Below, in pieces: positions 1 through 64,000 of a stretch of DNA of 64,000 nt (position 1 is its first letter; each line of letters starts with the position of its first letter). The notes under the pieces are model-generated. The model had not been told where the DNA came from. It saw nothing but the letters and a program-made list of their open reading frames with translations, and ran no database searches. The position numbers and the translations under genes are program-made. Source of the stretch: Tachypleus tridentatus (lineage: Eukaryota; Arthropoda; Merostomata; Xiphosura; Limulidae); the NCBI RefSeq assembly GCF_004210375.1, contig NC_134825.1, positions 41,410,348 through 41,474,347 on the forward strand. Reading direction: 5' to 3'.

Positions 1-112
1 ATTAAGCACAAAGCTACACAATGGGCTATCTGTGCTCTGCCCATCACGGGTATCGACACCCAGTTTTTAGTGTTGCAATTCCGCAGACATACTGCTGAGC
101 CACTGGGGAGAT
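1..112 (-). mobile_element. Val-like tRNA SINE (family B), at window edge
   Basis: On the minus strand this reads as a tRNA-like head (CCCCAGTGGCTCAGC, then GTCTGCGG) followed by the shared tail (GGGCAGAGCACAGATAGCCC...GTAGCTTTGTGCTTAAT). Better-preserved copies have the anticodon loop CTTACAA, giving TAC, as in tRNA-Val. The left window edge cuts the end of the tail. It matches the nearly complete copy at 62742. Confidence 0.8.
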
Positions 113-480
113 TTTTGGTCTGGAGGTATACTTTTATTTTTAGGAAGGTTGGTGTCAATTATTTTAATCTGCAAGTTTTGTAAACGTTAAATTTCGCTTC
201 GTATTTTTGAATTTCATCATATTTTTTTGTAATGAAATACATTTCTTATTTTCTATTTCGCCATAACAGAAACAGATTCTTTCGATAAGGCTTACGTTGG
301 TTAGTGGTAACTTTAGGCTTAGCTGGCCTTTTGTTTTTTAAGATACGTCAAACTGAAGTTAAGCTGTAATTTTGATTTTAAAAGATTTAATATAAATATA
401 TGCTCAGTTCTCTCTTTGGCGAAATAAATTATTTTCGTTATCTTTTACAATACTCACAATAATATATCAATTATTAGGCC
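113..480. other. AT-rich, nothing recognised
   Basis: No open frame with recognisable similarity and no repeat that recurs in the window. Confidence 0.5.
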
Positions 481-671
481 TATATTAATCGTAAGGCCTT
501 CCACGACGATTAACTTCCCTTTTTACTTTTCTTTGGCCTACTTCCGTTTCGTAACATCTCGTCTGCTAATTTTTGTCTGTTTTTCTACTTCTACTATTCC
601 AATCACACTATTTATTTATCTTTAGCGCAGATAGTCTAGTTGCTTTGTGCTATGAAACATCAAACCAAACT
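481..671 (+). mobile_element. LINE 3' end (3' UTR and tail)
   Basis: A pyrimidine-rich stretch ends in GCGCAGATAGTCTAGTTGCTTTG and then ATGAAACATCAAACCAAAC. The same ending is at 4628-4680 and, more diverged, at the minus-strand end of the LINE at 58340-59560. I therefore read this as a 5'-truncated LINE copy. A SINE using the same tail is the alternative. Confidence 0.4.
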
Positions 672-940
672 ATTTATCTTTATTACACCTAATCGTCTGT
701 CTTCTGTACTCTACACGCGACACTCGATAATCTCTGCATCAATGAGTTACAAACAATGCGTACGACCCCTATCGAGTTTCGTAATTAAATTTGTCATAAT
801 GTTTACTTTAAATTAATTGATTGTGACTCTCATGTTACAAATAAAGCTAAACAATTATTAAGTATTTATTCTTAAAATATATTGTACAATTTATTTGATA
901 AACATATAATCTTATGTAATTATATACATATATGACTTAT
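672..940. other. AT-rich, nothing recognised
   Basis: No coding signal and no recurring repeat seen. Confidence 0.5.
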
Positions 941-952
941 CCTACGTTACGT

Positions 953-1197
953 GCCCCGGCATTGTCAGGTGGTAAGGGCACTCGACTCGTAATCTGAGAG
1001 TCACGGGTGCGAATCCACATTTAACTAAACATGTTCGCCCTTTCATTCTTAGGGCGTTATTATGGTCAATCCCATTATTCGTTTGAAAGAGTACCCCAGG
1101 AGTTGCTTTTCCTCTTGTCTTACTCTGCTAAATCAGGGACAGCTGGCGTAGATCGTTTTCGTATGGCTTTGTGCAATATTCAAAATAAAGAAACAAA
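953..1197 (+). mobile_element. Thr-like tRNA SINE (family A), full length
   Basis: The tRNA-like head starts GCCCCGGCATTGTCAGG and has anticodon loop CTCGTAA (anticodon CGT, Thr). The body (TCGCCCTTTCA, GTCAATCCCA, TAGATCG) and an AAACAAAC tail follow. It is flanked by an imperfect 12-bp target duplication, CCTACGTTACGT at 941-952 and CCTACTTAACGT at 1198-1209. The short open frame inside it is not a gene. Confidence 0.85.
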
Positions 1198-1503
1198 CCT
1201 ACTTAACGTAATTACAACTTCATAAATAGAGTATCATATTATCCAGTGTTTGTTATGTTATTAGAGGCAATATTACCTACTTTCATTCACATCATTCTTG
1301 GGTTTGTATGCAACTACTTGAGCATCTGCATGATATAAGGTTCTACTCATATATCATTGGGAAAGTATTTGACATATTATTTGTTACTGGGGTCCTTATC
1401 TTCACTTCTAGTGTTTTTAACTGAGATGTCCCTTGTCATTATTACTTCATCAACTAACACAACACTAACATGCTCTGACTCTGAGGTTTCTCTTTATTTA
1501 CCC
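1198..1503. other. No feature recognised
   Basis: A short AT-rich stretch between two SINEs. An open frame starting at 1357 runs into the next SINE and has no recognisable similarity. Confidence 0.5.
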
Positions 1504-1515
1504 GTTCCTCCTCAA

Positions 1516-1785
1516 TTTTTGTTTTCGTTTTTGAATTTCGCACAAAGCTATTCGAGGGCTATCTGTGCTAGCCGTCCCTAATTTAGCAGTGTAAGACTAG
1601 AGGGAAGGCAGCTAGTCATCACCACCCACCACCAACTCTTGGGCTACTCTTTTACCATCACATTGACCGTCACATTATAACGCCTCTACGGCTGAAAGGG
1701 CGAACATGTTTGGCGCGACGGGAATGCGAACCCGCGACCCTCAGATTACGAGTCGCACGCCTTAACACGCTTGGCCATGCCGGGC
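1516..1785 (-). mobile_element. Thr-like tRNA SINE (family A), full length
   Basis: A minus-strand copy: tail complement (GAATTTCGCACAAAGCTA) on the left and head complement ending GGCCATGCCGGGC on the right. It is flanked by GTTCCTCCTCAA (1504-1515) and GTTCCTCGTCAA (1786-1797), a 12-bp target duplication with one mismatch. Confidence 0.88.
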
Positions 1786-1837
1786 GTTCCTCGTCAAAAG
1801 GTAATTCAGTCTCACTTGAGTTATCGGTTTTTATTTT

Positions 1838-2270
1838 GTAACAGATTTACTATTGTACATTTAGTGTAGTACCTTCGCTTCTTTCAGTGTAATTTTATTT
1901 TTTCTTATGACGTTTACTGTGGGCTGTGTAATTCACAAGTCCTGCCTGTTCTCGAAATTAATAGAAGATTCTCGATCGTAAGAATCAACAAAGTACTAGG
2001 TGTGTATGTAATGCTACTGATTGACAATACGTTTGCCAAGCGACCTTCGGTGTATAATCTAGTTTCGCATGGTTTATATAAAAGCAGCGCACCAAGAGAG
2101 AAGATTAATATTGTTATTGGGCATCTACAGTCAATGTGCTACAGGCCTAGGAAACTATAATTGTGATTAATGCCGATTAATCGAAAAAACTATAGAATTT
2201 AACCACCAACATTTGAAAATTTCAAACATTACATATTGTTTAACTCAGCAACACTTTAGCTTCAGACACA
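1838..2270 (+). repeat. LTR-like dispersed repeat, copy 1
   Basis: It begins TGTAACAGATTTACTATT and carries a TATA box (TTTATATAAAAGCAGC near 2082), then TATTGTTATTGGGCATCTAC about 35 bases on. The same order of motifs recurs at 42811 and 45485. A start in TG, a TATA box and about 450 bp without an ORF suggest a solo LTR. No partner LTR or internal region was found, so the class is an inference. Confidence 0.4.
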
Positions 2271-3228
2271 ACAAGCTTGGACTCATCAGTTAACCAATCC
2301 ATCTACAGGTCTAAAGAAGTAGGGTAAAATAAAATACATAACGAACAAAAGAGAATCCAAAACCCTTGCGTTGAGAATTACAAGTGGCAATTTTTTCATG
2401 GAAGAAACCATAGTAACAAAGAGACTCACGCCACTGGCAAGAGAGTGAGAATACAGTTTTACATCTTTAAGAACGCTGTTTCATATGGTGTTTCTAATCC
2501 AGTTTGTACCTAATGTTTTTCAAAAGAATAATGCAAGAATATCTTATCTTAATCAATTGAAAATTAATGAGTGGATAAAATTGTCAATGTAGATGAAATC
2601 ATAGCAAATATAAACACGTGTAGTTCAATGTTTTACTTCTTGTGATTGGTATATTTTCAGTCATACAGATTGAAATATTTGTGAAAAACAAACAATTTTA
2701 TTAGATATTTTATTAATTTTTTTTCATGAGAAGGATGACAGATTTAAGCTTCAAAATGCTTGATGTAAGCGTAATAAGGGGAGGCATTGCCACTCGCGTG
2801 GCTGAACCTTGTAATTTGTGCTGCAACTGTTAAATTTCGTGTGAAGTGGTTTTCATAAGTAAAGCACGGGTGTGTCGTGTGTATAGAATACAGGAGTTCT
2901 GGAAGTAGTTGGGCTACCAGTCCCTAAGTTTCTGATTATTAGTGTTTCGCTCACTTTTCCATAATAATTTATGAAACTGTACATAAATAAAATTACAGCT
3001 TTTGAAAACTAACTTCCCTTTTAATCTGTTTCGTGGTTATTTAAAACAGTTTTGTCGAAAGATATCAAATTTCAATTTATTTATTTGCTTGTTAGTATTT
3101 TTCTGAAATCACAAACATGGCTCTAATTTATTTCAGAAACCTTCATTAAGACTCATTTCTTACCAAAAGAGTGTATTTACTGTACATTGCTCGATATCAA
3201 TACACAATCGATGTTCAAATGTTATTTT
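2271..3228. other. No feature recognised
   Basis: AT-rich sequence without a recognisable coding region or recurring repeat. Confidence 0.5.
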
Positions 3229-3340
3229 CCCAGTGGCTAAGCGGAAAGTCTGGGGGCTTATAACTTTCAAAATCGGATTTTGATACTTGTGGTAGGCAGA
3301 ACGCAGATAGCCTGTTGTGTTGTTTTGTACTTACCAACCA
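3229..3340 (+). mobile_element. Val-like tRNA SINE (family B), diverged
   Basis: CCCAGTGGCTAAGCGG, then GTCTGGGGGCTTATAAC, GGTAGGCAGAACGCAGATAGCC and a tail of ACCAACCAACC. This is an old copy of the family seen at 62742. Confidence 0.7.
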
Positions 3341-4380
3341 ACCAAACAAAGAAGAGTTATTTTATTTTTCATAATCTATAATTAATGCTTATTTATAATT
3401 GAAAAATATGTAAATATAACGTTATACAAAATCTAACCACTATGTAGCGCAGAGGTCTTTTGTAGACCATAGTTCGTTGTTTGATACCGAAAAATAAGGA
3501 TTTTCAATAGGAAATTTACAGCTTTCGGTTATCACAGTTTAGATAACTTTAGTGTAAATGGTGAGTTTAAATGTTTTATTTTCTGGTTGCCAAACATTCT
3601 TGGTTGTTTAGGATGTTCATTTTGCAAAAGACAAAATGTAATATGCTGAGTGACCTAGCCAACTCAACAATGTAATTCAGAACCAGGTTATTCATACTCT
3701 CAGAAAGAGAATTTATATTTTTGCTATACTTTGTTGGCCCAAGTATGATGCATGCAGAAATAAACATAACCTCAACCATTAAAGCATAAACATTAGCATA
3801 AAGGTACGTTTGTAATCAAATGGACAGTTGATCCGAAATAGAATCATGAGGGGACCAACGAAACAAAACGAAGTTAGATGTTAGAATAGAACTTTTTTTT
3901 AGAATTCAGTTTACCCAATACTATATTCTCCTATGTTGTATGGTCTTACTCTTTCAGTACCATAGTGAACCATGTAATACTAACAACAAAGCTGAGTTCG
4001 AAGCTACATTATCGACAAAAGTTTTATTGTTGCATTAGAAACATATTAAATCTTCTGGAATTAGACTGCAGTCTGAAGCACTGGACATAATATATAACGT
4101 TTTGGAACAGTATGGGATCTCTTGGTCCATCCTGGCTCTTACATCCTCTAATTCAAACTATAAATGTTAATGAATTAATTTTAGAAGTCTTAAAGCCAAC
4201 ACTTATTCATATACTTATCAAGCTTTCTGTTAAACTTGTTTAAATTTTCTGCTCCATAACATCCAAAGAAAACTCACTTCAAAGGCTAACTATCTTGTAA
4301 GAAAAATAAAGTTATCTTAGCTGAAGGTGACTTCTACTCTGCCAGTGTCCATTAAGTAACTTGAAACCAGGACTGGAAAG
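3341..4380. other. No feature recognised
   Basis: AT-rich sequence. The minus-strand open frame at 3576-3779 has no recognisable similarity and sits alone. Confidence 0.5.
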
Positions 4381-4680
4381 GCCAACTTCAGTTTACTGAT
4401 GGTGTTTTTGAACTTACCTGTTAGTCTTCCTGGTGAGTTATGATTATTACAGTCATGCTACAGAAAGTCCTTTACAACTTTGAATTACTGTATTGTTGAC
4501 GTTGTAGACTAGATGTAAACATTGGTCTTATGCTATTTATGTTGTTGTTTTAAACTTTGTTTTGTTTTACCTTGATTTCCTTTTATGAATTTTACTAAAT
4601 TTACTTTTACCTTTTACTGGATGTTTGGTACAGATAACCTAGCTGCTTTGTGCCATAAAACATTAAATCAACCAACCAAC
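4381..4680 (+). mobile_element. LINE 3' end (3' UTR and tail)
   Basis: A T-rich 3' UTR-like stretch ends GGTACAGATAACCTAGCTGC, TTTGTGCCATAAAAC, then AATCAACCAACCAAC. This is the same ending as at 620-671 and resembles the 3' end of the minus-strand LINE at 58340. It abuts the oppositely oriented CR1-like relic. Confidence 0.4.
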
Positions 4681-4689
4681 CTGCCAGTG

Positions 4690-6640
4690 TTTATACTAGA
4701 GTCCTCTAGCCCTACTATTCTCACTGTTAATTATGCACAATTATGATGCATCAACATCATCAATTCCCTTTACAATCTTTAACACCTCAATCATATCACA
4801 CCCCTCCTCCAATTCTTTTTTTTTCCAAGAGAAAGCAGTACAAGAGATTTCAGCCACTCCTCATATGACAACTCCTCCATCCTAAGCACCATTCTAGTAA
4901 CCCAACTTTGAACCCTTCAAACAATTCAAAGCCCTTCCTAAGGTAAGGATACCAAGACTGAACACAATACTCCAAATATGACACAACATATGAACCATAC
5001 AATAAAATTATAACTGCTTTAGACTCGTATTGAAAATCTCTTTAGATATAACATAAAATTTATTTGTCCTACCACCAGCAATAACACAATGCTTGGATAG
5101 CTTATGAGACTGATCAGCTATTACATCAAGATTCTTATTTTTCATGACACTGTTTATATTATTCCCATCCAAATTGTTATTCAAATCATGATAACTCACC
5201 AGCACTATTTTGCATTTATTATAATTAAATCCCATCTGCCATTTATTTGCCCAATTCACTGAATGATATAAATCCTTCTGTAAATCAGTGGCATCCTATT
5301 CACAGGTAGTAACACTCTATGTCTTAATGTAATCTGCACATTTAAGTAATTTATTGACCATTCTTTCATCTGTGTCATGGATGCAAATCAAAAGAGCAAA
5401 GGTTCTAAGACTTGAACCCTGAGGTACCTCATTTGTGACATTAATCTGGTTTGGTTGAACTGCATTTGTGACAATCCTTTCTTCCAGATCTCCTCTTACT
5501 CTCATTTACACAAGTAGTAACCTTTTGAAAAAATGTCAACAGATTTCTGAGGCAAGGTTTTCCATCAGTGAAATCATGTTAGTTATCTAATAAAATTCTT
5601 AGCTTGGTTAAATAAATTTTTGAGTTTTTTTTTAATCAGATTCTCCAAAATGTGTTCCACAACTGATGTAAGACTAATGGGTCTTTAAGTATTGGGACAA
5701 TTTTCATCACCCCTAATTTCCAATTTATTATGCTTCTCATTAATTTTATTTCTATAACTCTTTGTGAGCCAACATTATTTTTACTTGCTGCTTTCCTATT
5801 CTTTCTGTAAGGAAAATATTTACCTTGAACATTGACAGTTTTTTCTTTGAAGATTTTCCACATTTGCTCAGTGTCTCAGCATAACACAGCTGCCCAGTTA
5901 ACAGATAATTCTTGTTGTTTCCCTTTAAAATTTGAAATCAAAATATTGTTATTTCTCATTTCAATATGCAGGAAAAAACATCAAACCTAATACAGCAGTG
6001 ATCACTTGTACCCATGTGTTCCCCAGTTTTCTACCTGTATTTTCAAAGTTACAACAAATCTGACAGAGCATTTTCTAGTGGATTCCTTGACCAATTGGTA
6101 AAAAAAGCCATTATGAACAGTTGACAAAAACCTTTCTCTCTCACAGGTTGACTGTAGCATTTCCCGTTTTGTATGCTTGAAATTAAAATCACTCATAATT
6201 GTGGCTTCACAAACAGCTGAAACCTTAATCTCATTGTGACTGTTTGAGTTATGTGAATATCCTTTGGTTGTTTGTAACAAATTCCCATTAAATGTCATTT
6301 CCTTCATATACACTAATAGAAACTTCACTGGATATAATCTCATTGTTGTTATCTTTGATATCTTTAACTAAAACAGGATGTAACTTACATTGTACATGTA
6401 AATCCACTTCTCCCTTTTGTACTCTAATTATTAAAAAAGACATTAACACTATATTTGAAGGAAATTTTTGTCACACATCATCTTTGTTTAACCGTATTTC
6501 AGTTATTCCCATTATATCAAAATCTTTCATTCCTACTAATGCTCTGAAGTTATCTATTTTATATCTTTTACTTCTGTTATTATGATAGTAAGAAATAAGT
6601 CTACCCTTATAATTACTTCTATACTAATTTCCTCAACTGA
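4690..6640 (-). pseudogene. CR1-group LINE ORF2 relic (endonuclease and reverse transcriptase)
   Basis: Read on the minus strand, conserved blocks occur in the order expected of a CR1/L2-group LINE. At 6.0-6.3 kb is the end of the endonuclease (MSDFNFKHTK, then ERERFLSTVHNGFFYQLVKE). At 5.3-5.5 kb is the reverse transcriptase core (TNEVPQGSSLRTFALLICIH, then LLKCADYIKT in place of the FADDTK box). At 5.0-5.3 kb is NKWQMGFNYNKCKIVLVSYH, and at 4.8-4.9 kb VQSWVTRMVLRMEELSYEEW. The blocks lie in several frames separated by stops, so the copy is dead. The active-site ADD appears as ADY. The CR1-group assignment rests on block order and wording; CR1 and L2 cannot be separated here. Confidence 0.8.
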
Positions 6641-9105
6641 ACTTTTCTCTACCTCTTATTTATTTTTCATTAGTTTATCGTGGACCTCACCACTATCTAG
6701 TCATATTGTGTGTGTCACTAGTTACAATAAGTATGAACTTAATGAATTTTAGTATTTAGGTGAGACTTTCCAGTTTTTGAAACACAGTAACCAAAGAGGA
6801 AATAAATATGTGGCTTCTATCAACACTTTAACTCCTCTGCAAACTTGTGCACATTTTTACATTCAACTCATACTCAGAAACTACATACGTCAAAATTTTA
6901 GGATTCTTCTATAGTAGATGTCTGTGATTTGTTAGTGATAAATTTGAAAATAACATGCAGCAGGCGGTCCACTTATTTTAAAATTAGATATTTAAAACAA
7001 GTTAAATGTACCTTCAAGAATTCTTTAGACTATGATGACTACAGTTGTATTTTAAATGTGACAGTTCTCTTCATGTTAAAAGTCCACTTAGGCTGATTAA
7101 ATTATTTTAGAATCCATTTCACAAGCTGAACTAATTTAAAATACTCTGTAACAAGTTATTCTCCATATTTCTATCAAACTGTTAAATTCATTTTTAAATA
7201 TCAACCAGTTTCAAAATGAGTATTGTTATAGATTTTTAATGGTACATTATGATAATAAAATGAATTAAATATGTTAAAATAATTCACCCAGAAAGTTCAA
7301 ATAATACAGGTATTTCATTCAAAGTTATTTTAGTGTTGGCCTGCTGTACACTTTGTATTGTACCTCAGTGTTATTACTATATCCTACTTGAGTTAGAGCA
7401 ATGGAATTTTATTAAATCTGTACCAGATTAGGTTAGAAAAACTACTTTCCCAAGAAATGTTTAAGATACATATGTAATACAGACCCATAATGAAGCAACA
7501 GTACCATTACATAGTAAATTTAGAAATTTATCTAAAACCCATATTGAGTTACATTGTCCTTTATGAGCAGAAATATATCAAACAGCTTCACAATTTTCAA
7601 CAAGAAACATATTGAAACATGTTTATAATCAGAAAGAATAATCAGGTTTGTTATTCTTCTGAGAACAAAAATATAAGAGAATGTTACTTAGGAAATATGA
7701 CTGGTTAATTGGTGTTTAATAATTTTAGCTTAAAGAGACCCACAAAACATTTGCAATAAAATTAATATATTTATTGTAACAGTACTTCTTTAAATACTAG
7801 AGTAATACAAAAGAACTCTTATCACATACACCAAAATCTAAGTCCACTTGTCTTAGGCCTGACATTTGTTAATCATTTATTTTGCATACATCCTTTCTGC
7901 AATAAAGAAATAAATTAACACTGTAATTTATGTATATTTTTTGGTTTAATTTAGTTAGGGCTGAACTTTACCATACTCAAAACAATAAATAGACTTACCA
8001 TGTTATTGTATGACTTATTAATGTTAGATCTTTTTAAAACTTTGATGAGCTTTTAATATGTGTTACTTCAAAATGTTGACTGAAGTATATTTACACCTGC
8101 CTTTTGTTTATATCTTTTAAAATGAAGTGCACATAAAGTTTCAGAACAGTATTATAATGAGAGATAATTTAATGTTATATAATACATTTTGTTAGAATAT
8201 TTGTTTTATATGGAAAGAAATGCAAGTTAAACATCTGTGCAATGTGGCTAACTGCATTTCTATTTGTTGTATTAAGATGTGTCTCATTTTAACATTTAGA
8301 AATTTATATCAGTGATAAAGTGTTTTTTTTAACTGTAATGTTAGTGCAACTTATAGCAGTTTAAATATATCATAAGAATTTTGATATTGTATTCAAACTC
8401 AGGTTTTTATAGTTGAAAGTGACTGATAATTTGTTTTATTCTCTGAATTACACTTTCATGCAGTTGTAAAGTTATATATTTTAATATTAGTAAGACAGTA
8501 GTAAATTGCTTTTGGCAATGTTTTGAATAATATTTCAGTTGGTATTTCTCAAGTTAAATTGATTTTGTTTGTGTTCTGGATGGAATTAACTAGTGTGTTT
8601 TCAAATGTATTTTCAAATACATATTTCACAGATGAGAATGAGTTTTCAATGTTGTAGTGTGGTTAGAAGATCAAGAAATAAGGTTTTATAAGATTGAAGA
8701 CAGAAAAGAGTTAAGAAATATTAAATCATTCAAACTGGGAAAGTGTGCCTAAACAAGTGTGTACATGTTTGTATGTATATTAATTGATAGGTACTTATAT
8801 CTTTAATTTTAGGAACTGCTCTGGTAGTTTGTTTTCTGGCAAGTAATATTGAGATGCTATTTCAAAGACATGTTTTTCTGTTGAAGGTTGTGGAATAAAT
8901 GAACTTATCAAGTTAATCCTAAAATAATTGATAGATTACTCTCTGTTTTATAAATACAATTTTTTAAGCTATTTTTGCATCTTGAATTTGTTGACTACAA
9001 AATCACATGAAGCTTTAAACAGAAACACTGTCAGTGATGCAGTTATTTCCTTTTTTTACTGTTTAGGTTTCCTGTGTAGATTACACTATATATATGAAAA
9101 CTGTG
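6641..9105. other. Long AT-rich stretch, nothing recognised
   Basis: About 2.4 kb with no recognisable coding similarity and none of the repeats seen elsewhere in the window. The open frame at 8928-9119 runs into the mariner end and looks accidental. Confidence 0.5.
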
Positions 9106-10332
9106 AGGTCATCCCATAAGTAATATCATTTTTAACACTAAGATTTAAAAGAAGAAAAATAACTCAAATAACAACTTTAATCAATTACATATTTTTCATC
9201 TCTTCTCAATAACAGTCTGGAAATGTATCAAAATATTTTCAATATCACACTTATAAAAATCAAGTTGTTTTGAGATATAAAAGGTACAAGAGTTACTTTT
9301 TAACAAATCATAGAAGTAAACTGTTTTCCATTCAGATGATGTGTCAAGTTTTTGAAAAAATTATAATCTGAAGGAGCAAGATCAGGAGAATAAGGAGGAT
9401 GGGGAAGTTTCTTCCAGCTAAGCTGTTCAATTTTTTTAAAAGTAACCCTAGCAATGTTAGGATGTGCATTGTTATGGTGGAAAACAACTTCTTTCTGATT
9501 TACAAAAGCAGGTCTCTCTTTATTTATTTTTTAGTGCAGCTTTCAATTAATCCAGTTACTGCCAGCATCTCTCAGCAGTTATTGTGTGATTTGTTTGTAA
9601 CAATTCAAAGAGTGTTACACCACCTGAAGTACAGGTTCACTTTTGACTGTGGTGTTGCTGGTTCTACTGCATTAACCCACTGTTGGCAGTGCATGGCATT
9701 TTGAAAGAGTATCCATTTCTTATCTCCAGTCACTAACTAGGTGGCTCAAAAATGAAGCTTGAAGTTCATGAGAGTGAAGAGATGTGCAGATGTCTACTCA
9801 TTCTCTCAGATTATAAGCTGACAACTCATGTGGTACCCATTTTCCAAACTTTAAAACTCTACCAAGTTGCAAATGTTGATGGACAATGGAAGGATGGACA
9901 ACAGTTACAGCACAATCTTTCTCATGTATTGCTAGAAGCAGGTCATTGTCAAACTCAGCAGGGCACTCAGTGCGAGCTGCATCCGTCAAACTGTAGTCAC
10001 CAGTTTTAAACTTATGGAACCATCTTTGACACTTCCCTATATTCAGAATGTCATTGTTGTACACATCTTGAATGCTTCTTCAGTAGTACTCTTTCATTTT
10101 CTGAAGTTGTAAAACATTATATTCTTTATGTGCTCTTCTGATACCTCCATGATAATTGGGGCTTCTAAAATAAATACAACAAAAATTAGTGAAGAAACAA
10201 ATTGGTTTACTCTGAATGTTATCATTTCATCCCATATAACTTGTGTGACTTTGAGAATAACTTCATTTAGCCAAGAAATATGCATTTAAACTTATCCTAT
10301 CCCAAAAAACGACATTACTTATGGGATGACCT
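9106..10332 (-). mobile_element. mariner element, both terminal inverted repeats present
   Basis: The left end reads AGGTCATCCCATAAGTAAT and the right end is its reverse complement, ATTACTTATGGGATGACCT, so the inverted repeat is exact for 19 bases and continues with mismatches. The length of about 1.23 kb is close to the 1.3 kb usual for mariner. The transposase is on the minus strand. The TA target duplication is not clean (TG next to the left end), probably through mutation. Confidence 0.92.
9180..10150 (-). pseudogene. mariner transposase, broken
   Basis: This would be the DDD transposase that cuts and pastes the element at TA sites. It starts with MEVSEEHIKNIMFYNFRK (ATG at 10150). A frameshift follows, then the helix-turn-helix region KCQRWFHKFKTGDYSLTDAA and FGKWVPHEL. 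The catalytic part reads VTGDKKWILFQNAMHCQQW (first aspartate present), then VVFHHNNAHPNIA, where the second aspartate of the family motif HDNARPH has become asparagine, then HPPYSPDLAPSDY with the third aspartate present. The C-terminal LDFYKCDIENI is in yet another frame. At least two frameshifts and the D-to-N change make it inactive. Its terminal repeats could in principle still be bound by a related transposase. Confidence 0.92.
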
Positions 10333-10379
10333 AATATGTATAAAAAAAACAAAACTATTCTATGCAAAAGAATATTAAT

Positions 10380-10383
<4 letters not shown>

Positions 10384-10431
<48 letters not shown>

Positions 10432-10432
10432 C
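10384..10432. repeat. (CA)n(TA)n microsatellite
   Basis: A run of about 13 CA units passes directly into about 9 TA units. Confidence 0.95.
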
Positions 10433-11589
10433 ATGTTACTGTTTGTTTATGGTAGTAGAAATCACTATCTACTTGCTCCTTTTCTATGCATTTTTTTCAG
10501 TAGCAAATATTTCTATCATGTATTTTATTCTCAAATATCTGATATATATAAAATAAGTGAATTACTGTGAGTTGCACATCTTTCATATCAAACTTACCAA
10601 TTTGTGTTGCTGTGAATGTAATTTACTACATAATGTCTTGAGGAGGAAGTTACACTAGAACCTTTCTAATTAATACTTCATGTCATATGATACAGTTTTG
10701 AAAGTTCAGGAAAATGACACACCTACAATGTCATGCATTATGAAAATAATGATGAAAGTTGGATGTTAAGTAAATTTTCATAAAGAAAGACCATTTATGG
10801 ATATTTATAGAAATTTAAAGATATCATTCCACCTTTTATAATATTTGTTGAGTGAGAGAAAAATGAACAAATCAACTAAAAAACATGTACTTCTAAATGT
10901 AAGTGATACCATTATCAGTACTGGTAACTTGTAATATAAAACAAATATTTTAAAAATGGTGATGGAAAAGTTTAAATTGTTTATAATAATTAATGGAGAA
11001 TTTCACTAATTGTTTGAGAAACAAGTAGAAAATATTTTTTTTTGTTCTTCAAGTTTAACTCCAAAGTAAAGAACATTCTGTAATATCTTGTATTGCTAAT
11101 AAAATTGGGAATTATTCAATAAATTACAGTAAGACTCTTGTAAGACTGTTAATGAGTTGAGAGTTAATTTTTTGTAATGTTATTTTTTGATGCTTTTTAT
11201 GATAAAGCATATGTAACATTTTTGTCAGTAGAAATTTCAAGCTTGAAAACATTTTCTTACAGAGGAATGGTTAAGTATGAATCCCTATAGATTCTTTCAC
11301 AATGCAAGTCAAATTTACAGTACACTTACTTTGCTCTTGTTTATACAAATTGTGTTGGTAAAAAGTTGTAGTTTAATGTTATATACTCTTCATTTATCAG
11401 CCTGTCTTTATAATGCTCTTCCCTGTAACATATGTTAAACTTGTAATACAGAAGTGTGGAAATGTGTTAGGACAAAGTCAAAAATAGATTTCAGGTTGTC
11501 TCAAAAGAACAATAGAAGGTGAATCCCATACTAAACTCAGTACAACTGAAATGTAGTTAGAGTGATTGATTAAGGAAACAGTTAGCATT
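10433..11589. other. No feature recognised
   Basis: AT-rich sequence. It may include one end of the Tc1-type element that follows, but I could not match terminal repeats. Confidence 0.45.
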
Positions 11590-12620
11590 TTGTTGTCTCT
11601 CTCTTGCTTTAATTACTATGGATGGTTTTTAGGTATTGCTGCAAGATAATTAATAAGAGTGTCCTTTGAGATTTTACTCCAAGTGTCTCTGATACACTCA
11701 TATGAAGCTTTTTTGGAAGTAACTTTTGATTTGTCAAGTTTTCAATCTATCAAATCCCAGATCTGCTCAATTAGGTTGAGACTGCAACTCTTTGGGGGGC
11801 AATTACATCATTTGAATGATTTTAGCAACAGCTTTCATAGCTAAGTAAATTTTTCTGCATAGGTTGTATGAGTATCTGAGGTTATTATAATCTTGGCAGT
11901 AGAGTCCTTTACCAATAATATGCAAACCACCGGGTATACCATACTCGATCAATACTGCATTGTACTTGTGCTGGTCTATTATTCCATTTATTTTGTAGAT
12001 ATTTTCTATCACCTCAGCAGAAAAATGTCCCCAGATCATCACACTGCTTCTACCATGCTTTATGGCAGGTGCCATGCATTGAGATAAGTATCTTTCTACT
12101 ACCTTCAGCCAGACATACTACCAACACTTTGACCGAAATACTTCAAACTTGGACTCATCCATCTATAACAGCTCTTTCCAATTATTAGCAGTCCATTTTT
12201 TGTATTTTTCAGTAAATTTAAGTCTCTTGCAAATATTTGAATATCAAAGTAAAAGCTTTTTAACTGATACACAACCAGATATTACATTATCAGTGAGTCT
12301 TCTTGATTCTTTAGATCTGGACACCTTTCTGTCATTTAATATATGTTCATTTATATCACTTTGACATCAGTGGCAGCCTTTCCTTTGTACTGAAGGCAGA
12401 ATGAACAAAGATACCTGACATCAGTATCATTGAGTTTAATTGTTCTGCCTCTATGTTCAAATTTTCCTGTCTTGGCCTCAAGGGTGTGTTTGACAGTGTT
12501 TTGGGAACAATTGAAGTCTGCAGAATTTGGGAGAGTCCAAAGAGAATCACATAAAGGTCTTATGCAAATTCTCTGATCTGTGCTTTTGTGACTGTGGTAT
12601 GACAACAAAACTTAATATAT
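11590..12620 (-). pseudogene. Tc1-type transposase, broken
   Basis: Reading the minus strand from 12.6 kb down: an N-terminal DNA-binding region (RTIKLNDTDVRYLCSF, like the second helix-turn-helix of Tc1 proteins), then MDESKFEVF with the first catalytic aspartate, QCMAPAIKHGRSSVMIWGHF, INGIIDQHKYNAVLIEYGIP, LYCQDYNNLRYSYNLC (second aspartate region), and CSLNLIEQIWDLI where the family has SPDLNPIE. The third catalytic residue is therefore lost. The C-terminus TWSKISKDTLINYLAAIPKN is still clear. Several stops and frameshifts separate the blocks. This is a different Tc1 lineage from the copy at 17163. Terminal repeats were not identified. Confidence 0.85.
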
Positions 12621-12639
12621 ACTGTTAAACCCTGTTTTT

Positions 12640-12883
12640 CATTCCTGAAGTCTAGGACTAATTTACTTATTCCATCTGATACTGTTGCTGTTGACTTCTC
12701 TTTTAGTTTGTGATTTTAAACATTCTACAAACTTTCTGTGGATGTAGAAAGCACATTTTATCATTATGTACATTAGTATTTTGGAGATTTAAAGTTGCTT
12801 ATTCAAGAATGCTGGACATTTGAGATGATCTTATTCAAATTAGGTATAATTAAACTATAACATCATTCCTGAAGTTTAGGACT
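12640..12883 (+). repeat. Pair of 20-bp direct repeats
   Basis: CATTCCTGAAGTCTAGGACT at 12640-12659 recurs with one mismatch at 12864-12883. The spacing is 224 bases. They lie just outside the Tc1-type relic and may mark its end or a small insertion. Confidence 0.4.
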
Positions 12884-13150
12884 TATCCACTATATAACAA
12901 ATACATCAAATAAGTAAGTAAATTTGCAACTAATTATCCTTTTTTCTTTTTATATGGAAAATAATATTTTACACAATTTATAACATTTTTATTTGGATGC
13001 AATATTAAGTATACAAAAGTAATGTTTAAACACCAAAAACTAATAATGTGTGGAATACCTAATAGCCTATAAGTTACACTGCTAACTGATTTACCTTTTT
13101 TGCTTTTCAAATGAAATTAATATACTCATGCTATTGCTACTTAGTAGCAC
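12884..13150. other. No feature recognised
   Basis: AT-rich sequence with no recognisable coding region or recurring repeat. Confidence 0.5.
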
Positions 13151-13240
13151 TATGTGGCTCCCCAATAGTATGTCTGCAGACTTATACCACTAGAAACCTA
13201 GTTTTGATACAGTGGTGGGCAGAGCACAGTTAGTACTACA
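13151..13240 (+). mobile_element. Val-like tRNA SINE (family B), diverged fragment
   Basis: TATGTGGCTCCCCAATAGTA, then TGTCTGCAGACTTATACC and GGTGGGCAGAGCACAG follow the head and body order of family B. Confidence 0.6.
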
Positions 13241-14060
13241 TGCCATAAGAGTACATTCTGACTGCATAAAAAAAAAAGTGTTATATTATTACGTGTTAAC
13301 TGTGTAATGCCAAAATGTTATGAAGTTATGTTATTACTGAGCATATGCTACACATTATTTGGATATTATCAAACTACCATATCACCACGTGGTGTTTATG
13401 CTGAGAAGCTTCTGGAAATATTTTTTTATTGATGTGTGAACTGTTGGTGGGGGATATCTTCCCAAATCTAGGAACATGAATATGATACATTACTGTATGA
13501 TCCATCTGAGGTCTTAAAAAGTACTGAGGTGTGTATATAGCTTCTGAGCCTTCTGCACCCAGTGGCATTCAGGTGTCCACCTTGAACAATGTTGAAATTA
13601 GGATCTGAGATCATATTTGAACAGATCTTATTGAGTCCATTTTAAAAACATATATATGAAAGATATGACAAATTTACAAAATTTTCTAGAGGAGTACTTT
13701 TTTTATGAGGGAGAATCTCAAATAGCATTACAGACAAGTTATTATACATGTAATATCTTTTTTTTTGCTTTATGTTATTAACTTTACATAATACCTGCTA
13801 CTCTATGGATCTCATTAGAACCATTGAATTTTCAGATGGTAACATAAATGGTGCAGGATGGGAACTATATTTATAATGTAGGTTGGGTTCAGTATAGTAA
13901 CACCCTAATACTTTGTTATTTATATCAAAACATTGTATTGAAAGCTTAAATGCTAAATTCAAGGACAGTTTTGCTGTCTTCCCTGTTGGTGTAATGTTTT
14001 TTTTTCTTTATAATTTATTATCATTTTTTTGGTTTCATTTTATTTAGTTAGTTTTTGTGA
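13241..14060. other. No feature recognised
   Basis: AT-rich. The minus-strand open frame 13374-13568 has no recognisable similarity. Confidence 0.45.
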
Positions 14061-15670
14061 ACATCCAGCTTTCCACATTTGCTCAATTTCTGTCTTAATC
14101 ATGTGAGGCTGACAATATGGAGGTAAAACTAGTTAGATGCTGTACCCTCCAATGTCATTTTTATCTTACTTCCCTCAGTACCTCTGAACACCAGGGTAAA
14201 TTACATGATAACACACCTTATGATTTGTGCCAGGTACTGGTTGTTTGTGTTGTTGTGGCTGCGATTGTTCCTCTCTCATAAAGTGGCCTTCAATTATATT
14301 CCATTTAATATTTGGATAAGCTACGTTAGATTTGTGCTGTCCTTTCTTTGGATGTTCTATGCAAGTACAGTTTCCTTTCTCTATTCTCATACAGGATGTA
14401 ACAATTAGAAACAATGTTCTCACCCTCCTCTGACTCATTGTTTTCATCTGCAGTCTCCTGGTCAAGCCAGTGAACTAAGGGTTTGTCTGAGATGTGTGGA
14501 CACAGCTGATAAATGTGTTCTATGCACATTGCACTGGATCTGTGTAGCTCATACATTACAGGGCTAACTTTGTCAGAGTATTGTACATTCCAATATAGCT
14601 ACATCGATATTGTTTTCATGCTTCTGGCATGTACTACAGTCATTCTTAGTCTTTACATTGGGACATCAGTTCTTTTATTCTATGATCTTAACGCAAGTTA
14701 ATTTTCCTGCAACATTTATATTCAGTGTGCTATTATCTCTTTATCATCCTACATGTTTCTCTTTTATCTGAATCATTCTTTCCTCCTCAAAACAACAGTA
14801 GCTAGTGAGGATAACTCATTGATCTATCTTCCTTCCATTAGTAACCTTTATCATATGTCTGATCCAGACAGACTACTTTCTCTATGTGATCTTAAATGTT
14901 TCGTTGCTCACACAACTGTCATCTGTAGTGCTTGTTCCCCTCTCTTTATACCTTGGCAACTATTCTGTTTGTGATATTTCTCTTTTCAGCTTTGCCAGTG
15001 GGGACAGGGCTTTTGATTCAGTTGGTTTATTCGTCTCTTTTGTTGTCGTCCTGTATTTTTTTTGTTTCATATTTATTCTCATCATATTTGATGTCTTACC
15101 TTTTCTCTTGTATTTCATCTTTATCATTCTCTGGAAGAACTTCTTCAACTGCACCAGTTGACTACTTCTAACACATTTGTCTCTTGCTGTTTGTATAGTA
15201 TCACCATTTCATCCTCATTGGGCTGTCTTCTTTGATGTGTAGCCACTCTTCAAATTTCCATGTGACTTTGACTAGGTTAGTTTTTTTTATTATTATTAAA
15301 TTTTTCAGGGGCCTTGTTTACCTTTTGACGTTTTGCTCCTCACCCTATGACTGTATGGATGTTAGTTCCCAGTAACATGGATTTTGGATGTAGTTGGCTT
15401 GCTGAGTTTAGCCTGTTGTGCATTATTCACTGTACTTCTGGAAGCAGTTCCATTGTTTTTTTCACACACCACTTGGACACTGTTTTCCATCCACATGTAC
15501 CAATTTTCTTCAATGGACAAAGAGTTCAATTGTAGTACAGTCCTTCACATCAGTTCTTTGCATCTTATTCTCTTGTTTCCAGATGTTTTCCTTCTATGGT
15601 TTCAAAGGATTCTTCCTTTATTTTGTCGCTCTGGTTTTTTTGCCTATGGAATATGAATTCTAGGTATTTA
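14061..15670 (-). other. Unassigned region, possible decayed coding sequence
   Basis: The plus strand is pyrimidine-rich. The minus strand gives a chain of short open stretches with charged, protein-like content, for example DQETADENNESEEGENIV near 14.4 kb and EEVLPENDKDEIQEKR near 15.1 kb, interrupted by stops. I do not recognise the protein. It could be an old transposon ORF, a processed pseudogene or simple compositional bias. Confidence 0.25.
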
Positions 15671-16952
15671 TGTGAACATATGTGTAATATTATAATTTAT
15701 CAATACTAAAATTGTATTTTCGATAGGTATTTAACTCCTTTCACACATCTTACTTTCTTGTTTAAAGCAGAATATTCCAATTTGTGGCAAAACTCGTTCT
15801 GATATTCTGGTAAAATTCAAAAGAGGAAATAACATGGGTAACCCTGAATATGTGGCAGTTTCACTGGTTGAGGGTTGTCCTGATAATTCGCATGAGATAC
15901 ACATTAGAGTAAGTCATTTCTGATGGAGGGGCAGCAGAAGGCTTGTGGCATGTGTGTAAGAATGTTGTTTTGCATATAGAGGGCAGTAATGCATGTGAAT
16001 AGCTATTTATATAAGAAAAGATAAGTAGTCCATGGAAATGCATTTTCAGTAGAGAAAGTAATGGGGTTTATAACATTATTACACTATATGTGATGTAGAG
16101 GGGAAATGTATGTGCTGCTTAACATATTCCTGATGTATTGAAAATGTGATTTAAATCATAAAATATAGAAATGTTCAATATAAGTAACACCTTGCCATTT
16201 TCTGACCTACCAAGGAATTAAACAAATGCAGAATAACAAGTGGACAGTTTGGTTCATCTCCCACAAATACAGCTATTACATTTTACTTGAACAAATGTTT
16301 GTGTTCAAAAATAACTAAGTCCCAGCAAAAATAGTTACATAGTTGATAAAGTTAAAATTTGAAACTGAATAACTGCACATTTTGATTAAAAGAGCATTTA
16401 GTAACTTCTGTAAAATAAAATAACAGTGTATAAAGACATCATTGCTTTGTGAAATTGTAAAGCATATTTGATCATACACAAATTTACAAGATTTATAGAG
16501 CAGAATAATCAATAGTGTCATTGATATTCTTATACTTAAAAACATACATTTACTTCAGTGGATTAATTCACTCACGAATGATTTGCTGAAAAGATTCTAA
16601 AATTGTCACGTTACTAGTACATCTCGATTGTAACACCAGAATCACTTCCAAAAAGTTATTAATGTTATTTTAAAAGTGGTGCTTACGTGTGTCAATTTCA
16701 CTTATTGTTTATTTTTTATTGATACTCTATGGTAGTATTCATATAATGTAAGACATTTTGTTATGTATGATATTGTATTTCCTGTATAATAAGATATGCA
16801 TACAGTTTTATTATTGTACAAATATTTTAAACATGTGATTTTCCATTGTTCATTTGTTTTTTAAAGCATAATAATTTTATCACTGGAATCTGGTAATATC
16901 TTTACATTCGAGTACATTACAGATTCTGATGATATTTCTTTAATTGTTTTAG
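15671..16952. other. No feature recognised
   Basis: AT-rich. It ends in a run TTTAATTGTTTTAG that resembles a 3' splice site for the kinase exon remnant that follows. Confidence 0.45.
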
Positions 16953-17160
16953 TGGTTCAGCAGGTGCATATAAAGCAATAGATAGAGGAACTTAGTTGTA
17001 AGTTTCTGTTACGATGCTTTATCTGACTGAGCAACCTAATAAAGAATGTTCAATTACTGAACTATTAATATTGTTTGATGTGAAACATCCGAACATTGTG
17101 AACTATGTGGATAGTTACCTTGTAAGAGATGAACTCTGGGCAAGTGTTCTTAGTGTTACA
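16953..17160 (+). pseudogene. PAK-like kinase pseudogene, exon remnant 1 (ATP-binding lobe)
   Basis: In one frame this follows the start of a Ste20/PAK kinase domain: GSAGAYKAID (glycine loop, family GASGTVYTAID), two stop codons, then a stretch where the ATP-binding lysine (family AIKQM) is lost, TEQPNKECSITELLIL (family QQPKKELIINEILV) and HPNIVNYVDSYLVRDELW, which is nearly identical to PAK. PAKs are Rac/Cdc42-activated serine/threonine kinases of the cytoskeleton. The left edge has an AG acceptor. Sequence homology fades just before the Tc1-like element at 17163. The kinase exons at 25135, 27204 and 27872 follow in the same order and strand, so this is an unprocessed pseudogene. No N-terminal p21-binding domain was found upstream. 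Confidence 0.85.
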
Positions 17161-17162
17161 TA

Positions 17163-18393
17163 CACTGCTGGCTAAAATCTTAAGGCCAATGAACATAAAG
17201 AAAAATATGCATTTTGCATTGTTAGACTCAACCACTTATTTGAGAAGAGCTTCAAAAGATGAAAATAAGAAAAAGGGAAAATAAAAATAAAACCTTTTTT
17301 AGCATTTAATAGGGAAAATGAACACTATGAAATTAGTCCAAATACAAGCTAGTCAAAAGATTAAGCCCACACTGAAACGAAGTGATAATCAGTGAACACG
17401 TAACGAAATTTAGTCATTTGTGTTCAAGCATTACTGTTGTCAACATCTCCCACTGTCATCTCCTGCGTTACATTGGATAAAAACATGGTAAAGGCTAAAA
17501 AGTTGACAGAGTGTGAACTTGGCAGAATTGTCGAATTGCAAAAGCAAGGTCTCTCTCAACGTGCCATCACTGGTGAGATTGGATGTAGTAAAACTGCTGT
17601 TGCAAATTTCTTAAAAGACCCTGAGGAATACAGAATGAGAATTTCAAGTGGTCACCCCAGAAAATTTCTCTGGCGTTGAGCAGGAGGATTCGACGGGTTG
17701 TCTGGCAAGACACCAGCCAATCGTCGAACCAGATTAAGGCCCTTATGGATGCAGAATATAGCTCAAGAACAATAAGACAGAATCTATGAGAGAAAGGCTT
17801 TAAAAACCGTAAACGTCTTCAAAGGGCCACACCTCCTTCCACACCACAAAACAGCTTGGTTAAATTTTGCTGAGAAGCACCAAACATGGGATGTAGAAAA
17901 GTGGACAAAGATTTTGTTCTCTGATGAGAATAAATTTATTCTGGATGGTACAGATGGCTTCCAACGTTGTTGGCATGATAAGGATATCCATAAGGACGTC
18001 AATTCCAAACAGTACATGGTCTTTCTAAAGTCATCTTCACCACTTGGAATAACATTCCAGCCAGCCTTCTGCAAATGCTTATATTGACCATGCCAAAGCA
18101 AATGTTTGCAGTTGTTCTCAATGCAACTCACTACTAAGATCTCTTGTTGGGCATTTGCTACCCTGCTTAGGACTTCTTTTTGGTATGGTCTTAAACTTTT
18201 GGCCAGTTGGTATTTAGGCTAATTTCATAGTGTTCACATTTTCCCTATTAAATGCTAAAAATTTTAATTTTATTTTCCCTTTTCTTATTTTTCATCTTTC
18301 GAACTTTTACTCAAATTAGTGGTTGAGTCTTACAACACAAAATGTATATTTTTTTCTTTATGTTCATTGACCTTAAGATTTTGGCCAGCAGTG
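17163..18393 (+). mobile_element. Tc1-like element with about 215-bp terminal inverted repeats
   Basis: CACTGCTGGCTAAAATCTTA on the left matches the reverse complement of the right end (CACTGCTGGCCAAAATCTTA). The inverted match goes on, with small differences, for about 215 bases (to about 17375 and back to about 18180). The element is bounded by TA on both sides (17161-17162, 18394-18395), the Tc1/mariner target duplication. It sits at the end of PAK exon remnant 1. Confidence 0.95.
17485..18137 (+). pseudogene. Tc1-like transposase with deleted catalytic core
   Basis: The protein starts MVKAKKLTECELGRIVELQK with a helix-turn-helix (residues about 5-55: GLSQRAITGEIGCSKTAVAN). A frameshift near 17660 leads to LALSRRIRRVVWQDTSQSSN and ALMDAEYSSRTIRQNL, then a stop. 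FSDENKF near 17921-17941 carries the first catalytic aspartate. After WHDKDI the sequence jumps to the C-terminal block WNNIPASLLQMLILTMPKQM, FAVVLN. The region with the second and third catalytic residues is therefore missing. This copy is about 220 codons with an internal deletion, against about 340 for intact relatives, and cannot be active. The long terminal repeats are well preserved, so the deletion derivative may have moved with transposase supplied in trans. Confidence 0.9.
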
Positions 18394-18395
18394 TA

Positions 18396-19398
18396 TTAGT
18401 TAATTCTCCTGTAATTTTAATTTAACATTCTGTAGAGTGTACATTAAGGTAATACCTATTATATGTGGTAGGACAATTTTGAATAACACTATGGGTTTAA
18501 GAATAGTTTCACATATCACTCTCACAGGTTTGCTTTTTTTAAAATTTTGGTTATACATTATACACGATAATGTTGATGTGAGAGCCTGTGTTTGTAGCCA
18601 CAATTGCTTTTGACACACTGATTTTCATTTCATTTTATATGTTACCATAAGTTTTCAAGCCACAAACAAAACACATTCAAATTGAGCTAAGTACACTGCA
18701 TATTTTTTTTAAAAAAAGATCCTAGGGTACAAGCTACAATGTGGGATTAAAAAATGTATCCTAGGTTTTGGAGGTGACTGATGAAATAGGACCCATATTT
18801 CAATGGGGAGACACTGTTTTTCAACCTTCACCTCCAATATGCTAGTCTTACATGAGAAATTTAGAAATCAGGATAGTGAGATGTGGGTGCTCAAGCCCAC
18901 AACATCCCACATCTATATCACTACATATATATATGACTTTAAAATAACTTAAATACTGTGCTCCTACCAATAACTTCTCTCACCAGAACAAGATTTAGCT
19001 ATAACACTGTATTTTTACAACATTACTTTATTCGTCTTTTATGCATGTTTTGGTTCACATTTTTTTATTTGTGGTTTGGTTGTTGAAATTATTTGATAGA
19101 AAAAGTGAAAAAGTTGAGTTTGTTAAATTATTAGCAGCTTACATGATATACTTAAATGCATCATTATTTGGAAGACTTCAAATATTGTTTAGTGTGTTAC
19201 AAACAAATTACAAAACCAATGCAATTCTTATAAATGTTTGGGATCATATCACAGCTTTAGTCTTATATTAAAGATTGTACTTCTTATCATTTAAAAAATA
19301 TTGAGGTAGAAAAATGAGCATGAGGAATTGAAGAAAAACAAAGAAGTAAAAACTATTCTTTATGAATTCACTCTTTCTTAACACTCTTGAAATAGATA
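18396..19398. other. PAK pseudogene intron, nothing recognised
   Basis: AT-rich intronic sequence between the Tc1-like element and the hAT element. The short open frames (18400-18618 minus, 19041-19271 plus) have no recognisable similarity. Confidence 0.45.
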
Positions 19399-19594
19399 AG
19401 TGTTTCTCAATCTTCTGTCATTCATGTACCACCTTCCTGATTTTTTATATATCTGAGTGCCACCTGTAATATTATTTAAGTTTCACTTCATATTTTTTTC
19501 AAAACAAATTCACTTTTGATTTAAATAAATTTATTTGAAAAGGAAATTTCATAACACAAGGATAAAAGGAAAAGCAGTATCACTTACCATAATA

Positions 19595-21100
19595 CAGTAA
19601 AATATGTTTAAGGCAGAATTGCACGGACCGAACAAAACTTCTGGCTTAAGCAGTTTTCCAGCTTATACAGTGAGCATGTATTTCCTTAATTATATATAAT
19701 TTTTGAGCAGAACATTATGCTTGCTTGACTCAAGGGAAGTGAGACGTTTGTGGATAAACTTATTATACTGTTTTTGCTATATTTATCAGAATAAGAACAA
19801 AAATAGACATTCAAAATATACATAAATACACAAAACCTTAACTTTATTTGAAGAAAGTGTCCAATTTCAAGTGTTTGTTGTTTTAATGGGCTTTTCATGC
19901 GGTTAAAAGAGAACACCAATTCTATGGCCTTTTCATGAAGTTCATTTTCCCCCTTAATTTTTGCATGCAATTTGATAGTGTTAATATAACTTATCACTTG
20001 CGATGAAGTAGGAATATCTATTTCCTACTATCTTTTCCATTTTGTTCATCTTCTGAATCTCTCGCACTGTTACCATCTTGCGATTCTATTGTAGATTTTA
20101 AATCAATTTCATCAGTTTCTGTTAAAACATTCTTATTCACAAAACTTTCCACATTTACAGAATCATCTGCTTTAATTTTCTCGATCAAAGTTTGGATTTC
20201 ACTAGAATCATCATAACAAATAACTTCTCAAGAATAAATCCACAGTTTCGAAAGCACTTTATTACACATTCATTTTTTATGCATTTGATTGAATGACTTA
20301 AAAATGCAATTGCATCTAACACATCAATTTTCATGGTCATTTCAGATGCTCTCTTACAGTTGACCATGTTTGCAATAATATGGATCAATATTCTGTGTTT
20401 CAATTTTATAAACTGTATAATTCCATTATCTCGTGGTTGTGGAACTGATGTTGTACATGGAGATAGAAAGATTAAACAAACATTTGAAAGTTGAACTTTT
20501 GGGTGACAAGTTGCATTATCTAGGAAAAGTAGAATATTCCTTTTTCTTGTTCCATTCTTTTGTTTCATTTGTTCAAAAATTCCTCAAATATAGCACTTGT
20601 CATCCATGCTTTATTATTCGCTCTTCATTTCACAGGAAGTTGATTCTTCCTTAAATGTTTGAAACAGTGCAGATTTTCACTTTTACCTGTTACCCATGGG
20701 TTCGCTAGTTTTCCATCAGCAAATGCAACCAAAAGTACAGTTAATCATTTATTCGAATGATGACCTTCGGAAAAATGACGGCAGAAAAATTAACAGAATA
20801 TATTTAACCAATACTTGCTGCAACAAAATGTCTGAGAATTTATTAGTATTTAAACACATTATTAATTACATAAGAATTTATAAATATTTAAAGAAATTAT
20901 TAATCAAAAACATTTTTTCTGCCTTACTCAGGTTCTAATTCTACCTGTTGGTAGATGAGGTTGGTAAAAGATAATTTTCTGTCAGCGTTATGCAGGTTCC
21001 ACCATCTAGAGGTCATTTTATAAGAGAAATCTTAAGATAATGCAACAAAATTTTTATATTTTTGGCTTGGATAGATTTCTGGTTTTAGCAGGTTTTAGTG
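19595..21100 (-). mobile_element. pogo/Tigger-like element nested in the hAT
   Basis: The left end CAGTAAAATATGTTTAAGGC and the right end read inward on the minus strand, CACTAAAACCTGCTAAAACC, are matching imperfect inverted repeats of the CAGTAAAACCTG type. TA lies on both sides (19593-19594, 21101-21102), as expected for this superfamily. The length is 1.5 kb and the transposase remnant lies on the minus strand. Confidence 0.85.
19690..20790 (-). pseudogene. Tigger/pogo transposase C-terminal half, broken
   Basis: On the minus strand this reads VTGKSENLHCFKHLRKNQLP, a stop, then NNKAWMTSAIFEEFLNK, then RNILLFLDNATCHPKVQLSN with the LFLDN motif holding the second catalytic aspartate of the pogo DDE domain. 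CLIFLSPCTTSVPQPRDNGI (family FLPPNTTSVLQPMDQGVI, third aspartate kept in PRDNG) follows, and VLDAIAFLSHSIKCIKNE. Further on, HEKAIELVFSFNRMKS and KQQTLEIGHFLQ match the usual Tigger C-terminal tail. The N-terminal DNA-binding domains (CENP-B type) are missing and there are several stops, so this is an internally deleted dead copy. Confidence 0.88.
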
Positions 21101-21209
21101 TATTTCTTTTAAAACATTATTTTCCTCATCTCAAAATGACATTAATATAACAAAGTGAAAATAACTTCACAATTCATGCTATAACTAATAATAAATATAA
21201 TCGGTTTAA

Positions 21210-22290
21210 AAATGAATTTCCAAAAATGTGTTTCTCAATGAGAAGAATGAAACTGTTTAGAACGAGACAGCAGTAAAGAAATATTCAGTTTGATGTAGCT
21301 TGGTTTAAGATGAAGATGAGGTTCTACATTGAAAATAAGATTCCTTTTTAAGTTTTGACATTAACCATCACAGGTAATCCCAACTTACATGTGTATGAAA
21401 TTTAGTTGGAAAGGATGAAAGATACCTAATTGCCTTCTCTGACAAGGTTGGATACTGTGCATCAATACCTAAGCAAAATAATGTGACTTTTGTTGAACAC
21501 AAACTTTTACTTCAAGACACCATGTGAAGCATTCTCCAGAAGCTGATATGTTTTTGAAGGTGTCGAGTTATTTGGTAATGCGTGAAAAGTGATGAAAAAG
21601 TAGTTCCTCATCCACTCACAGCTATCATCACATTTGGAAAAATACTTATGTAGATCTTTCATGAAGTCCTTCAAGTGTCGCTTGATTATGTTTAAAATAT
21701 TTTCAGCAAGTGCTTCAGATGAGTTCATAGCCACGTGAATGAAAAATGGAAAAGATTCCAGTCCACTACAACCAAAATTTGTGCCCCGTAGCTCCAGTTT
21801 TGCAATCATTGCATTAACTTTGTCTTGCATGTAGAATACCAATATAAGCTTGCCTTGGAGTGATATATTTAGGTTGTTGAAATGAGCATATATCTATTGT
21901 TTAGCTTGCATTGCTTCCCATCATCACTTTTTTGGCAACAGGTTTGACTAGTGTCTCTCCTATTACTCCAATAACTCTGGCATTTACAGTTACATATGAT
22001 ACTATAAAAGAGGTTTCCACAGATTTCACATTATCATCCCCTGCCACACTGTGCTTTACTTTCTGGGAGACTAGAATGTCCTTTCCCTTTTCTTTGAAAA
22101 ATTCAATAGCTTACACATGGTATTCCTTGTGGTTTGTTTCAAAATGATGCTTGAGGTCTCCATACGTACAGCACATTCTCTTATTGCTTGTTCATCAAAA
22201 TCCAATTAACAAATACTTTTCATCATATTTACATGATATTTTTGGTTTCTTTGCAGCTGGTACTTTTACAACACTAACAAACAGTTTTGG
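21210..22290 (-). pseudogene. hAT transposase of ZBED5/SCAND3 type, catalytic core missing
   Basis: Minus strand, N- to C-terminal: PKISCKYDEKYLLIGF (start of the BED-finger region), YGDLKHHFETNHKEYHV, then VETSFIVSYVTVNARVIGVI and GETLVKPVAKKVMMGSNAS, the block that follows the finger in ZBED5-like proteins. After a short gap the protein continues with HFNNLNISLQGK and MQDKVNAMIAKLEL, then WMRNYFF and GIDAQYPTLSEKAIRYLSSF, the last being the conserved C-terminal hAT dimerisation block. About 250 residues of the catalytic domain that normally lie between these parts are absent. Stops and frameshifts are present. The copy at 33.3-34.4 kb has lost the same part. Confidence 0.8.
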
Positions 22291-22500
22291 TGATTCATTG
22301 AATTGGTTCTCACAGCTCTCACCACTTTATCTCATTTCCTTCACAAACTTTACCATTACACTTTAGAAATCCTGTTCTTAACCAGTAATCTGTGATGACT
22401 CAGACATACCATCATGAAACAAAAAATCTTACTCCATGTACCACCTAAAATTATCTTGTGTGATACCAGAGGTACAGGTATCATGCTTTTGTAAACACTG

Positions 22501-23510
22501 TTTTAAATAATAATAATTTAACTCTTAAAAGAGCACTGAAGAAGTATAGCTACTTTATTTTTTACCTCGTGAAGAATTATTGGAAGAACTTTGGTGTGGG
22601 TATTTGTATTAGATATATAATTACTGGCAGAATCTTAAGTAAGGAAAAAAATATTCTGTCTTATTATTTATATGTGGCTATATTAAAGAATAACACAGAA
22701 GTGAAATTTTAAACTTTGTTTAGGTGATAGGGGAATATTATTTGGAACTTGACTCTTTGAATAATGTCCTCACCTAAACCTGTCTGCCTGAAAATGAAAT
22801 ATCAGCAGTTGTTTTTAATAGAGAGGGTGATTTTAAAAGATGTCTGATTATAGTAATTTAACTATTGCATAACTATTCAATAACTATTGCAGTTCCTTTT
22901 TAAAACTCTCTAAACTTGGTAACAAAATAGGACACTTTTAAAAACTTCAATATCTTGAGTGATAAAAATATTTCAAATAATATTTCAGCCAGTAATAGTG
23001 AATTTCCATGTAAAATTGATGTGGTTATCACAGTGTAAACTGTATGGCTCTTTCTTCACTTCCAGGGCATTATGGGAAGGCACATCTTCAACAAGTTTAC
23101 AAATATTCTTGTTAATTTACTATTGGCAAGATTTAACTGTACTAAATATCAGTGAAACTTATGCCTTTAATGGTAAATGTATAGCATAATTTTAATCTTC
23201 TATCATACAAGTTGTTAATTTGAAAAAGAATAAGAAATGGCTGATAGTTAGTTCAAATAAAATAAAACCTTAACAAAAGTTCAGTCTTAAAATAGACTAA
23301 AACTTTAGTTTTAGAATTTATACTACTCTAAATGACAAAACTTGTTCAAGTTATAAAGAATACACATTTCAAAACCACTGCAGATGGTGGCCTAGTCTTT
23401 CAGGATAAACTAGAAACATGAAAAATCTACTGTGTATATTATGTAAGCAGTATTATGCTAATAACATAGTTTACCTATAATAATAGAAGAGTTTGTCTCT
23501 GCATGTGTAT
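22501..23510. other. PAK pseudogene intron, nothing recognised
   Basis: AT-rich intronic sequence. The open frame 22959-23189 has no recognisable similarity. Confidence 0.45.
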
Positions 23511-23930
23511 GACCACCATATCTTTAAAGGATAGAGTCTAGAAACCTGAAAATTTGCACCAATAGTAAGTGGACTCTCAGGTTGTGCATCTGGGTTTTAT
23601 TACTTATTCACATGTATATGCATCTTTGTAGAAAAAAGCTTGGGAAAAACATATAGAAAAGAATATGTGACAGCCATATCTTTAGATTTTAGAAACCTAA
23701 AATTTTGCTCTCATACCAAAAGACCTCTGAAGGTGTGCGCCTAAGCGCAATTCATCCATGTGCGTATGCATCTATCTAAGGAGGCAAAGTAGCAGAAAAC
23801 AACAGAGAAAAGAAGTGGTTCCTTTTATTAAAAATGGAAATCACAGACAGACATGTACGTGTGTGCATGTGTACATCTTTTTAAGGAGGTGAAGTAGTAA
23901 AAGAAACTACATAGAAAAGAGATTTTCCCT
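23511..23930 (+). repeat. Degenerate tandem repeat, period about 158 bp, about 2.5 units
   Basis: CCATATCTTTA begins units at 23516 and 23674. Each unit continues with TAGAAACCT, a TGTGCATC/TGTGCGCC segment, a TATGCATCT segment and a stretch like ATAGAAAAGA. A third, shortened unit ends near 23920. Confidence 0.65.
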
Positions 23931-24110
23931 ATATAACAACTTTTTTTATATAGAATAGTTCATGCAATTTGTAAATGACATGTTCCAACAAAAGTTTTTA
24001 TGTCATGTTGCTTCAGTAGAAATGTTCATAGGTATTACTTTTATGATAAAATGGGTTCAAGATACACACAATAACGTTGTTTAGTAAAGGTGGAATGGTC
24101 TGTTTTTGGG

Positions 24111-24384
24111 AGCCTGGCATGTCCAGATGGTTAGGGTGATCAATTTGTAATCTTAAGGTTGTAGGATCAAATCCCTGTTACATCAAACATGCTCATCCTT
24201 TCAGCCATTGGAGCATTTTCAAGTGACTGTCAATCCCACTATTTGTTGCTCAAAGAGTAGCCCAAGAGGTGGTGGTGGGTGGTGATGACTAGCTACCTTC
24301 TCTCCAGTCCCACACTGCCTAATTAGGGGTGGCTAGTGCAGATAGCTTTTCTGTAGCTTTGCATAAAATTCAAGAACCAAACCC
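24111..24384 (+). mobile_element. Thr-like tRNA SINE (family A), full length
   Basis: AGCCTGGCATGTCCAGATGG through ATGCTCATCCTTTCAGCC and GGTGGTGGGTGGTGATGACT to CTGTAGCTTTGCATAAAATT. It is flanked by an 8-bp direct repeat TTTTTGGG (24103-24110 and 24385-24392). It lies in the long intron of the PAK pseudogene. Confidence 0.88.
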
Positions 24385-25134
24385 TTTTTGGGGACCACAC
24401 CATCTTATTATGAGGTAGGGCCCATACCATCCTGCCAGCATTGAAAGTCATGTGTTACCTATTCAATTCTTTTGAGGAGGCCCAGGTACCATGATGTATG
24501 GCTAGTCTATCTCTGTTGTATTGAGTATATCAACCTAATAACCTGAGCATAGCTAGAAGTTTCAATTATATAACAACATCAAATATATATAAAAGACAAG
24601 GTGATTTGCCAACAATCATTTCCAGCAATGGCTTTTATGTTAATTAGCTATTGAAGTATAATTTAATATTACTCTTTATATATGTACTGAAAATATAAAA
24701 TGAAACATATAAATAACAAAACTTGAAACCATTTGCTGATTTGTTTAAAGTTTTATTAAAAATGTTGGTGATATAACAGAAAATACTGAAACAATTTAAG
24801 TTTACTGTTGCACAGGAGCAGTCACTCAAGGTTGTTGGTCTTGACCTGCATAGCCCATGCTTTTCTCAGGGCCAGATTTATGGTTGGTGCTCCAGCAGAT
24901 AGTAAAACAACTAATATATCAACGAATAATGAGATCAGTGCTGGTTATTTCTGCTGTTTATGAATATAAACAAACATTAACATTCCCTTATTCTATCTCA
25001 TGTTTGAATTGTTTTCTCTAAATATATGTAAATATATCCATGTATAAAGAAATAAAAGCAACAAGCACACTGAATTAAAACTATAGTAATATTTAAAAAT
25101 ATTTATCTTTGAAATAAATTCATTTTTCATTCAG
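24385..25134. other. PAK pseudogene intron, nothing recognised
   Basis: AT-rich. It ends with a typical acceptor, CATTTTTCATTCAG, directly before the next exon remnant. Confidence 0.5.
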
Positions 25135-25234
25135 GTTCTTCAAGGAATAAAATTTCTGCACCTCAACAGTGTAACCTATAGGGATATTAAAAGTTTGAAA
25201 ATATTAGTTTGAATGGATTGGAGCATAAAACTTG
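25135..25234 (+). pseudogene. PAK-like kinase pseudogene, exon remnant 2 (catalytic loop)
   Basis: Bounded by TTCAG on the left and by GTAAGT at 25235 on the right, a preserved intron/exon structure. The translation VLQGIKFLHLNSVTYRDIKS follows PAK's catalytic-loop exon (family [20 protein letters not shown]). Then come LKILV, a stop, and MDWSIKLG (family DNILLGMDGSVKL). The HRD motif is YRD, and the asparagine that would help bind magnesium is missing (SLK instead of SDN). Reading frame and exon length are otherwise kept. With exon remnants 1, 3 and 4 it gives the normal order of the kinase domain on the plus strand. Confidence 0.88.
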
Positions 25235-25696
25235 GTAAGTTTTGAAACAAATGATGACTTTGCAACCATGTGTAGTTTTGAATATTTTATTAAGTTTTTT
25301 TTAAACTGTGTCCTTTTCTGTAGATTAGTTGACAACCTGATAACAGATTAGATTTTAGAAAACCTCTCTGTCTGAACTTTAATTTTTCAAGTTTGGTTAT
25401 CAGAAAAACAAGTTAACTACAGATGATATCTTTTTCCAGATTACTTTAATTTGTCCATTGTCCACTGAAAATCAGGACTGTCTAAAACAAATAATAATAG
25501 AAGTCTCTATTTTATATATCTCTAATTTTTAGCCACAGTGAAGAAATTAAGATGAAAATTGATGAAAATGAAATATTTCTGTAGTTAACATGTTTTACAA
25601 TAATTTATAACTTTTACAATATTTCAGCAGTTTACACCATTTAAGTTGTAATGATCAGTAGATTTTATCTTTTATGTATAGATAGTTTCATGGACA

Positions 25697-25781
25697 CTTT
25701 TGTCTCTCACCATCCAGCCAAACTGATCAGTTCTGTTATTCAATAAAATCGTATTTGGCTCTAACTAGTTGGAGACAAAAG
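25697..25781. repeat. 85-bp interrupted inverted repeat
   Basis: CTTTTGTCTC at 25697-25706 is the exact reverse complement of GAGACAAAAG at 25772-25781. Inside, GCCAAA and TTTGGC form a second pairing arm. The inverted copy of this locus near 38765-38795 has only one such arm (CCAGCCAAACTGATGAGAGA). Confidence 0.6.
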
Positions 25782-27203
25782 ATAATTTGAAATACTGTTT
25801 CTCACACACCTGGATAAAATAATAATGTTTAAAAAAAATCTGTACTTACTCGTTCTTATAATAGCTTTTAAACCTGTTGGATTTTAATAATGTTTTCCAG
25901 CATTCAGTGTTTACACCATGATTTTTGTTATTAAAATCATTTATATCATTCTTAAGTAAACATAAACATATATTATGAAGGTGTTGAAACCTTACATGAT
26001 AGCTTTAATTTCCTTGATTGTATACAAATCATATTTACTCAGAAATATAAAATATTTACATGTGCATCAGTGTGTTTCCAATTTTATGTTCAGTACAAAA
26101 TATGTACATTTGATAATTTGATACATCTTCCTTATTGTTTAAAGATAATATATATCCATTCTTGATTTATCTTAAATACTTGCTGTTATATTTGATATTT
26201 TATGCTGTGACTCTTTATTTCTTTCCTTTTTACTTTAATATCAGTTTTTAAATATTATTGAAATATAAACTGTAACCAAAAATATTTTATCTAGTTGTGT
26301 GAAACATTGAATATCTTTTCATCTTAATTTGATTTTTCTTGGTAAACTTACACTATATATTGAGACATAATCACCTACATGACATAGCTATGTATTATTC
26401 TGTAAATGAATATGACAATAATTTGACATGAAAACCAAGTTTTACATATGCTTATTACCAATAATACAATCATGTACCAAGTAACTTGCTTGCCCCCTTT
26501 AATGAAGTCATAGATTACTTGAAGGTATATAAGGTTAATGATGACTTGAAGATTACCTAAGAAGGTTGAAACATTATTTTCTGCTTTATTAGTAAAAATG
26601 TTTACATCCATAGCAACCATCCAGAGATACATATTGTGTGTTTAGTTGGATTTTATATTCTTTTAACATCAGTAACATCAAAATGACAGTTTATTACAAA
26701 TTATTTGTTCTGAAACTTTGCAAAAAACTTGTACAAATTAGCAGACTCTGACAAATTTTATTTGTGTATTTGAATTATTAATCATTTTTATTTTACAATC
26801 AAACTTTGTAATTGAAGCAGAACAAATCAAAATTAGAGTTAACTATTTGAATTTGTCTTTTTATTAATTTATGTGTAACAAACGATAATAAAATTTTATT
26901 TTGTTATAAATTATAAGTCTGAATATCTAAAAGATAGTTTTGCTACATAGTTGATTTTACAGGAGGAGAATGGACAAAAAGAATGTAAATTTAACACACT
27001 CTCAAAAAAGGATATTATACAACTGGATAAAGTTAAAGTAGTTTCAACAATCTTAAACTAACAAACTGACAACAAAACTGTGATAATTATTAATATGCCT
27101 TAAGTTAATTTTGTAAGGCTAACTTGAAATTATCTCCAAGTCATTTCTGTCTTCATTTTTTCTCACACGAAAACTATTATTCTTGATTCTTTCCATCATG
27201 TAG

Positions 27204-27400
27204 CTGACTTTGGATTATGGGCTGTAAAAACACCAGAGTGAAGTAAACAAACAACAATGGCTGGCACTTTTTGCTGGATGGCTCCAGAAATTGTTACAAT
27301 GAAATAATATGGGCCTGAGGTTGGCATCTGGTCATTTGAAATTATGACTGTTGAGATGATTGACGGTGAACCTCCTTATTTTATTACTGATCCTCTCATG
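27204..27400 (+). pseudogene. PAK-like kinase pseudogene, exon remnant 3 (activation loop)
   Basis: A CATCATGTAG acceptor precedes the exon and a GTTAGT donor follows it. Translation: ADFGLWAVKTPE (DFG motif kept), stop, SKQTTMAGTFCWMAPEIVTM (family [20 protein letters not shown]; the threonine and the APE motif are kept), K, stop, [20 protein letters not shown] and [11 protein letters not shown]. In intact kinases the sequence is YGPKVDIWSLG; here the structural aspartate of DIWS is glycine. Two in-frame stops and no frameshift. The length of 66 codons agrees with one PAK exon. It cannot encode a working kinase. Confidence 0.9.
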
Positions 27401-27871
27401 GTTAGTGTTTGCAAGCAATATTTACAGCCAAGAAGAAAGATAAGATTGAATTTTCAACTTTCTCCTTATTTGAATGTCTTCCCTTTTTTAATTTTTGTAT
27501 GTAAATACTTTGAGATGATAGTTGAAAATTTTGATTTAATAAATCTAAGAGTAAAATCTAATTTTACTGGATGAAATTAAAGTATTTCATAATCAGTTTC
27601 AAGAACCTTCAAGAATTTGTGTGAATTAATGCTTTGTTTTAGTTAAAGACAAAGGTTTCCATAATAATTTTTCCCATAGAAATGATCACAACACCCAAAT
27701 TCTTAAAAGTTACATTTTTCTAAAATTCAAAACACAATTGTTTTCTTTGGTCAAAGATGTCTTTCAGCAACTACAGGGAATAGCTATAATGATAAAGATG
27801 AAAACAAGACTTTGCACATTACTCACTCATACAGATATACATATAGTCATGAAGTCCCACTCCTTTATCAG

Positions 27872-28000
27872 GTATTTGATCTCACAGCCAGAAATGGGAA
27901 GCTGGACATTAAAAAAAAAAAAATGTTTCTCCCGTCTATCTCTAAACACACTTCCACAAAATCATACCATGCCTTTAAGAGTTCAGAAGCTGTGAATCGT
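27872..28000 (+). pseudogene. PAK-like kinase pseudogene, exon remnant 4 (C-lobe)
   Basis: A TTTATCAG acceptor is followed by VFDLTARNGKLDIKKK, which aligns with PAK ALYLIATNGKPEIKEK. The rest of the exon is scrambled. After a run of 13 A the sequence drifts, and the segment that should code for ASELLK lies in inverted orientation (27964-27994). The same exon is better preserved in the inverted copy at 36903-36760, and comparison with that copy made the assignment possible. Confidence 0.75.
27964..27994. other. 31-bp microinversion inside PAK exon remnant 4
   Basis: These 31 bases match plus-strand 36760-36790 in direct orientation (28 of 31 identical), whereas the flanking sequences of the two loci match in inverted orientation. 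Confidence 0.7.
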
Positions 28001-28115
28001 TTGTGTACTGTTATTTCACTAAGCTATTTTGTTTTCCTTTGAACCTATTATCCTAATGAGACACACCAAAAAGCAATATTATTAAATGTAAGAATTCATT
28101 GTTGTGCATGGCTGT

Positions 28116-28454
28116 GCTCATCTTACAGTTTGAGTACTTCATGATTTACTATTTGTTTATTTTTCTTATATTCATTATTCCCATACAATATCTTATTTTA
28201 CTGGTGAAAAAAAATGATATAATTCTTGTATCCCTCACCATCTTTTGTGTAAATGTTTGTACTTTAAAAATTTTTATTACATTTAGGATCCATCCATTTC
28301 TATTTACTTTAGCTGATATCTAACTGAAACTTGTTTTCAGATACATTAAATTTCAATGCATTGACCATTCACAAAAGCCACCTGAGTTTTACTATATTTT
28401 GTGTTTATACATAAATATATATATATTCTATAAATATTTCAATAGAAAATGCCC
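28116..28454. other. No feature recognised
   Basis: AT-rich sequence after the last PAK homology. The open frame 28099-28323 has no recognisable similarity. Confidence 0.45.
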
Positions 28455-28899
28455 CTTGATGTGGATTCCTGTACATGCTGAGGGGACCTCCCAAGGAAGG
28501 TTCTGTTCTCTCAGTTTACTTTCTCTGGGATCTAAACATCCACCTGCATGCCTGCCATGCATGGTGACCCATGAAGGGGTGGAGAGGATCCTAGTGGTTG
28601 AAGGGTCCAACTCCAACACACCACTTTGGCCTTGAATTCCTGTAGACAGGCAGTCTTGGGGTGGCCCCCCCAAGATCAATTGGGTAGTCAGTTTGGGTCA
28701 GATTCAACTGAATGTCAGCATAGGATGACCTCAACAGGTATGATGGGCATTATGTCTGATACTGGTGTTTCGATATAGTGCTCACGAAACCCTGTTGTCA
28801 TTACAGTGACTTTATATGGCACTGTAGTGTGTCCCCTCATAGGACTTCATGATGAGTGGGGTCAGTGGGCATTGAAATATTCTTTTTTTTTTTATTATT

Positions 28900-29159
28900 A
28901 TGGATACCCTTCAAATAAGATCAACCAAGCATGACAGCATAGAGAAAAATATGAGTACTGGCACACGACAGCTCATCGATGACTCTGTATGGTCAAACTT
29001 GCAACTTGAATCTGTCCTGCAATTTTTAATTATACATTTTTTGACTGAAAAACCCTCAGGACAGATATCTCCATTTCTTATTCAGAAGGGTTTAGAAGGG
29101 CTTGCTTACTCACCTAAATTGGTGAAAAACGTTACGGTCTGGGGACATTTTAGTGGAAA
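28900..29159 (+). pseudogene. LINE ORF1 (gag-like nucleic-acid-binding protein), N-terminal part
   Basis: The first half of the ORF1 protein of a jockey-group LINE, which coats the element's RNA. It starts at the ATG at 28900. Recognisable blocks are FLIIHFLTEKPSGQISPFLI and QKGLEGLAYSPKLVK. A one-base frameshift near 29130 then moves the frame: the correct continuation is LRSGDILVE, which reads straight across the hAT target duplication into the second part at 31414. The minus-strand LINE at 58.8-59.1 kb contains the same block as KLRSGNIVVEIS. The gene is broken by the shift and by the 2.25-kb hAT insertion. Confidence 0.82.
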
Positions 29160-31413
29160 CAAGGGCGTAGCCAGGGGAGTTGGGGGTTAATCCCCCACGG
29201 ACCTAAACTTTTTATACAAGTTCAGTTGCTACCTGTGAAGTTTCATAAAGATTCGTGATTGCATGGCAGATAATTTCACACAACAAATGGTCATATGCAA
29301 ATTTCTGATTGAACACTTTTAATACAGCAAGTTTTGTCAGAACTAGAAAAATGCAATCGAATATCTATGAAAGGCTCAAACGCCTATTCGTTCTTGCCAG
29401 GACATCTACAACACAGTTTGGTTCAACTTTAATATCACAGTGAATGTGTAATGAGGCCAAGACCATTCAATTGATCTTCAGTGGTGATATTTCTCAAATA
29501 CGTTTTCAGTCTCTTGAGAGTTGAAAACGAATGCTCCACTGAGCTTGTTGACACAGGCAATGTGGCAAATACTTTCAACAGTCTAGAAATGACTGGGAAC
29601 ATTTCTGCATTGCACATTGCATATGTATCTATGACATTTTTTGGTCTGTTGTTCGCAAGTGATTTGTACCAAACCCTAAGTAGTAAAGTAGTAAAGCTAG
29701 TAAAGTGCTGTCAATGTAGGCCTTGTATATATTGACCAACTCTTTAATTTGGTCACATTGTTGTGCTGTAGGTTTTGACCATTCTGTGGTAGATCCTGAT
29801 GGTTGTAGACACATGAAGTTTGTAAGGAGAGTTTTGTGACTGGATAGATGGTAACATATTTGTGAAAGAAAGTGATCAACAAATGGTACAAATACAACAA
29901 TATGAAAGTACTCCTCAGGGCCAGTGGTTTGTGGGTTAGTACGGTACATCTGTCTTTTAGCCTGCCTTGACATTATGATGTCACTTTGAAGCTCACTACA
30001 CAGAGTTTGAGCCTCACAGTTTGAGTTTGCTGCAGTAAGTTGCACAGAGGTAAACTAAAGGAAAACAATTTAGCAATGGTAAGTGGAGTGATGATGAATT
30101 CTGGCTGTGTTATAGAATACAATTGATTGGCTTACATGGCAGAATCTCTGTCTTGTGAACCTGATATGATCTCAAGGGCATCTGCAACAGCATGGATTAA
30201 TTCTAGAAAGACAATGACTGAGTCATGACTCTCAACCCACCGGGTGGGGCAGAGACCGTTCAAACTTTTTTTTCTATTCAGGTGCTTTACTCTCCACCGA
30301 AAGAGCCAAAACGTGCTTTTGTTTGGGTGTATTGAGAAAGGTTTCAATGCTAGAAATTACTCACATGCAATTTCACACAGGAACTTCTTTACAAGCATCA
30401 AAAATTGCCAAGTTTAGGGAATGGGCACTGCAGTGTACATTGGGTGCAAGTGGGAATTGATCAGTTATGTGTCTCTGGACACCATTGAATTTCCCACTCA
30501 TAGAGGTAGCACCATCGTACCCTTGTCCTCGCAGGTAAGCCATGTCAATACCATATTTTGTCAGATTGATTATGACAACATCAGCCAAGTTTCTGCCTGT
30601 CACATCATAAAGAGGTATAAATTGCAAAAAATCTTCTCTCGTTGCAACAGAGTTGTCATTGGCATGCAAATATCTAACACTGTTCAATGCCTGAAATATC
30701 TGTTGTTTCATCAGTTAATATTGAGAAACACTCTGCAGTATTAACCCTTTTGACCAAAGCATCAAGAACATGAGTATTACAGGCATTGATGATTTCATTT
30801 TGAATTTGAGGACTCAGAAACATAGCATTCCTCTTTGTACTTTTAAGGCTTGCTGAAAGCTTGACATCACCTTTTGCCCTGTAGTGCAAAATTGCCCAAA
30901 AATTCCCATCATTATTGATGGGCTCCTCATCAGTTTCACCAACAAACATTGTGACCAGAATTATATTTTCCCCTCAAAGCTAAATCCTGTCTCCCACACA
31001 GCAATACAGTATCAATAATAGGCATTAAATATTTCCAGTTCTGTTCAATTTCTTGCTTGTAAGTTGCATCAAGCTGCAAGTGCACAGATGAACTTGTGTT
31101 TATAACCTGTAGAAAATTGTTAGCTTTTTTTTTTTGCTGGGCCTGATAACTTTTAGTTATATATTATATATACAGGCCTATATATTTATTTATGATTAAA
31201 AAATAAGACAAATACTACAGTGTGCCATTCTGAAATTTGCTAAAAGGGTGGTCTAAGAATGCATAATTCAGGCTTTTCTTTTATGTTTTTATTAAAAAAT
31301 TTCATGGGGGGCATGCCCCCAGACCCCCAAGCATGGTTTTGCATCTATGGAGCTTGCATCAAGCACTCAAACTAAAAAACTCCCACCAATGGCCATTTCT
31401 GGCTACACCCCTG
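29160..31413 (-). mobile_element. hAT element with 8-bp target duplication, inserted in LINE ORF1
   Basis: The left end is CAAGGGCGTAGCCA and the right end TGGCTACACCCCTG, inverted repeats matching at 12 of 14 positions. AGTGGAAA is duplicated exactly on both sides (29152-29159 and 31414-31421), the 8-bp duplication typical of hAT. Just inside the ends are GGGGTTAATCCCCCACGG and GGGGGGCATGCCCCCAGACC segments. The transposase is on the minus strand. Confidence 0.95.
29430..31090 (-). pseudogene. hAT transposase of ZMYM1/THAP12-like type, broken
   Basis: Minus strand, in order: NWKYLMPIIDTVLLCGRQDL, ALRGKYNSG (the start of the DUF4371-like region), EEPINNDGNFWAILHYRAKG, NEIINACNTHVLDALVKRVN, TAECFSILTDETTDISGIEQ (first catalytic aspartate in DETTD), YDVTGRNLADVVIINLTKYG, YLRGQGYDGATSMSGKFNGV (second catalytic region), NVHCSAHSLNLAIFDACKEV, LCPTRWVESHDSVIVFLELI. 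At the C-terminus is the dimerisation block FATLPVSTSSVEHSFSTLKR. The parts lie in several frames. No N-terminal TTF-type zinc finger is visible in this copy. The zinc finger half of a similar protein is found at 39.6-40.3 kb. Confidence 0.9.
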
Positions 31414-31945
31414 AGTGGAAACATCTTCATCACAACATTCAAAACTCCTCTTGAAGTCGAAGGCCATTGGGGATATACTCATTGATGTTACTCTTCTTTC
31501 TACTTTGAATTATTCTAGAAGAGTTATAGTTGAGAGGGATTTAAAGACCATTTCAGAGTCGGAGATCCTACCAGGTTTCACCAGTCAAGGTGTTACAGCC
31601 GTGCACCAAATTGTTACTCTTAAAGATGGGATTATGGAGCCAACAAATGTTCTAATATTAACATTTACAACATCACGTCCTCCTACTACAATCAAGGCAG
31701 GATATCTGAATTGTAAGGCATGGCCTTATATCCCTAATCCTGTTAGATGTTTTCACTGTCAACGATTTGGTCACTCGAAAACGTCTTGCCGTGGTTCCTT
31801 AACATGTGTCCATTGTGCTGGTAAAGACCATGATGCTTTTGAATGCCAACTAGAATCACATTGTATTAGCTGTAACAGTCCACATCCTTCCTATTTTACT
31901 TCTTGCCCTAAATGGGTGGAAGAGAAAGTAGTACAACATCTCAAG
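31414..31945 (+). pseudogene. LINE ORF1, C-terminal part with CCHC zinc knuckles
   Basis: Continues ORF1 after the hAT: HSKLLLKSKAIGDILIDVTL, LNYSRRVIVERDLKTISESE, then VLILTFTTSRPPTTIKAGYL and PYIPNPVRCFHCQRFGHSKT. The zinc knuckles are CFHCQRFGHSKTSC, CVHCAGKDHDAFEC and CISCNSPHPSYFTSC, three in a row as in jockey-group ORF1 proteins. From 31414 the frame stays open to 32032, but after EEKVVQHLKKV (about 31945) it runs into the tandem repeat and is no longer ORF1-like. This is the best preserved coding stretch in the window. Confidence 0.88.
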
Positions 31946-31949
31946 AAAG

Positions 31950-32520
31950 TTCAGATTTATAATATGTTTGTAACAAGTTCCAAGACATATCAATATCGTA
32001 AATACCCCATAGATGATTGTAAGGTATATTAAATACTGTAAAAGCATATCCATTATTGGGCATCTATGGTTACAGCTCTTAGGATACTCAGGATAACTGA
32101 CAAAATACAGCAATTTAAATATAAAATCTCACCTTTAATTCCTCAAGTTGTAGAAGACATGATCCAAGACATATCAATGTCATAATACCCCATTGATGAT
32201 TATAAGGTATATTACGTACTGTTGAAGCATGTCCACTACCGGGCATCTATGGTTACAGCTCTTAGGATACTCAGAATAACTGAGAAAATCTCACCTTTAA
32301 TTCCTCAAGTATTATAACACATACTTCAAGACATATCAATGTCGTGAATACCCCATAGATGATCATAATGTTTCTCAAGTACTCTGAAAGGATATCCACA
32401 ATTGAGCATTGATGTTTGCAGCTCTCAGGATAACTGACAAAATAAAGTGATTCAAGGATGTCAGATTTGTAATATGTTCATAACAAGTTGAATAACTTGT
32501 TAATTTAGTATATATACCAA
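31950..32520 (+). repeat. Tandem repeat, period about 165-185 bp, three units and a partial one
   Basis: CCAAGACATATCAAT opens units at about 31980, 32165 and 32330. Each continues with TACCCCAT(A/T)GATGAT, GGGCATCTATGGTTACAGCT or a variant, and CTCACCTTTAATTCCTCAAG (first two units). The segment CAGATTTRTAATATGTTYRT occurs before the first unit and again near 32465. It directly abuts the end of LINE ORF1. Confidence 0.85.
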
Positions 32521-33066
32521 CAATAGACATAAACATCTTTATAAACATTTGTAGGACCAACAACTGCAATTACATTAGTGTAAATATACAGTAAATGAGT
32601 AATTGCAAATTATGCAAAGTAACACAAACCAAGCTAATAGTTTAAAATGAAACTTATAACTTACCCAAACATGTTAATTTTGGAAATATCACAAATAATA
32701 ACAACACCAAATTGTATGGCAACCATCAAGCACAGATTGCTTTTAATAAAAAAACTTGTTAGAAGATGTTCTGAAAAGCGAAAACATTTTCATAAAAGAG
32801 ATTACTTCATAAAACTTTTAATACACCATTTGCACTTTAGATCGATTAGAGTTAATTTTTTTGGTTTCTAAGGTTTTTACCCTTAGTAACGTGACGTGCC
32901 TACAATATCAGATAGATAATTGTTGTTTGAAGAGAGACAGTTGTATTTTTCTGTATTAATGGCAATAACAACAACATATAGCTCTGCACTTAACTTGTGA
33001 CAAACAACAATATATAGCTCTACTCTGAACTTGTGACAATATATTACAATTTACAACTTCTAAAAC
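32521..33066. other. No feature recognised
   Basis: AT-rich. The open frame 32647-32871 has no recognisable similarity. Confidence 0.45.
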
Positions 33067-34600
33067 AGTGGTTCTTAACCTTTTTCATCGTCTTACCCCC
33101 TGAGACTCTCCAGGGTATTACCGTGACCCCTATAATAAGTTTTGTAATAGTGAACTTTGCGTAAAAATAGAATAAAACAAAACCATATAAAGATTCTAAT
33201 TTATTGAAAATGTTACAAATAAATGACCTTGAGAAATGCTACAATTGCTAAACAAATGCAAAATCCATGGAATTATGGAACATCATACGAAACCTACTTA
33301 TTCACTCATTGTGAGGGTTGATATTGTTTTGCAGCCATAAGTACATCAAGGTGAGGAGCAGTGCTCGAAAGACAACACCTCATGTCGGCGTCAAATCACA
33401 AGTCTATTGCATGCCGTTGTTTTCAGATCCATCATTGCTGAGAATCCAGCTTTGCAGTGATAGGTCGAGGGGGACTATATCAACATACTCAGTGCATGCA
33501 TTGAAAGAAGAGGATAGTCGTCTTTCAGTTTTGCCCAAAATGCAGGAAGCTCTTGTTCAGAAAAATCGACTTTCATCCGAGTATCCTCACAAATTTGAAG
33601 AAATTCTACCTTGGCAGCAACATCAGTATCACTGATGGTACTCTCCTTCACTGAAAAGGGTCTGAAGATCCACACATCAGTACAACAGTCATCAAATCCT
33701 GGGAAGTAACTTTCGATACCGTCACTCACTGCCAGAAGATGAGCTAAGATCTCTTTACGGAAACTGCATTCAGCTTCTGGCATAGAAGCCAGGATAGTTG
33801 TCATCTGAGGGAAGAACGTTGTGTCACTGTCCTGAACTCGTTTCTGATGAAGTTGAATTTTACACCTGAACGCTGCCACTTTGTCACAGCAGTCACAACT
33901 TGCAGCAGAATATTCTCGCTCATGTCCGAGATACGACATTTGATTGTGTCATTTGACAGGGAAATTGTCCTCAACTGGTGTGCCTGCTGTTCTCCAAGAA
34001 TTGCCTTCGTTGCTTCCAGAATGCAAGGCTTAATCAGATCTTCACCAATGGTATGAAGCTTCTTGATCTGTACAATTTTTCGAGCAATTCTGTATGAAGC
34101 CTCCTATGTTGCTTTGTTCTGACGAGCAAAGTGACCAGTGAAGTCCATGCCATTGGCCTTTGGAGAAGCTTCTTTTCGCTTGAAATAGTCCAAGCTTTTG
34201 TCCACCAGTTGGCTGTGAAGAGACTCAAAATGCACCTTCAGATTGCTTGGCTTCATGCTTTCATGACTCAAAACCTTTCCGCAAACGACACATTGCGGCT
34301 TGACCACAGAGTTCTGAACAATACTTGTGAAACCCATCTTGAGAAAGGCTTCATTGTATGTATGCTTCTTTGCAGACATATTGCGAACAGAAAACAGAAG
34401 TGTATCAAATTTCGTTTCAGAAACTTGCAGACATGAAGATAAAATAAGTAATGAATAATAAATGACAATAGTAAAATAAATAACTTCACTCGATCTTGTG
34501 TAGACAAAAATAGTGCTTTTTGTGTGAAAAGTGTCTTGTGTGTCTGTAGTATGGCACAGCGCTATACCCCTCAAGAAGTCTCGGATAGAATTTTAATGCT
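33067..34600 (-). mobile_element. ZBED-type hAT element, one terminus recognised
   Basis: CAGTGGTTCTTAACCTTTTT at 33067 is a typical hAT (Charlie-like) end, 3' to a minus-strand hAT ORF at 33340-34379. The opposite end was not found, so the upper border is approximate. Confidence 0.65.
33340..34379 (-). pseudogene. hAT transposase of ZBED5/SCAND3 type, catalytic core missing
   Basis: The ATG at 34379 opens MSAKKHTYNEAFLKMGFTSI, then a BED finger (CVVCGKVLSHESMKPSNLKV with the later HFESLHSQLVDKSLDYFKRK). One stop codon near 34107 lies before EASYRIARKIVQIKKLHTIG, EDLIKPCILEATKAILGEQQ and RISDMSENILLQVV. The next recognisable block, in another frame, is already C-terminal: DKVAAFRCKIQLHQKRVQDS, DDCCTDVWIFRPFSV, FWAKLKDDYPLLSMHAL, and after a stop CKAGFSAMMDLKTTACNRLV (family CEAGFSALTVIKTKYRNRL). 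About 250 residues with the catalytic acids are missing. In ZBED5-like host proteins derived from such transposons the full length is about 650-700 residues. Confidence 0.85.
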
Positions 34601-34697
34601 GATTAGTAGGGATGAATCACATCGTTATTCTGACATGGACTCTAATTCGAATTTAGTATACGATGGTGAGGCACTTGCTCTGGACAGCGAATTTTAG
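34551..34697 (+). other. Small ORF of 48 codons, possibly a transposase N-terminus
   Basis: MAQRYTPQEVSDRILMLISR, then DESHRYSDMDSNSNLVYDGE and a stop. The acidic, serine-rich start recalls piggyBac transposase N-termini (SDSD clusters), but it is too short to assign. It starts just beyond the hAT relic, on the opposite strand. Confidence 0.2.
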
Positions 34698-35706
34698 AGG
34701 TGCAAAAAATTGTTGAATAAAAAATTATAAAACAGTGAAAAAAATGTCGTGACCTCAAAAATATACAAGTGGTATTTAATAAAGTATTGAGGTGAAAGTT
34801 GACTTCATAGAAGTAAAAGCCAGTGCTTCAGAGTCGTGAAGTCAAGACAATTTTATAGGAGTCGGAGTCGATATTTCACGAATCAATTATATTTTATTCA
34901 TGAAATATTTTTTTTATTTTATAACTTAAATAAAAAGTCAATATATTTACATTATATATATATATATATATAGTATGGTAAAATTTTATCTGTCTTTCTA
35001 ATTTAATACAAGTCTTGTGGACAAATTCTCTTTGTAATTGCTGAGGTTTATCAGGCAAATTTTTGATGGTCAAATCAATTAAGGCAGAAATATCCTGATA
35101 TTCAATTATCTCAAAACCTAATTATCTTGAGGACGAATTCCCTTGAGACCGAACTGTTCAGAGGCCAAATTATCTTGCCAAAAAATTTCCTCTTCCAGTA
35201 TATTTATTTATATATATGTATAAAGAGAAAATACATTAAATTCGATGAAAACTTTGATATTTAAATTTTAAGTTTGATGTATTAATATTATATAGTTAAA
35301 AAAGTTAGGCAATTCAAAATGTTGTAATATATGAAATTTTTACTCAAAATTAGACAGGTGATTGCGCAACAAGCATCTCGACGCGGTTCAACAGCCGCAC
35401 TTCAGCATGTTTCTCAAACCCAGGTAAAGAACAACTGTTCTAAAAACAGCACTCTAAAATTCAATTCAAAACGACGCTATTATGAAAGAATAGTTAAAGC
35501 CAAACAAAATATATTAAACGAAAGATTGAACAATCGCCAACATTCAAACACTGTAAATGTAGTTCTTAGAATTATACTCATGCGCCTTTGTTGAAAACTG
35601 TATGATTTGACGAAGTTTGTGAGCTCGAAACATCATCTTTTTTTTCAAAATAAAATGTATAGAAATCTAGTGATTGTTCAACCTTTCATTTAATTTTCAA
35701 AGTATT
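34698..35706. other. No gene; contains a (TA)n microsatellite at 34953-34972
   Basis: AT-rich. The open frame 35331-35594 is positively charged but has no recognisable similarity. Confidence 0.45.
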
Positions 35707-35973
35707 GGTTTGAATTTCGCGTAAAGCTACATGAAGGCTATCTGCGCTAGCTGTCCTTCATGTAGTAGTGTAAGACTAGAGGAAAGGCAGCTAGTTATCA
35801 CCACCCACCGCCAACTCTTGGGCTACTCTTTTATCAACGAATAGTGGGATTCACCCTTACATTATAACACCCCTCATAGGTGAAAAGGCAAGCATGTTTG
35901 ATGTGAGGGGGATTTGAACCTGTGACCCTTGGATTAGGAATTGAGTGCCTTTACCACCTGTCTATGCTAGGTC
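35707..35973 (-). mobile_element. Thr-like tRNA SINE (family A), full length
   Basis: GTTTGAATTTCGCGTAAAGC on the left through ACCACCCACCGCCAACTCTT to the head complement (CCACCTGTCTATGCTAGGTC) on the right. More diverged than the copy at 42534. Confidence 0.85.
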
Positions 35974-36111
35974 TTTACAAATTATAGTTGAAAGCAGAAA
36001 CATAAGTTTTGAAAGTTGCAAACTTGTGTAAAAGCATTCGTGAGAATAAATTTTTTAATCAGAGTAATGACTGACCTCTGATCACATAAACAGTTGTGAT
36101 TGTTTATTTGT

Positions 36112-36172
36112 AGTTAAGTACAATGGGTTATCTGTGCTTTGCCCACCACGGTAACAAAACCTGGTTTGTAGC
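36112..36172 (-). mobile_element. Val-like tRNA SINE (family B), fragment
   Basis: AGTTAAGTACAATGGGTTAT, then CTGTGCTTTGCCCACCACGG and ACCTGGTTTGTAGCGTT correspond to tail and second half of the head; the first half of the head is missing. Confidence 0.7.
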
Positions 36173-36235
36173 GTTCATGATTATTACAATTAATGTATTA
36201 CAATAAACCAATTTGAAGTAAAAAGTGTTAAAGAG

Positions 36236-36300
36236 TTAACCTGAAGATGAGCTAAGAAGGTCAAAACGTTGTCCTGTAGTTTATTTTAATTAAAGTTTTA
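36236..36300 (+). repeat. Dispersed repeat with GGTCAAAACGTTGT core
   Basis: GTTAACCTGAAGATGAGCTA then AGAAGGTCAAAACGTTGTCC. The same core is seen inverted near 44683-44725 (ACAACGTTTCGACCTTCC) and diverged near 26535-26565. Its class is unknown to me. Confidence 0.5.
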
Positions 36301-36639
36301 ATACCCATATCAGCAGTATTGAGAATAGATTTGTAGCATTGTAAGTCAGCAGACATACAGCTAACAAGTAAAATAAAATCTGTAGAAAAATAACACATAT
36401 CGATATATATGCTAATTTGTATCGCTTTTTTCATGAGCAAAGAAAGTTTCAAACTTAAATATGGATATAATCGAGATATGTTACCCACAAATTACACTAC
36501 ATTTAGGATTTAAGTCAGCATTTAAAATTAAAAGCGTGTTCAAACCCAGAGACACCATATCCATCTCAATTCTCTCATGTGTGGTATGCAGATACATTTG
36601 TGGTAACTGTAGTTACCAGAATTGTTAAAACTTACACAT

Positions 36640-38890
36640 CAGATGAACAGCGATGCATAACAGTGAATTTTTATATTTACTGATATTATTTTTCTTGCGT
36701 TTCATTGGGATGATATGTTTAGAGTAAAACAAAATAGCGTAGCAAAATAATAATAATTTATACCATACCTTTAACAGTTCAGAGGCTGTGTATTATTTAT
36801 CTAGATCACTTCTAAACATTTGTCTTGGAAATCTTGGAAGACTGCAAACATATTGTTTTTCTTTAATGTCTGGCTTTCCATTTGTTACTGTAAGATACAA
36901 TGCCTGAATAAGAAGTGTAAATTGGTGACTAAATAATTCTGATAATATAAAAGATACATAAGTATTAAACAATTTAACCAATACTGTCACTAACATTATC
37001 ATTACAGTGGTAACATACCTTATGTACAAAATATACAAACTTTCTACTTCATGTACTATCACTGGATTCCTGACCCTTGATAACCATGATATCAGTATGT
37101 ACAAACATTTGGGAAGCCCACACAAATAATGTCTAAATTGTTCCAAAATTCCATTGCAAAAATAATTAATCCCATAATCTACAGCAAGAACTGTGAACTT
37201 ACAGCAAATTTGAACAAACAGTGCTCAAAATATGGTAGGAGAAATTCATTTGTGGCAAAAAGAAAAGAAACCTTACAAGGTTTGTTCTCAATTCCTTGTA
37301 ACGACAAACAAATACAAGTGTGTATAAAAAGTTGAATGTAGTAAACACTGTAACATAGCTTATCATTTTTCAGCAAGCTATATTGAAGATGGTAAAATAT
37401 TAGACATAAAAATTTATAAAACTCAAACATTTAAGAAAAAATTAAGTTACAGAGAAAACAGATGGAGTCAGTTTATAAAAGCAAACAAAAATGATGGGAT
37501 AATGCAAAGATTGTAACAATTTCAGACCATATGTAATTGTAGCAAAGCTATGTTATTATTTAAAGTTGTGGGTTCATTTATAAAATTTTGAACTTGATAA
37601 ACTTCTATACCTAATATTTTACACTATTATTTGTTGCTATAAACACACTGGTCAAATATTGATTTATTGTTCTATTGTTCATCAATACTTTCAATACATC
37701 TATGTGTATGAATATTATATAAAGCCTTGTTTTTATCTTTATTATAGCTTTACTATATAGTTGCTGGAAAACATTTTAGATGAAGCATAGAACTATGTAT
37801 TCAAGTAAAAAATATAGCTTTTAAGAATCTGGGTATTGTCAAACAATGATAACGTTTATGAGCAATATTAATGTGGAACCATTTTTGTTTATAAAGCAAG
37901 GCAAATAAATATCTTGAAGTTGCTGAAATTTTATCCAAAGGAACATTCCATTAGATTTATTAATCAATTTTGATTTTATTTTTGCCCCAGATTTTATAAT
38001 CTTGTTTGTAATTCAATTGTTTTATAAATTTTAAAACCTAAACATTTACAAAAAAAGAAATGGGGAGACATTCAAATAATGAGAAAGTTGAAATTCTATT
38101 TACTCCTACTCTTTGGCTGTAATACTGGTTGGCAGCACCTACCCTGAGAGGATTATCATTGCCACAAATCTGTTCATTTTATATATGTTTGTTGCTTAGT
38201 TCCAATGTTAATATTGTATTAAAAAAATGTAAAATTCACTGCAATACACAATTTATTTTATAATTTCCAAATATCTAAAGCCAACAGTCATAAATACAGT
38301 TTGAGAGTGACATTATTTTATTTTTGCTGTGAAACTTCCTTTCTTCCTCGTATTGATTATACATTTCAACCAGAAATAATTCTTGTTTATACATCTTCAA
38401 ATAATCTATAATAATTTATTTCAACAAAGTGTATTGGCAGGTCATTTGGCATGTAATTGTATTTTTGCTAATAAGCATATGTAAAACCTGGTTTCTTTGT
38501 CAAGTTATGACAGTACAATACATAGCTATGTGATGTAATTGGTTTTACTTCATTGCATATCATAAGTTTACCACAAAATAATCAATTCAAGATTGAACAA
38601 TACTCAATGATTTACACAAATGAAAAAGAGCTTACTTTTTATTAATGTTTAAAAATTTAAAATTGAAGTAAAAATGAAGACATAAAGAACAACAGCATAA
38701 AATAAAAATAAAAATATAACAGCAACTATTTAAATAAATAAAAGAAAAGCATGGATATATATTCCAGCCAAACTGATGAGAGACAAAGTTTTGATGAAAG
38801 ATTATATTCACATGTAATGCAGTAATTTAAATTTTGTAGGCCACTGAAATATTGTAAGTTAAACATTGATATGGAACAAGTAAATTGCAG
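36640..38890 (-). repeat. Segmental duplication, copy 2 (inverted relative to 25600-28115)
   Basis: Read on the minus strand it follows copy 1 from its intron (near 25620) to beyond the last exon remnant (near 28115). Examples are ACAATATTTCAG, ATATCCAT, TTGCTGTTATATTT, ATAAGCATATGTAAAACC and CTATTTTGTTTT. Exon remnant 3 of copy 1 has no convincing counterpart here; only GAAATTGTTACAAT (near 37530) remains as a possible trace. Confidence 0.72.
36760..36903 (-). pseudogene. PAK-like kinase pseudogene (second copy), C-lobe exon
   Basis: On the minus strand a TATTCAG acceptor precedes ALYLTVTNGKPDIKEK, very close to PAK ALYLIATNGKPEIKEK. A frameshift leads to VFQDFQDKCLEV (family VFQDFLDKCLEVD), and a further shift and a stop precede YTASELLK (family RATASELLKH). 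So the exon is recognisable over its whole length but disrupted twice. It is the counterpart of exon remnant 4 at 27872. In the other copy the ASELLK segment is inverted; here it keeps the coding orientation. No intact PAK exons lie nearby. Confidence 0.88.
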
Positions 38891-39626
38891 ATGTTTTGTC
38901 TTCTCCATTTGGAACTACACGAGTACAAAGGCATGTGTCTCAAAACTTACTTACTTTAACATTACCACCCATTTCAAGTAAAATAAAGTAAAAACACTGA
39001 AAATCTGGAATTCATTATATTAATGAAAACATGGAGGAGTTTGTATTATTTAATGTTTAGAAACCATTAAAAATGGAGAGGCTTTTTCAAAAATAATGTG
39101 TTCATAATCTGTAGTTCTGGAGTTGAGAACTTTAAATATTCCTAAAGTATGAGGTGTGTGGTTGTTCTAAACGTGGAGTTAAATACAACTTAATTAGGTG
39201 GATTATTAGCTTATATCTGCTTCTTGCTGATATTTTCATGTGCCACTTATCTATATATATGGATTGCCTGCTACATACCATCAGTTAGAGAAAATATGCC
39301 ATCATCATAAAACAAAAAAACACAGAATAATGCATCATATTTTGTTTTCTTTATTAAATTGTTCTTTGTATTATTGTTGAAACTTAACATCACTTATGTG
39401 TATGAACACTAGTTTTATTTTGTATGGAAACAGTTTTAATTATATCTTATCTAAGCCTAAATGAACTGAAAGAGTGTTCATGTGCAATTCAACTTTTATA
39501 CAAACTTCAATAGTAGTTAATAATAATTTGGTGACCTTTTAGTTGAAAACACCAGATTTTATAAGTTAGGTAAATAAAGTTTGTTTTTTATGATATAATG
39601 AAATGGGCCTTAACTAAGATAAATGT
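38891..39626. other. No feature recognised
   Basis: AT-rich. I looked for the catalytic-loop exon of the second PAK copy here and did not find it. Confidence 0.45.
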
Positions 39627-39639
39627 TCATTTTGTGAAA

Positions 39640-40267
39640 GAAAGTTGTTGCATAGTCGTTATATACATAGCTACACAAATGGCTATCTGTGTCACTAGAG
39701 TTACATCAAGTGACCTTCTGGAGATATAGCGAATCTGTCCTGAGAGGAGGATTGGTGTTCTTTGAATTTCTGTTTTGCCTTTTTCCAGTTGCAAAAACCG
39801 GTGGATATGAAGGTATACTCCACTGGCTTCTCCAATTTCCTTGTAAAAAGGCTCTATTTTCTGCCTTGGCACAAAGAAAGCATATGACATTTTGGGTCTG
39901 ATTGTCGAAGTGCAGCCATGGGAACTCATCAGACCACGTGCCCTGGAAGTTGATATTTTGCTTTCTGTCGTGGTATTAGTTGTGCGTCTGGATGATATGG
40001 CTTTCCACATTGTATCTGTGGAGTGTCTAATTTTTAATTACCGCACAAACTTGTTTCACAACTATCTGGTGGTTCATGATGTGCAATAGTTGCACAAGTA
40101 TTTTCAGACTCGTCCTCTGATGAACATGGTATTTCCTCTGTATGGCAAGTTTCTATTCCTTTGCTTGAGGTTGTTGGATTACCTGCATCTGCATCGTCAC
40201 TTGTAGTACTAGTAACTGGCTTGCAGAACTGTCTAATATCGGAAAGTTTCAGACGCTTGCTTGTCAT
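39640..40267 (-). pseudogene. hAT transposase N-terminus with TTF-type zinc finger
   Basis: The ATG at 40267 starts MTSKRLKLSDIRQFCKPVTS, followed by an acidic, serine/threonine-rich linker and CETSLCGN. After a stop the same protein goes on with KLDTPQ, QGTWSDEFPWLHFDNQTQ and NVICFLCAKAENRAFLQGN. The W..EFPWL and C..C pattern is the TTF-type zinc finger at the N-terminus of ZMYM1/THAP12-like hAT transposases. After a frameshift, VFATGKRQNRNSKNTN resembles the next block (family FISTGFCNWKKA), and similarity ends. It matches the missing N-terminal part of the element at 29160, but sits 9 kb away as a separate insertion. Confidence 0.72.
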
Positions 40268-41380
40268 AATTGGAATCTGTTTCCCAGATGACTCAACATG
40301 CTGAAATACAGTCTTTATTGAAAAACTCTAACGTACAACGAACGAAGATAGAACAGAATGGAAGTAGGACTGAACTGTACAATGTATTTAAGTCGAACGC
40401 GCGAACCTCACAGTGACTACCGAGCCGACTGACCGCCTGGGCATCGCTGGACAATAATGTGTGCTAGTTATAACACAAGTAATTGCAAGTTTCTCGAAAA
40501 ATACTTAAACAATCACAAATATATTATATTCCTGTTAAAGCTCATCAAAAGGCAAACACGTTGTGATATAATGTCTATAAGCACGTCTATTAAATAAAAA
40601 CAACTAAACAAAAACTAGCAATACAATTCGAGTAGAGGTTTCAGGCCGTTGAAATCGCTCCTTTTGTGTTCTAATTATAGAAGAAAATACAATATTTTTG
40701 CTCTCTATAACAAGTGAATATATTGTTCTTTTACCATAAAGCACCAGCACTTTATTAGAGGGCAGTGATAATCTGAAATTTCATGGATTAATGAGGGCCA
40801 CAAACACAGGTCTAATTAGCTCTGTTGTAAAATCGATGCTAAGACTAAAGGGAGCGTAGGGGGGGAGGTGATGTATGGCGCGTCTGGATCCGAGCGGCCC
40901 GAACCTGTCGTTAACTGTACACTAAACGTACACTATGGTCAGCGACTTCGGCAGCTAAGAAGAGTAAGGCGTTCGACAATTAAACCGACTAGACATGCAT
41001 AAGAACAAATGGCGTAAGAAAATTGCACAATATACACATAAGATTGATGCAGCTACAAATGGCCTGCCAGATCTAGATCACAGGAGTTTACGCTTGGCAG
41101 TATATTTTCGAATTTCATGCTCTGTTCAATTTGTTGTGATGAAAATTTTACTTAATCTTGCACTACGTACAAGACGTAGGTAGATTATGTGATAGTGCTT
41201 GCAAGCCTTGCATGTATACTTAGGCTTACTGACTGATACTTACGAACTATCGCTGAGATCGAAAAGCTTAGAAGCAGGCCTATATTAAAGATGTACATTT
41301 AGGCTACTGAAAAAGCCTACATCTAAGTTTAATTATGTAATTCGATTGGTACGAACACAAAAATCACAAGAACAAATAAA
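40268..41380. promoter_or_regulatory. hAT 5' leader, CpG-richer, possible transposase promoter
   Basis: On the minus strand CGACTTAAATACATTGTACA followed by TTCAGTC lies about 110-130 bases before the ORF ATG at 40267, a plausible TATA-like box and initiator. The stretch has many CpG sites (CGCGCGAACC, GGCGCGTC, GAGCGGCC), unlike the surroundings. No transcription data support it. Confidence 0.3.
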
Positions 41381-41534
41381 TTTATGAGCCTGTGATACAA
41401 TAAAGCAATTCAACTGACCAAGCTGTAGGGAGGGATGATTGTATGCACCGTCCCCACCTAAAATGAAGGGAGGATGTATCCCCATCCCCAGGATCTACGC
41501 CCCTGCTGGTAGTAATTCTACGATACCCAATGTG

Positions 41535-41804
41535 TTTGTTTTTATTACGCGCAAAGCTACACAAGAATTGTATGCGCTAGCCGTCCCTAATTTAGCAGTG
41601 AAAGACTAGAGGATAATCAGTTAGTCATCATCATCCACCGCCAACTCTTGGGCTTCTCTTTTACCAACGAATAGTGGAATTGACCGTCGTATTATAACAC
41701 CCCCACTGCTGAAAGGGCGAGCATGTTTGGTGCGACGGGCATTCAAACTCGCGATTTTCAGATTACGAGTCAAGCGTCTTAACCACCTGGCCATGTTGGG
41801 CCCA
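41535..41804 (-). mobile_element. Thr-like tRNA SINE (family A), full length
   Basis: Tail complement at the left (TTTATTACGCGCAAAGCTA) and head complement at the right (CCACCTGGCCATGTTGGGCC). Flanked by ACCCAATGTG (41525-41534) and ACCCGATGTG (41805-41814), a 10-bp target duplication with one mismatch. Confidence 0.9.
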
Positions 41805-41814
41805 ACCCGATGTG

Positions 41815-42533
41815 TATATTGTATGATCACACTAATGACCAAAACGTTGTATCTGTTTTAAATAATAATCTTCGTTACCGTAAAACCTGTTACATGTAAT
41901 AAAATAACACTTAACCAATAAGTAAACTTAAAACGAAACTATTAAAGTGAGATTTGTTTCTGAAGTATTTTGATACACGTTTTCACATGCTAATACAATT
42001 TTGTGTCTTTCAATAAATGCATAAGATAAAGATACGTATATTAATTATTTTGTCCCAACAGCTTTCATTAACTCTTTTCTTTTCTAAAAAAATATTTTAA
42101 AATATTTGAAGTTTGATATTTTAAACCTGTTCGACACTTCAAGCAATACATTAGTTAAAGGACTATGCTAGAAATCTCCAGGTTCGGAAGCAACCGTTCC
42201 TAATTTACAACTGGTGATTAGATGTGGGTGGGAGAGTGAATCATTCAGCAGCACCCACTGCATACCTTTAACGGAATGTACCGACACTGAACTACTGCTT
42301 TTGTAAAATATTCACTGCTGAAAGTATAAATATTGTATGACAACATTGTGTGTTCTCGGACATTGGACTTTCCAATATGCAACCTGACATACTAAATGCC
42401 ACGTCTTCTGTGGAATGAAAATAATTTGCATTTTTTAAGTAGAATAATGTTTGCTTTAAAGGAATGTGAAAGGAATATGTAACGGCTTTACCGTTGTGCA
42501 TTTATTTTAATGCCTAAGCATGTTTTTGTAGGG
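41815..42533. other. No gene recognised
   Basis: AT-rich. A stretch at 42170-42280 (GATGTGGGTGGGAGAG, GCAGCACCCACTGCATACC) resembles other repeat middles but I could not match it to a family. Confidence 0.4.
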
Positions 42534-42810
42534 GCCCGGCATGGCCAGGTGGTAAGGGAAGTCGACTCGTAATCCGAGGGTCGCGAGTTCGAATTCTTGT
42601 CACACCAAACATGCTCGCCCTTTCAGCCGTGGGGGCGTTATAATGTGACGGTCAATCCCACTATTCGTTGGTAAAAGGGTAGCCCAAGAGTTGGCGGTGG
42701 GTAGTGATGACTAGCTGCCTTCCCTCTAGTTTTACACTGCTACATTAGGGACGGCTAGCGCAGATACCCGTCGTGTAGCTTTGCACGAAATTCAAAACAA
42801 ACCAAACCAA
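42534..42810 (+). mobile_element. Thr-like tRNA SINE (family A), best-preserved copy
   Basis: GCCCGGCATGGCCAGGTGG, anticodon loop CTCGTAA (CGT, Thr), B-box-like GGGTCGCGAGTTCGAATTC, body CTCGCCCTTTCAGCCGTGGG, GTCAATCCCACTATTCGTTG, AGTTGGCGGTGGGTAGTGAT, and tail CGTGTAGCTTTGCACGAAAT then TCAAAACAAACCAAACC. I used this copy as the reference for family A. It looks like a SINE, not a functional tRNA, because the acceptor stem does not close. Confidence 0.93.
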
Positions 42811-43320
42811 TCCTTTTGTGTGTGACGTATATTCGTCACAGTTAACAGGTGGATCATTGTTGTCAAGTGGACTTTCGGAAAACTCGCGTGATTTGTATAA
42901 AAAAACAGCCAACCAAGAGCCCAGATACAATATTATTATTGGACAGCTACAGTCAGTGTGCTACAGGTGTAGAAAGCCATAACTGTGATTAACGTCTATA
43001 TTTAATTGGAAAACTACAGAATTTGACCAGAAACATTATAGATTTCGAAAATTATCAATCGTTCAACTTCAGTGAATTACTTCGGACGTTATTATTTCTC
43101 CGAGGACAATAAATATCTCCCTCGCCGAAAGAAGTTAACTCGTATGATTTGAAGCTATCTAAGAAAGGCGTCATTAGTATAGACGCCAACCAAACTAGCT
43201 AACTTAAGCAAGATGTGTAACAATATTTACTTAGAATTAATTTGCTCGTCGTGTATCGTCGATAAAATATTCGGTTCCAGACCGGATATAAAACTCAATA
43301 CTGTTTGTAAAACTGCTCTT
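42811..43320 (+). repeat. LTR-like dispersed repeat, copy 2
   Basis: GATTTGTATAAAAAAACAGC (TATA box), then AATATTATTATTGGACAGCT and ACAGTCAGTGTGCTACAGG parallel copy 1 at 2080-2150. The 3' part (GATAAAATATTCGGTTCCAG) parallels copy 3 near 45858. The 5' part may be displaced by the SINE just before it. Confidence 0.45.
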
Positions 43321-43553
43321 TTTTAGCCATCATTTGTAATAATTATTAGTAATAATTGTTATTATAAATTGTATTATTTTTATGTTTGTATACTAAAATA
43401 TATTTGTGTTAAAAGAGTACATTGTGTGTATCAATCTTGTTAACAAATATAAATTTCATACATATTAACAGTTAATTAACCACTAAATTTAAATTTCAAG
43501 TAACTTGGAAGGAAACTCTTTTTAAATAATAATTCATAACACTTGTAAGCTAA

Positions 43554-43663
43554 TTTAGTTTGTTTAGAATTAAGCACAAAGTTACACAAGAGACTATCTA
43601 TGCTGTGCCAATCATGGGTATCGAAACCCGGTTTTTAAACGTTTAGGTCCGCAGACATACCGC
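43554..43663 (-). mobile_element. Val-like tRNA SINE (family B), 5'-truncated
   Basis: GAATTAAGCACAAAGTTACA to GTCCGCAGACATACCGC, lacking the first bases of the head. Flanked by TGTAAGCTAA (43544-43553) and TGTAAGATAA (43664-43673), a 10-bp duplication with one mismatch. Confidence 0.8.
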
Positions 43664-43673
43664 TGTAAGATAA

Positions 43674-44068
43674 ATGATAAATAAATGTCATTATTAAATG
43701 CCAAAACTCACCAAAATAAACTCAAAATTGAATTGAAAAAGGCTCAACTGAATCTTAACAAAATCTATAAGATTTCTACAAAACCTCAATCAAAACATGT
43801 CTTAACATCTTTAAAAGATCTATATTATTTGATACACGACAGTTAGAAATAACAATTACACTAAATGTAATTATTTTGTAACATACATTTCCAATCATCA
43901 TTTGTTCACTATGTAAGTTTTCACAAACCACACTGGTTGTACAATGTTCCTTTCATCAAAATTATCGTAACAGCAGACATATGGTAGTGAAACCATAACA
44001 CAGATCAAGCGTTATACGTATAACACACTCCTTACATACAATGAGTACAACCTCACATTACAACTGAA
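43674..44068. other. No feature recognised
   Basis: AT-rich with no coding similarity. Confidence 0.45.
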
Positions 44069-44078
44069 CAAGTGAGTC

Positions 44079-44279
44079 TCACCAAACATGCTCGCCCTTT
44101 CAGCCGTGGAGGCGTTATACTACGACAGTCAATCCCACTATTCGTTAGTAAAAGGGTAGCCTAAGAGTTGGCGGTGGGTGGTGATGACTAGCTGCCTTCC
44201 CTCTAGTCTTATACTGCTAAATTAGTGACGGCTAGCGCAGATAGCCCTCGAGTAGCTTTGCGCGAAATTCAAAACAAAT
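44079..44279 (+). mobile_element. Thr-like tRNA SINE (family A), lacking the tRNA head
   Basis: Starts TCACCAAACATGCTCGCCC, just after the tRNA-like head, and runs to the tail GAGTAGCTTTGCGCGAAATT. Flanked by CAAGTGAGTC (44069-44078) and CAAGTGATTC (44280-44289). A target duplication around a headless copy means the truncation happened at insertion, not later. Confidence 0.9.
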
Positions 44280-44289
44280 CAAGTGATTC

Positions 44290-45484
44290 GTGGGAGTGTT
44301 CTTTAATGAACCTGTTTTAGTATGAACAGTTGTAACACTGATGCACCACTCAACGAAAAAATAAAAGATCCCTGAACAAGGTGCAGGTTTCCATAAATGA
44401 AAATTGTTTTGATGTATCAGTGTCTGTCATCACTGCTGAGCAGTGTTGGATAGTATGAAACGACCAGAAAAGTGTGTTTGAAAGTGCTATCGACTGACAT
44501 TAGTCACTGCATTCTAACACTTTAAAATTACAACAAGTAATTACAAACAACATTTCCTATTTACAAAATTTAAAATTTTAATGAAGCCGTACAGCTTCCA
44601 CTAAACATTCTTTTAGTTGTGTTTCTCAAAACGTACGGGTATGGGCGTTAACACTTTTATTATTAATACAGCAAAAAACAACGTTTCGACCTTCCAAGGT
44701 CATTTTCAGGTTAACAAGTAGAGAGTTTGCAACTGACCGTTGCCGGCCGTTCTGAGATACATTTTTATTTCAAGGAGGTTTCTGGTAGTCAAGAAGAATT
44801 CTTTTAGTTCCATGAACACATCAAGCAGGAATTAACTCCTGACTTCAACTTAAATGGTATGATAAATTATTAAGTTATGAGACTAATTGTATCACCCGTC
44901 AGCTGGAATTAATGTATATATATATATATACATACATATATGCGAAGCTTAACAAATAACATTCGGGTAGTTCTGTAATGTTTTGTTTTGATAAATTCGA
45001 GAAGACAACGAAAAAAAAATCAGAATAGTTTGTTAGGAGACATGTACACCGTTTTATATACATTGTCTGTTGATCAACAATGTAGTCTTGTTTTAATTTA
45101 ATATATGTAGTTTTTCATATATTTATATAAAACTATATGTTTTGTTGAAATTAATATGATATAGAATTTCGAAAACAAAGGTTAAGTAACTTTTAATAAT
45201 CTAATTAATTTATTTTCCGTTTTAAAGACGAAAATAATTATAATATTTTATAAAGTTTGTGTTTACTTAATATAATAATATTCAAACATTTTAACGAAAT
45301 TTTGGTCCAGTGAAGATGGCAGAGTCTATTGTCCTGCGATCTACTGTGTAACGGTTGTTATTCAAATGACTGGGTGAGAATATAGCTTCTAGACCTGACG
45401 AGCCATGGCACTGAGTGAAAGACCTCGTTAGTACTGGATGTATCAGATATACCACTGTAGCTGTGGCATTATTATTTTTTATTT
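44290..45484. other. No gene; minor repeats
   Basis: Contains the inverted GAAACGTTGT-type repeat at 44683-44735 (ACAACGTTTCGACCTTCC and AGGTCATTTTCAGGTTAAC) and a short (TA)n run at 44916-44942. Otherwise AT-rich with no coding similarity. Confidence 0.5.
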
Positions 45485-45930
45485 GTTTTGTAATGGATTT
45501 ACTGTTATCCATTTAGTTTAATATATACGTTGGTTTCAGTTTAATGCATGTACCATGTATTGCTAAACGTGTATTGCGCAAAATGCGTCTGTTCTCTAAA
45601 TTTTAGAAGATTCTTGAACAAAAGAATCAACAGTAAACGATGTGTGTAAAATGCTAATGGTTGTCAATATTGTTGCTAATTGAACTTTCCAGAAATTCTC
45701 CTAATGAGCATAAAATGTAGCTCTCGCAAGATGCGAAGAGACAACATAATACTGTTGTCCAGCTACAAGTACAATCAATATATTATAAGCACTCCTGTCA
45801 AGTGAACTGTATCTGCGTATTAACGTAAAATTAATTCGCTGTCGTGGACCTGAACATTTGATAAAATATTCAGTTCCAGACCAAATAGAACACTGAATAT
45901 TGTTTATAGCTAAGTGACATCGTTCATGAT
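45485..45930 (+). repeat. LTR-like dispersed repeat, copy 3
   Basis: TGTAATGGATTTACTGTTAT at the start matches TGTAACAGATTTACTATT at 1838. AGAAGATTC, AAGAATCAACA, TGTGTGTAAAATGCTA, TGTTGTCCAGCTAC and AAATATTCAGTTCCAGACC follow in the same order as in the other two copies. Confidence 0.45.
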
Positions 45931-46479
45931 GATTTACTATAACTATTGACCACTTGATCGCGTTAGTTCGAAATGTAAAATGTTAAATTGCAAATGAATG
46001 ATGTTATGGAGACTTGCTTGAGAATATAATGAACATTTATAGTTTCTGTCTAACTAAATTTTCTAACTTACTAAATTATGCATAAAAATGTACAAATATA
46101 TGATTTAAAACACAACTTCCACAAAGCTCTTATAAAACTTTGCTAGTAGAAAAGCAGCCTTTTAAAATAAAAGACATACATGTGACAGCGCTTTAAATAA
46201 GGTCTTGGGTCTTTTAAAGTAATTGTTTTACGAATATGTGTAATAAAATTAAATATTATGTATATTATTATTTTACTTATTCATCCGATCTATTTTGTGC
46301 AGTTTTATATACTTACAGCCTTAGCAGTCAATAGTAAAAGTTTAAAGTGTTGTTTGAACTAAATGTGTAATGTTTAAGGTGCTATTTGTACGAACGTTTT
46401 ATTAAGTTTTAAGCAATAAAGAAGAATATGAAAACATATGAATACAACAAATAAAACAAAAATAACCAAACGAAGTTAA
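45931..46479. other. No feature recognised
   Basis: AT-rich, no coding similarity. Confidence 0.45.
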
Positions 46480-49150
46480 ACAACAACATTCACACAACGC
46501 CATGAAGTGAACACGATAACAACGATTTTATTCAGGTAACAACCGAGTAATAAAAAAACATCAACTCATACCACACACGATCACACAGTCAAACAACACA
46601 AAAACATATTTCACAGTACTCTATCGTTGTCTGAGGCGTTCCAGTCATGTACCGTGAACCACAATTAGCGATAGAAGTAACAAAGTGTAAACCAGAGGTC
46701 ATATTGCAGCAACAAAAAGACAGCTAAGGATAGCGTCATCGTCAAAGGTAAATAGGCCTCTGACCTCAGAATCTATTAAAGGATGAAAACCAGGACGCCT
46801 TCACCTGGTACTATTATAATACACTTGTCAGTCAAAATTAATTCCAAGACTGCTGACGATACCATGTAACAGCCGCATGCAAAGCTCTACCACGCTATGG
46901 AGGGTGTGGGGGAGAACATAGAAATAAAGTGTCCAGAGTTAACACACAACCACACTGCTGTAACAGTCAACAGCAACACACGGTAAGGTATGGAATGCCA
47001 AAAATACAAGAACATAAAACATACATCATAAACACACTGAATAACACAAACACAAAAGAATAACCTACAAAAAATCAGGAAACTGACAAAACACAAAGAA
47101 CGTCTCTGTTTCCCACACCAACATATAAAGAAACCATCACGAAACAACAACTTAGAACACATTCTTACACACAAGAAACAAAAACACTCACTCAACTTCA
47201 CAAAACACCTAAACAAAAGAAGAACGAACAACACATAAACACAGGATTATATTAACATAAGCAGAAGAAAACGTCTATGAATTTCTGACACAATACAGAA
47301 ATGAATAAAACAGTATCACACTAATAATCAAAATAACCATTGATCACCTTACACAATTACTACCTCAGGTAATACAACAACTCGTTATAACACCACAAAA
47401 CACAACCATACTGTAAATATAAGCTCATAAAGAGACATATCCCGGTAACATAAGCGATCCTGGACCTAAAAGAGGCAATCCGAAACATCCAAAACAGATT
47501 ATAAAATCAAAGTATAAAACATCTTACAACACAAGTACAGAATAGAGGAAGAGTTCTACGTTCGACCTGACTCTCCTGGTTTTCTAGATGTAAATACTGA
47601 TGCGAAACTTTAACTGGTTTGTCAGAGGATGAGAAGATACTTGGTTCGTTGACTGGCTAGAGTAAGTGTAAAAATCTTACTTCTCTTCAAGAGCACACCA
47701 AATTGTTAAGTCAGTACCCTTACATACAGGCTTACTCTCCCTTCGAACTCTTTTAGTATACTTCATCCTAGTAAAGCAGAACAAGAGGGCATACCAGGAA
47801 CGTACAGAGAATGTCAGCTAGCTGCTGAAGTGAAAGCCTGTAAACCAAATGTCAATAATATCAATATCAAATGATTATCAAAATGGGTTAATTAAGAGAA
47901 AAGAAAATCTAGATTTAAACAGGACTGGTCTGGGGACGCGTTTACATCTACCGGTAACAACCACAAGCCAAAGCGATAGTTATTCTAGGCGTGCACTACA
48001 TAATAGATGTGGACCAGACCAAGAGTGCCTTGACTAAAATAAACGTCCCACACTTAAAAGTGGATCAGATAGTTTCAGCCATAACATAATAACCTACCAA
48101 CGGTACCAAATATTCATAGTATAAGAAACAAAAACCCCAGCAGTCATGCCAATACTATGCTTTCACTGCCAACGCTTTAGACATGTAAAACCACACGAAG
48201 ATATGTTGGCTTCGAGGATGAACGCCATATGGCAAACTGAAGACAGGATAAGTCAAACCCGAAATGTTGTAAATATGGAAAAGAACATACAGCTAAGTAT
48301 GACGGGTGTACAACATACAAATACATTATGAACAGGCTAAATTAAAAGACAATCGTGTCAGAATACCGTGTAACGCGAGATGTAGTAAAATACACAACAA
48401 TAACGAAAAAGCAAACAAAATCCACAAATACAAACGTTAGAACTACGAAACTTAAAACATTCAAATATCTAACACCTAAAAACTAGCGGAAACACGAGAA
48501 TCACATTCACATACACATTAAGGCCTTATAAAGTACAACCAAAACCACACAATACAATACGAAACACACAGATAATAAACAAAAAATGAAATGAAAATAT
48601 TATTGTAGATACAATAGAAACAATATTTGTAGGCTTCATAGCTCAATACAGGAATCTGACACGAACCAAGACGAAATACATTAAACCATTCAGAACCATA
48701 TAAAACCGATAATACCATATGTTGTCAAAAATAAGTGTCTAATTCATGCAATGATTCCTTACATTGTATATCAATATCCAAAGTGTGCTAGCTTCCAACA
48801 GGCATGTCAACGAAGACGTTACAACAATTTCAATAGCTGATATTATACAGTTAATAGAAACAATATGATTTTAAAAAATGATAGACTAAAAATGCAGGGA
48901 TATACTGTTATTACGGGCCTGGCATGGAATACATCAACGAAAATATAGTTACAAAAGAAGCGAACAGGACCCACTATGTAAAAAATTATAGATCAATAAT
49001 TACTGAAAAGTGTTTTCACTGAAGTACAACAACCGTCGTAATTAGACGCTTACTGCCAAACAATAACTGTCTCATATAATACCTAAACAAACAATAAACA
49101 ACCCCAGACATCAATGGAAACCTCACGTAAAATTAATAAACAATATAAAA
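46480..49150 (+). mobile_element. A/C-rich, strand-asymmetric region, probably a decayed retroelement
   Basis: For about 2.7 kb the plus strand is rich in A and C and poor in T and G (for example AACACAACAACC-like runs), unlike the flanks. Inside it are CCHC zinc-knuckle remnants (48150-48330). A-rich sense strands are usual in non-LTR retrotransposons. The minus-strand open frame at 46887-47234 is a by-product of this composition. Borders are judged by composition only. Confidence 0.45.
48146..48345 (+). pseudogene. Gag-like ORF1 remnant with zinc-knuckle motifs
   Basis: MPILCFHCQRFRHVK matches the first knuckle of LINE ORF1 proteins (CFHCQRFGH; compare the copy at 31.75 kb). About 35 codons later, in another frame, KCCKYGKEHTAKYDGC resembles a second knuckle (C..CG.EH....C). 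Both are embedded in the A-rich region, with stops between them. The sequence has diverged too far to name the clade, and the remainder of the ORF is not recognisable. Confidence 0.55.
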
Positions 49151-50714
49151 AAAACTTAGAGATCTGAGCAGAGTGTACGTGATTAAATAAAGCCCAATAA
49201 TTGAAACACAGATAAAGACTACTAGTATGTGATTACAGAATTAGTACCACTGTATGTATTGAGTGCCACTATTTGTAACAGAACTAGTACCACTGTATGT
49301 ATTCAGTGTAGCTAGAATTGGGATACCAAGAAAGTTCTGAGTGGTGAACATGCTCTTCGTATTTACGATTAAGAAGGGTTCTCTGCCTTAAGAAAGATAG
49401 TGTTTTTGTACAGTTTAAGAATGGTTATTAATAGAAGTACATATTTGTGTTTAGTGTTAATATTATGTTAACTAATAATTTGTATGTATAATAAAATAAT
49501 AATTTTAATTTAAAACGAATGATCTCTAGTGTCAATTTGCGGCAACAAAGAATCAGTTGCATTATTCTCTTCAGAATTGGAGACTAGACACAATTTCAGT
49601 GAAATCAATCATTGTATAAAAACAAGTTTGCATATTACAGAAAGGGATTAAATATCAACTTCTGTATCAGTAAACTGAAGTTTTTGACCTTCCAGCTGAT
49701 AATCAGGTAAAGCAACTTACTGGGAAGCAAGGTCTCTGTCTATCTCTCATCTGAAAATAGTGAAGTTTTTCTTAATCTCTAAGAAAACGTTTTAGTTGTT
49801 TGAAAAATTAATTGGTGGTTTGTTTACTTCATGTTAGGTACAGATTATTGGAGAAAACACCTCAAACCTTTGTTTGCTGTTAAAATCAACCATCTGGTAA
49901 GTAGAACATAATGTAATCAGTTGTTACCATCAACTGTCCAATAAGTGAAACATAATGTTATCAAGTAATAAATAAACTGAGGACATACTTCCATCACCTG
50001 ATTTGATGACAGAATGCTAAAAGCTTATTGTAATTTTGTGTTGCATTATCAGGTTTCAAACGTTAGGCTACTTATTTTCAACTGTTACTGTTTAATATTA
50101 TTAACATATACAGCTTTTCAAAATAACAAACAATTCCATCTAATGGAAACAAATATCTGTGTCATTATTTAATCAAAATAACTGAACATTGGTCATTAAG
50201 TGTCAAACAACCAAGTATTTGATTACACTATTTTTTCTGGGTGGGGTTAGGTTTTATATTTGTTACATTTTTATTTCTCAGCCTTGTCTCAGTTAAGCCA
50301 GATACTTATGAAGACACTTAAAATGTGTATTCCCCTTGGTTGAGCCATCAAACTGAGGATTTTCTCAATAACTGAAGGTGTAAAACAGTTCTCAAAATGT
50401 ATGATATGTGAAATAAAACAGGGATGAGCTTATCATTTGAAAATTATACAAGATAAAAGCTAATAATTTTAACAAGTTATTTGGGCATAAACTTGCATAC
50501 TTTATTCTGTGTATTTATCCTGTACAGAGAGAAAAATTTAAAACAAATACATGTACTTCACAAAGTTTGAATTTCAACTAATTGATAAAAAAAGAAAATA
50601 TTACTAACTGATTATAATCTAGTATTGTCCAGTTCTGATGAACCAATCAATAGTATTTCAAGTGAAGCACACTGACATTTACATATGAAAACCTTTAATA
50701 CCCTCACTTCATAG
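49151..50714. other. No gene; short tandem duplication at 49235-49310
   Basis: ACAGAATTAGTACCACTGTA at 49235 is repeated as ACAGAACTAGTACCACTGTA about 43 bases later. The rest is AT-rich without coding similarity. The sequence around 49885-49960 also contains two similar about 45-base units (AAGT-GAACATAATGT-ATCA). Confidence 0.5.
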
Positions 50715-50730
50715 TTATAGTTAGGATCAT

Positions 50731-50831
50731 ATATATGCAAAAACGGCTAGTTTGGGTTGAGAAAATATTTTACATAGAAGCCGTTTTTGCATATATATTT
50801 CTCTACAAGTGAGTTTGCTCGACATCACTGA
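50731..50831 (+). mobile_element. 101-bp hairpin insert with a perfect 16-bp target duplication
   Basis: TTATAGTTAGGATCAT stands at 50715-50730 and again, unchanged, at 50832-50847. Between them is a 101-bp insert that can fold: ATATATATGCAAAAACGGCT (50729-50748) is the exact reverse complement of AGCCGTTTTTGCATATATAT (50779-50798), with a 30-base loop. A tail with CTCTACAAGTGAGTTTGCTC and GACATCACTGA follows. The long duplication suggests insertion by a LINE machinery. No poly-A and no protein coding. The family is unknown to me. Confidence 0.8.
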
Positions 50832-50847
50832 TTATAGTTAGGATCAT

Positions 50848-51569
50848 TCTTGATTGACTTGGTTGAATAGATGATGTTAGAAACTGCCTTATCTTATTTC
50901 AACTGTTTGTCTTCTTGTAAGGCAAGAAATATCACCAATGTTTCTTAGGGCAAGTAGTCAAGTGTTTTCTAATAAATTCTAACAGCATGTGTTAACCATA
51001 ATAGCTTAGTTAACACTCCACTAACACAGCAAGTTCTGAAACATATTCTTTTTATTAACAAATTATTTCTTCAATGATTTCACAGGAAACGTATCAAAAT
51101 CTCTGGGTCCAAAATGAGCTGGTAGCTGTGATCACTGTTTTAATCTTTTGGTACCTGGTATATTCCATAAAAATGAAAATACAGCTATGAGATACCATTT
51201 TGTTAAGCTTCCAGTTTTCTAAGTAAATAAAACAATTGAAGAATATTGTTATTGAATACTATGTTTTTACTAATTTTTCAATGAATGGAATGATACATTA
51301 AATGATGTAAATGCATTAACCCTCAAACTTAAGAAATATTGTCTAAAATACTTTATATCAATAAAAGTAATTAGTTTTTACAGTGTAGAAAGTAAAAAAG
51401 AAATTAATTAAATATGAATTTCTAGCACATTTCTAGTTGTAGTTTATTTTAAGGAATAAAATATTTTTTATTTTATAGGGAAAAAGGTAAATTCCAAAAT
51501 TATTTTGAGAAACAGATTAAACTTCTGTAAATATGTACTTTGTGTTGAGAGAAGAGGTAAAGGATATTG
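50848..51569. other. No feature recognised
   Basis: AT-rich, no coding similarity. Confidence 0.45.
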
Positions 51570-51660
51570 TTTTGAGTGTGTATGTGTTTTCTTTTAGCAA
51601 AGCTACATCGGGCTATCTGCTGAATTGCTTTGAGTAGCTTCCAACCTAAAATTACTGGAA
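51570..51660 (-). mobile_element. tRNA SINE (family C), tail half
   Basis: TGTATGTGTTTTCTTTTAGC, then AAAGCTACATCGGGCTATCT. The reverse complement gives the tail AGATAGCCCGATGTAGCTTT then GCTAAAAGAAAACACATACA, as in the family C copy at 62981. Confidence 0.6.
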
Positions 51661-53499
51661 ATACCGATTTATTCAATGCTATCTATTCAATAGAATGATG
51701 TCGTCTCACACAGGTCTCTGTGATACCAGGTTTCATTTCCTACTGAATATTATTGTTAACACTCTTATTTCGAACTTTAACACTTTTGTTTTCAATAGAC
51801 TAGCTTTCACTGTCATAAACGTGTTTTGCAGGTCAAAGGTCATGTACCTTTTAACTTTTTGTATATTGATACATATTTTCATGACTATATAGTTAATAAC
51901 TTATTATTACTATATTCCACCAAGCAACAGATATAGCAGAATTTACAAACACTGATATGAACAACATATTTTTATTACACCACCAAGGATATCAGGCATT
52001 ACAAATGTTTGAAAAAGTTACACAGAAAATGATACAACTTTCATCTGTATTTTCAAGCAATAACTTACCACTGGAAACTTTACATTAACACAAACTACAT
52101 TTATAGGTTATGTGGAGTGATATCGCAAACGAAACAACAGTATCAGTACGAGAGAAAGAATCAAATGAAGCCTTTGATTTTATTAAGTATCTGTCATTTC
52201 GTTTTTACATTTATTTTTTATGTATTAGCACTACGCGTAATCAGTTTTAGTCAGAGGAAGAGTAAGTCAGTGTTAGTGCCATATGATATACAAATAAATG
52301 AAGTTAAATACATCCATTCTTTGAACTTTGTTAAATTTATCATCTACAAGAAATAGCATTGAAACGAGCTATCCAATCATGATACAGCTTTCCATACTCT
52401 AAAAGAAATATTTCTATAATGAACCAATAAGAAGTGTACTTCACCCAGCATGAACATCATTATCAGTAAAAGAAGAAAAACCAAGCAGTCACTGATCATC
52501 TTTTCTGTTAACAAAGATGGAGAAGAGAGAAAAGGAATAAAAGAGACTCCCCAAATCTGACACACTTGAGTAACCAACAGAAGAAAAGGGTCTGGAGGTG
52601 GCTGTTCAAAATGATCTGTTCAGGCTGACCTACTAAAGGAAAGAGCTAATTAAAATTCTCGCCAGTCATTACTGGATCATCTGCAAAAGTCGCTTCAGAA
52701 CCCTAAAGAAAAACTTGTTCTGCACACATGTCTTCATCTCGCAACAGACCATATCACGGACATCTCTGGCTGAAAGTTATCCCTCTTTTGGCTGTTTACA
52801 AGCACTACATAGTAGAGGTGGAAGAGAAGGGGTCTGGTTGACCTGTGTAGTAGAAACATTAACTGGAGAATTCATACACATTTGTAAGTTTTTATTTTGT
52901 GATCAAGTAATGTATAAACATAAATGAAAATATAACTGTAGAAATGTCAACTATGTTCAAAATTACAATGTAAATAGTGAATAATCATGACATTCCTGTT
53001 GAGAGAAACCATGACAAACGCTTTGTTGATAAAAAGTGATGAAATTGTCGGGATAAAGTGCTTATTGAGAAGTGGATATTGAGAAGTAGCTATAGTGTCA
53101 GCGGATGGTATGTTTTGGAATTTGTACTTTTAAAACTGACATTCGCCTTTGTTCTTATCTTACCAGCTTATGAAATACGTTTTAAAAAATGTCATACCCC
53201 AGACTGGGTCACTGCTGCATAACATACTTCACCTTCGAGTGTTGTATATTTACTGCAATAATACCCCAGAAAACCCAAAATAAAATTTATACTTACCAAT
53301 AGTCAAAGGCTAATCGATGGTCAGTATTAGTCTTTCATAGTCTTGAGATAATTCTGCTATATGTGGCATTTTGTTCTTGGCGAAGAAAGAAATAAACATT
53401 TTTAGGAATTACAAGTGGATGCTCGTTTCTTGTCACTAATAAAATAACAGAAATAAACAATATTTTCAATTCCTTCATTCTTTCTGTGTGAAACTCTAG
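51661..53499. other. No gene recognised
   Basis: Open frames at 51695-51892, 52117-52356 and 52715-52927 have no recognisable similarity and no shared context. I regard them as chance. Confidence 0.45.
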
Positions 53500-53790
53500 G
53501 ATGGGAGATTTAGATCCTTAAAACCACTTAACTCATCTAAACAGTGTTTAGCAAGAGGGCTAACATTATTTTGAGTAGCACCTATAAAAATATTAAATAC
53601 AAGGCAAGTGATACTATTGTTTCACTGTATAGATCACTTGTAAGGCCTTCTTTAGAGTAATGTGTACAGTTTTGGGCTCCCTTCCTCATGAAGTATTTGA
53701 AATTGTCGGAGAAAAAATCACTAGGATGAAAAGACATTAGTGACAGAATGAAACATCTGTAAAACTCAATAGTTCCAATGAAATATACCA
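53500..53790 (+). pseudogene. CR1-group LINE reverse transcriptase fragment
   Basis: In one plus-strand frame: YKNIKYKASDTIVSLYRSLV, RPSLE, stop, CVQFWAPFLMKYLKLSEKKS, stop, DISDRMKHL. The LYRSLVRP..LE.CVQFW..F pattern is the conserved block after the reverse transcriptase core in CR1/L2-group LINEs (family LYKSLVRPHLEYCVQFWSP). Only this block is present; upstream and downstream parts are absent. Two stops show it is dead. It represents the same group as the minus-strand relic at 4.7-6.6 kb, but a separate insertion. Confidence 0.8.
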
Positions 53791-54169
53791 TCTATTACTA
53801 TTACATATTCCATAATATGGAATAGGAGACTTATCTTATTTACAATTATTATTGTAAATAATTATTGCTGTGCCATTTGTTACTGAGAATCTTTTTTGAC
53901 TACTTCAGTCATAATACTGAGATGTTTAACTATGGAATTTAGTTGATCACCACAACGTTGACCAATTGTGAAACCAAGAGATTTTAACGAGTCATACCAA
54001 GTACTGGTCAAACCATATCCAGGGTAAATGGAGTAGAATATTGAACAAAAAACTCTATCTTTCTAGTAATATAAAGTATCCCTTTTTGACAGCATTAAGT
54101 AATCTTTCAGATGAGAACTGTGACAGATATTGTGGTTGTCACTTTGTTTAACAGAGTTGAAAAGTCACG

Positions 54170-54390
54170 CAGTAAAGAAATATCCAGAGCAAAGTTCCAA
54201 AATATGGTACAGAGGAAGAAGACACCTTGGATGAACTTCCAAAAGATGTGGAGAGGTTTGTCCAATTATCTCATTTTGACATGGCTTCTGAAACAATGAA
54301 TAAGTTAGTATATGATCAAATTATAGACACCATAATAGACGAGAATATGAGAAGTAGGTTGAAACAAGGTAGGTGTAATTTTTAAAGCAA
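54170..54390 (+). pseudogene. Possible gag-like fragment
   Basis: One frame is open over about 65 codons: KVPKYGTEEEDTLDELPKDV, FVQLSHFDMASETMNKLVYD, QIIDTIIDENMRSRLKQG. The end (LVYDQIIDTIIDENMRSRL) recalls the block LV.D.....I.D...R.KL in Gag proteins of gypsy-like elements. The similarity is short and by eye only. No protease, reverse transcriptase or LTRs are adjacent. Confidence 0.3.
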
Positions 54391-54559
54391 GCTTTGGAGT
54401 TAAGTATTGAACTATAATCCATCAGGATTACAGATCAACAAATAAAGACACCACCTTCTTTTTCGAGGTAACCATAATCCGAACTAGTTTGGGATCGGTC
54501 AGTAATTTTGTAAGTCATGACTTTTTAGATAAAAGTGGCTGGTTGAGTTGGCAGCCACA

Positions 54560-54641
54560 CCGGACGAGCATATTTGGTGACGACAGTTCAAACTGATGAC
54601 TCTTAAGTGCAAGTCGATCGCCTTACCCGCCAGGCCATGTC
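54560..54641 (-). mobile_element. Thr-like tRNA SINE (family A), head fragment
   Basis: CGGACGAGCATATTTGGTGA, AGTGCAAGTCGATCGCCTTA and CCCGCCAGGCCATGTC are the complement of the tRNA-like head and the start of the body. Confidence 0.7.
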
Positions 54642-56483
54642 AAAAAAAAAATGTGTGCACATTGTAAATTTGTCTGGTATTTTGCATCAACTTGTAAGGC
54701 AAAGCTTTACAACAGATATGAAGGTAAGACACGAATTTCTTAACTGATGTAAAATCTATAAAAATTGTAATTCCCTTTGTTTAGATTTATAGTGGCCGTG
54801 TGTATCCCATTAATAGGAATAGAATATAAGAACATTTAGTAATCTGAAAGCTGCTGGGGTGCTTGTCTCTAAGTATGGGTAAAGAGAGTGTAAGTCATTT
54901 TGTTAATTTCAATTTACCTTCAATAGCTGGTATTTTATTGTGATTGGAAAGTTACAGGAGAATTCTTTGGAATTAACTATTTATGACACCTCAGCCTTAC
55001 GTCAGAGCCTCTGTCAGCACATTGTTACAGTAATTAAAACATACGGTAGAAAAGACTGCAACAGGTAAAAAATAATGAAAAATGTGTTAAAAATTGGTAA
55101 AACACATCTGTAACAAAAACTTTATTATTATTTACAACTTTTTGGCCAGAATACGTGAGTGTAAGAAACTAGCTGTAAAGGCCATAATACTGTCTTTAAA
55201 GTTATCGAGCGTCTTATTATGAATATTTTCAAAATCTGGGCCCTTGTTGTTTCTTTACAATTATTCAATAACATCCTTAAAGGCAATCCCTGCTTCTTTT
55301 TAATCTTTTCTCACTGTCTTTTTGAATCGTTTATCAGAAATTACTTTACTACTCTGCAGCACAACAGAAATCCCTTCTTAAAGTTTGCCTTCTGAAAGAG
55401 CTGGGGATTATCCACATTCCTACTTGAACGGTCGCCACCTTTATCTGAGGCCTTCAGAAATTGTTTATTCAAACCCAGTTATAAGGGAATAGGAAGTAAT
55501 AAGACTTTCTCTATGTCAACCAAACTTTGATAGAGTTATATACAAAGTGTGATAGCGGGACGAGTCTCCTCACTGTTCTTTCTACCTATCTATTCAGCAA
55601 TCACTATGCCCTATTTGGCAGTCGTTTTGGTTTATTATCTCCCAAACCCAAAAGGAGCTTGTGAGGCATCTAGGTGCACTCAAAAATATTTGTTTCTCTT
55701 CAGCCCCGCCCGTGATGTTAAGGTTGAGTGTCAACGACGTAGGATTAGGTCTCAGCTTAGCAGTTCGTCGCTTGGAAAGTGAAGTATGAGCTGTGCGCGT
55801 CGAGAGAAGCCATGTTGGAAGCCGTGGAAGAGCCAGATTGATTAACGGGAAGCTAACTCTTCGGTCGAAGGTTGAGCAAAGAGATGTAGGTTTGAGCGAG
55901 TCTATTGATGTGTGGGACGAAATTCAGAATACAAAAGAAAAAGATACAGAAAGCAAGTAGGATGTACAGAGAAAAAGAGAGAGAAAGGATGTATGAAAAT
56001 AAAAATAAGTGAAATAATAATAATAGTGACTGAGTAACAGAGTAGAAAGAAAAAGATGTCCTTACATGGTTACAGTGCCAGGGATCTATAAGTACAATGG
56101 CAAAGAAATTGGTTGTGGGGGAAATCAGAGTGCCCCAAAGACACTTTCACTGGGCAGGTGCCAAATATTCTACCTGCCCGGTGCCCAAAGCTGAAAACAG
56201 AATGATTATTAGCATACAATAATGGTTGTGTGGTTATATTCCTTTAGGTAGGGTTGTTTATCATATTGAAAAGGAAGATATATTTAGCCCAGGAGAATGG
56301 ATTTTAGTTAAACATGTTATTTGACTCTCAATATGTCCTGGATAAAAGTTTAATGAAGCAGTCCTGTACAGTTCGGTTACTGAGTAACGATAGATCTGTG
56401 GATTGTAACTTGGTAGTCTAAATGCGATTTTGATAACTTAGTTCTGGAGATTCTATAGTCTTGAATCAAAATGATCAATCATG
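54642..56483. other. No gene recognised
   Basis: The open frame 55549-55782 has no recognisable similarity. The region 55730-56000 is less AT-rich and purine-rich on the plus strand, without a coding signal that I can name. Confidence 0.45.
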
Positions 56484-58022
56484 TTATAAGCAGCAGCATT
56501 TGTTTGGTGCACTGATGCGTTTCAGGAAGTTGATTCCAGTACTAGTTTTATTGATAATGTTATAAAAGTATTTCTTCCACGATATGTTCTGCGAAAATGT
56601 TAGATCTAAATATTTAACGGTATTGGTAAAGTTGATGTTAGTATTGTTGAGACATAGTTTAATGTCCTTAAATTTTTTCCTGACTTTGTTTACTTTTTCG
56701 ACAGAATACAATAGCTTTTGTTTCAGTAGGATTCAGGGCAATACTCCATTTGTTACACCAAAGTGATGCAGTGTTGAGCGTCGTTTGGACTCTGGCTGTG
56801 GCAACGTGTGAGTTATTGGAGGTGTTCGATGTGGCTGTATCGTCAGCATATTGTGGTATAAACATGTAGCTGAGGGAGAAAGGTCATATCATTGACGTAG
56901 ATGTTGTAGAGGACTGGGCTATGTACTGATTCGTGGGGTACTCCAGTAGTTAAGTTGAAAGGGTTGGACTCTGATTCGTGAACTTTGACCTCAGATGAAT
57001 GGTCGGTGATAACAATATTAATTAGACTGGCTGGGGTGGTAAACAAATAGTGTACGTTTTAAACCTGAGGCCGTTGTGTCAAACTGAATCAAAGGCTTTC
57101 TGAAAGTCAAAAAAAGTGGTTGCTGGGGATTGTTTGAGATTGAAGCCACGGTAAACAGATTCTGTAAGCCTAATAGGGTGGTCTATTGTTTGCTTAGAAT
57201 TTTATTGGATTCTAGGTGAAAATTAATCCTGTTATCACTTTTTCCATAAGTTTGCCTAGGGTGTTGAGTAGACTAATCAATTTATAATTACTAGGGTTGC
57301 TGAGGTCGTTTTCTGTCTTGGATATTATCTTAATAGTAGCTGATTCTCAAACTTTTGGGTAGTATCCAGATGAAAAGGAGAGATTATATATCAATACTAA
57401 ATTATTTAGGTTAGAGTAAGAGAGATTTCTTTGTGCAATACTACAAATGACATCTTCACCTGGTGTCGTACGTTGTACTTTCTTCACCAGGAATTTATTT
57501 TCTGTTGAAAACATTGGGCGTATGTATATTTTGAAGAGTAAGCGGTTTAATTGTTTTCAACATGGAACCGTGCAGTGGGAGGTCCAGGTTGATGTTTATC
57601 AATTGGTTAACATGGGTGAAGTGTGTTGAGTCGAATAATGAGATATTTGGTGTGACAAAAGTGTTCTTCATGTAATCGGTAAATAATTGGGCTTGTTTTC
57701 TGTCAATAGTTGTTATGGCGTTATTGCATTTGATTTTGGATAAGCTACTACTGGATTTGCGCCAAAATAATGCATGATTTGCACAGTTTGTTTGTTTGTT
57801 TTGAATTTCGCACAAAGCTACTCGAGGGCTGTCTGTGTTGATTTGCACACATTGTTCCAGTTGTCGTCCTGTTGTGATGAAAAAGAGACATCTTTTACCT
57901 ATAAAAATATTATTGACAATTTTTAAGGAAACAACAGGACCCCAAATTACGTCAGTTACATGCTTGATAAATTCAAATAGCTGGGTTGCATTATGAGCCT
58001 GAAAGTTCATTTTTACACTCAC
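56484..58022 (-). pseudogene. Jockey-like LINE reverse transcriptase (ORF2), broken
   Basis: Minus strand, in order: ITTIDRKQAQLFTDYMKNTF and FDSTHFTHVNQL (thumb-proximal N-terminal region), SNPSNYKLISLLNTLGKLME (family SNYRPISLLNTLGKLMEK), FNLTTGVPHESVHSPVLYNI and YVNDM (family TGVPQGSVLSPVLYNIYVNDM), YADDTATSNTSNNSHVATAR with the catalytic YADD kept, LWCNKWSIALNPTETKAIVF, and NTVKYLDLTFSQNISWKKYF. This order and wording are typical of the reverse transcriptase of jockey-group LINEs, which copy their RNA at the target site. Frameshifts and stops break it. A SINE fragment sits inside the first part (57786-57838). Confidence 0.88.
57786..57838 (-). mobile_element. 53-bp SINE tail insertion (family A) in the LINE ORF
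   Basis: GTTTGTTTGTTTGTTTTGAA, TTTCGCACAAAGCTACTCGA and GGGCTGTCTGTGTT are the complement of the last 50 bases of the Thr-like SINE. TGATTTGCACA is duplicated exactly on both sides (57775-57785 and 57839-57849). The copy is extremely 5'-truncated and younger than the LINE. Confidence 0.92.
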
Positions 58023-58339
58023 ATATTGACTACTTTCCTGAAAAACTTGGTACCTTCAGTGAAAACAAGGGAAATAAGTTCATCAAGAAATCAGGGAAAT
58101 GGTGGTGAGGTATTAGAAAAGATGGTGGCTAATTACTGCTGGTTATGGAAATGTGATATTCAAAATTTAGTATATATTAAGTTAAGACCACAATACATGG
58201 TTTATGAAATTAAAACGTGAAATTTCATTATAAAATCATGGTAAATTACAATGGATCTTCATATCACATCAATTTTTACCATTTTGATTAGTATGCTTGA
58301 ATTATAGTATATGAACATAATTATAAAAAAAATGTTCAG
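58023..58339. other. No feature recognised
   Basis: AT-rich stretch between two minus-strand LINE copies; the open frame 57993-58220 has no recognisable similarity. Confidence 0.45.
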
Positions 58340-59560
58340 GTTGATTAGCTGGTTCTCTGGCGTTTATTTGCAGAAAGTAACTAGGTAATCTGTGCCACGC
58401 AACCAGTAAAAAATAAATATAAACATAAAATAATTAAAATATGTAAAAACTTAAATAGAATTTAAAAAGCCAATAGCCATTAAAATTTAAAGTCACAGCT
58501 GAGGTGGACAATTTCACAATCGCCAATGATACTATCTAACGTCAGGGGTGAAATCATGATAAAACATACCTTAAACAGTGCCGTCACTTACGATCATAAC
58601 AACGGAGTTTCAGTAAATTGTGAGCTATTGTGACTTGAGTGTCACACAGACTACAGATTGGTGCATTTGTCCCAGATAAAAAAAACGATGGGTTAAAAAA
58701 ATGTCTTTGAAAGTACAGATATGTCTCACTGCAGAAATTCTTTGGGGAAGGGGGGGAAAACAGTGAGGATCTCTGACTAGTGATGTTCTTCAATCCCTGT
58801 CAACAATAACTCCTCGTGACGAATTAAAAGGAGTATGAGAAGTAACCACAATGGGTACATCCCCAATGACCTTTAAAAACAAACGGAGTTCGCAGTATTT
58901 TGGAGTGGATATTTCTACCACGATGTTCCCAGAGCGTAATTTTCAACTGCAAACCCCTCTAGTCACTTCTGAATAAAAAGAACATTTACCTTGAAGTTGT
59001 CTGATAAAGAATGTGATATCAGAAAATCAGGTTCATATAAAGAAGAAGTTAAAGATTGCTATTCGGAATCTTCAAGACATGGTCATTTACCTCTGATTTG
59101 TTTATTATTATTTTATTTTTATTTAGATTTCTGGGATTCATAATAAAGAAAGAACATTTCAGTGCCTTCCCACCCACAATGTTGCTCTATAAACGGACGC
59201 ACTGCAATGCTGAATGAGGACATTGCAGAAATGCCATGCTTTTGTGAACACTATACCCAAACACCAGCATCAGGCAAAATGTCCATAACACATGATGAGA
59301 ACGTCCAACACTGATACTTGGTTGACCCAAGCACAAGTGGACCAGCCAATTCAAACTTGGAGGCAATCCCAAGGCCGCCTGTCTACAAAATCCAAGACCA
59401 AAGTGGTATGTTAGGGTTGGATCCCTCAACCACCAGGATCCTCTCCTCTCTTTCACGGATCGTCATGCACGACAAACATGTGGGAGGATGTTTATATCCC
59501 AGAGAAGGTGGACTGATAGCACAGAACCTTCTCTGGGGGTCCCGTTACCATGAATAGGAA
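58340..59560 (-). mobile_element. LINE with internal deletion (5' UTR, start of ORF1, end of ORF2, 3' tail)
   Basis: The minus strand starts with the 5' UTR of the LINE at 28455 (GAGAGGATCCTGGTGGTTGA; ACATACCACTTTGGTCTTGG). ORF1 fragments follow, then an ORF2 C-terminal fragment, and finally GGCACAGATTACCTAGTTAC and TTTCTGCAAATAAACGCC. That ending resembles the tails at 620-671 and 4628-4680. Both ends of one LINE in 1.2 kb mean that about 3-4 kb is missing from the middle. Confidence 0.75.
58560..59140 (-). pseudogene. LINE ORF1/ORF2 remnants around an internal deletion
   Basis: From 59.0 kb downwards, ORF1: KLRSGNIVVEISTPKYCEL, KVIGDVPIVVTSHTPFNSSR and GVIVDRD, then KNITSQ; compare LRSGDILVE and LNYSRRVIVERDLKTIS in the copy at 29-31.5 kb. 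Less than 100 bases later the sequence is already the end of ORF2: NAPICSLCDTQVTIAHNLLK and LRCYDRK, the cysteine/histidine motif (C..C....TIAH.L..C) that ends jockey-group ORF2 proteins. Everything between, including endonuclease and reverse transcriptase, is deleted. Stops and frameshifts are also present. Confidence 0.75.
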
Positions 59561-62500
59561 TCTACTTCGAAGTTAAAAATGTTCAGTGTGGTAAACGAAA
59601 TAATAATCTTATCTAAGTAAGTTTTCCTTTTCTTCTGATTTATAAAAAAAATACCTACATGATAGAAATAAAATATTATTTTCAAATTCTGCTCAGTGAA
59701 TTATGGAAAATTATTGTATATTTTACATGCGTAAAGGGAAAACTCTTGTGTACTTGCACTTCATAGATATTGCAATTATTCAGCAAAATAGAAAATATTT
59801 GTTAATCAGTTTTACTTTGTTTGTGAGATAATTCCTTTATAAATTATTTATTTTTTCCTTTGTTGGGTTATTGTATACACAATATACTGCTACTCTTGGG
59901 GAAATCTGGTGAAAACACTTTGTTATTCTACCTTTGCTTGAGCTGGCTTTGTAAACTGATTCTTGCAAACTATTTAAACATGTGTATGAAAATATTTAAT
60001 TTGTTATATATCATTGAAATTTAACTATGTGTGTTATTATGCTACATATAATTTATCTTTGACGAGTCTCCGATTTATTATGTTATGTATTATAATTTCA
60101 AATAGATAGAAATTTAAATTTTAATCTAGAAATTAATTGTAATAAATTTATGATATTTGTTAATAAGATTGATACATAAAATTTTATTTTTAACATATAT
60201 ATATATTTGATGTACCAACAACAACACAATTTATGACAAAGGATATTACAAATAATGGTTTGTATGGAGAGTTTTATGAAGTTAAAAACTATACTGAGTC
60301 TTCTATTTAGTCTGGAACTGAATCTTTTATCAATGTTCACGAAGAGCGATTTAATTCTGTGTTGATAGAAACGTACACTTCTCTTGATGGCTAGCTAGCT
60401 TGAAGCATTATCAACTGACACCGTGGACATACCAAGTGTACTCTAAATTTTAGAGAGCACATGCATGAAGTTAAAATGATACTTAGAAAGTAGCTTCAAA
60501 AGGGACTGATGCAAGATAAATGAACTGCAGAAAGATGCAGTTTTCAAGGACACTGAAATACGTAGAAGGAATATATTTACTGGTGATTAATTTGTCACAG
60601 ATGTACATCGGGTTTACCATATAAACTGATTCAATAGGGTAATGAACGCAGCTACTTACGATGGAATTGAACAGCTAAAACACATCATAATATATTTAGT
60701 TTCATGTATGAATTTCAATAGTTAGCGAAGTTAGAGGTAAACAAATGTGCAACTGAAATACAAGAACTGATAATAAATTATAGAAATTGTGACGTTGGTG
60801 ACTACAAGATTACTGAAAAAAAAAAAAATTAAATATATTTTTCTGCGTCACTCAAGAAAAACGCCATAAAAATGATGCATTTTCTTTCCCTCAAGACAAA
60901 TCAACATACTTCCCAATTTTAGGATTGCTCTTCGGTTTCTTCTCACTATCTCAGTGACTGTTGCATCAAGTAATTAATGATTTTCCAAGCTAACACTTAT
61001 AGAGACATACATAAGAAGAGCAATGACTCATAAGTGTCTAAACAACTTGGTTGTATTATCTAACAGAAACGTCATTGCCGGAGATTTGGATTTTGGTGAT
61101 CTCATTGAATAATTCACTTCCATAAAAGCTTGAAAAGTTTGCACTTAAGTAGATATACTGGTGAGCACACATTATATCTTTAATAACAGTTTGGTATTAT
61201 TCTTATCATGACTGTTCTCTTAAATACGATATTTTTATATATCTCAAAACTATCTGCCTTTTGAAAACGAAACTTAGCACATGATGGACGTCTTTATACA
61301 TTGTTGAAAGTCAGTCTGATTCCTTCAGTTTCTAAGAAAAAATTGAAACTCGTTAACTATTAATTAGTTCTTAAAGTAGATAGGAGTACTGCGGTTTGTA
61401 AATACTAGTACAAACATCCGTCCGTAGGGTAGAGTTTCTGCTAGATAAATTTAGGTTTAACACATTCCTTACACGTCCGGCCAACGTTATATCGTACTAA
61501 CCTGAAAAGTATCGATGTGGAAATGTCCAAAGGGTCGTGTTTAGGGTTTATCTAGTTAAAAAATAAATCTGTGCATTTGTTGTTATTGTTGTTTTATGGT
61601 TTTAAAATAACTGACAAAACTACAAGCGATTGGATGTCCAACCACACAGTAAAAACCTGGTTGTAAACAAAACTAAAATACTTAACTAATAGTTTCATCT
61701 TGATTGAATCTTTACATTCTCATATTGTAATGTTTTTTCATGTCTACTCTTCAATTGAGAGACAAACGACTTAACCTTAGGGTCAGTTGGATGAGTAGCA
61801 ATTTCCTTGTCGTCCTTATGAATGATGTTGAATTTGGCCGAAGCTACCATAGAAATAATTGTGAAATCTTATTACCAACTTTATTTACCAAAGTATTCAT
61901 AAAGAGATTCCGAAAGCCCTTGTGAACGGTAACACTTGACCTATGCTTCTTGTATTACGCCATTAAAAGAATGACACTTTGGTAAATTTCAGACTCCGAT
62001 GGAAGGTCCAAACTATCGGCATACTTCTTTGCCAGATAGGTTATAATTTGAGTTGGAAACTGAACCAAAATAATAGCGAATACCAATAGCGTCAATGGTT
62101 TCGATTGGAACCTTCTGTTTATGGTTTATATGACATTTCCGAGAAACAGGAGTGGTATTTACATCAAGGTCGTCCTGAACATCTCAACATCATTCAGAAC
62201 AGGAGATTCAATCACATCATCAGTATCATTCTTGAATTAATTAGCATCATTACAATCTTGAAATTTAATTTATTCTCATCAAAATCATTGTTTTTTTCTT
62301 GTTCAATGTGTTCACTTACAATTGGTTGCTTTCCCCCACGTTTACAGTGTAACTCTGTATTTTGATTATTAAAAAGCACCAAATCATCCACAAAGACTGC
62401 ATTTAGAATGCTTGCATTTACAAGTTTCCCCATAACTAACACTTTATATCGATGCTTTAGTGCTTTTAGCTGTGCGATAGAGATTTGTTGCCTCTCTAAA

Positions 62501-62741
62501 TAATATGCGAAACGCATCCTTCATGACCAGTCAAAACTTTAATACATTTTCAAAACAGTTCAACAAATGCCGCAATGGAGTGTTGTTAGTTTTTTTCGTC
62601 ACAAAAAAAAAAAAATAAAACCATTTTCCTGGCTCGTGATGTGCGTTTTAAAATTAATAACTTCTAAACTTGCGACAGAACCAAGGAGATCGTTAAAATT
62701 TAATTTATTCCATAGAATACTGGTATGACACACCAACGGAA
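59561..62741. other. Long AT-rich stretch, nothing recognised
   Basis: About 3.2 kb. Frames at 61740-61925 (plus), 62105-62365 (plus) and 62212-62517 (minus) have no recognisable similarity. The last (FVDDLVLFNNQNTELHCKRG) looks protein-like but I cannot name it. Confidence 0.45.
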
Positions 62742-62862
62742 CCCCAGTGGCTCAGCGGTATGTCTGCGGACTTACAATGCTAAAAACCGGGTTTCAATAC
62801 CCGTGGTGGGCAGAGCACAGATAGCCCATTGTGTAGCTTTGTGCTTAATTCAAAACAACAAC
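62742..62862 (+). mobile_element. Val-like tRNA SINE (family B), best-preserved copy
   Basis: CCCCAGTGGCTCAGCGGTAT, anticodon loop CTTACAA (TAC, Val), B-box-like GGGTTTCAATACCC, then GGTGGGCAGAGCACAGATAG, CCCATTGTGTAGCTTTGTGC and TTAATTCAAAACAACAAC. Flanks ACACCAACGGAA and ACACGAACGAAA may be an imperfect target duplication. Used as reference for family B. Confidence 0.92.
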
Positions 62863-62980
62863 ACACGAACGAAACAATCATTTTAACAACGATCGAAAAT
62901 TATAATAATAAAAGTTACAGCTTTTACAGTAAGAAAGAATATTTTTAAAACAAGCACAATGTTTCGATTACTGGTGAAAT

Positions 62981-63100
62981 GGTTTCCCGCTGGAATAGCG
63001 GTAAGTCTTCGAATTTACAACGCTCAACTCAGGGGCTCGATTCCCCTCGGTTGAGAGAACAACTAGCTCTATGTGGTTTTACTATATGAAAAACACACAC
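62981..63100 (+). mobile_element. tRNA SINE (family C) with 11-bp target duplication
   Basis: TTTCCCGCTGGAATAGCGGT, GAATTTACAACGC (anticodon loop with TAC), B-box-like GGGGCTCGATTCCCC, and tail CTATGTGGTTTTACTATATG followed by AAAAACACACAC. ACTGGTGAAAT is exactly repeated at 62970-62980 and 63101-63111. Confidence 0.9.
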
Positions 63101-63314
63101 ACTGGTGAAATAATTCTCAAGTATACAAAAACTATAGCACCAGTGATCGAAACGTTGTACTTGTTTCAAAAATATTCTTTCTTACTGTAAAGGTTGTAAG
63201 ATTTAAAAATTCGTAACGAATTAATTAGCAAAGAAGCTCAAAACAAAAGTATTAGTGATTTACAACTTACTACAATAGCATAAAAGCCTTTAATAAAGAC
63301 TTATTCTGATTCAT

Positions 63315-63412
63315 GTGGGTTGTGATGACTAGCTGCCTTCCCTCTAGTCTTACACTGCAAAATTAGGGACAACTAACACAGATAGCCTTCGTGTAGCTTT
63401 GCGGAAAATTCA
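63315..63412 (+). mobile_element. Thr-like tRNA SINE (family A), tail half
   Basis: GTGGGTTGTGATGACTAGCT, GCCTTCCCTCTAGTCTTACA and CGTGTAGCTTTGCGGAAAAT: the last third of the family A body and its tail. Confidence 0.85.
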
Positions 63413-64000
63413 AGAGAAAATTTTGCTTTCACACACTCTGCACGATCACAAAGTGACGCGCCAAATTCACAAAATATAGTTCTATAACTTTATTCTTTTG
63501 TTCTGTGGATTCTTTTAAATAAGATAGTGAAAAAAAGTTCAATCTACATTATGATAAATTTGTTTGTTTCTTCTGTAACGTTTCTATAAGATGTCTTAAA
63601 TTGTAAATTATTCTAACTTGTAACTTTACAAAAGATGTTCAAACGGAAAATTGTTCGCGTAAGAATATATAGATAACTAATTCTGATCCAAATACATTTT
63701 TCTCCTATTTAGTAGTTTTCCTAATTACATGGAACCTAACTTTTATCCTTGCCATCTACTGGTTCCTGTTCTGTTTCAGAGCTAAATTGATTTGGCATAC
63801 TCTCGTATCATTTCGTATTACATTCATCACTATCTTTTAAGGTTTTCCTTCCACTTTTACTTTTTTCATTCTTTTAAACAACATATTCCTCTTGTCTTCT
63901 TTGTAAAATGTAGTTATCTTCAACCTCTTTCTTTAAGTTTTGTGTCGTCTTTCTTTGATACCCCTGTTACCCACCTCACCATCTGCTCCTCATTTCTTAA
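63413..64000. other. No gene; weak LINE-like trace near 63910-63985 (minus)
   Basis: On the minus strand MVRWVTGVSKKDDTKLKER resembles the post-reverse-transcriptase block RWLTGVSKKDR.RNE of some LINEs, over fewer than 20 residues. Too short to call. Confidence 0.25.

Follow-up and report, generated by a model that had tools for sequence, protein, structure and literature searches.

An inverted pair of putative PAK pseudogene segments lying tail to tail in Tachypleus tridentatus

Does the 3' part of a p21-activated kinase (PAK) locus occur twice, and in opposite orientation, in the window—the whole stretch of 64 kb of Tachypleus tridentatus DNA analyzed here—and which event has left the two copies? 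The original prediction described an inverted segmental duplication of such a locus, and self-BLAST, nhmmer, and a shuffle-controlled local alignment recover the collinear inverted diagonal that this requires. At E values up to 1e-5, self-BLAST of the window lists 49 non-self pairs when each is counted once, most of which look like dispersed repeats (chiefly a SINE-like one of ~270 bp) or local tandem copies. What resembles a duplicated locus is a set of three inverted collinear blocks, which match 26.1–28.1 kb of the plus strand to 38.8–36.6 kb of the minus strand (Table 1). These three main pieces are found by nhmmer from either side and in identical order. As a single local alignment, the inverted arms score 407.7; the direct-strand control reaches 195.3, and 30 dinucleotide shuffles average 215.7, with a maximum of 237.1. 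An end-to-end alignment was misregistered across the unmatched parts, and hence the blocks are used in what follows. Both strings that had been quoted as shared occur once per strand and in matching order. The exon string ALYLTVTNGKPDIKEK of the second copy is read from 36903 on the minus strand.

Table 1. Coordinates of the aligned blocks, exon remnants, and transposable elements in the window.
Feature	Positions	Strand	Evidence
Copy A arm, 3' part of PAK pseudogene A with introns	25200..28123	+	self-BLAST, nhmmer, block alignments
Copy B arm, partial PAK pseudogene	36641..38985	-	self-BLAST, nhmmer, block alignments
Block 1	26147-26532 / 38763-38387	+ / -	69.5% identity, E 2e-40 (self-BLAST)
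Block 2	27390-27839 / 38153-37695	+ / -	66.5% identity, E 8e-21 (self-BLAST)
Block 3	28011-28123 / 36750-36641	+ / -	78.8% identity, E 4e-18 (self-BLAST)
Exon block, weaker	A 27841-27928 / B 36934-36846		75%, E 2e-11 (finer comparison)
Weak block	25578-25647 / 38891-38824		71% over 70 columns, E 0.001 (finer comparison)
Copy A, remnant of an upstream kinase exon (N-lobe) with in-frame stops; none found in copy B	16957..17181	+	tblastn E 1e-12
Copy A, probable exon remnant, query residues 346-369, one stop	22739..22810	+	tblastn E 0.19; weak alone, strand and order right
Copy A, subdomain VIb exon (YRDIK), in-frame stop, GTAAGT donor kept	25132..25242	+	sequence comparison
Copy A, activation-loop/APE exon, two in-frame stops; mostly missing from B	27204..27400	+	sequence comparison
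Copy A, following exon (VFDLTARNGKLDIK...) with kept AG acceptor, and its decayed continuation	27872..28007	+	
Copy A, 49-bp local inversion of exon end and donor region	27959..28007	-	39/49 identical to B 36803-36755
Copy B, VIb exon remnant, GTAAGT donor kept; copy A stop not shared	38945..38985	-	
Copy B, activation-loop exon stub (NDNPLR-like), then GT	38143..38160	-	
Copy B, exon ALYLTVTNGKPDIKEK..., stop; AG acceptor and GT donor kept	36769..36903	-	
Spacer, LINE-like 5' region and gag-like ORF1 piece, split by hAT1	28458..32032	+	
Spacer, hAT1 transposon, dead	29160..31413	-	TIRs, 8-bp target duplication AGTGGAAA, DUF4371 and Dimer_Tnp_hAT fragments
Spacer, hAT3, hAT-like	33066..35437	.	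similar ends, 8-bp target duplication TTCTAAAA
Spacer, SINE-like repeat copy	35705..35981	.	six window copies compared
hAT2 remnant adjoining copy B	39627..41505	-	one hAT-like end at 41505

The extents originally given for the pair, 25.6–28.1 and 38.9–36.6 kb, are confirmed as such, but homology reaches further, to ~25200 and 38985, and the arms are broken by indels: ~860 bp in copy A (26533–27389) face ~230 bp in copy B, and ~760 bp in copy B (37694–36935) face almost none in copy A. The slight 5' extension comes from a pair of subdomain VIb exon remnants (~25200–25277 and 38985–38913) including the donor site, whose score is reached by 7 of 2000 segments taken at random from the window—a sample that includes segments overlapping copy A or copy B. 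The stretches 25120–25760 (52.5% overall) and beyond 28.12 kb (50.4%) were not counted as homology, with the exception of the short 25.6/38.9 kb piece within the former. A blastn comparison of 1–25.6 kb with the reversed 36–64 kb, with 13 repeat intervals masked, gave no exon pair beyond a chance-level VIb match. Other upstream matches (1–108 with 62849–62742, and 13.2 kb with 36.1 and 43.6 kb) were read as dispersed repeats, and the remaining ones are at chance level.

The distance between the block ends is 8,517 bp, in agreement with the predicted ~8.5 kb. The orientation of the copies needs correction, however. Copy A is read rightward along the plus strand, with its end at 28.1 kb, and copy B is read leftward along the minus strand, from 39.0 to 36.6 kb: the copies are not head to head but tail to tail, with their 3' ends facing each other.

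As judged from its sequence, copy A is a pseudogene of a group I PAK in which introns are present, and its exon remnants span 16.96 to ~28.0 kb. In tblastn with a human PAK1 sequence as the query, these remnants follow the protein order on the plus strand. The joined copy A exons match PAK 1/2/3 at E 9e-24, PAK4 at 5e-18, and STK24 at 7e-11 (best 60 of 456 matches), and a second search with copy A exons gave 3e-32, 4e-25, and 7e-16, respectively (best 60 of 1407 matches). Among the best 60 listed, PAK1/2/3 chains thus rank before PAK4–7 and these before other STE20-type kinases. For copy B, the ALYL exon alone is a weak match (best E 0.47), with 17 of 19 matches being PAK1, PAK2, or PAK3 chains; it matches the copy A exon at E 4e-6 and occupies the same place in the order of the blocks. 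No convincing upstream exon of copy B was detected on the minus strand within the window with the PAK1 query. The same query gave only chance-level matches in the window for the CRIB (p21-binding) region, the best overlapping one at E 0.42, and this region may lie outside the window. The locus resembles group I PAK genes (PAK1/2/3 type) in exon sequence and in an exon order as in the protein, but differs from them in that both copies are dead and in that no CRIB region was detected in the window.

That the PAK locus is dead, and that its copies are damaged differently, is borne out by stops, a frame change, and exon loss that differ between copy A and copy B. There is no open reading frame through the catalytic domain, as stops interrupt exons of both copies. 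In copy B, the 3' part alone is present and most of the activation-loop exon is gone, and there are a frame change and a stop of its own. For the rest of this exon past its stub, copy B gives a local score of at most 15.0, a chance-level value that 68 of 980 random segments reach. In our reading, the ALYL exon of copy B would be out of frame after KEK with respect to PAK. Neither copy is, by its predicted reading frame, able to act as a kinase now.

Introns had been proposed to be part of the duplication, and the intron blocks indeed align with their splice dinucleotides kept—homologous introns and retained splice dinucleotides both being marks of non-processed pseudogenes. Since acceptors and donors are kept at the exon bounds shown in Table 1, neither copy looks like a retrocopy. 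The pair shares introns, kept splice sites, in-frame stops, frame changes, and exon loss with non-processed (duplicated) pseudogenes in general and does not differ from these in kind; its particular features are convergent copies 8.5 kb apart, one of which bears a 49-bp inversion. The inverted piece, at the end of the ALYL exon of copy A (its last), scores 29.0 in the opposite sense against 8.5 in the same sense, and none of ~5000 random segments reaches 29.0; in the finer comparison it leaves a trace of 34 bp at E 5e-7. The inversion is assigned to copy A because copy B has the PAK orientation at this place.

Over the three strongest blocks, the pooled identity is 70.9% of 910 columns, corresponding to a K80 of 0.37, which is likely an underestimate because the parts that could not be aligned do not enter. 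Comparable coding columns are identical between the copies in 82 of 114 cases (20/34 for the VIb exon, 34/45, and 28/35 for the flipped piece, the last counted by eye), and the intron blocks in 633 of 903. Exon columns are hence about as alike as introns, which suggests mostly drift since the duplication. This near-equality would suit a duplication at or near the death of the gene, or an early loss of both copies; clear signs of exon protection in both copies since the split are absent, with 114 columns giving little power, and one copy may have been functional for some time. As a yardstick for age, pairwise differences among six SINE-like copies of the window range from 9 to 29% (15 pairs). 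By that yardstick, the duplication roughly matches the oldest of these SINE-like copies in age or predates it.

The 8.5-kb spacer consists largely of transposon sequence. Its 28458..32032 element, with an ORF bearing zinc-knuckle-like motifs, is taken by us to be a LINE; the 5' region has a second copy at 59.1–59.6 kb (72%, self-BLAST), and the ORF at 31415–32032 matched no Pfam family. When hAT1 and one copy of its target duplication are removed, an open frame continues through the join. For hAT3, neither of the two ORFs tested has a Pfam match at the curated cut-off. The SINE-like repeat is of a type presumably found in horseshoe crabs. On the other side of copy B, the ORFs of hAT2 were taken, on inspection by eye, for a transposase N-terminus and have no Pfam match; a partner end for hAT2 was sought on the plus strand between 27.5 and 41.3 kb, where the only one is that of hAT1 itself. 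The arms were probably once closer together and pushed apart by such insertions.

Taken together, a single local inverted copying of a genomic group I PAK 3' segment, giving two convergent dead copies tail to tail, is very probably the correct explanation. A genomic rather than retroposed segment with the 3' part of PAK would have been copied once, locally and in inverted orientation, with faulty replication or break repair as the probable cause; the source would have been dead, dying, or soon dead at that time, and LINE, hAT, and SINE insertions would have separated the arms later. The first option of the original prediction was an expanded and then abandoned kinase family, which would mean that a small PAK family expanded locally while functional, that both copies served for some time, and that both then died. 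Different lesions in the two copies are in line with this, as are the VIb stop of copy A that is absent from copy B, the somewhat better preservation of the flipped exon end (28/35, by eye) than of introns, and the ALYL exon of copy B, which looks closer to PAK than that of copy A: it keeps 8 of 16 human PAK1 residues against 4 of 16 (counted by eye), which could mean that copy B was under selection for a while. Exon columns overall are, however, about as alike as introns (82/114 versus 633/903), and the window holds no convincing upstream exon of copy B. With two copies only, in one window, and no sign of a long use of both, the picture of an expanded and then abandoned kinase family is not supported, and we regard such a functional phase of both copies as unlikely.

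Another candidate is transduplication of the Pack type, in which a transposon would have picked up the 3' segment of PAK and left copy B at its present place; a dispersed element carrying a PAK piece may exist. Copy B does adjoin the one-ended hAT2 remnant and lies near other hATs, but both hAT1 and hAT3 are closed by ends and target duplications of their own that leave copy B outside, hAT2 has no partner end across copy B save that of hAT1, and adjacent inverted copies need no carrier. Matching terminal repeats with a target duplication that would enclose the PAK segment were not found, and such a capture appears quite improbable. Inverted repeats are also a known trap for assemblers, so that a palindromic misjoin has to be considered. 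Such an artefact would be expected to give near-identical arms, whereas the aligned blocks differ by ~29% and carry different indels, which leaves this option with a practically negligible probability.

Under the preferred reading, one local inverted duplication, the pair consists of ordinary old non-processed pseudogenes that have undergone ordinary decay and transposon infill. Its importance beyond this genome is little. It is nevertheless a clean case of the local inverted duplication of a dying gene, in which nested transposons and a small in-place inversion yield an order of events—and a caution that the hints of a "kinase family" in the raw sequence are here fossils, not genes.

Inverted pseudogene arms that can pair in one transcript are also what hairpin RNA and pseudogene-derived siRNA loci have in common with this pair; the arms here, on the other hand, are only 71% alike, lie 8.5 kb apart, and show no sign of kept pairing. 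Going by sequence features, it is highly improbable that the arms are, or once were, transcribed through from one side into double-stranded RNA that would give small RNAs against a parental PAK. Scans for tRNAs and Rfam families returned 0 features. The energy of the arm duplex is below that of all 50 shuffles in 3 of 3 stretches tested, as we would expect for any diverged (71–80%) inverted pair, and the longest predicted helix, with G-U pairs allowed, has 27 pairs. An RNA-hairpin function was rejected, given a longest exact run of 19 nt common to the arms and no wobble-compatible bias among the transitions over four blocks (n = 138; 69 compatible versus 69 incompatible). One block of the four leans toward wobble compatibility (11:5), and eight control transposable-element pairs lean likewise (160:121).

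The hAT-like remnant adjoining copy B—the partial inverted arm of the PAK pseudogene—retains one end only. Its partner end was not found on the plus strand between 27.5 and 41.3 kb, the end belonging to the dead hAT of the spacer set aside; hence, the remnant may mark a deletion or a breakpoint. Within copy A, the other pseudogene arm, 49 bp (27959–28007) are inverted in place with respect to both copy B and the PAK reading direction.

Transposon features in the window.
Feature	Position	Strand	Remarks
hAT-like remnant	39627–41505		one end only; adjoins copy B
Dead hAT	29160–31413		inside 28458–32032, nested within LINE-like ORF; exact 8-bp target duplication
Second hAT-like element	33066–35437		exact 8-bp target duplication TTCTAAAA
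DNA transposon fragment	20185–20583	−	DDE_1 match
DNA transposon fragment	9798–10079	−	Mos1-type HTH_48 match
Tc1-like DNA transposon fragment	17404–18087	+	read by eye; Pfam matches below cut-off only
SINE-like family, six copies	1529–1785, 24113–24383, 35705–35981, 41534–41803, 42525–42805, 44076–44282		

At the empty site of the dead hAT, an open frame continues across, and the end of the LINE-like piece carries local tandem copies (31973–32455), about 77% alike, at offsets of about 184 and 346 bp. Two ORFs of the second hAT-like element were compared with Pfam and gave no match at cut-off.

The SINE-like copies share a pairwise likeness of 71–91% within the window, and the family may resemble repeats in horseshoe crabs. 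As regards base composition, AT skew is strong and opposite in sign—−0.28 at 14001–16000 versus +0.25 and +0.20 at 46001–50000.
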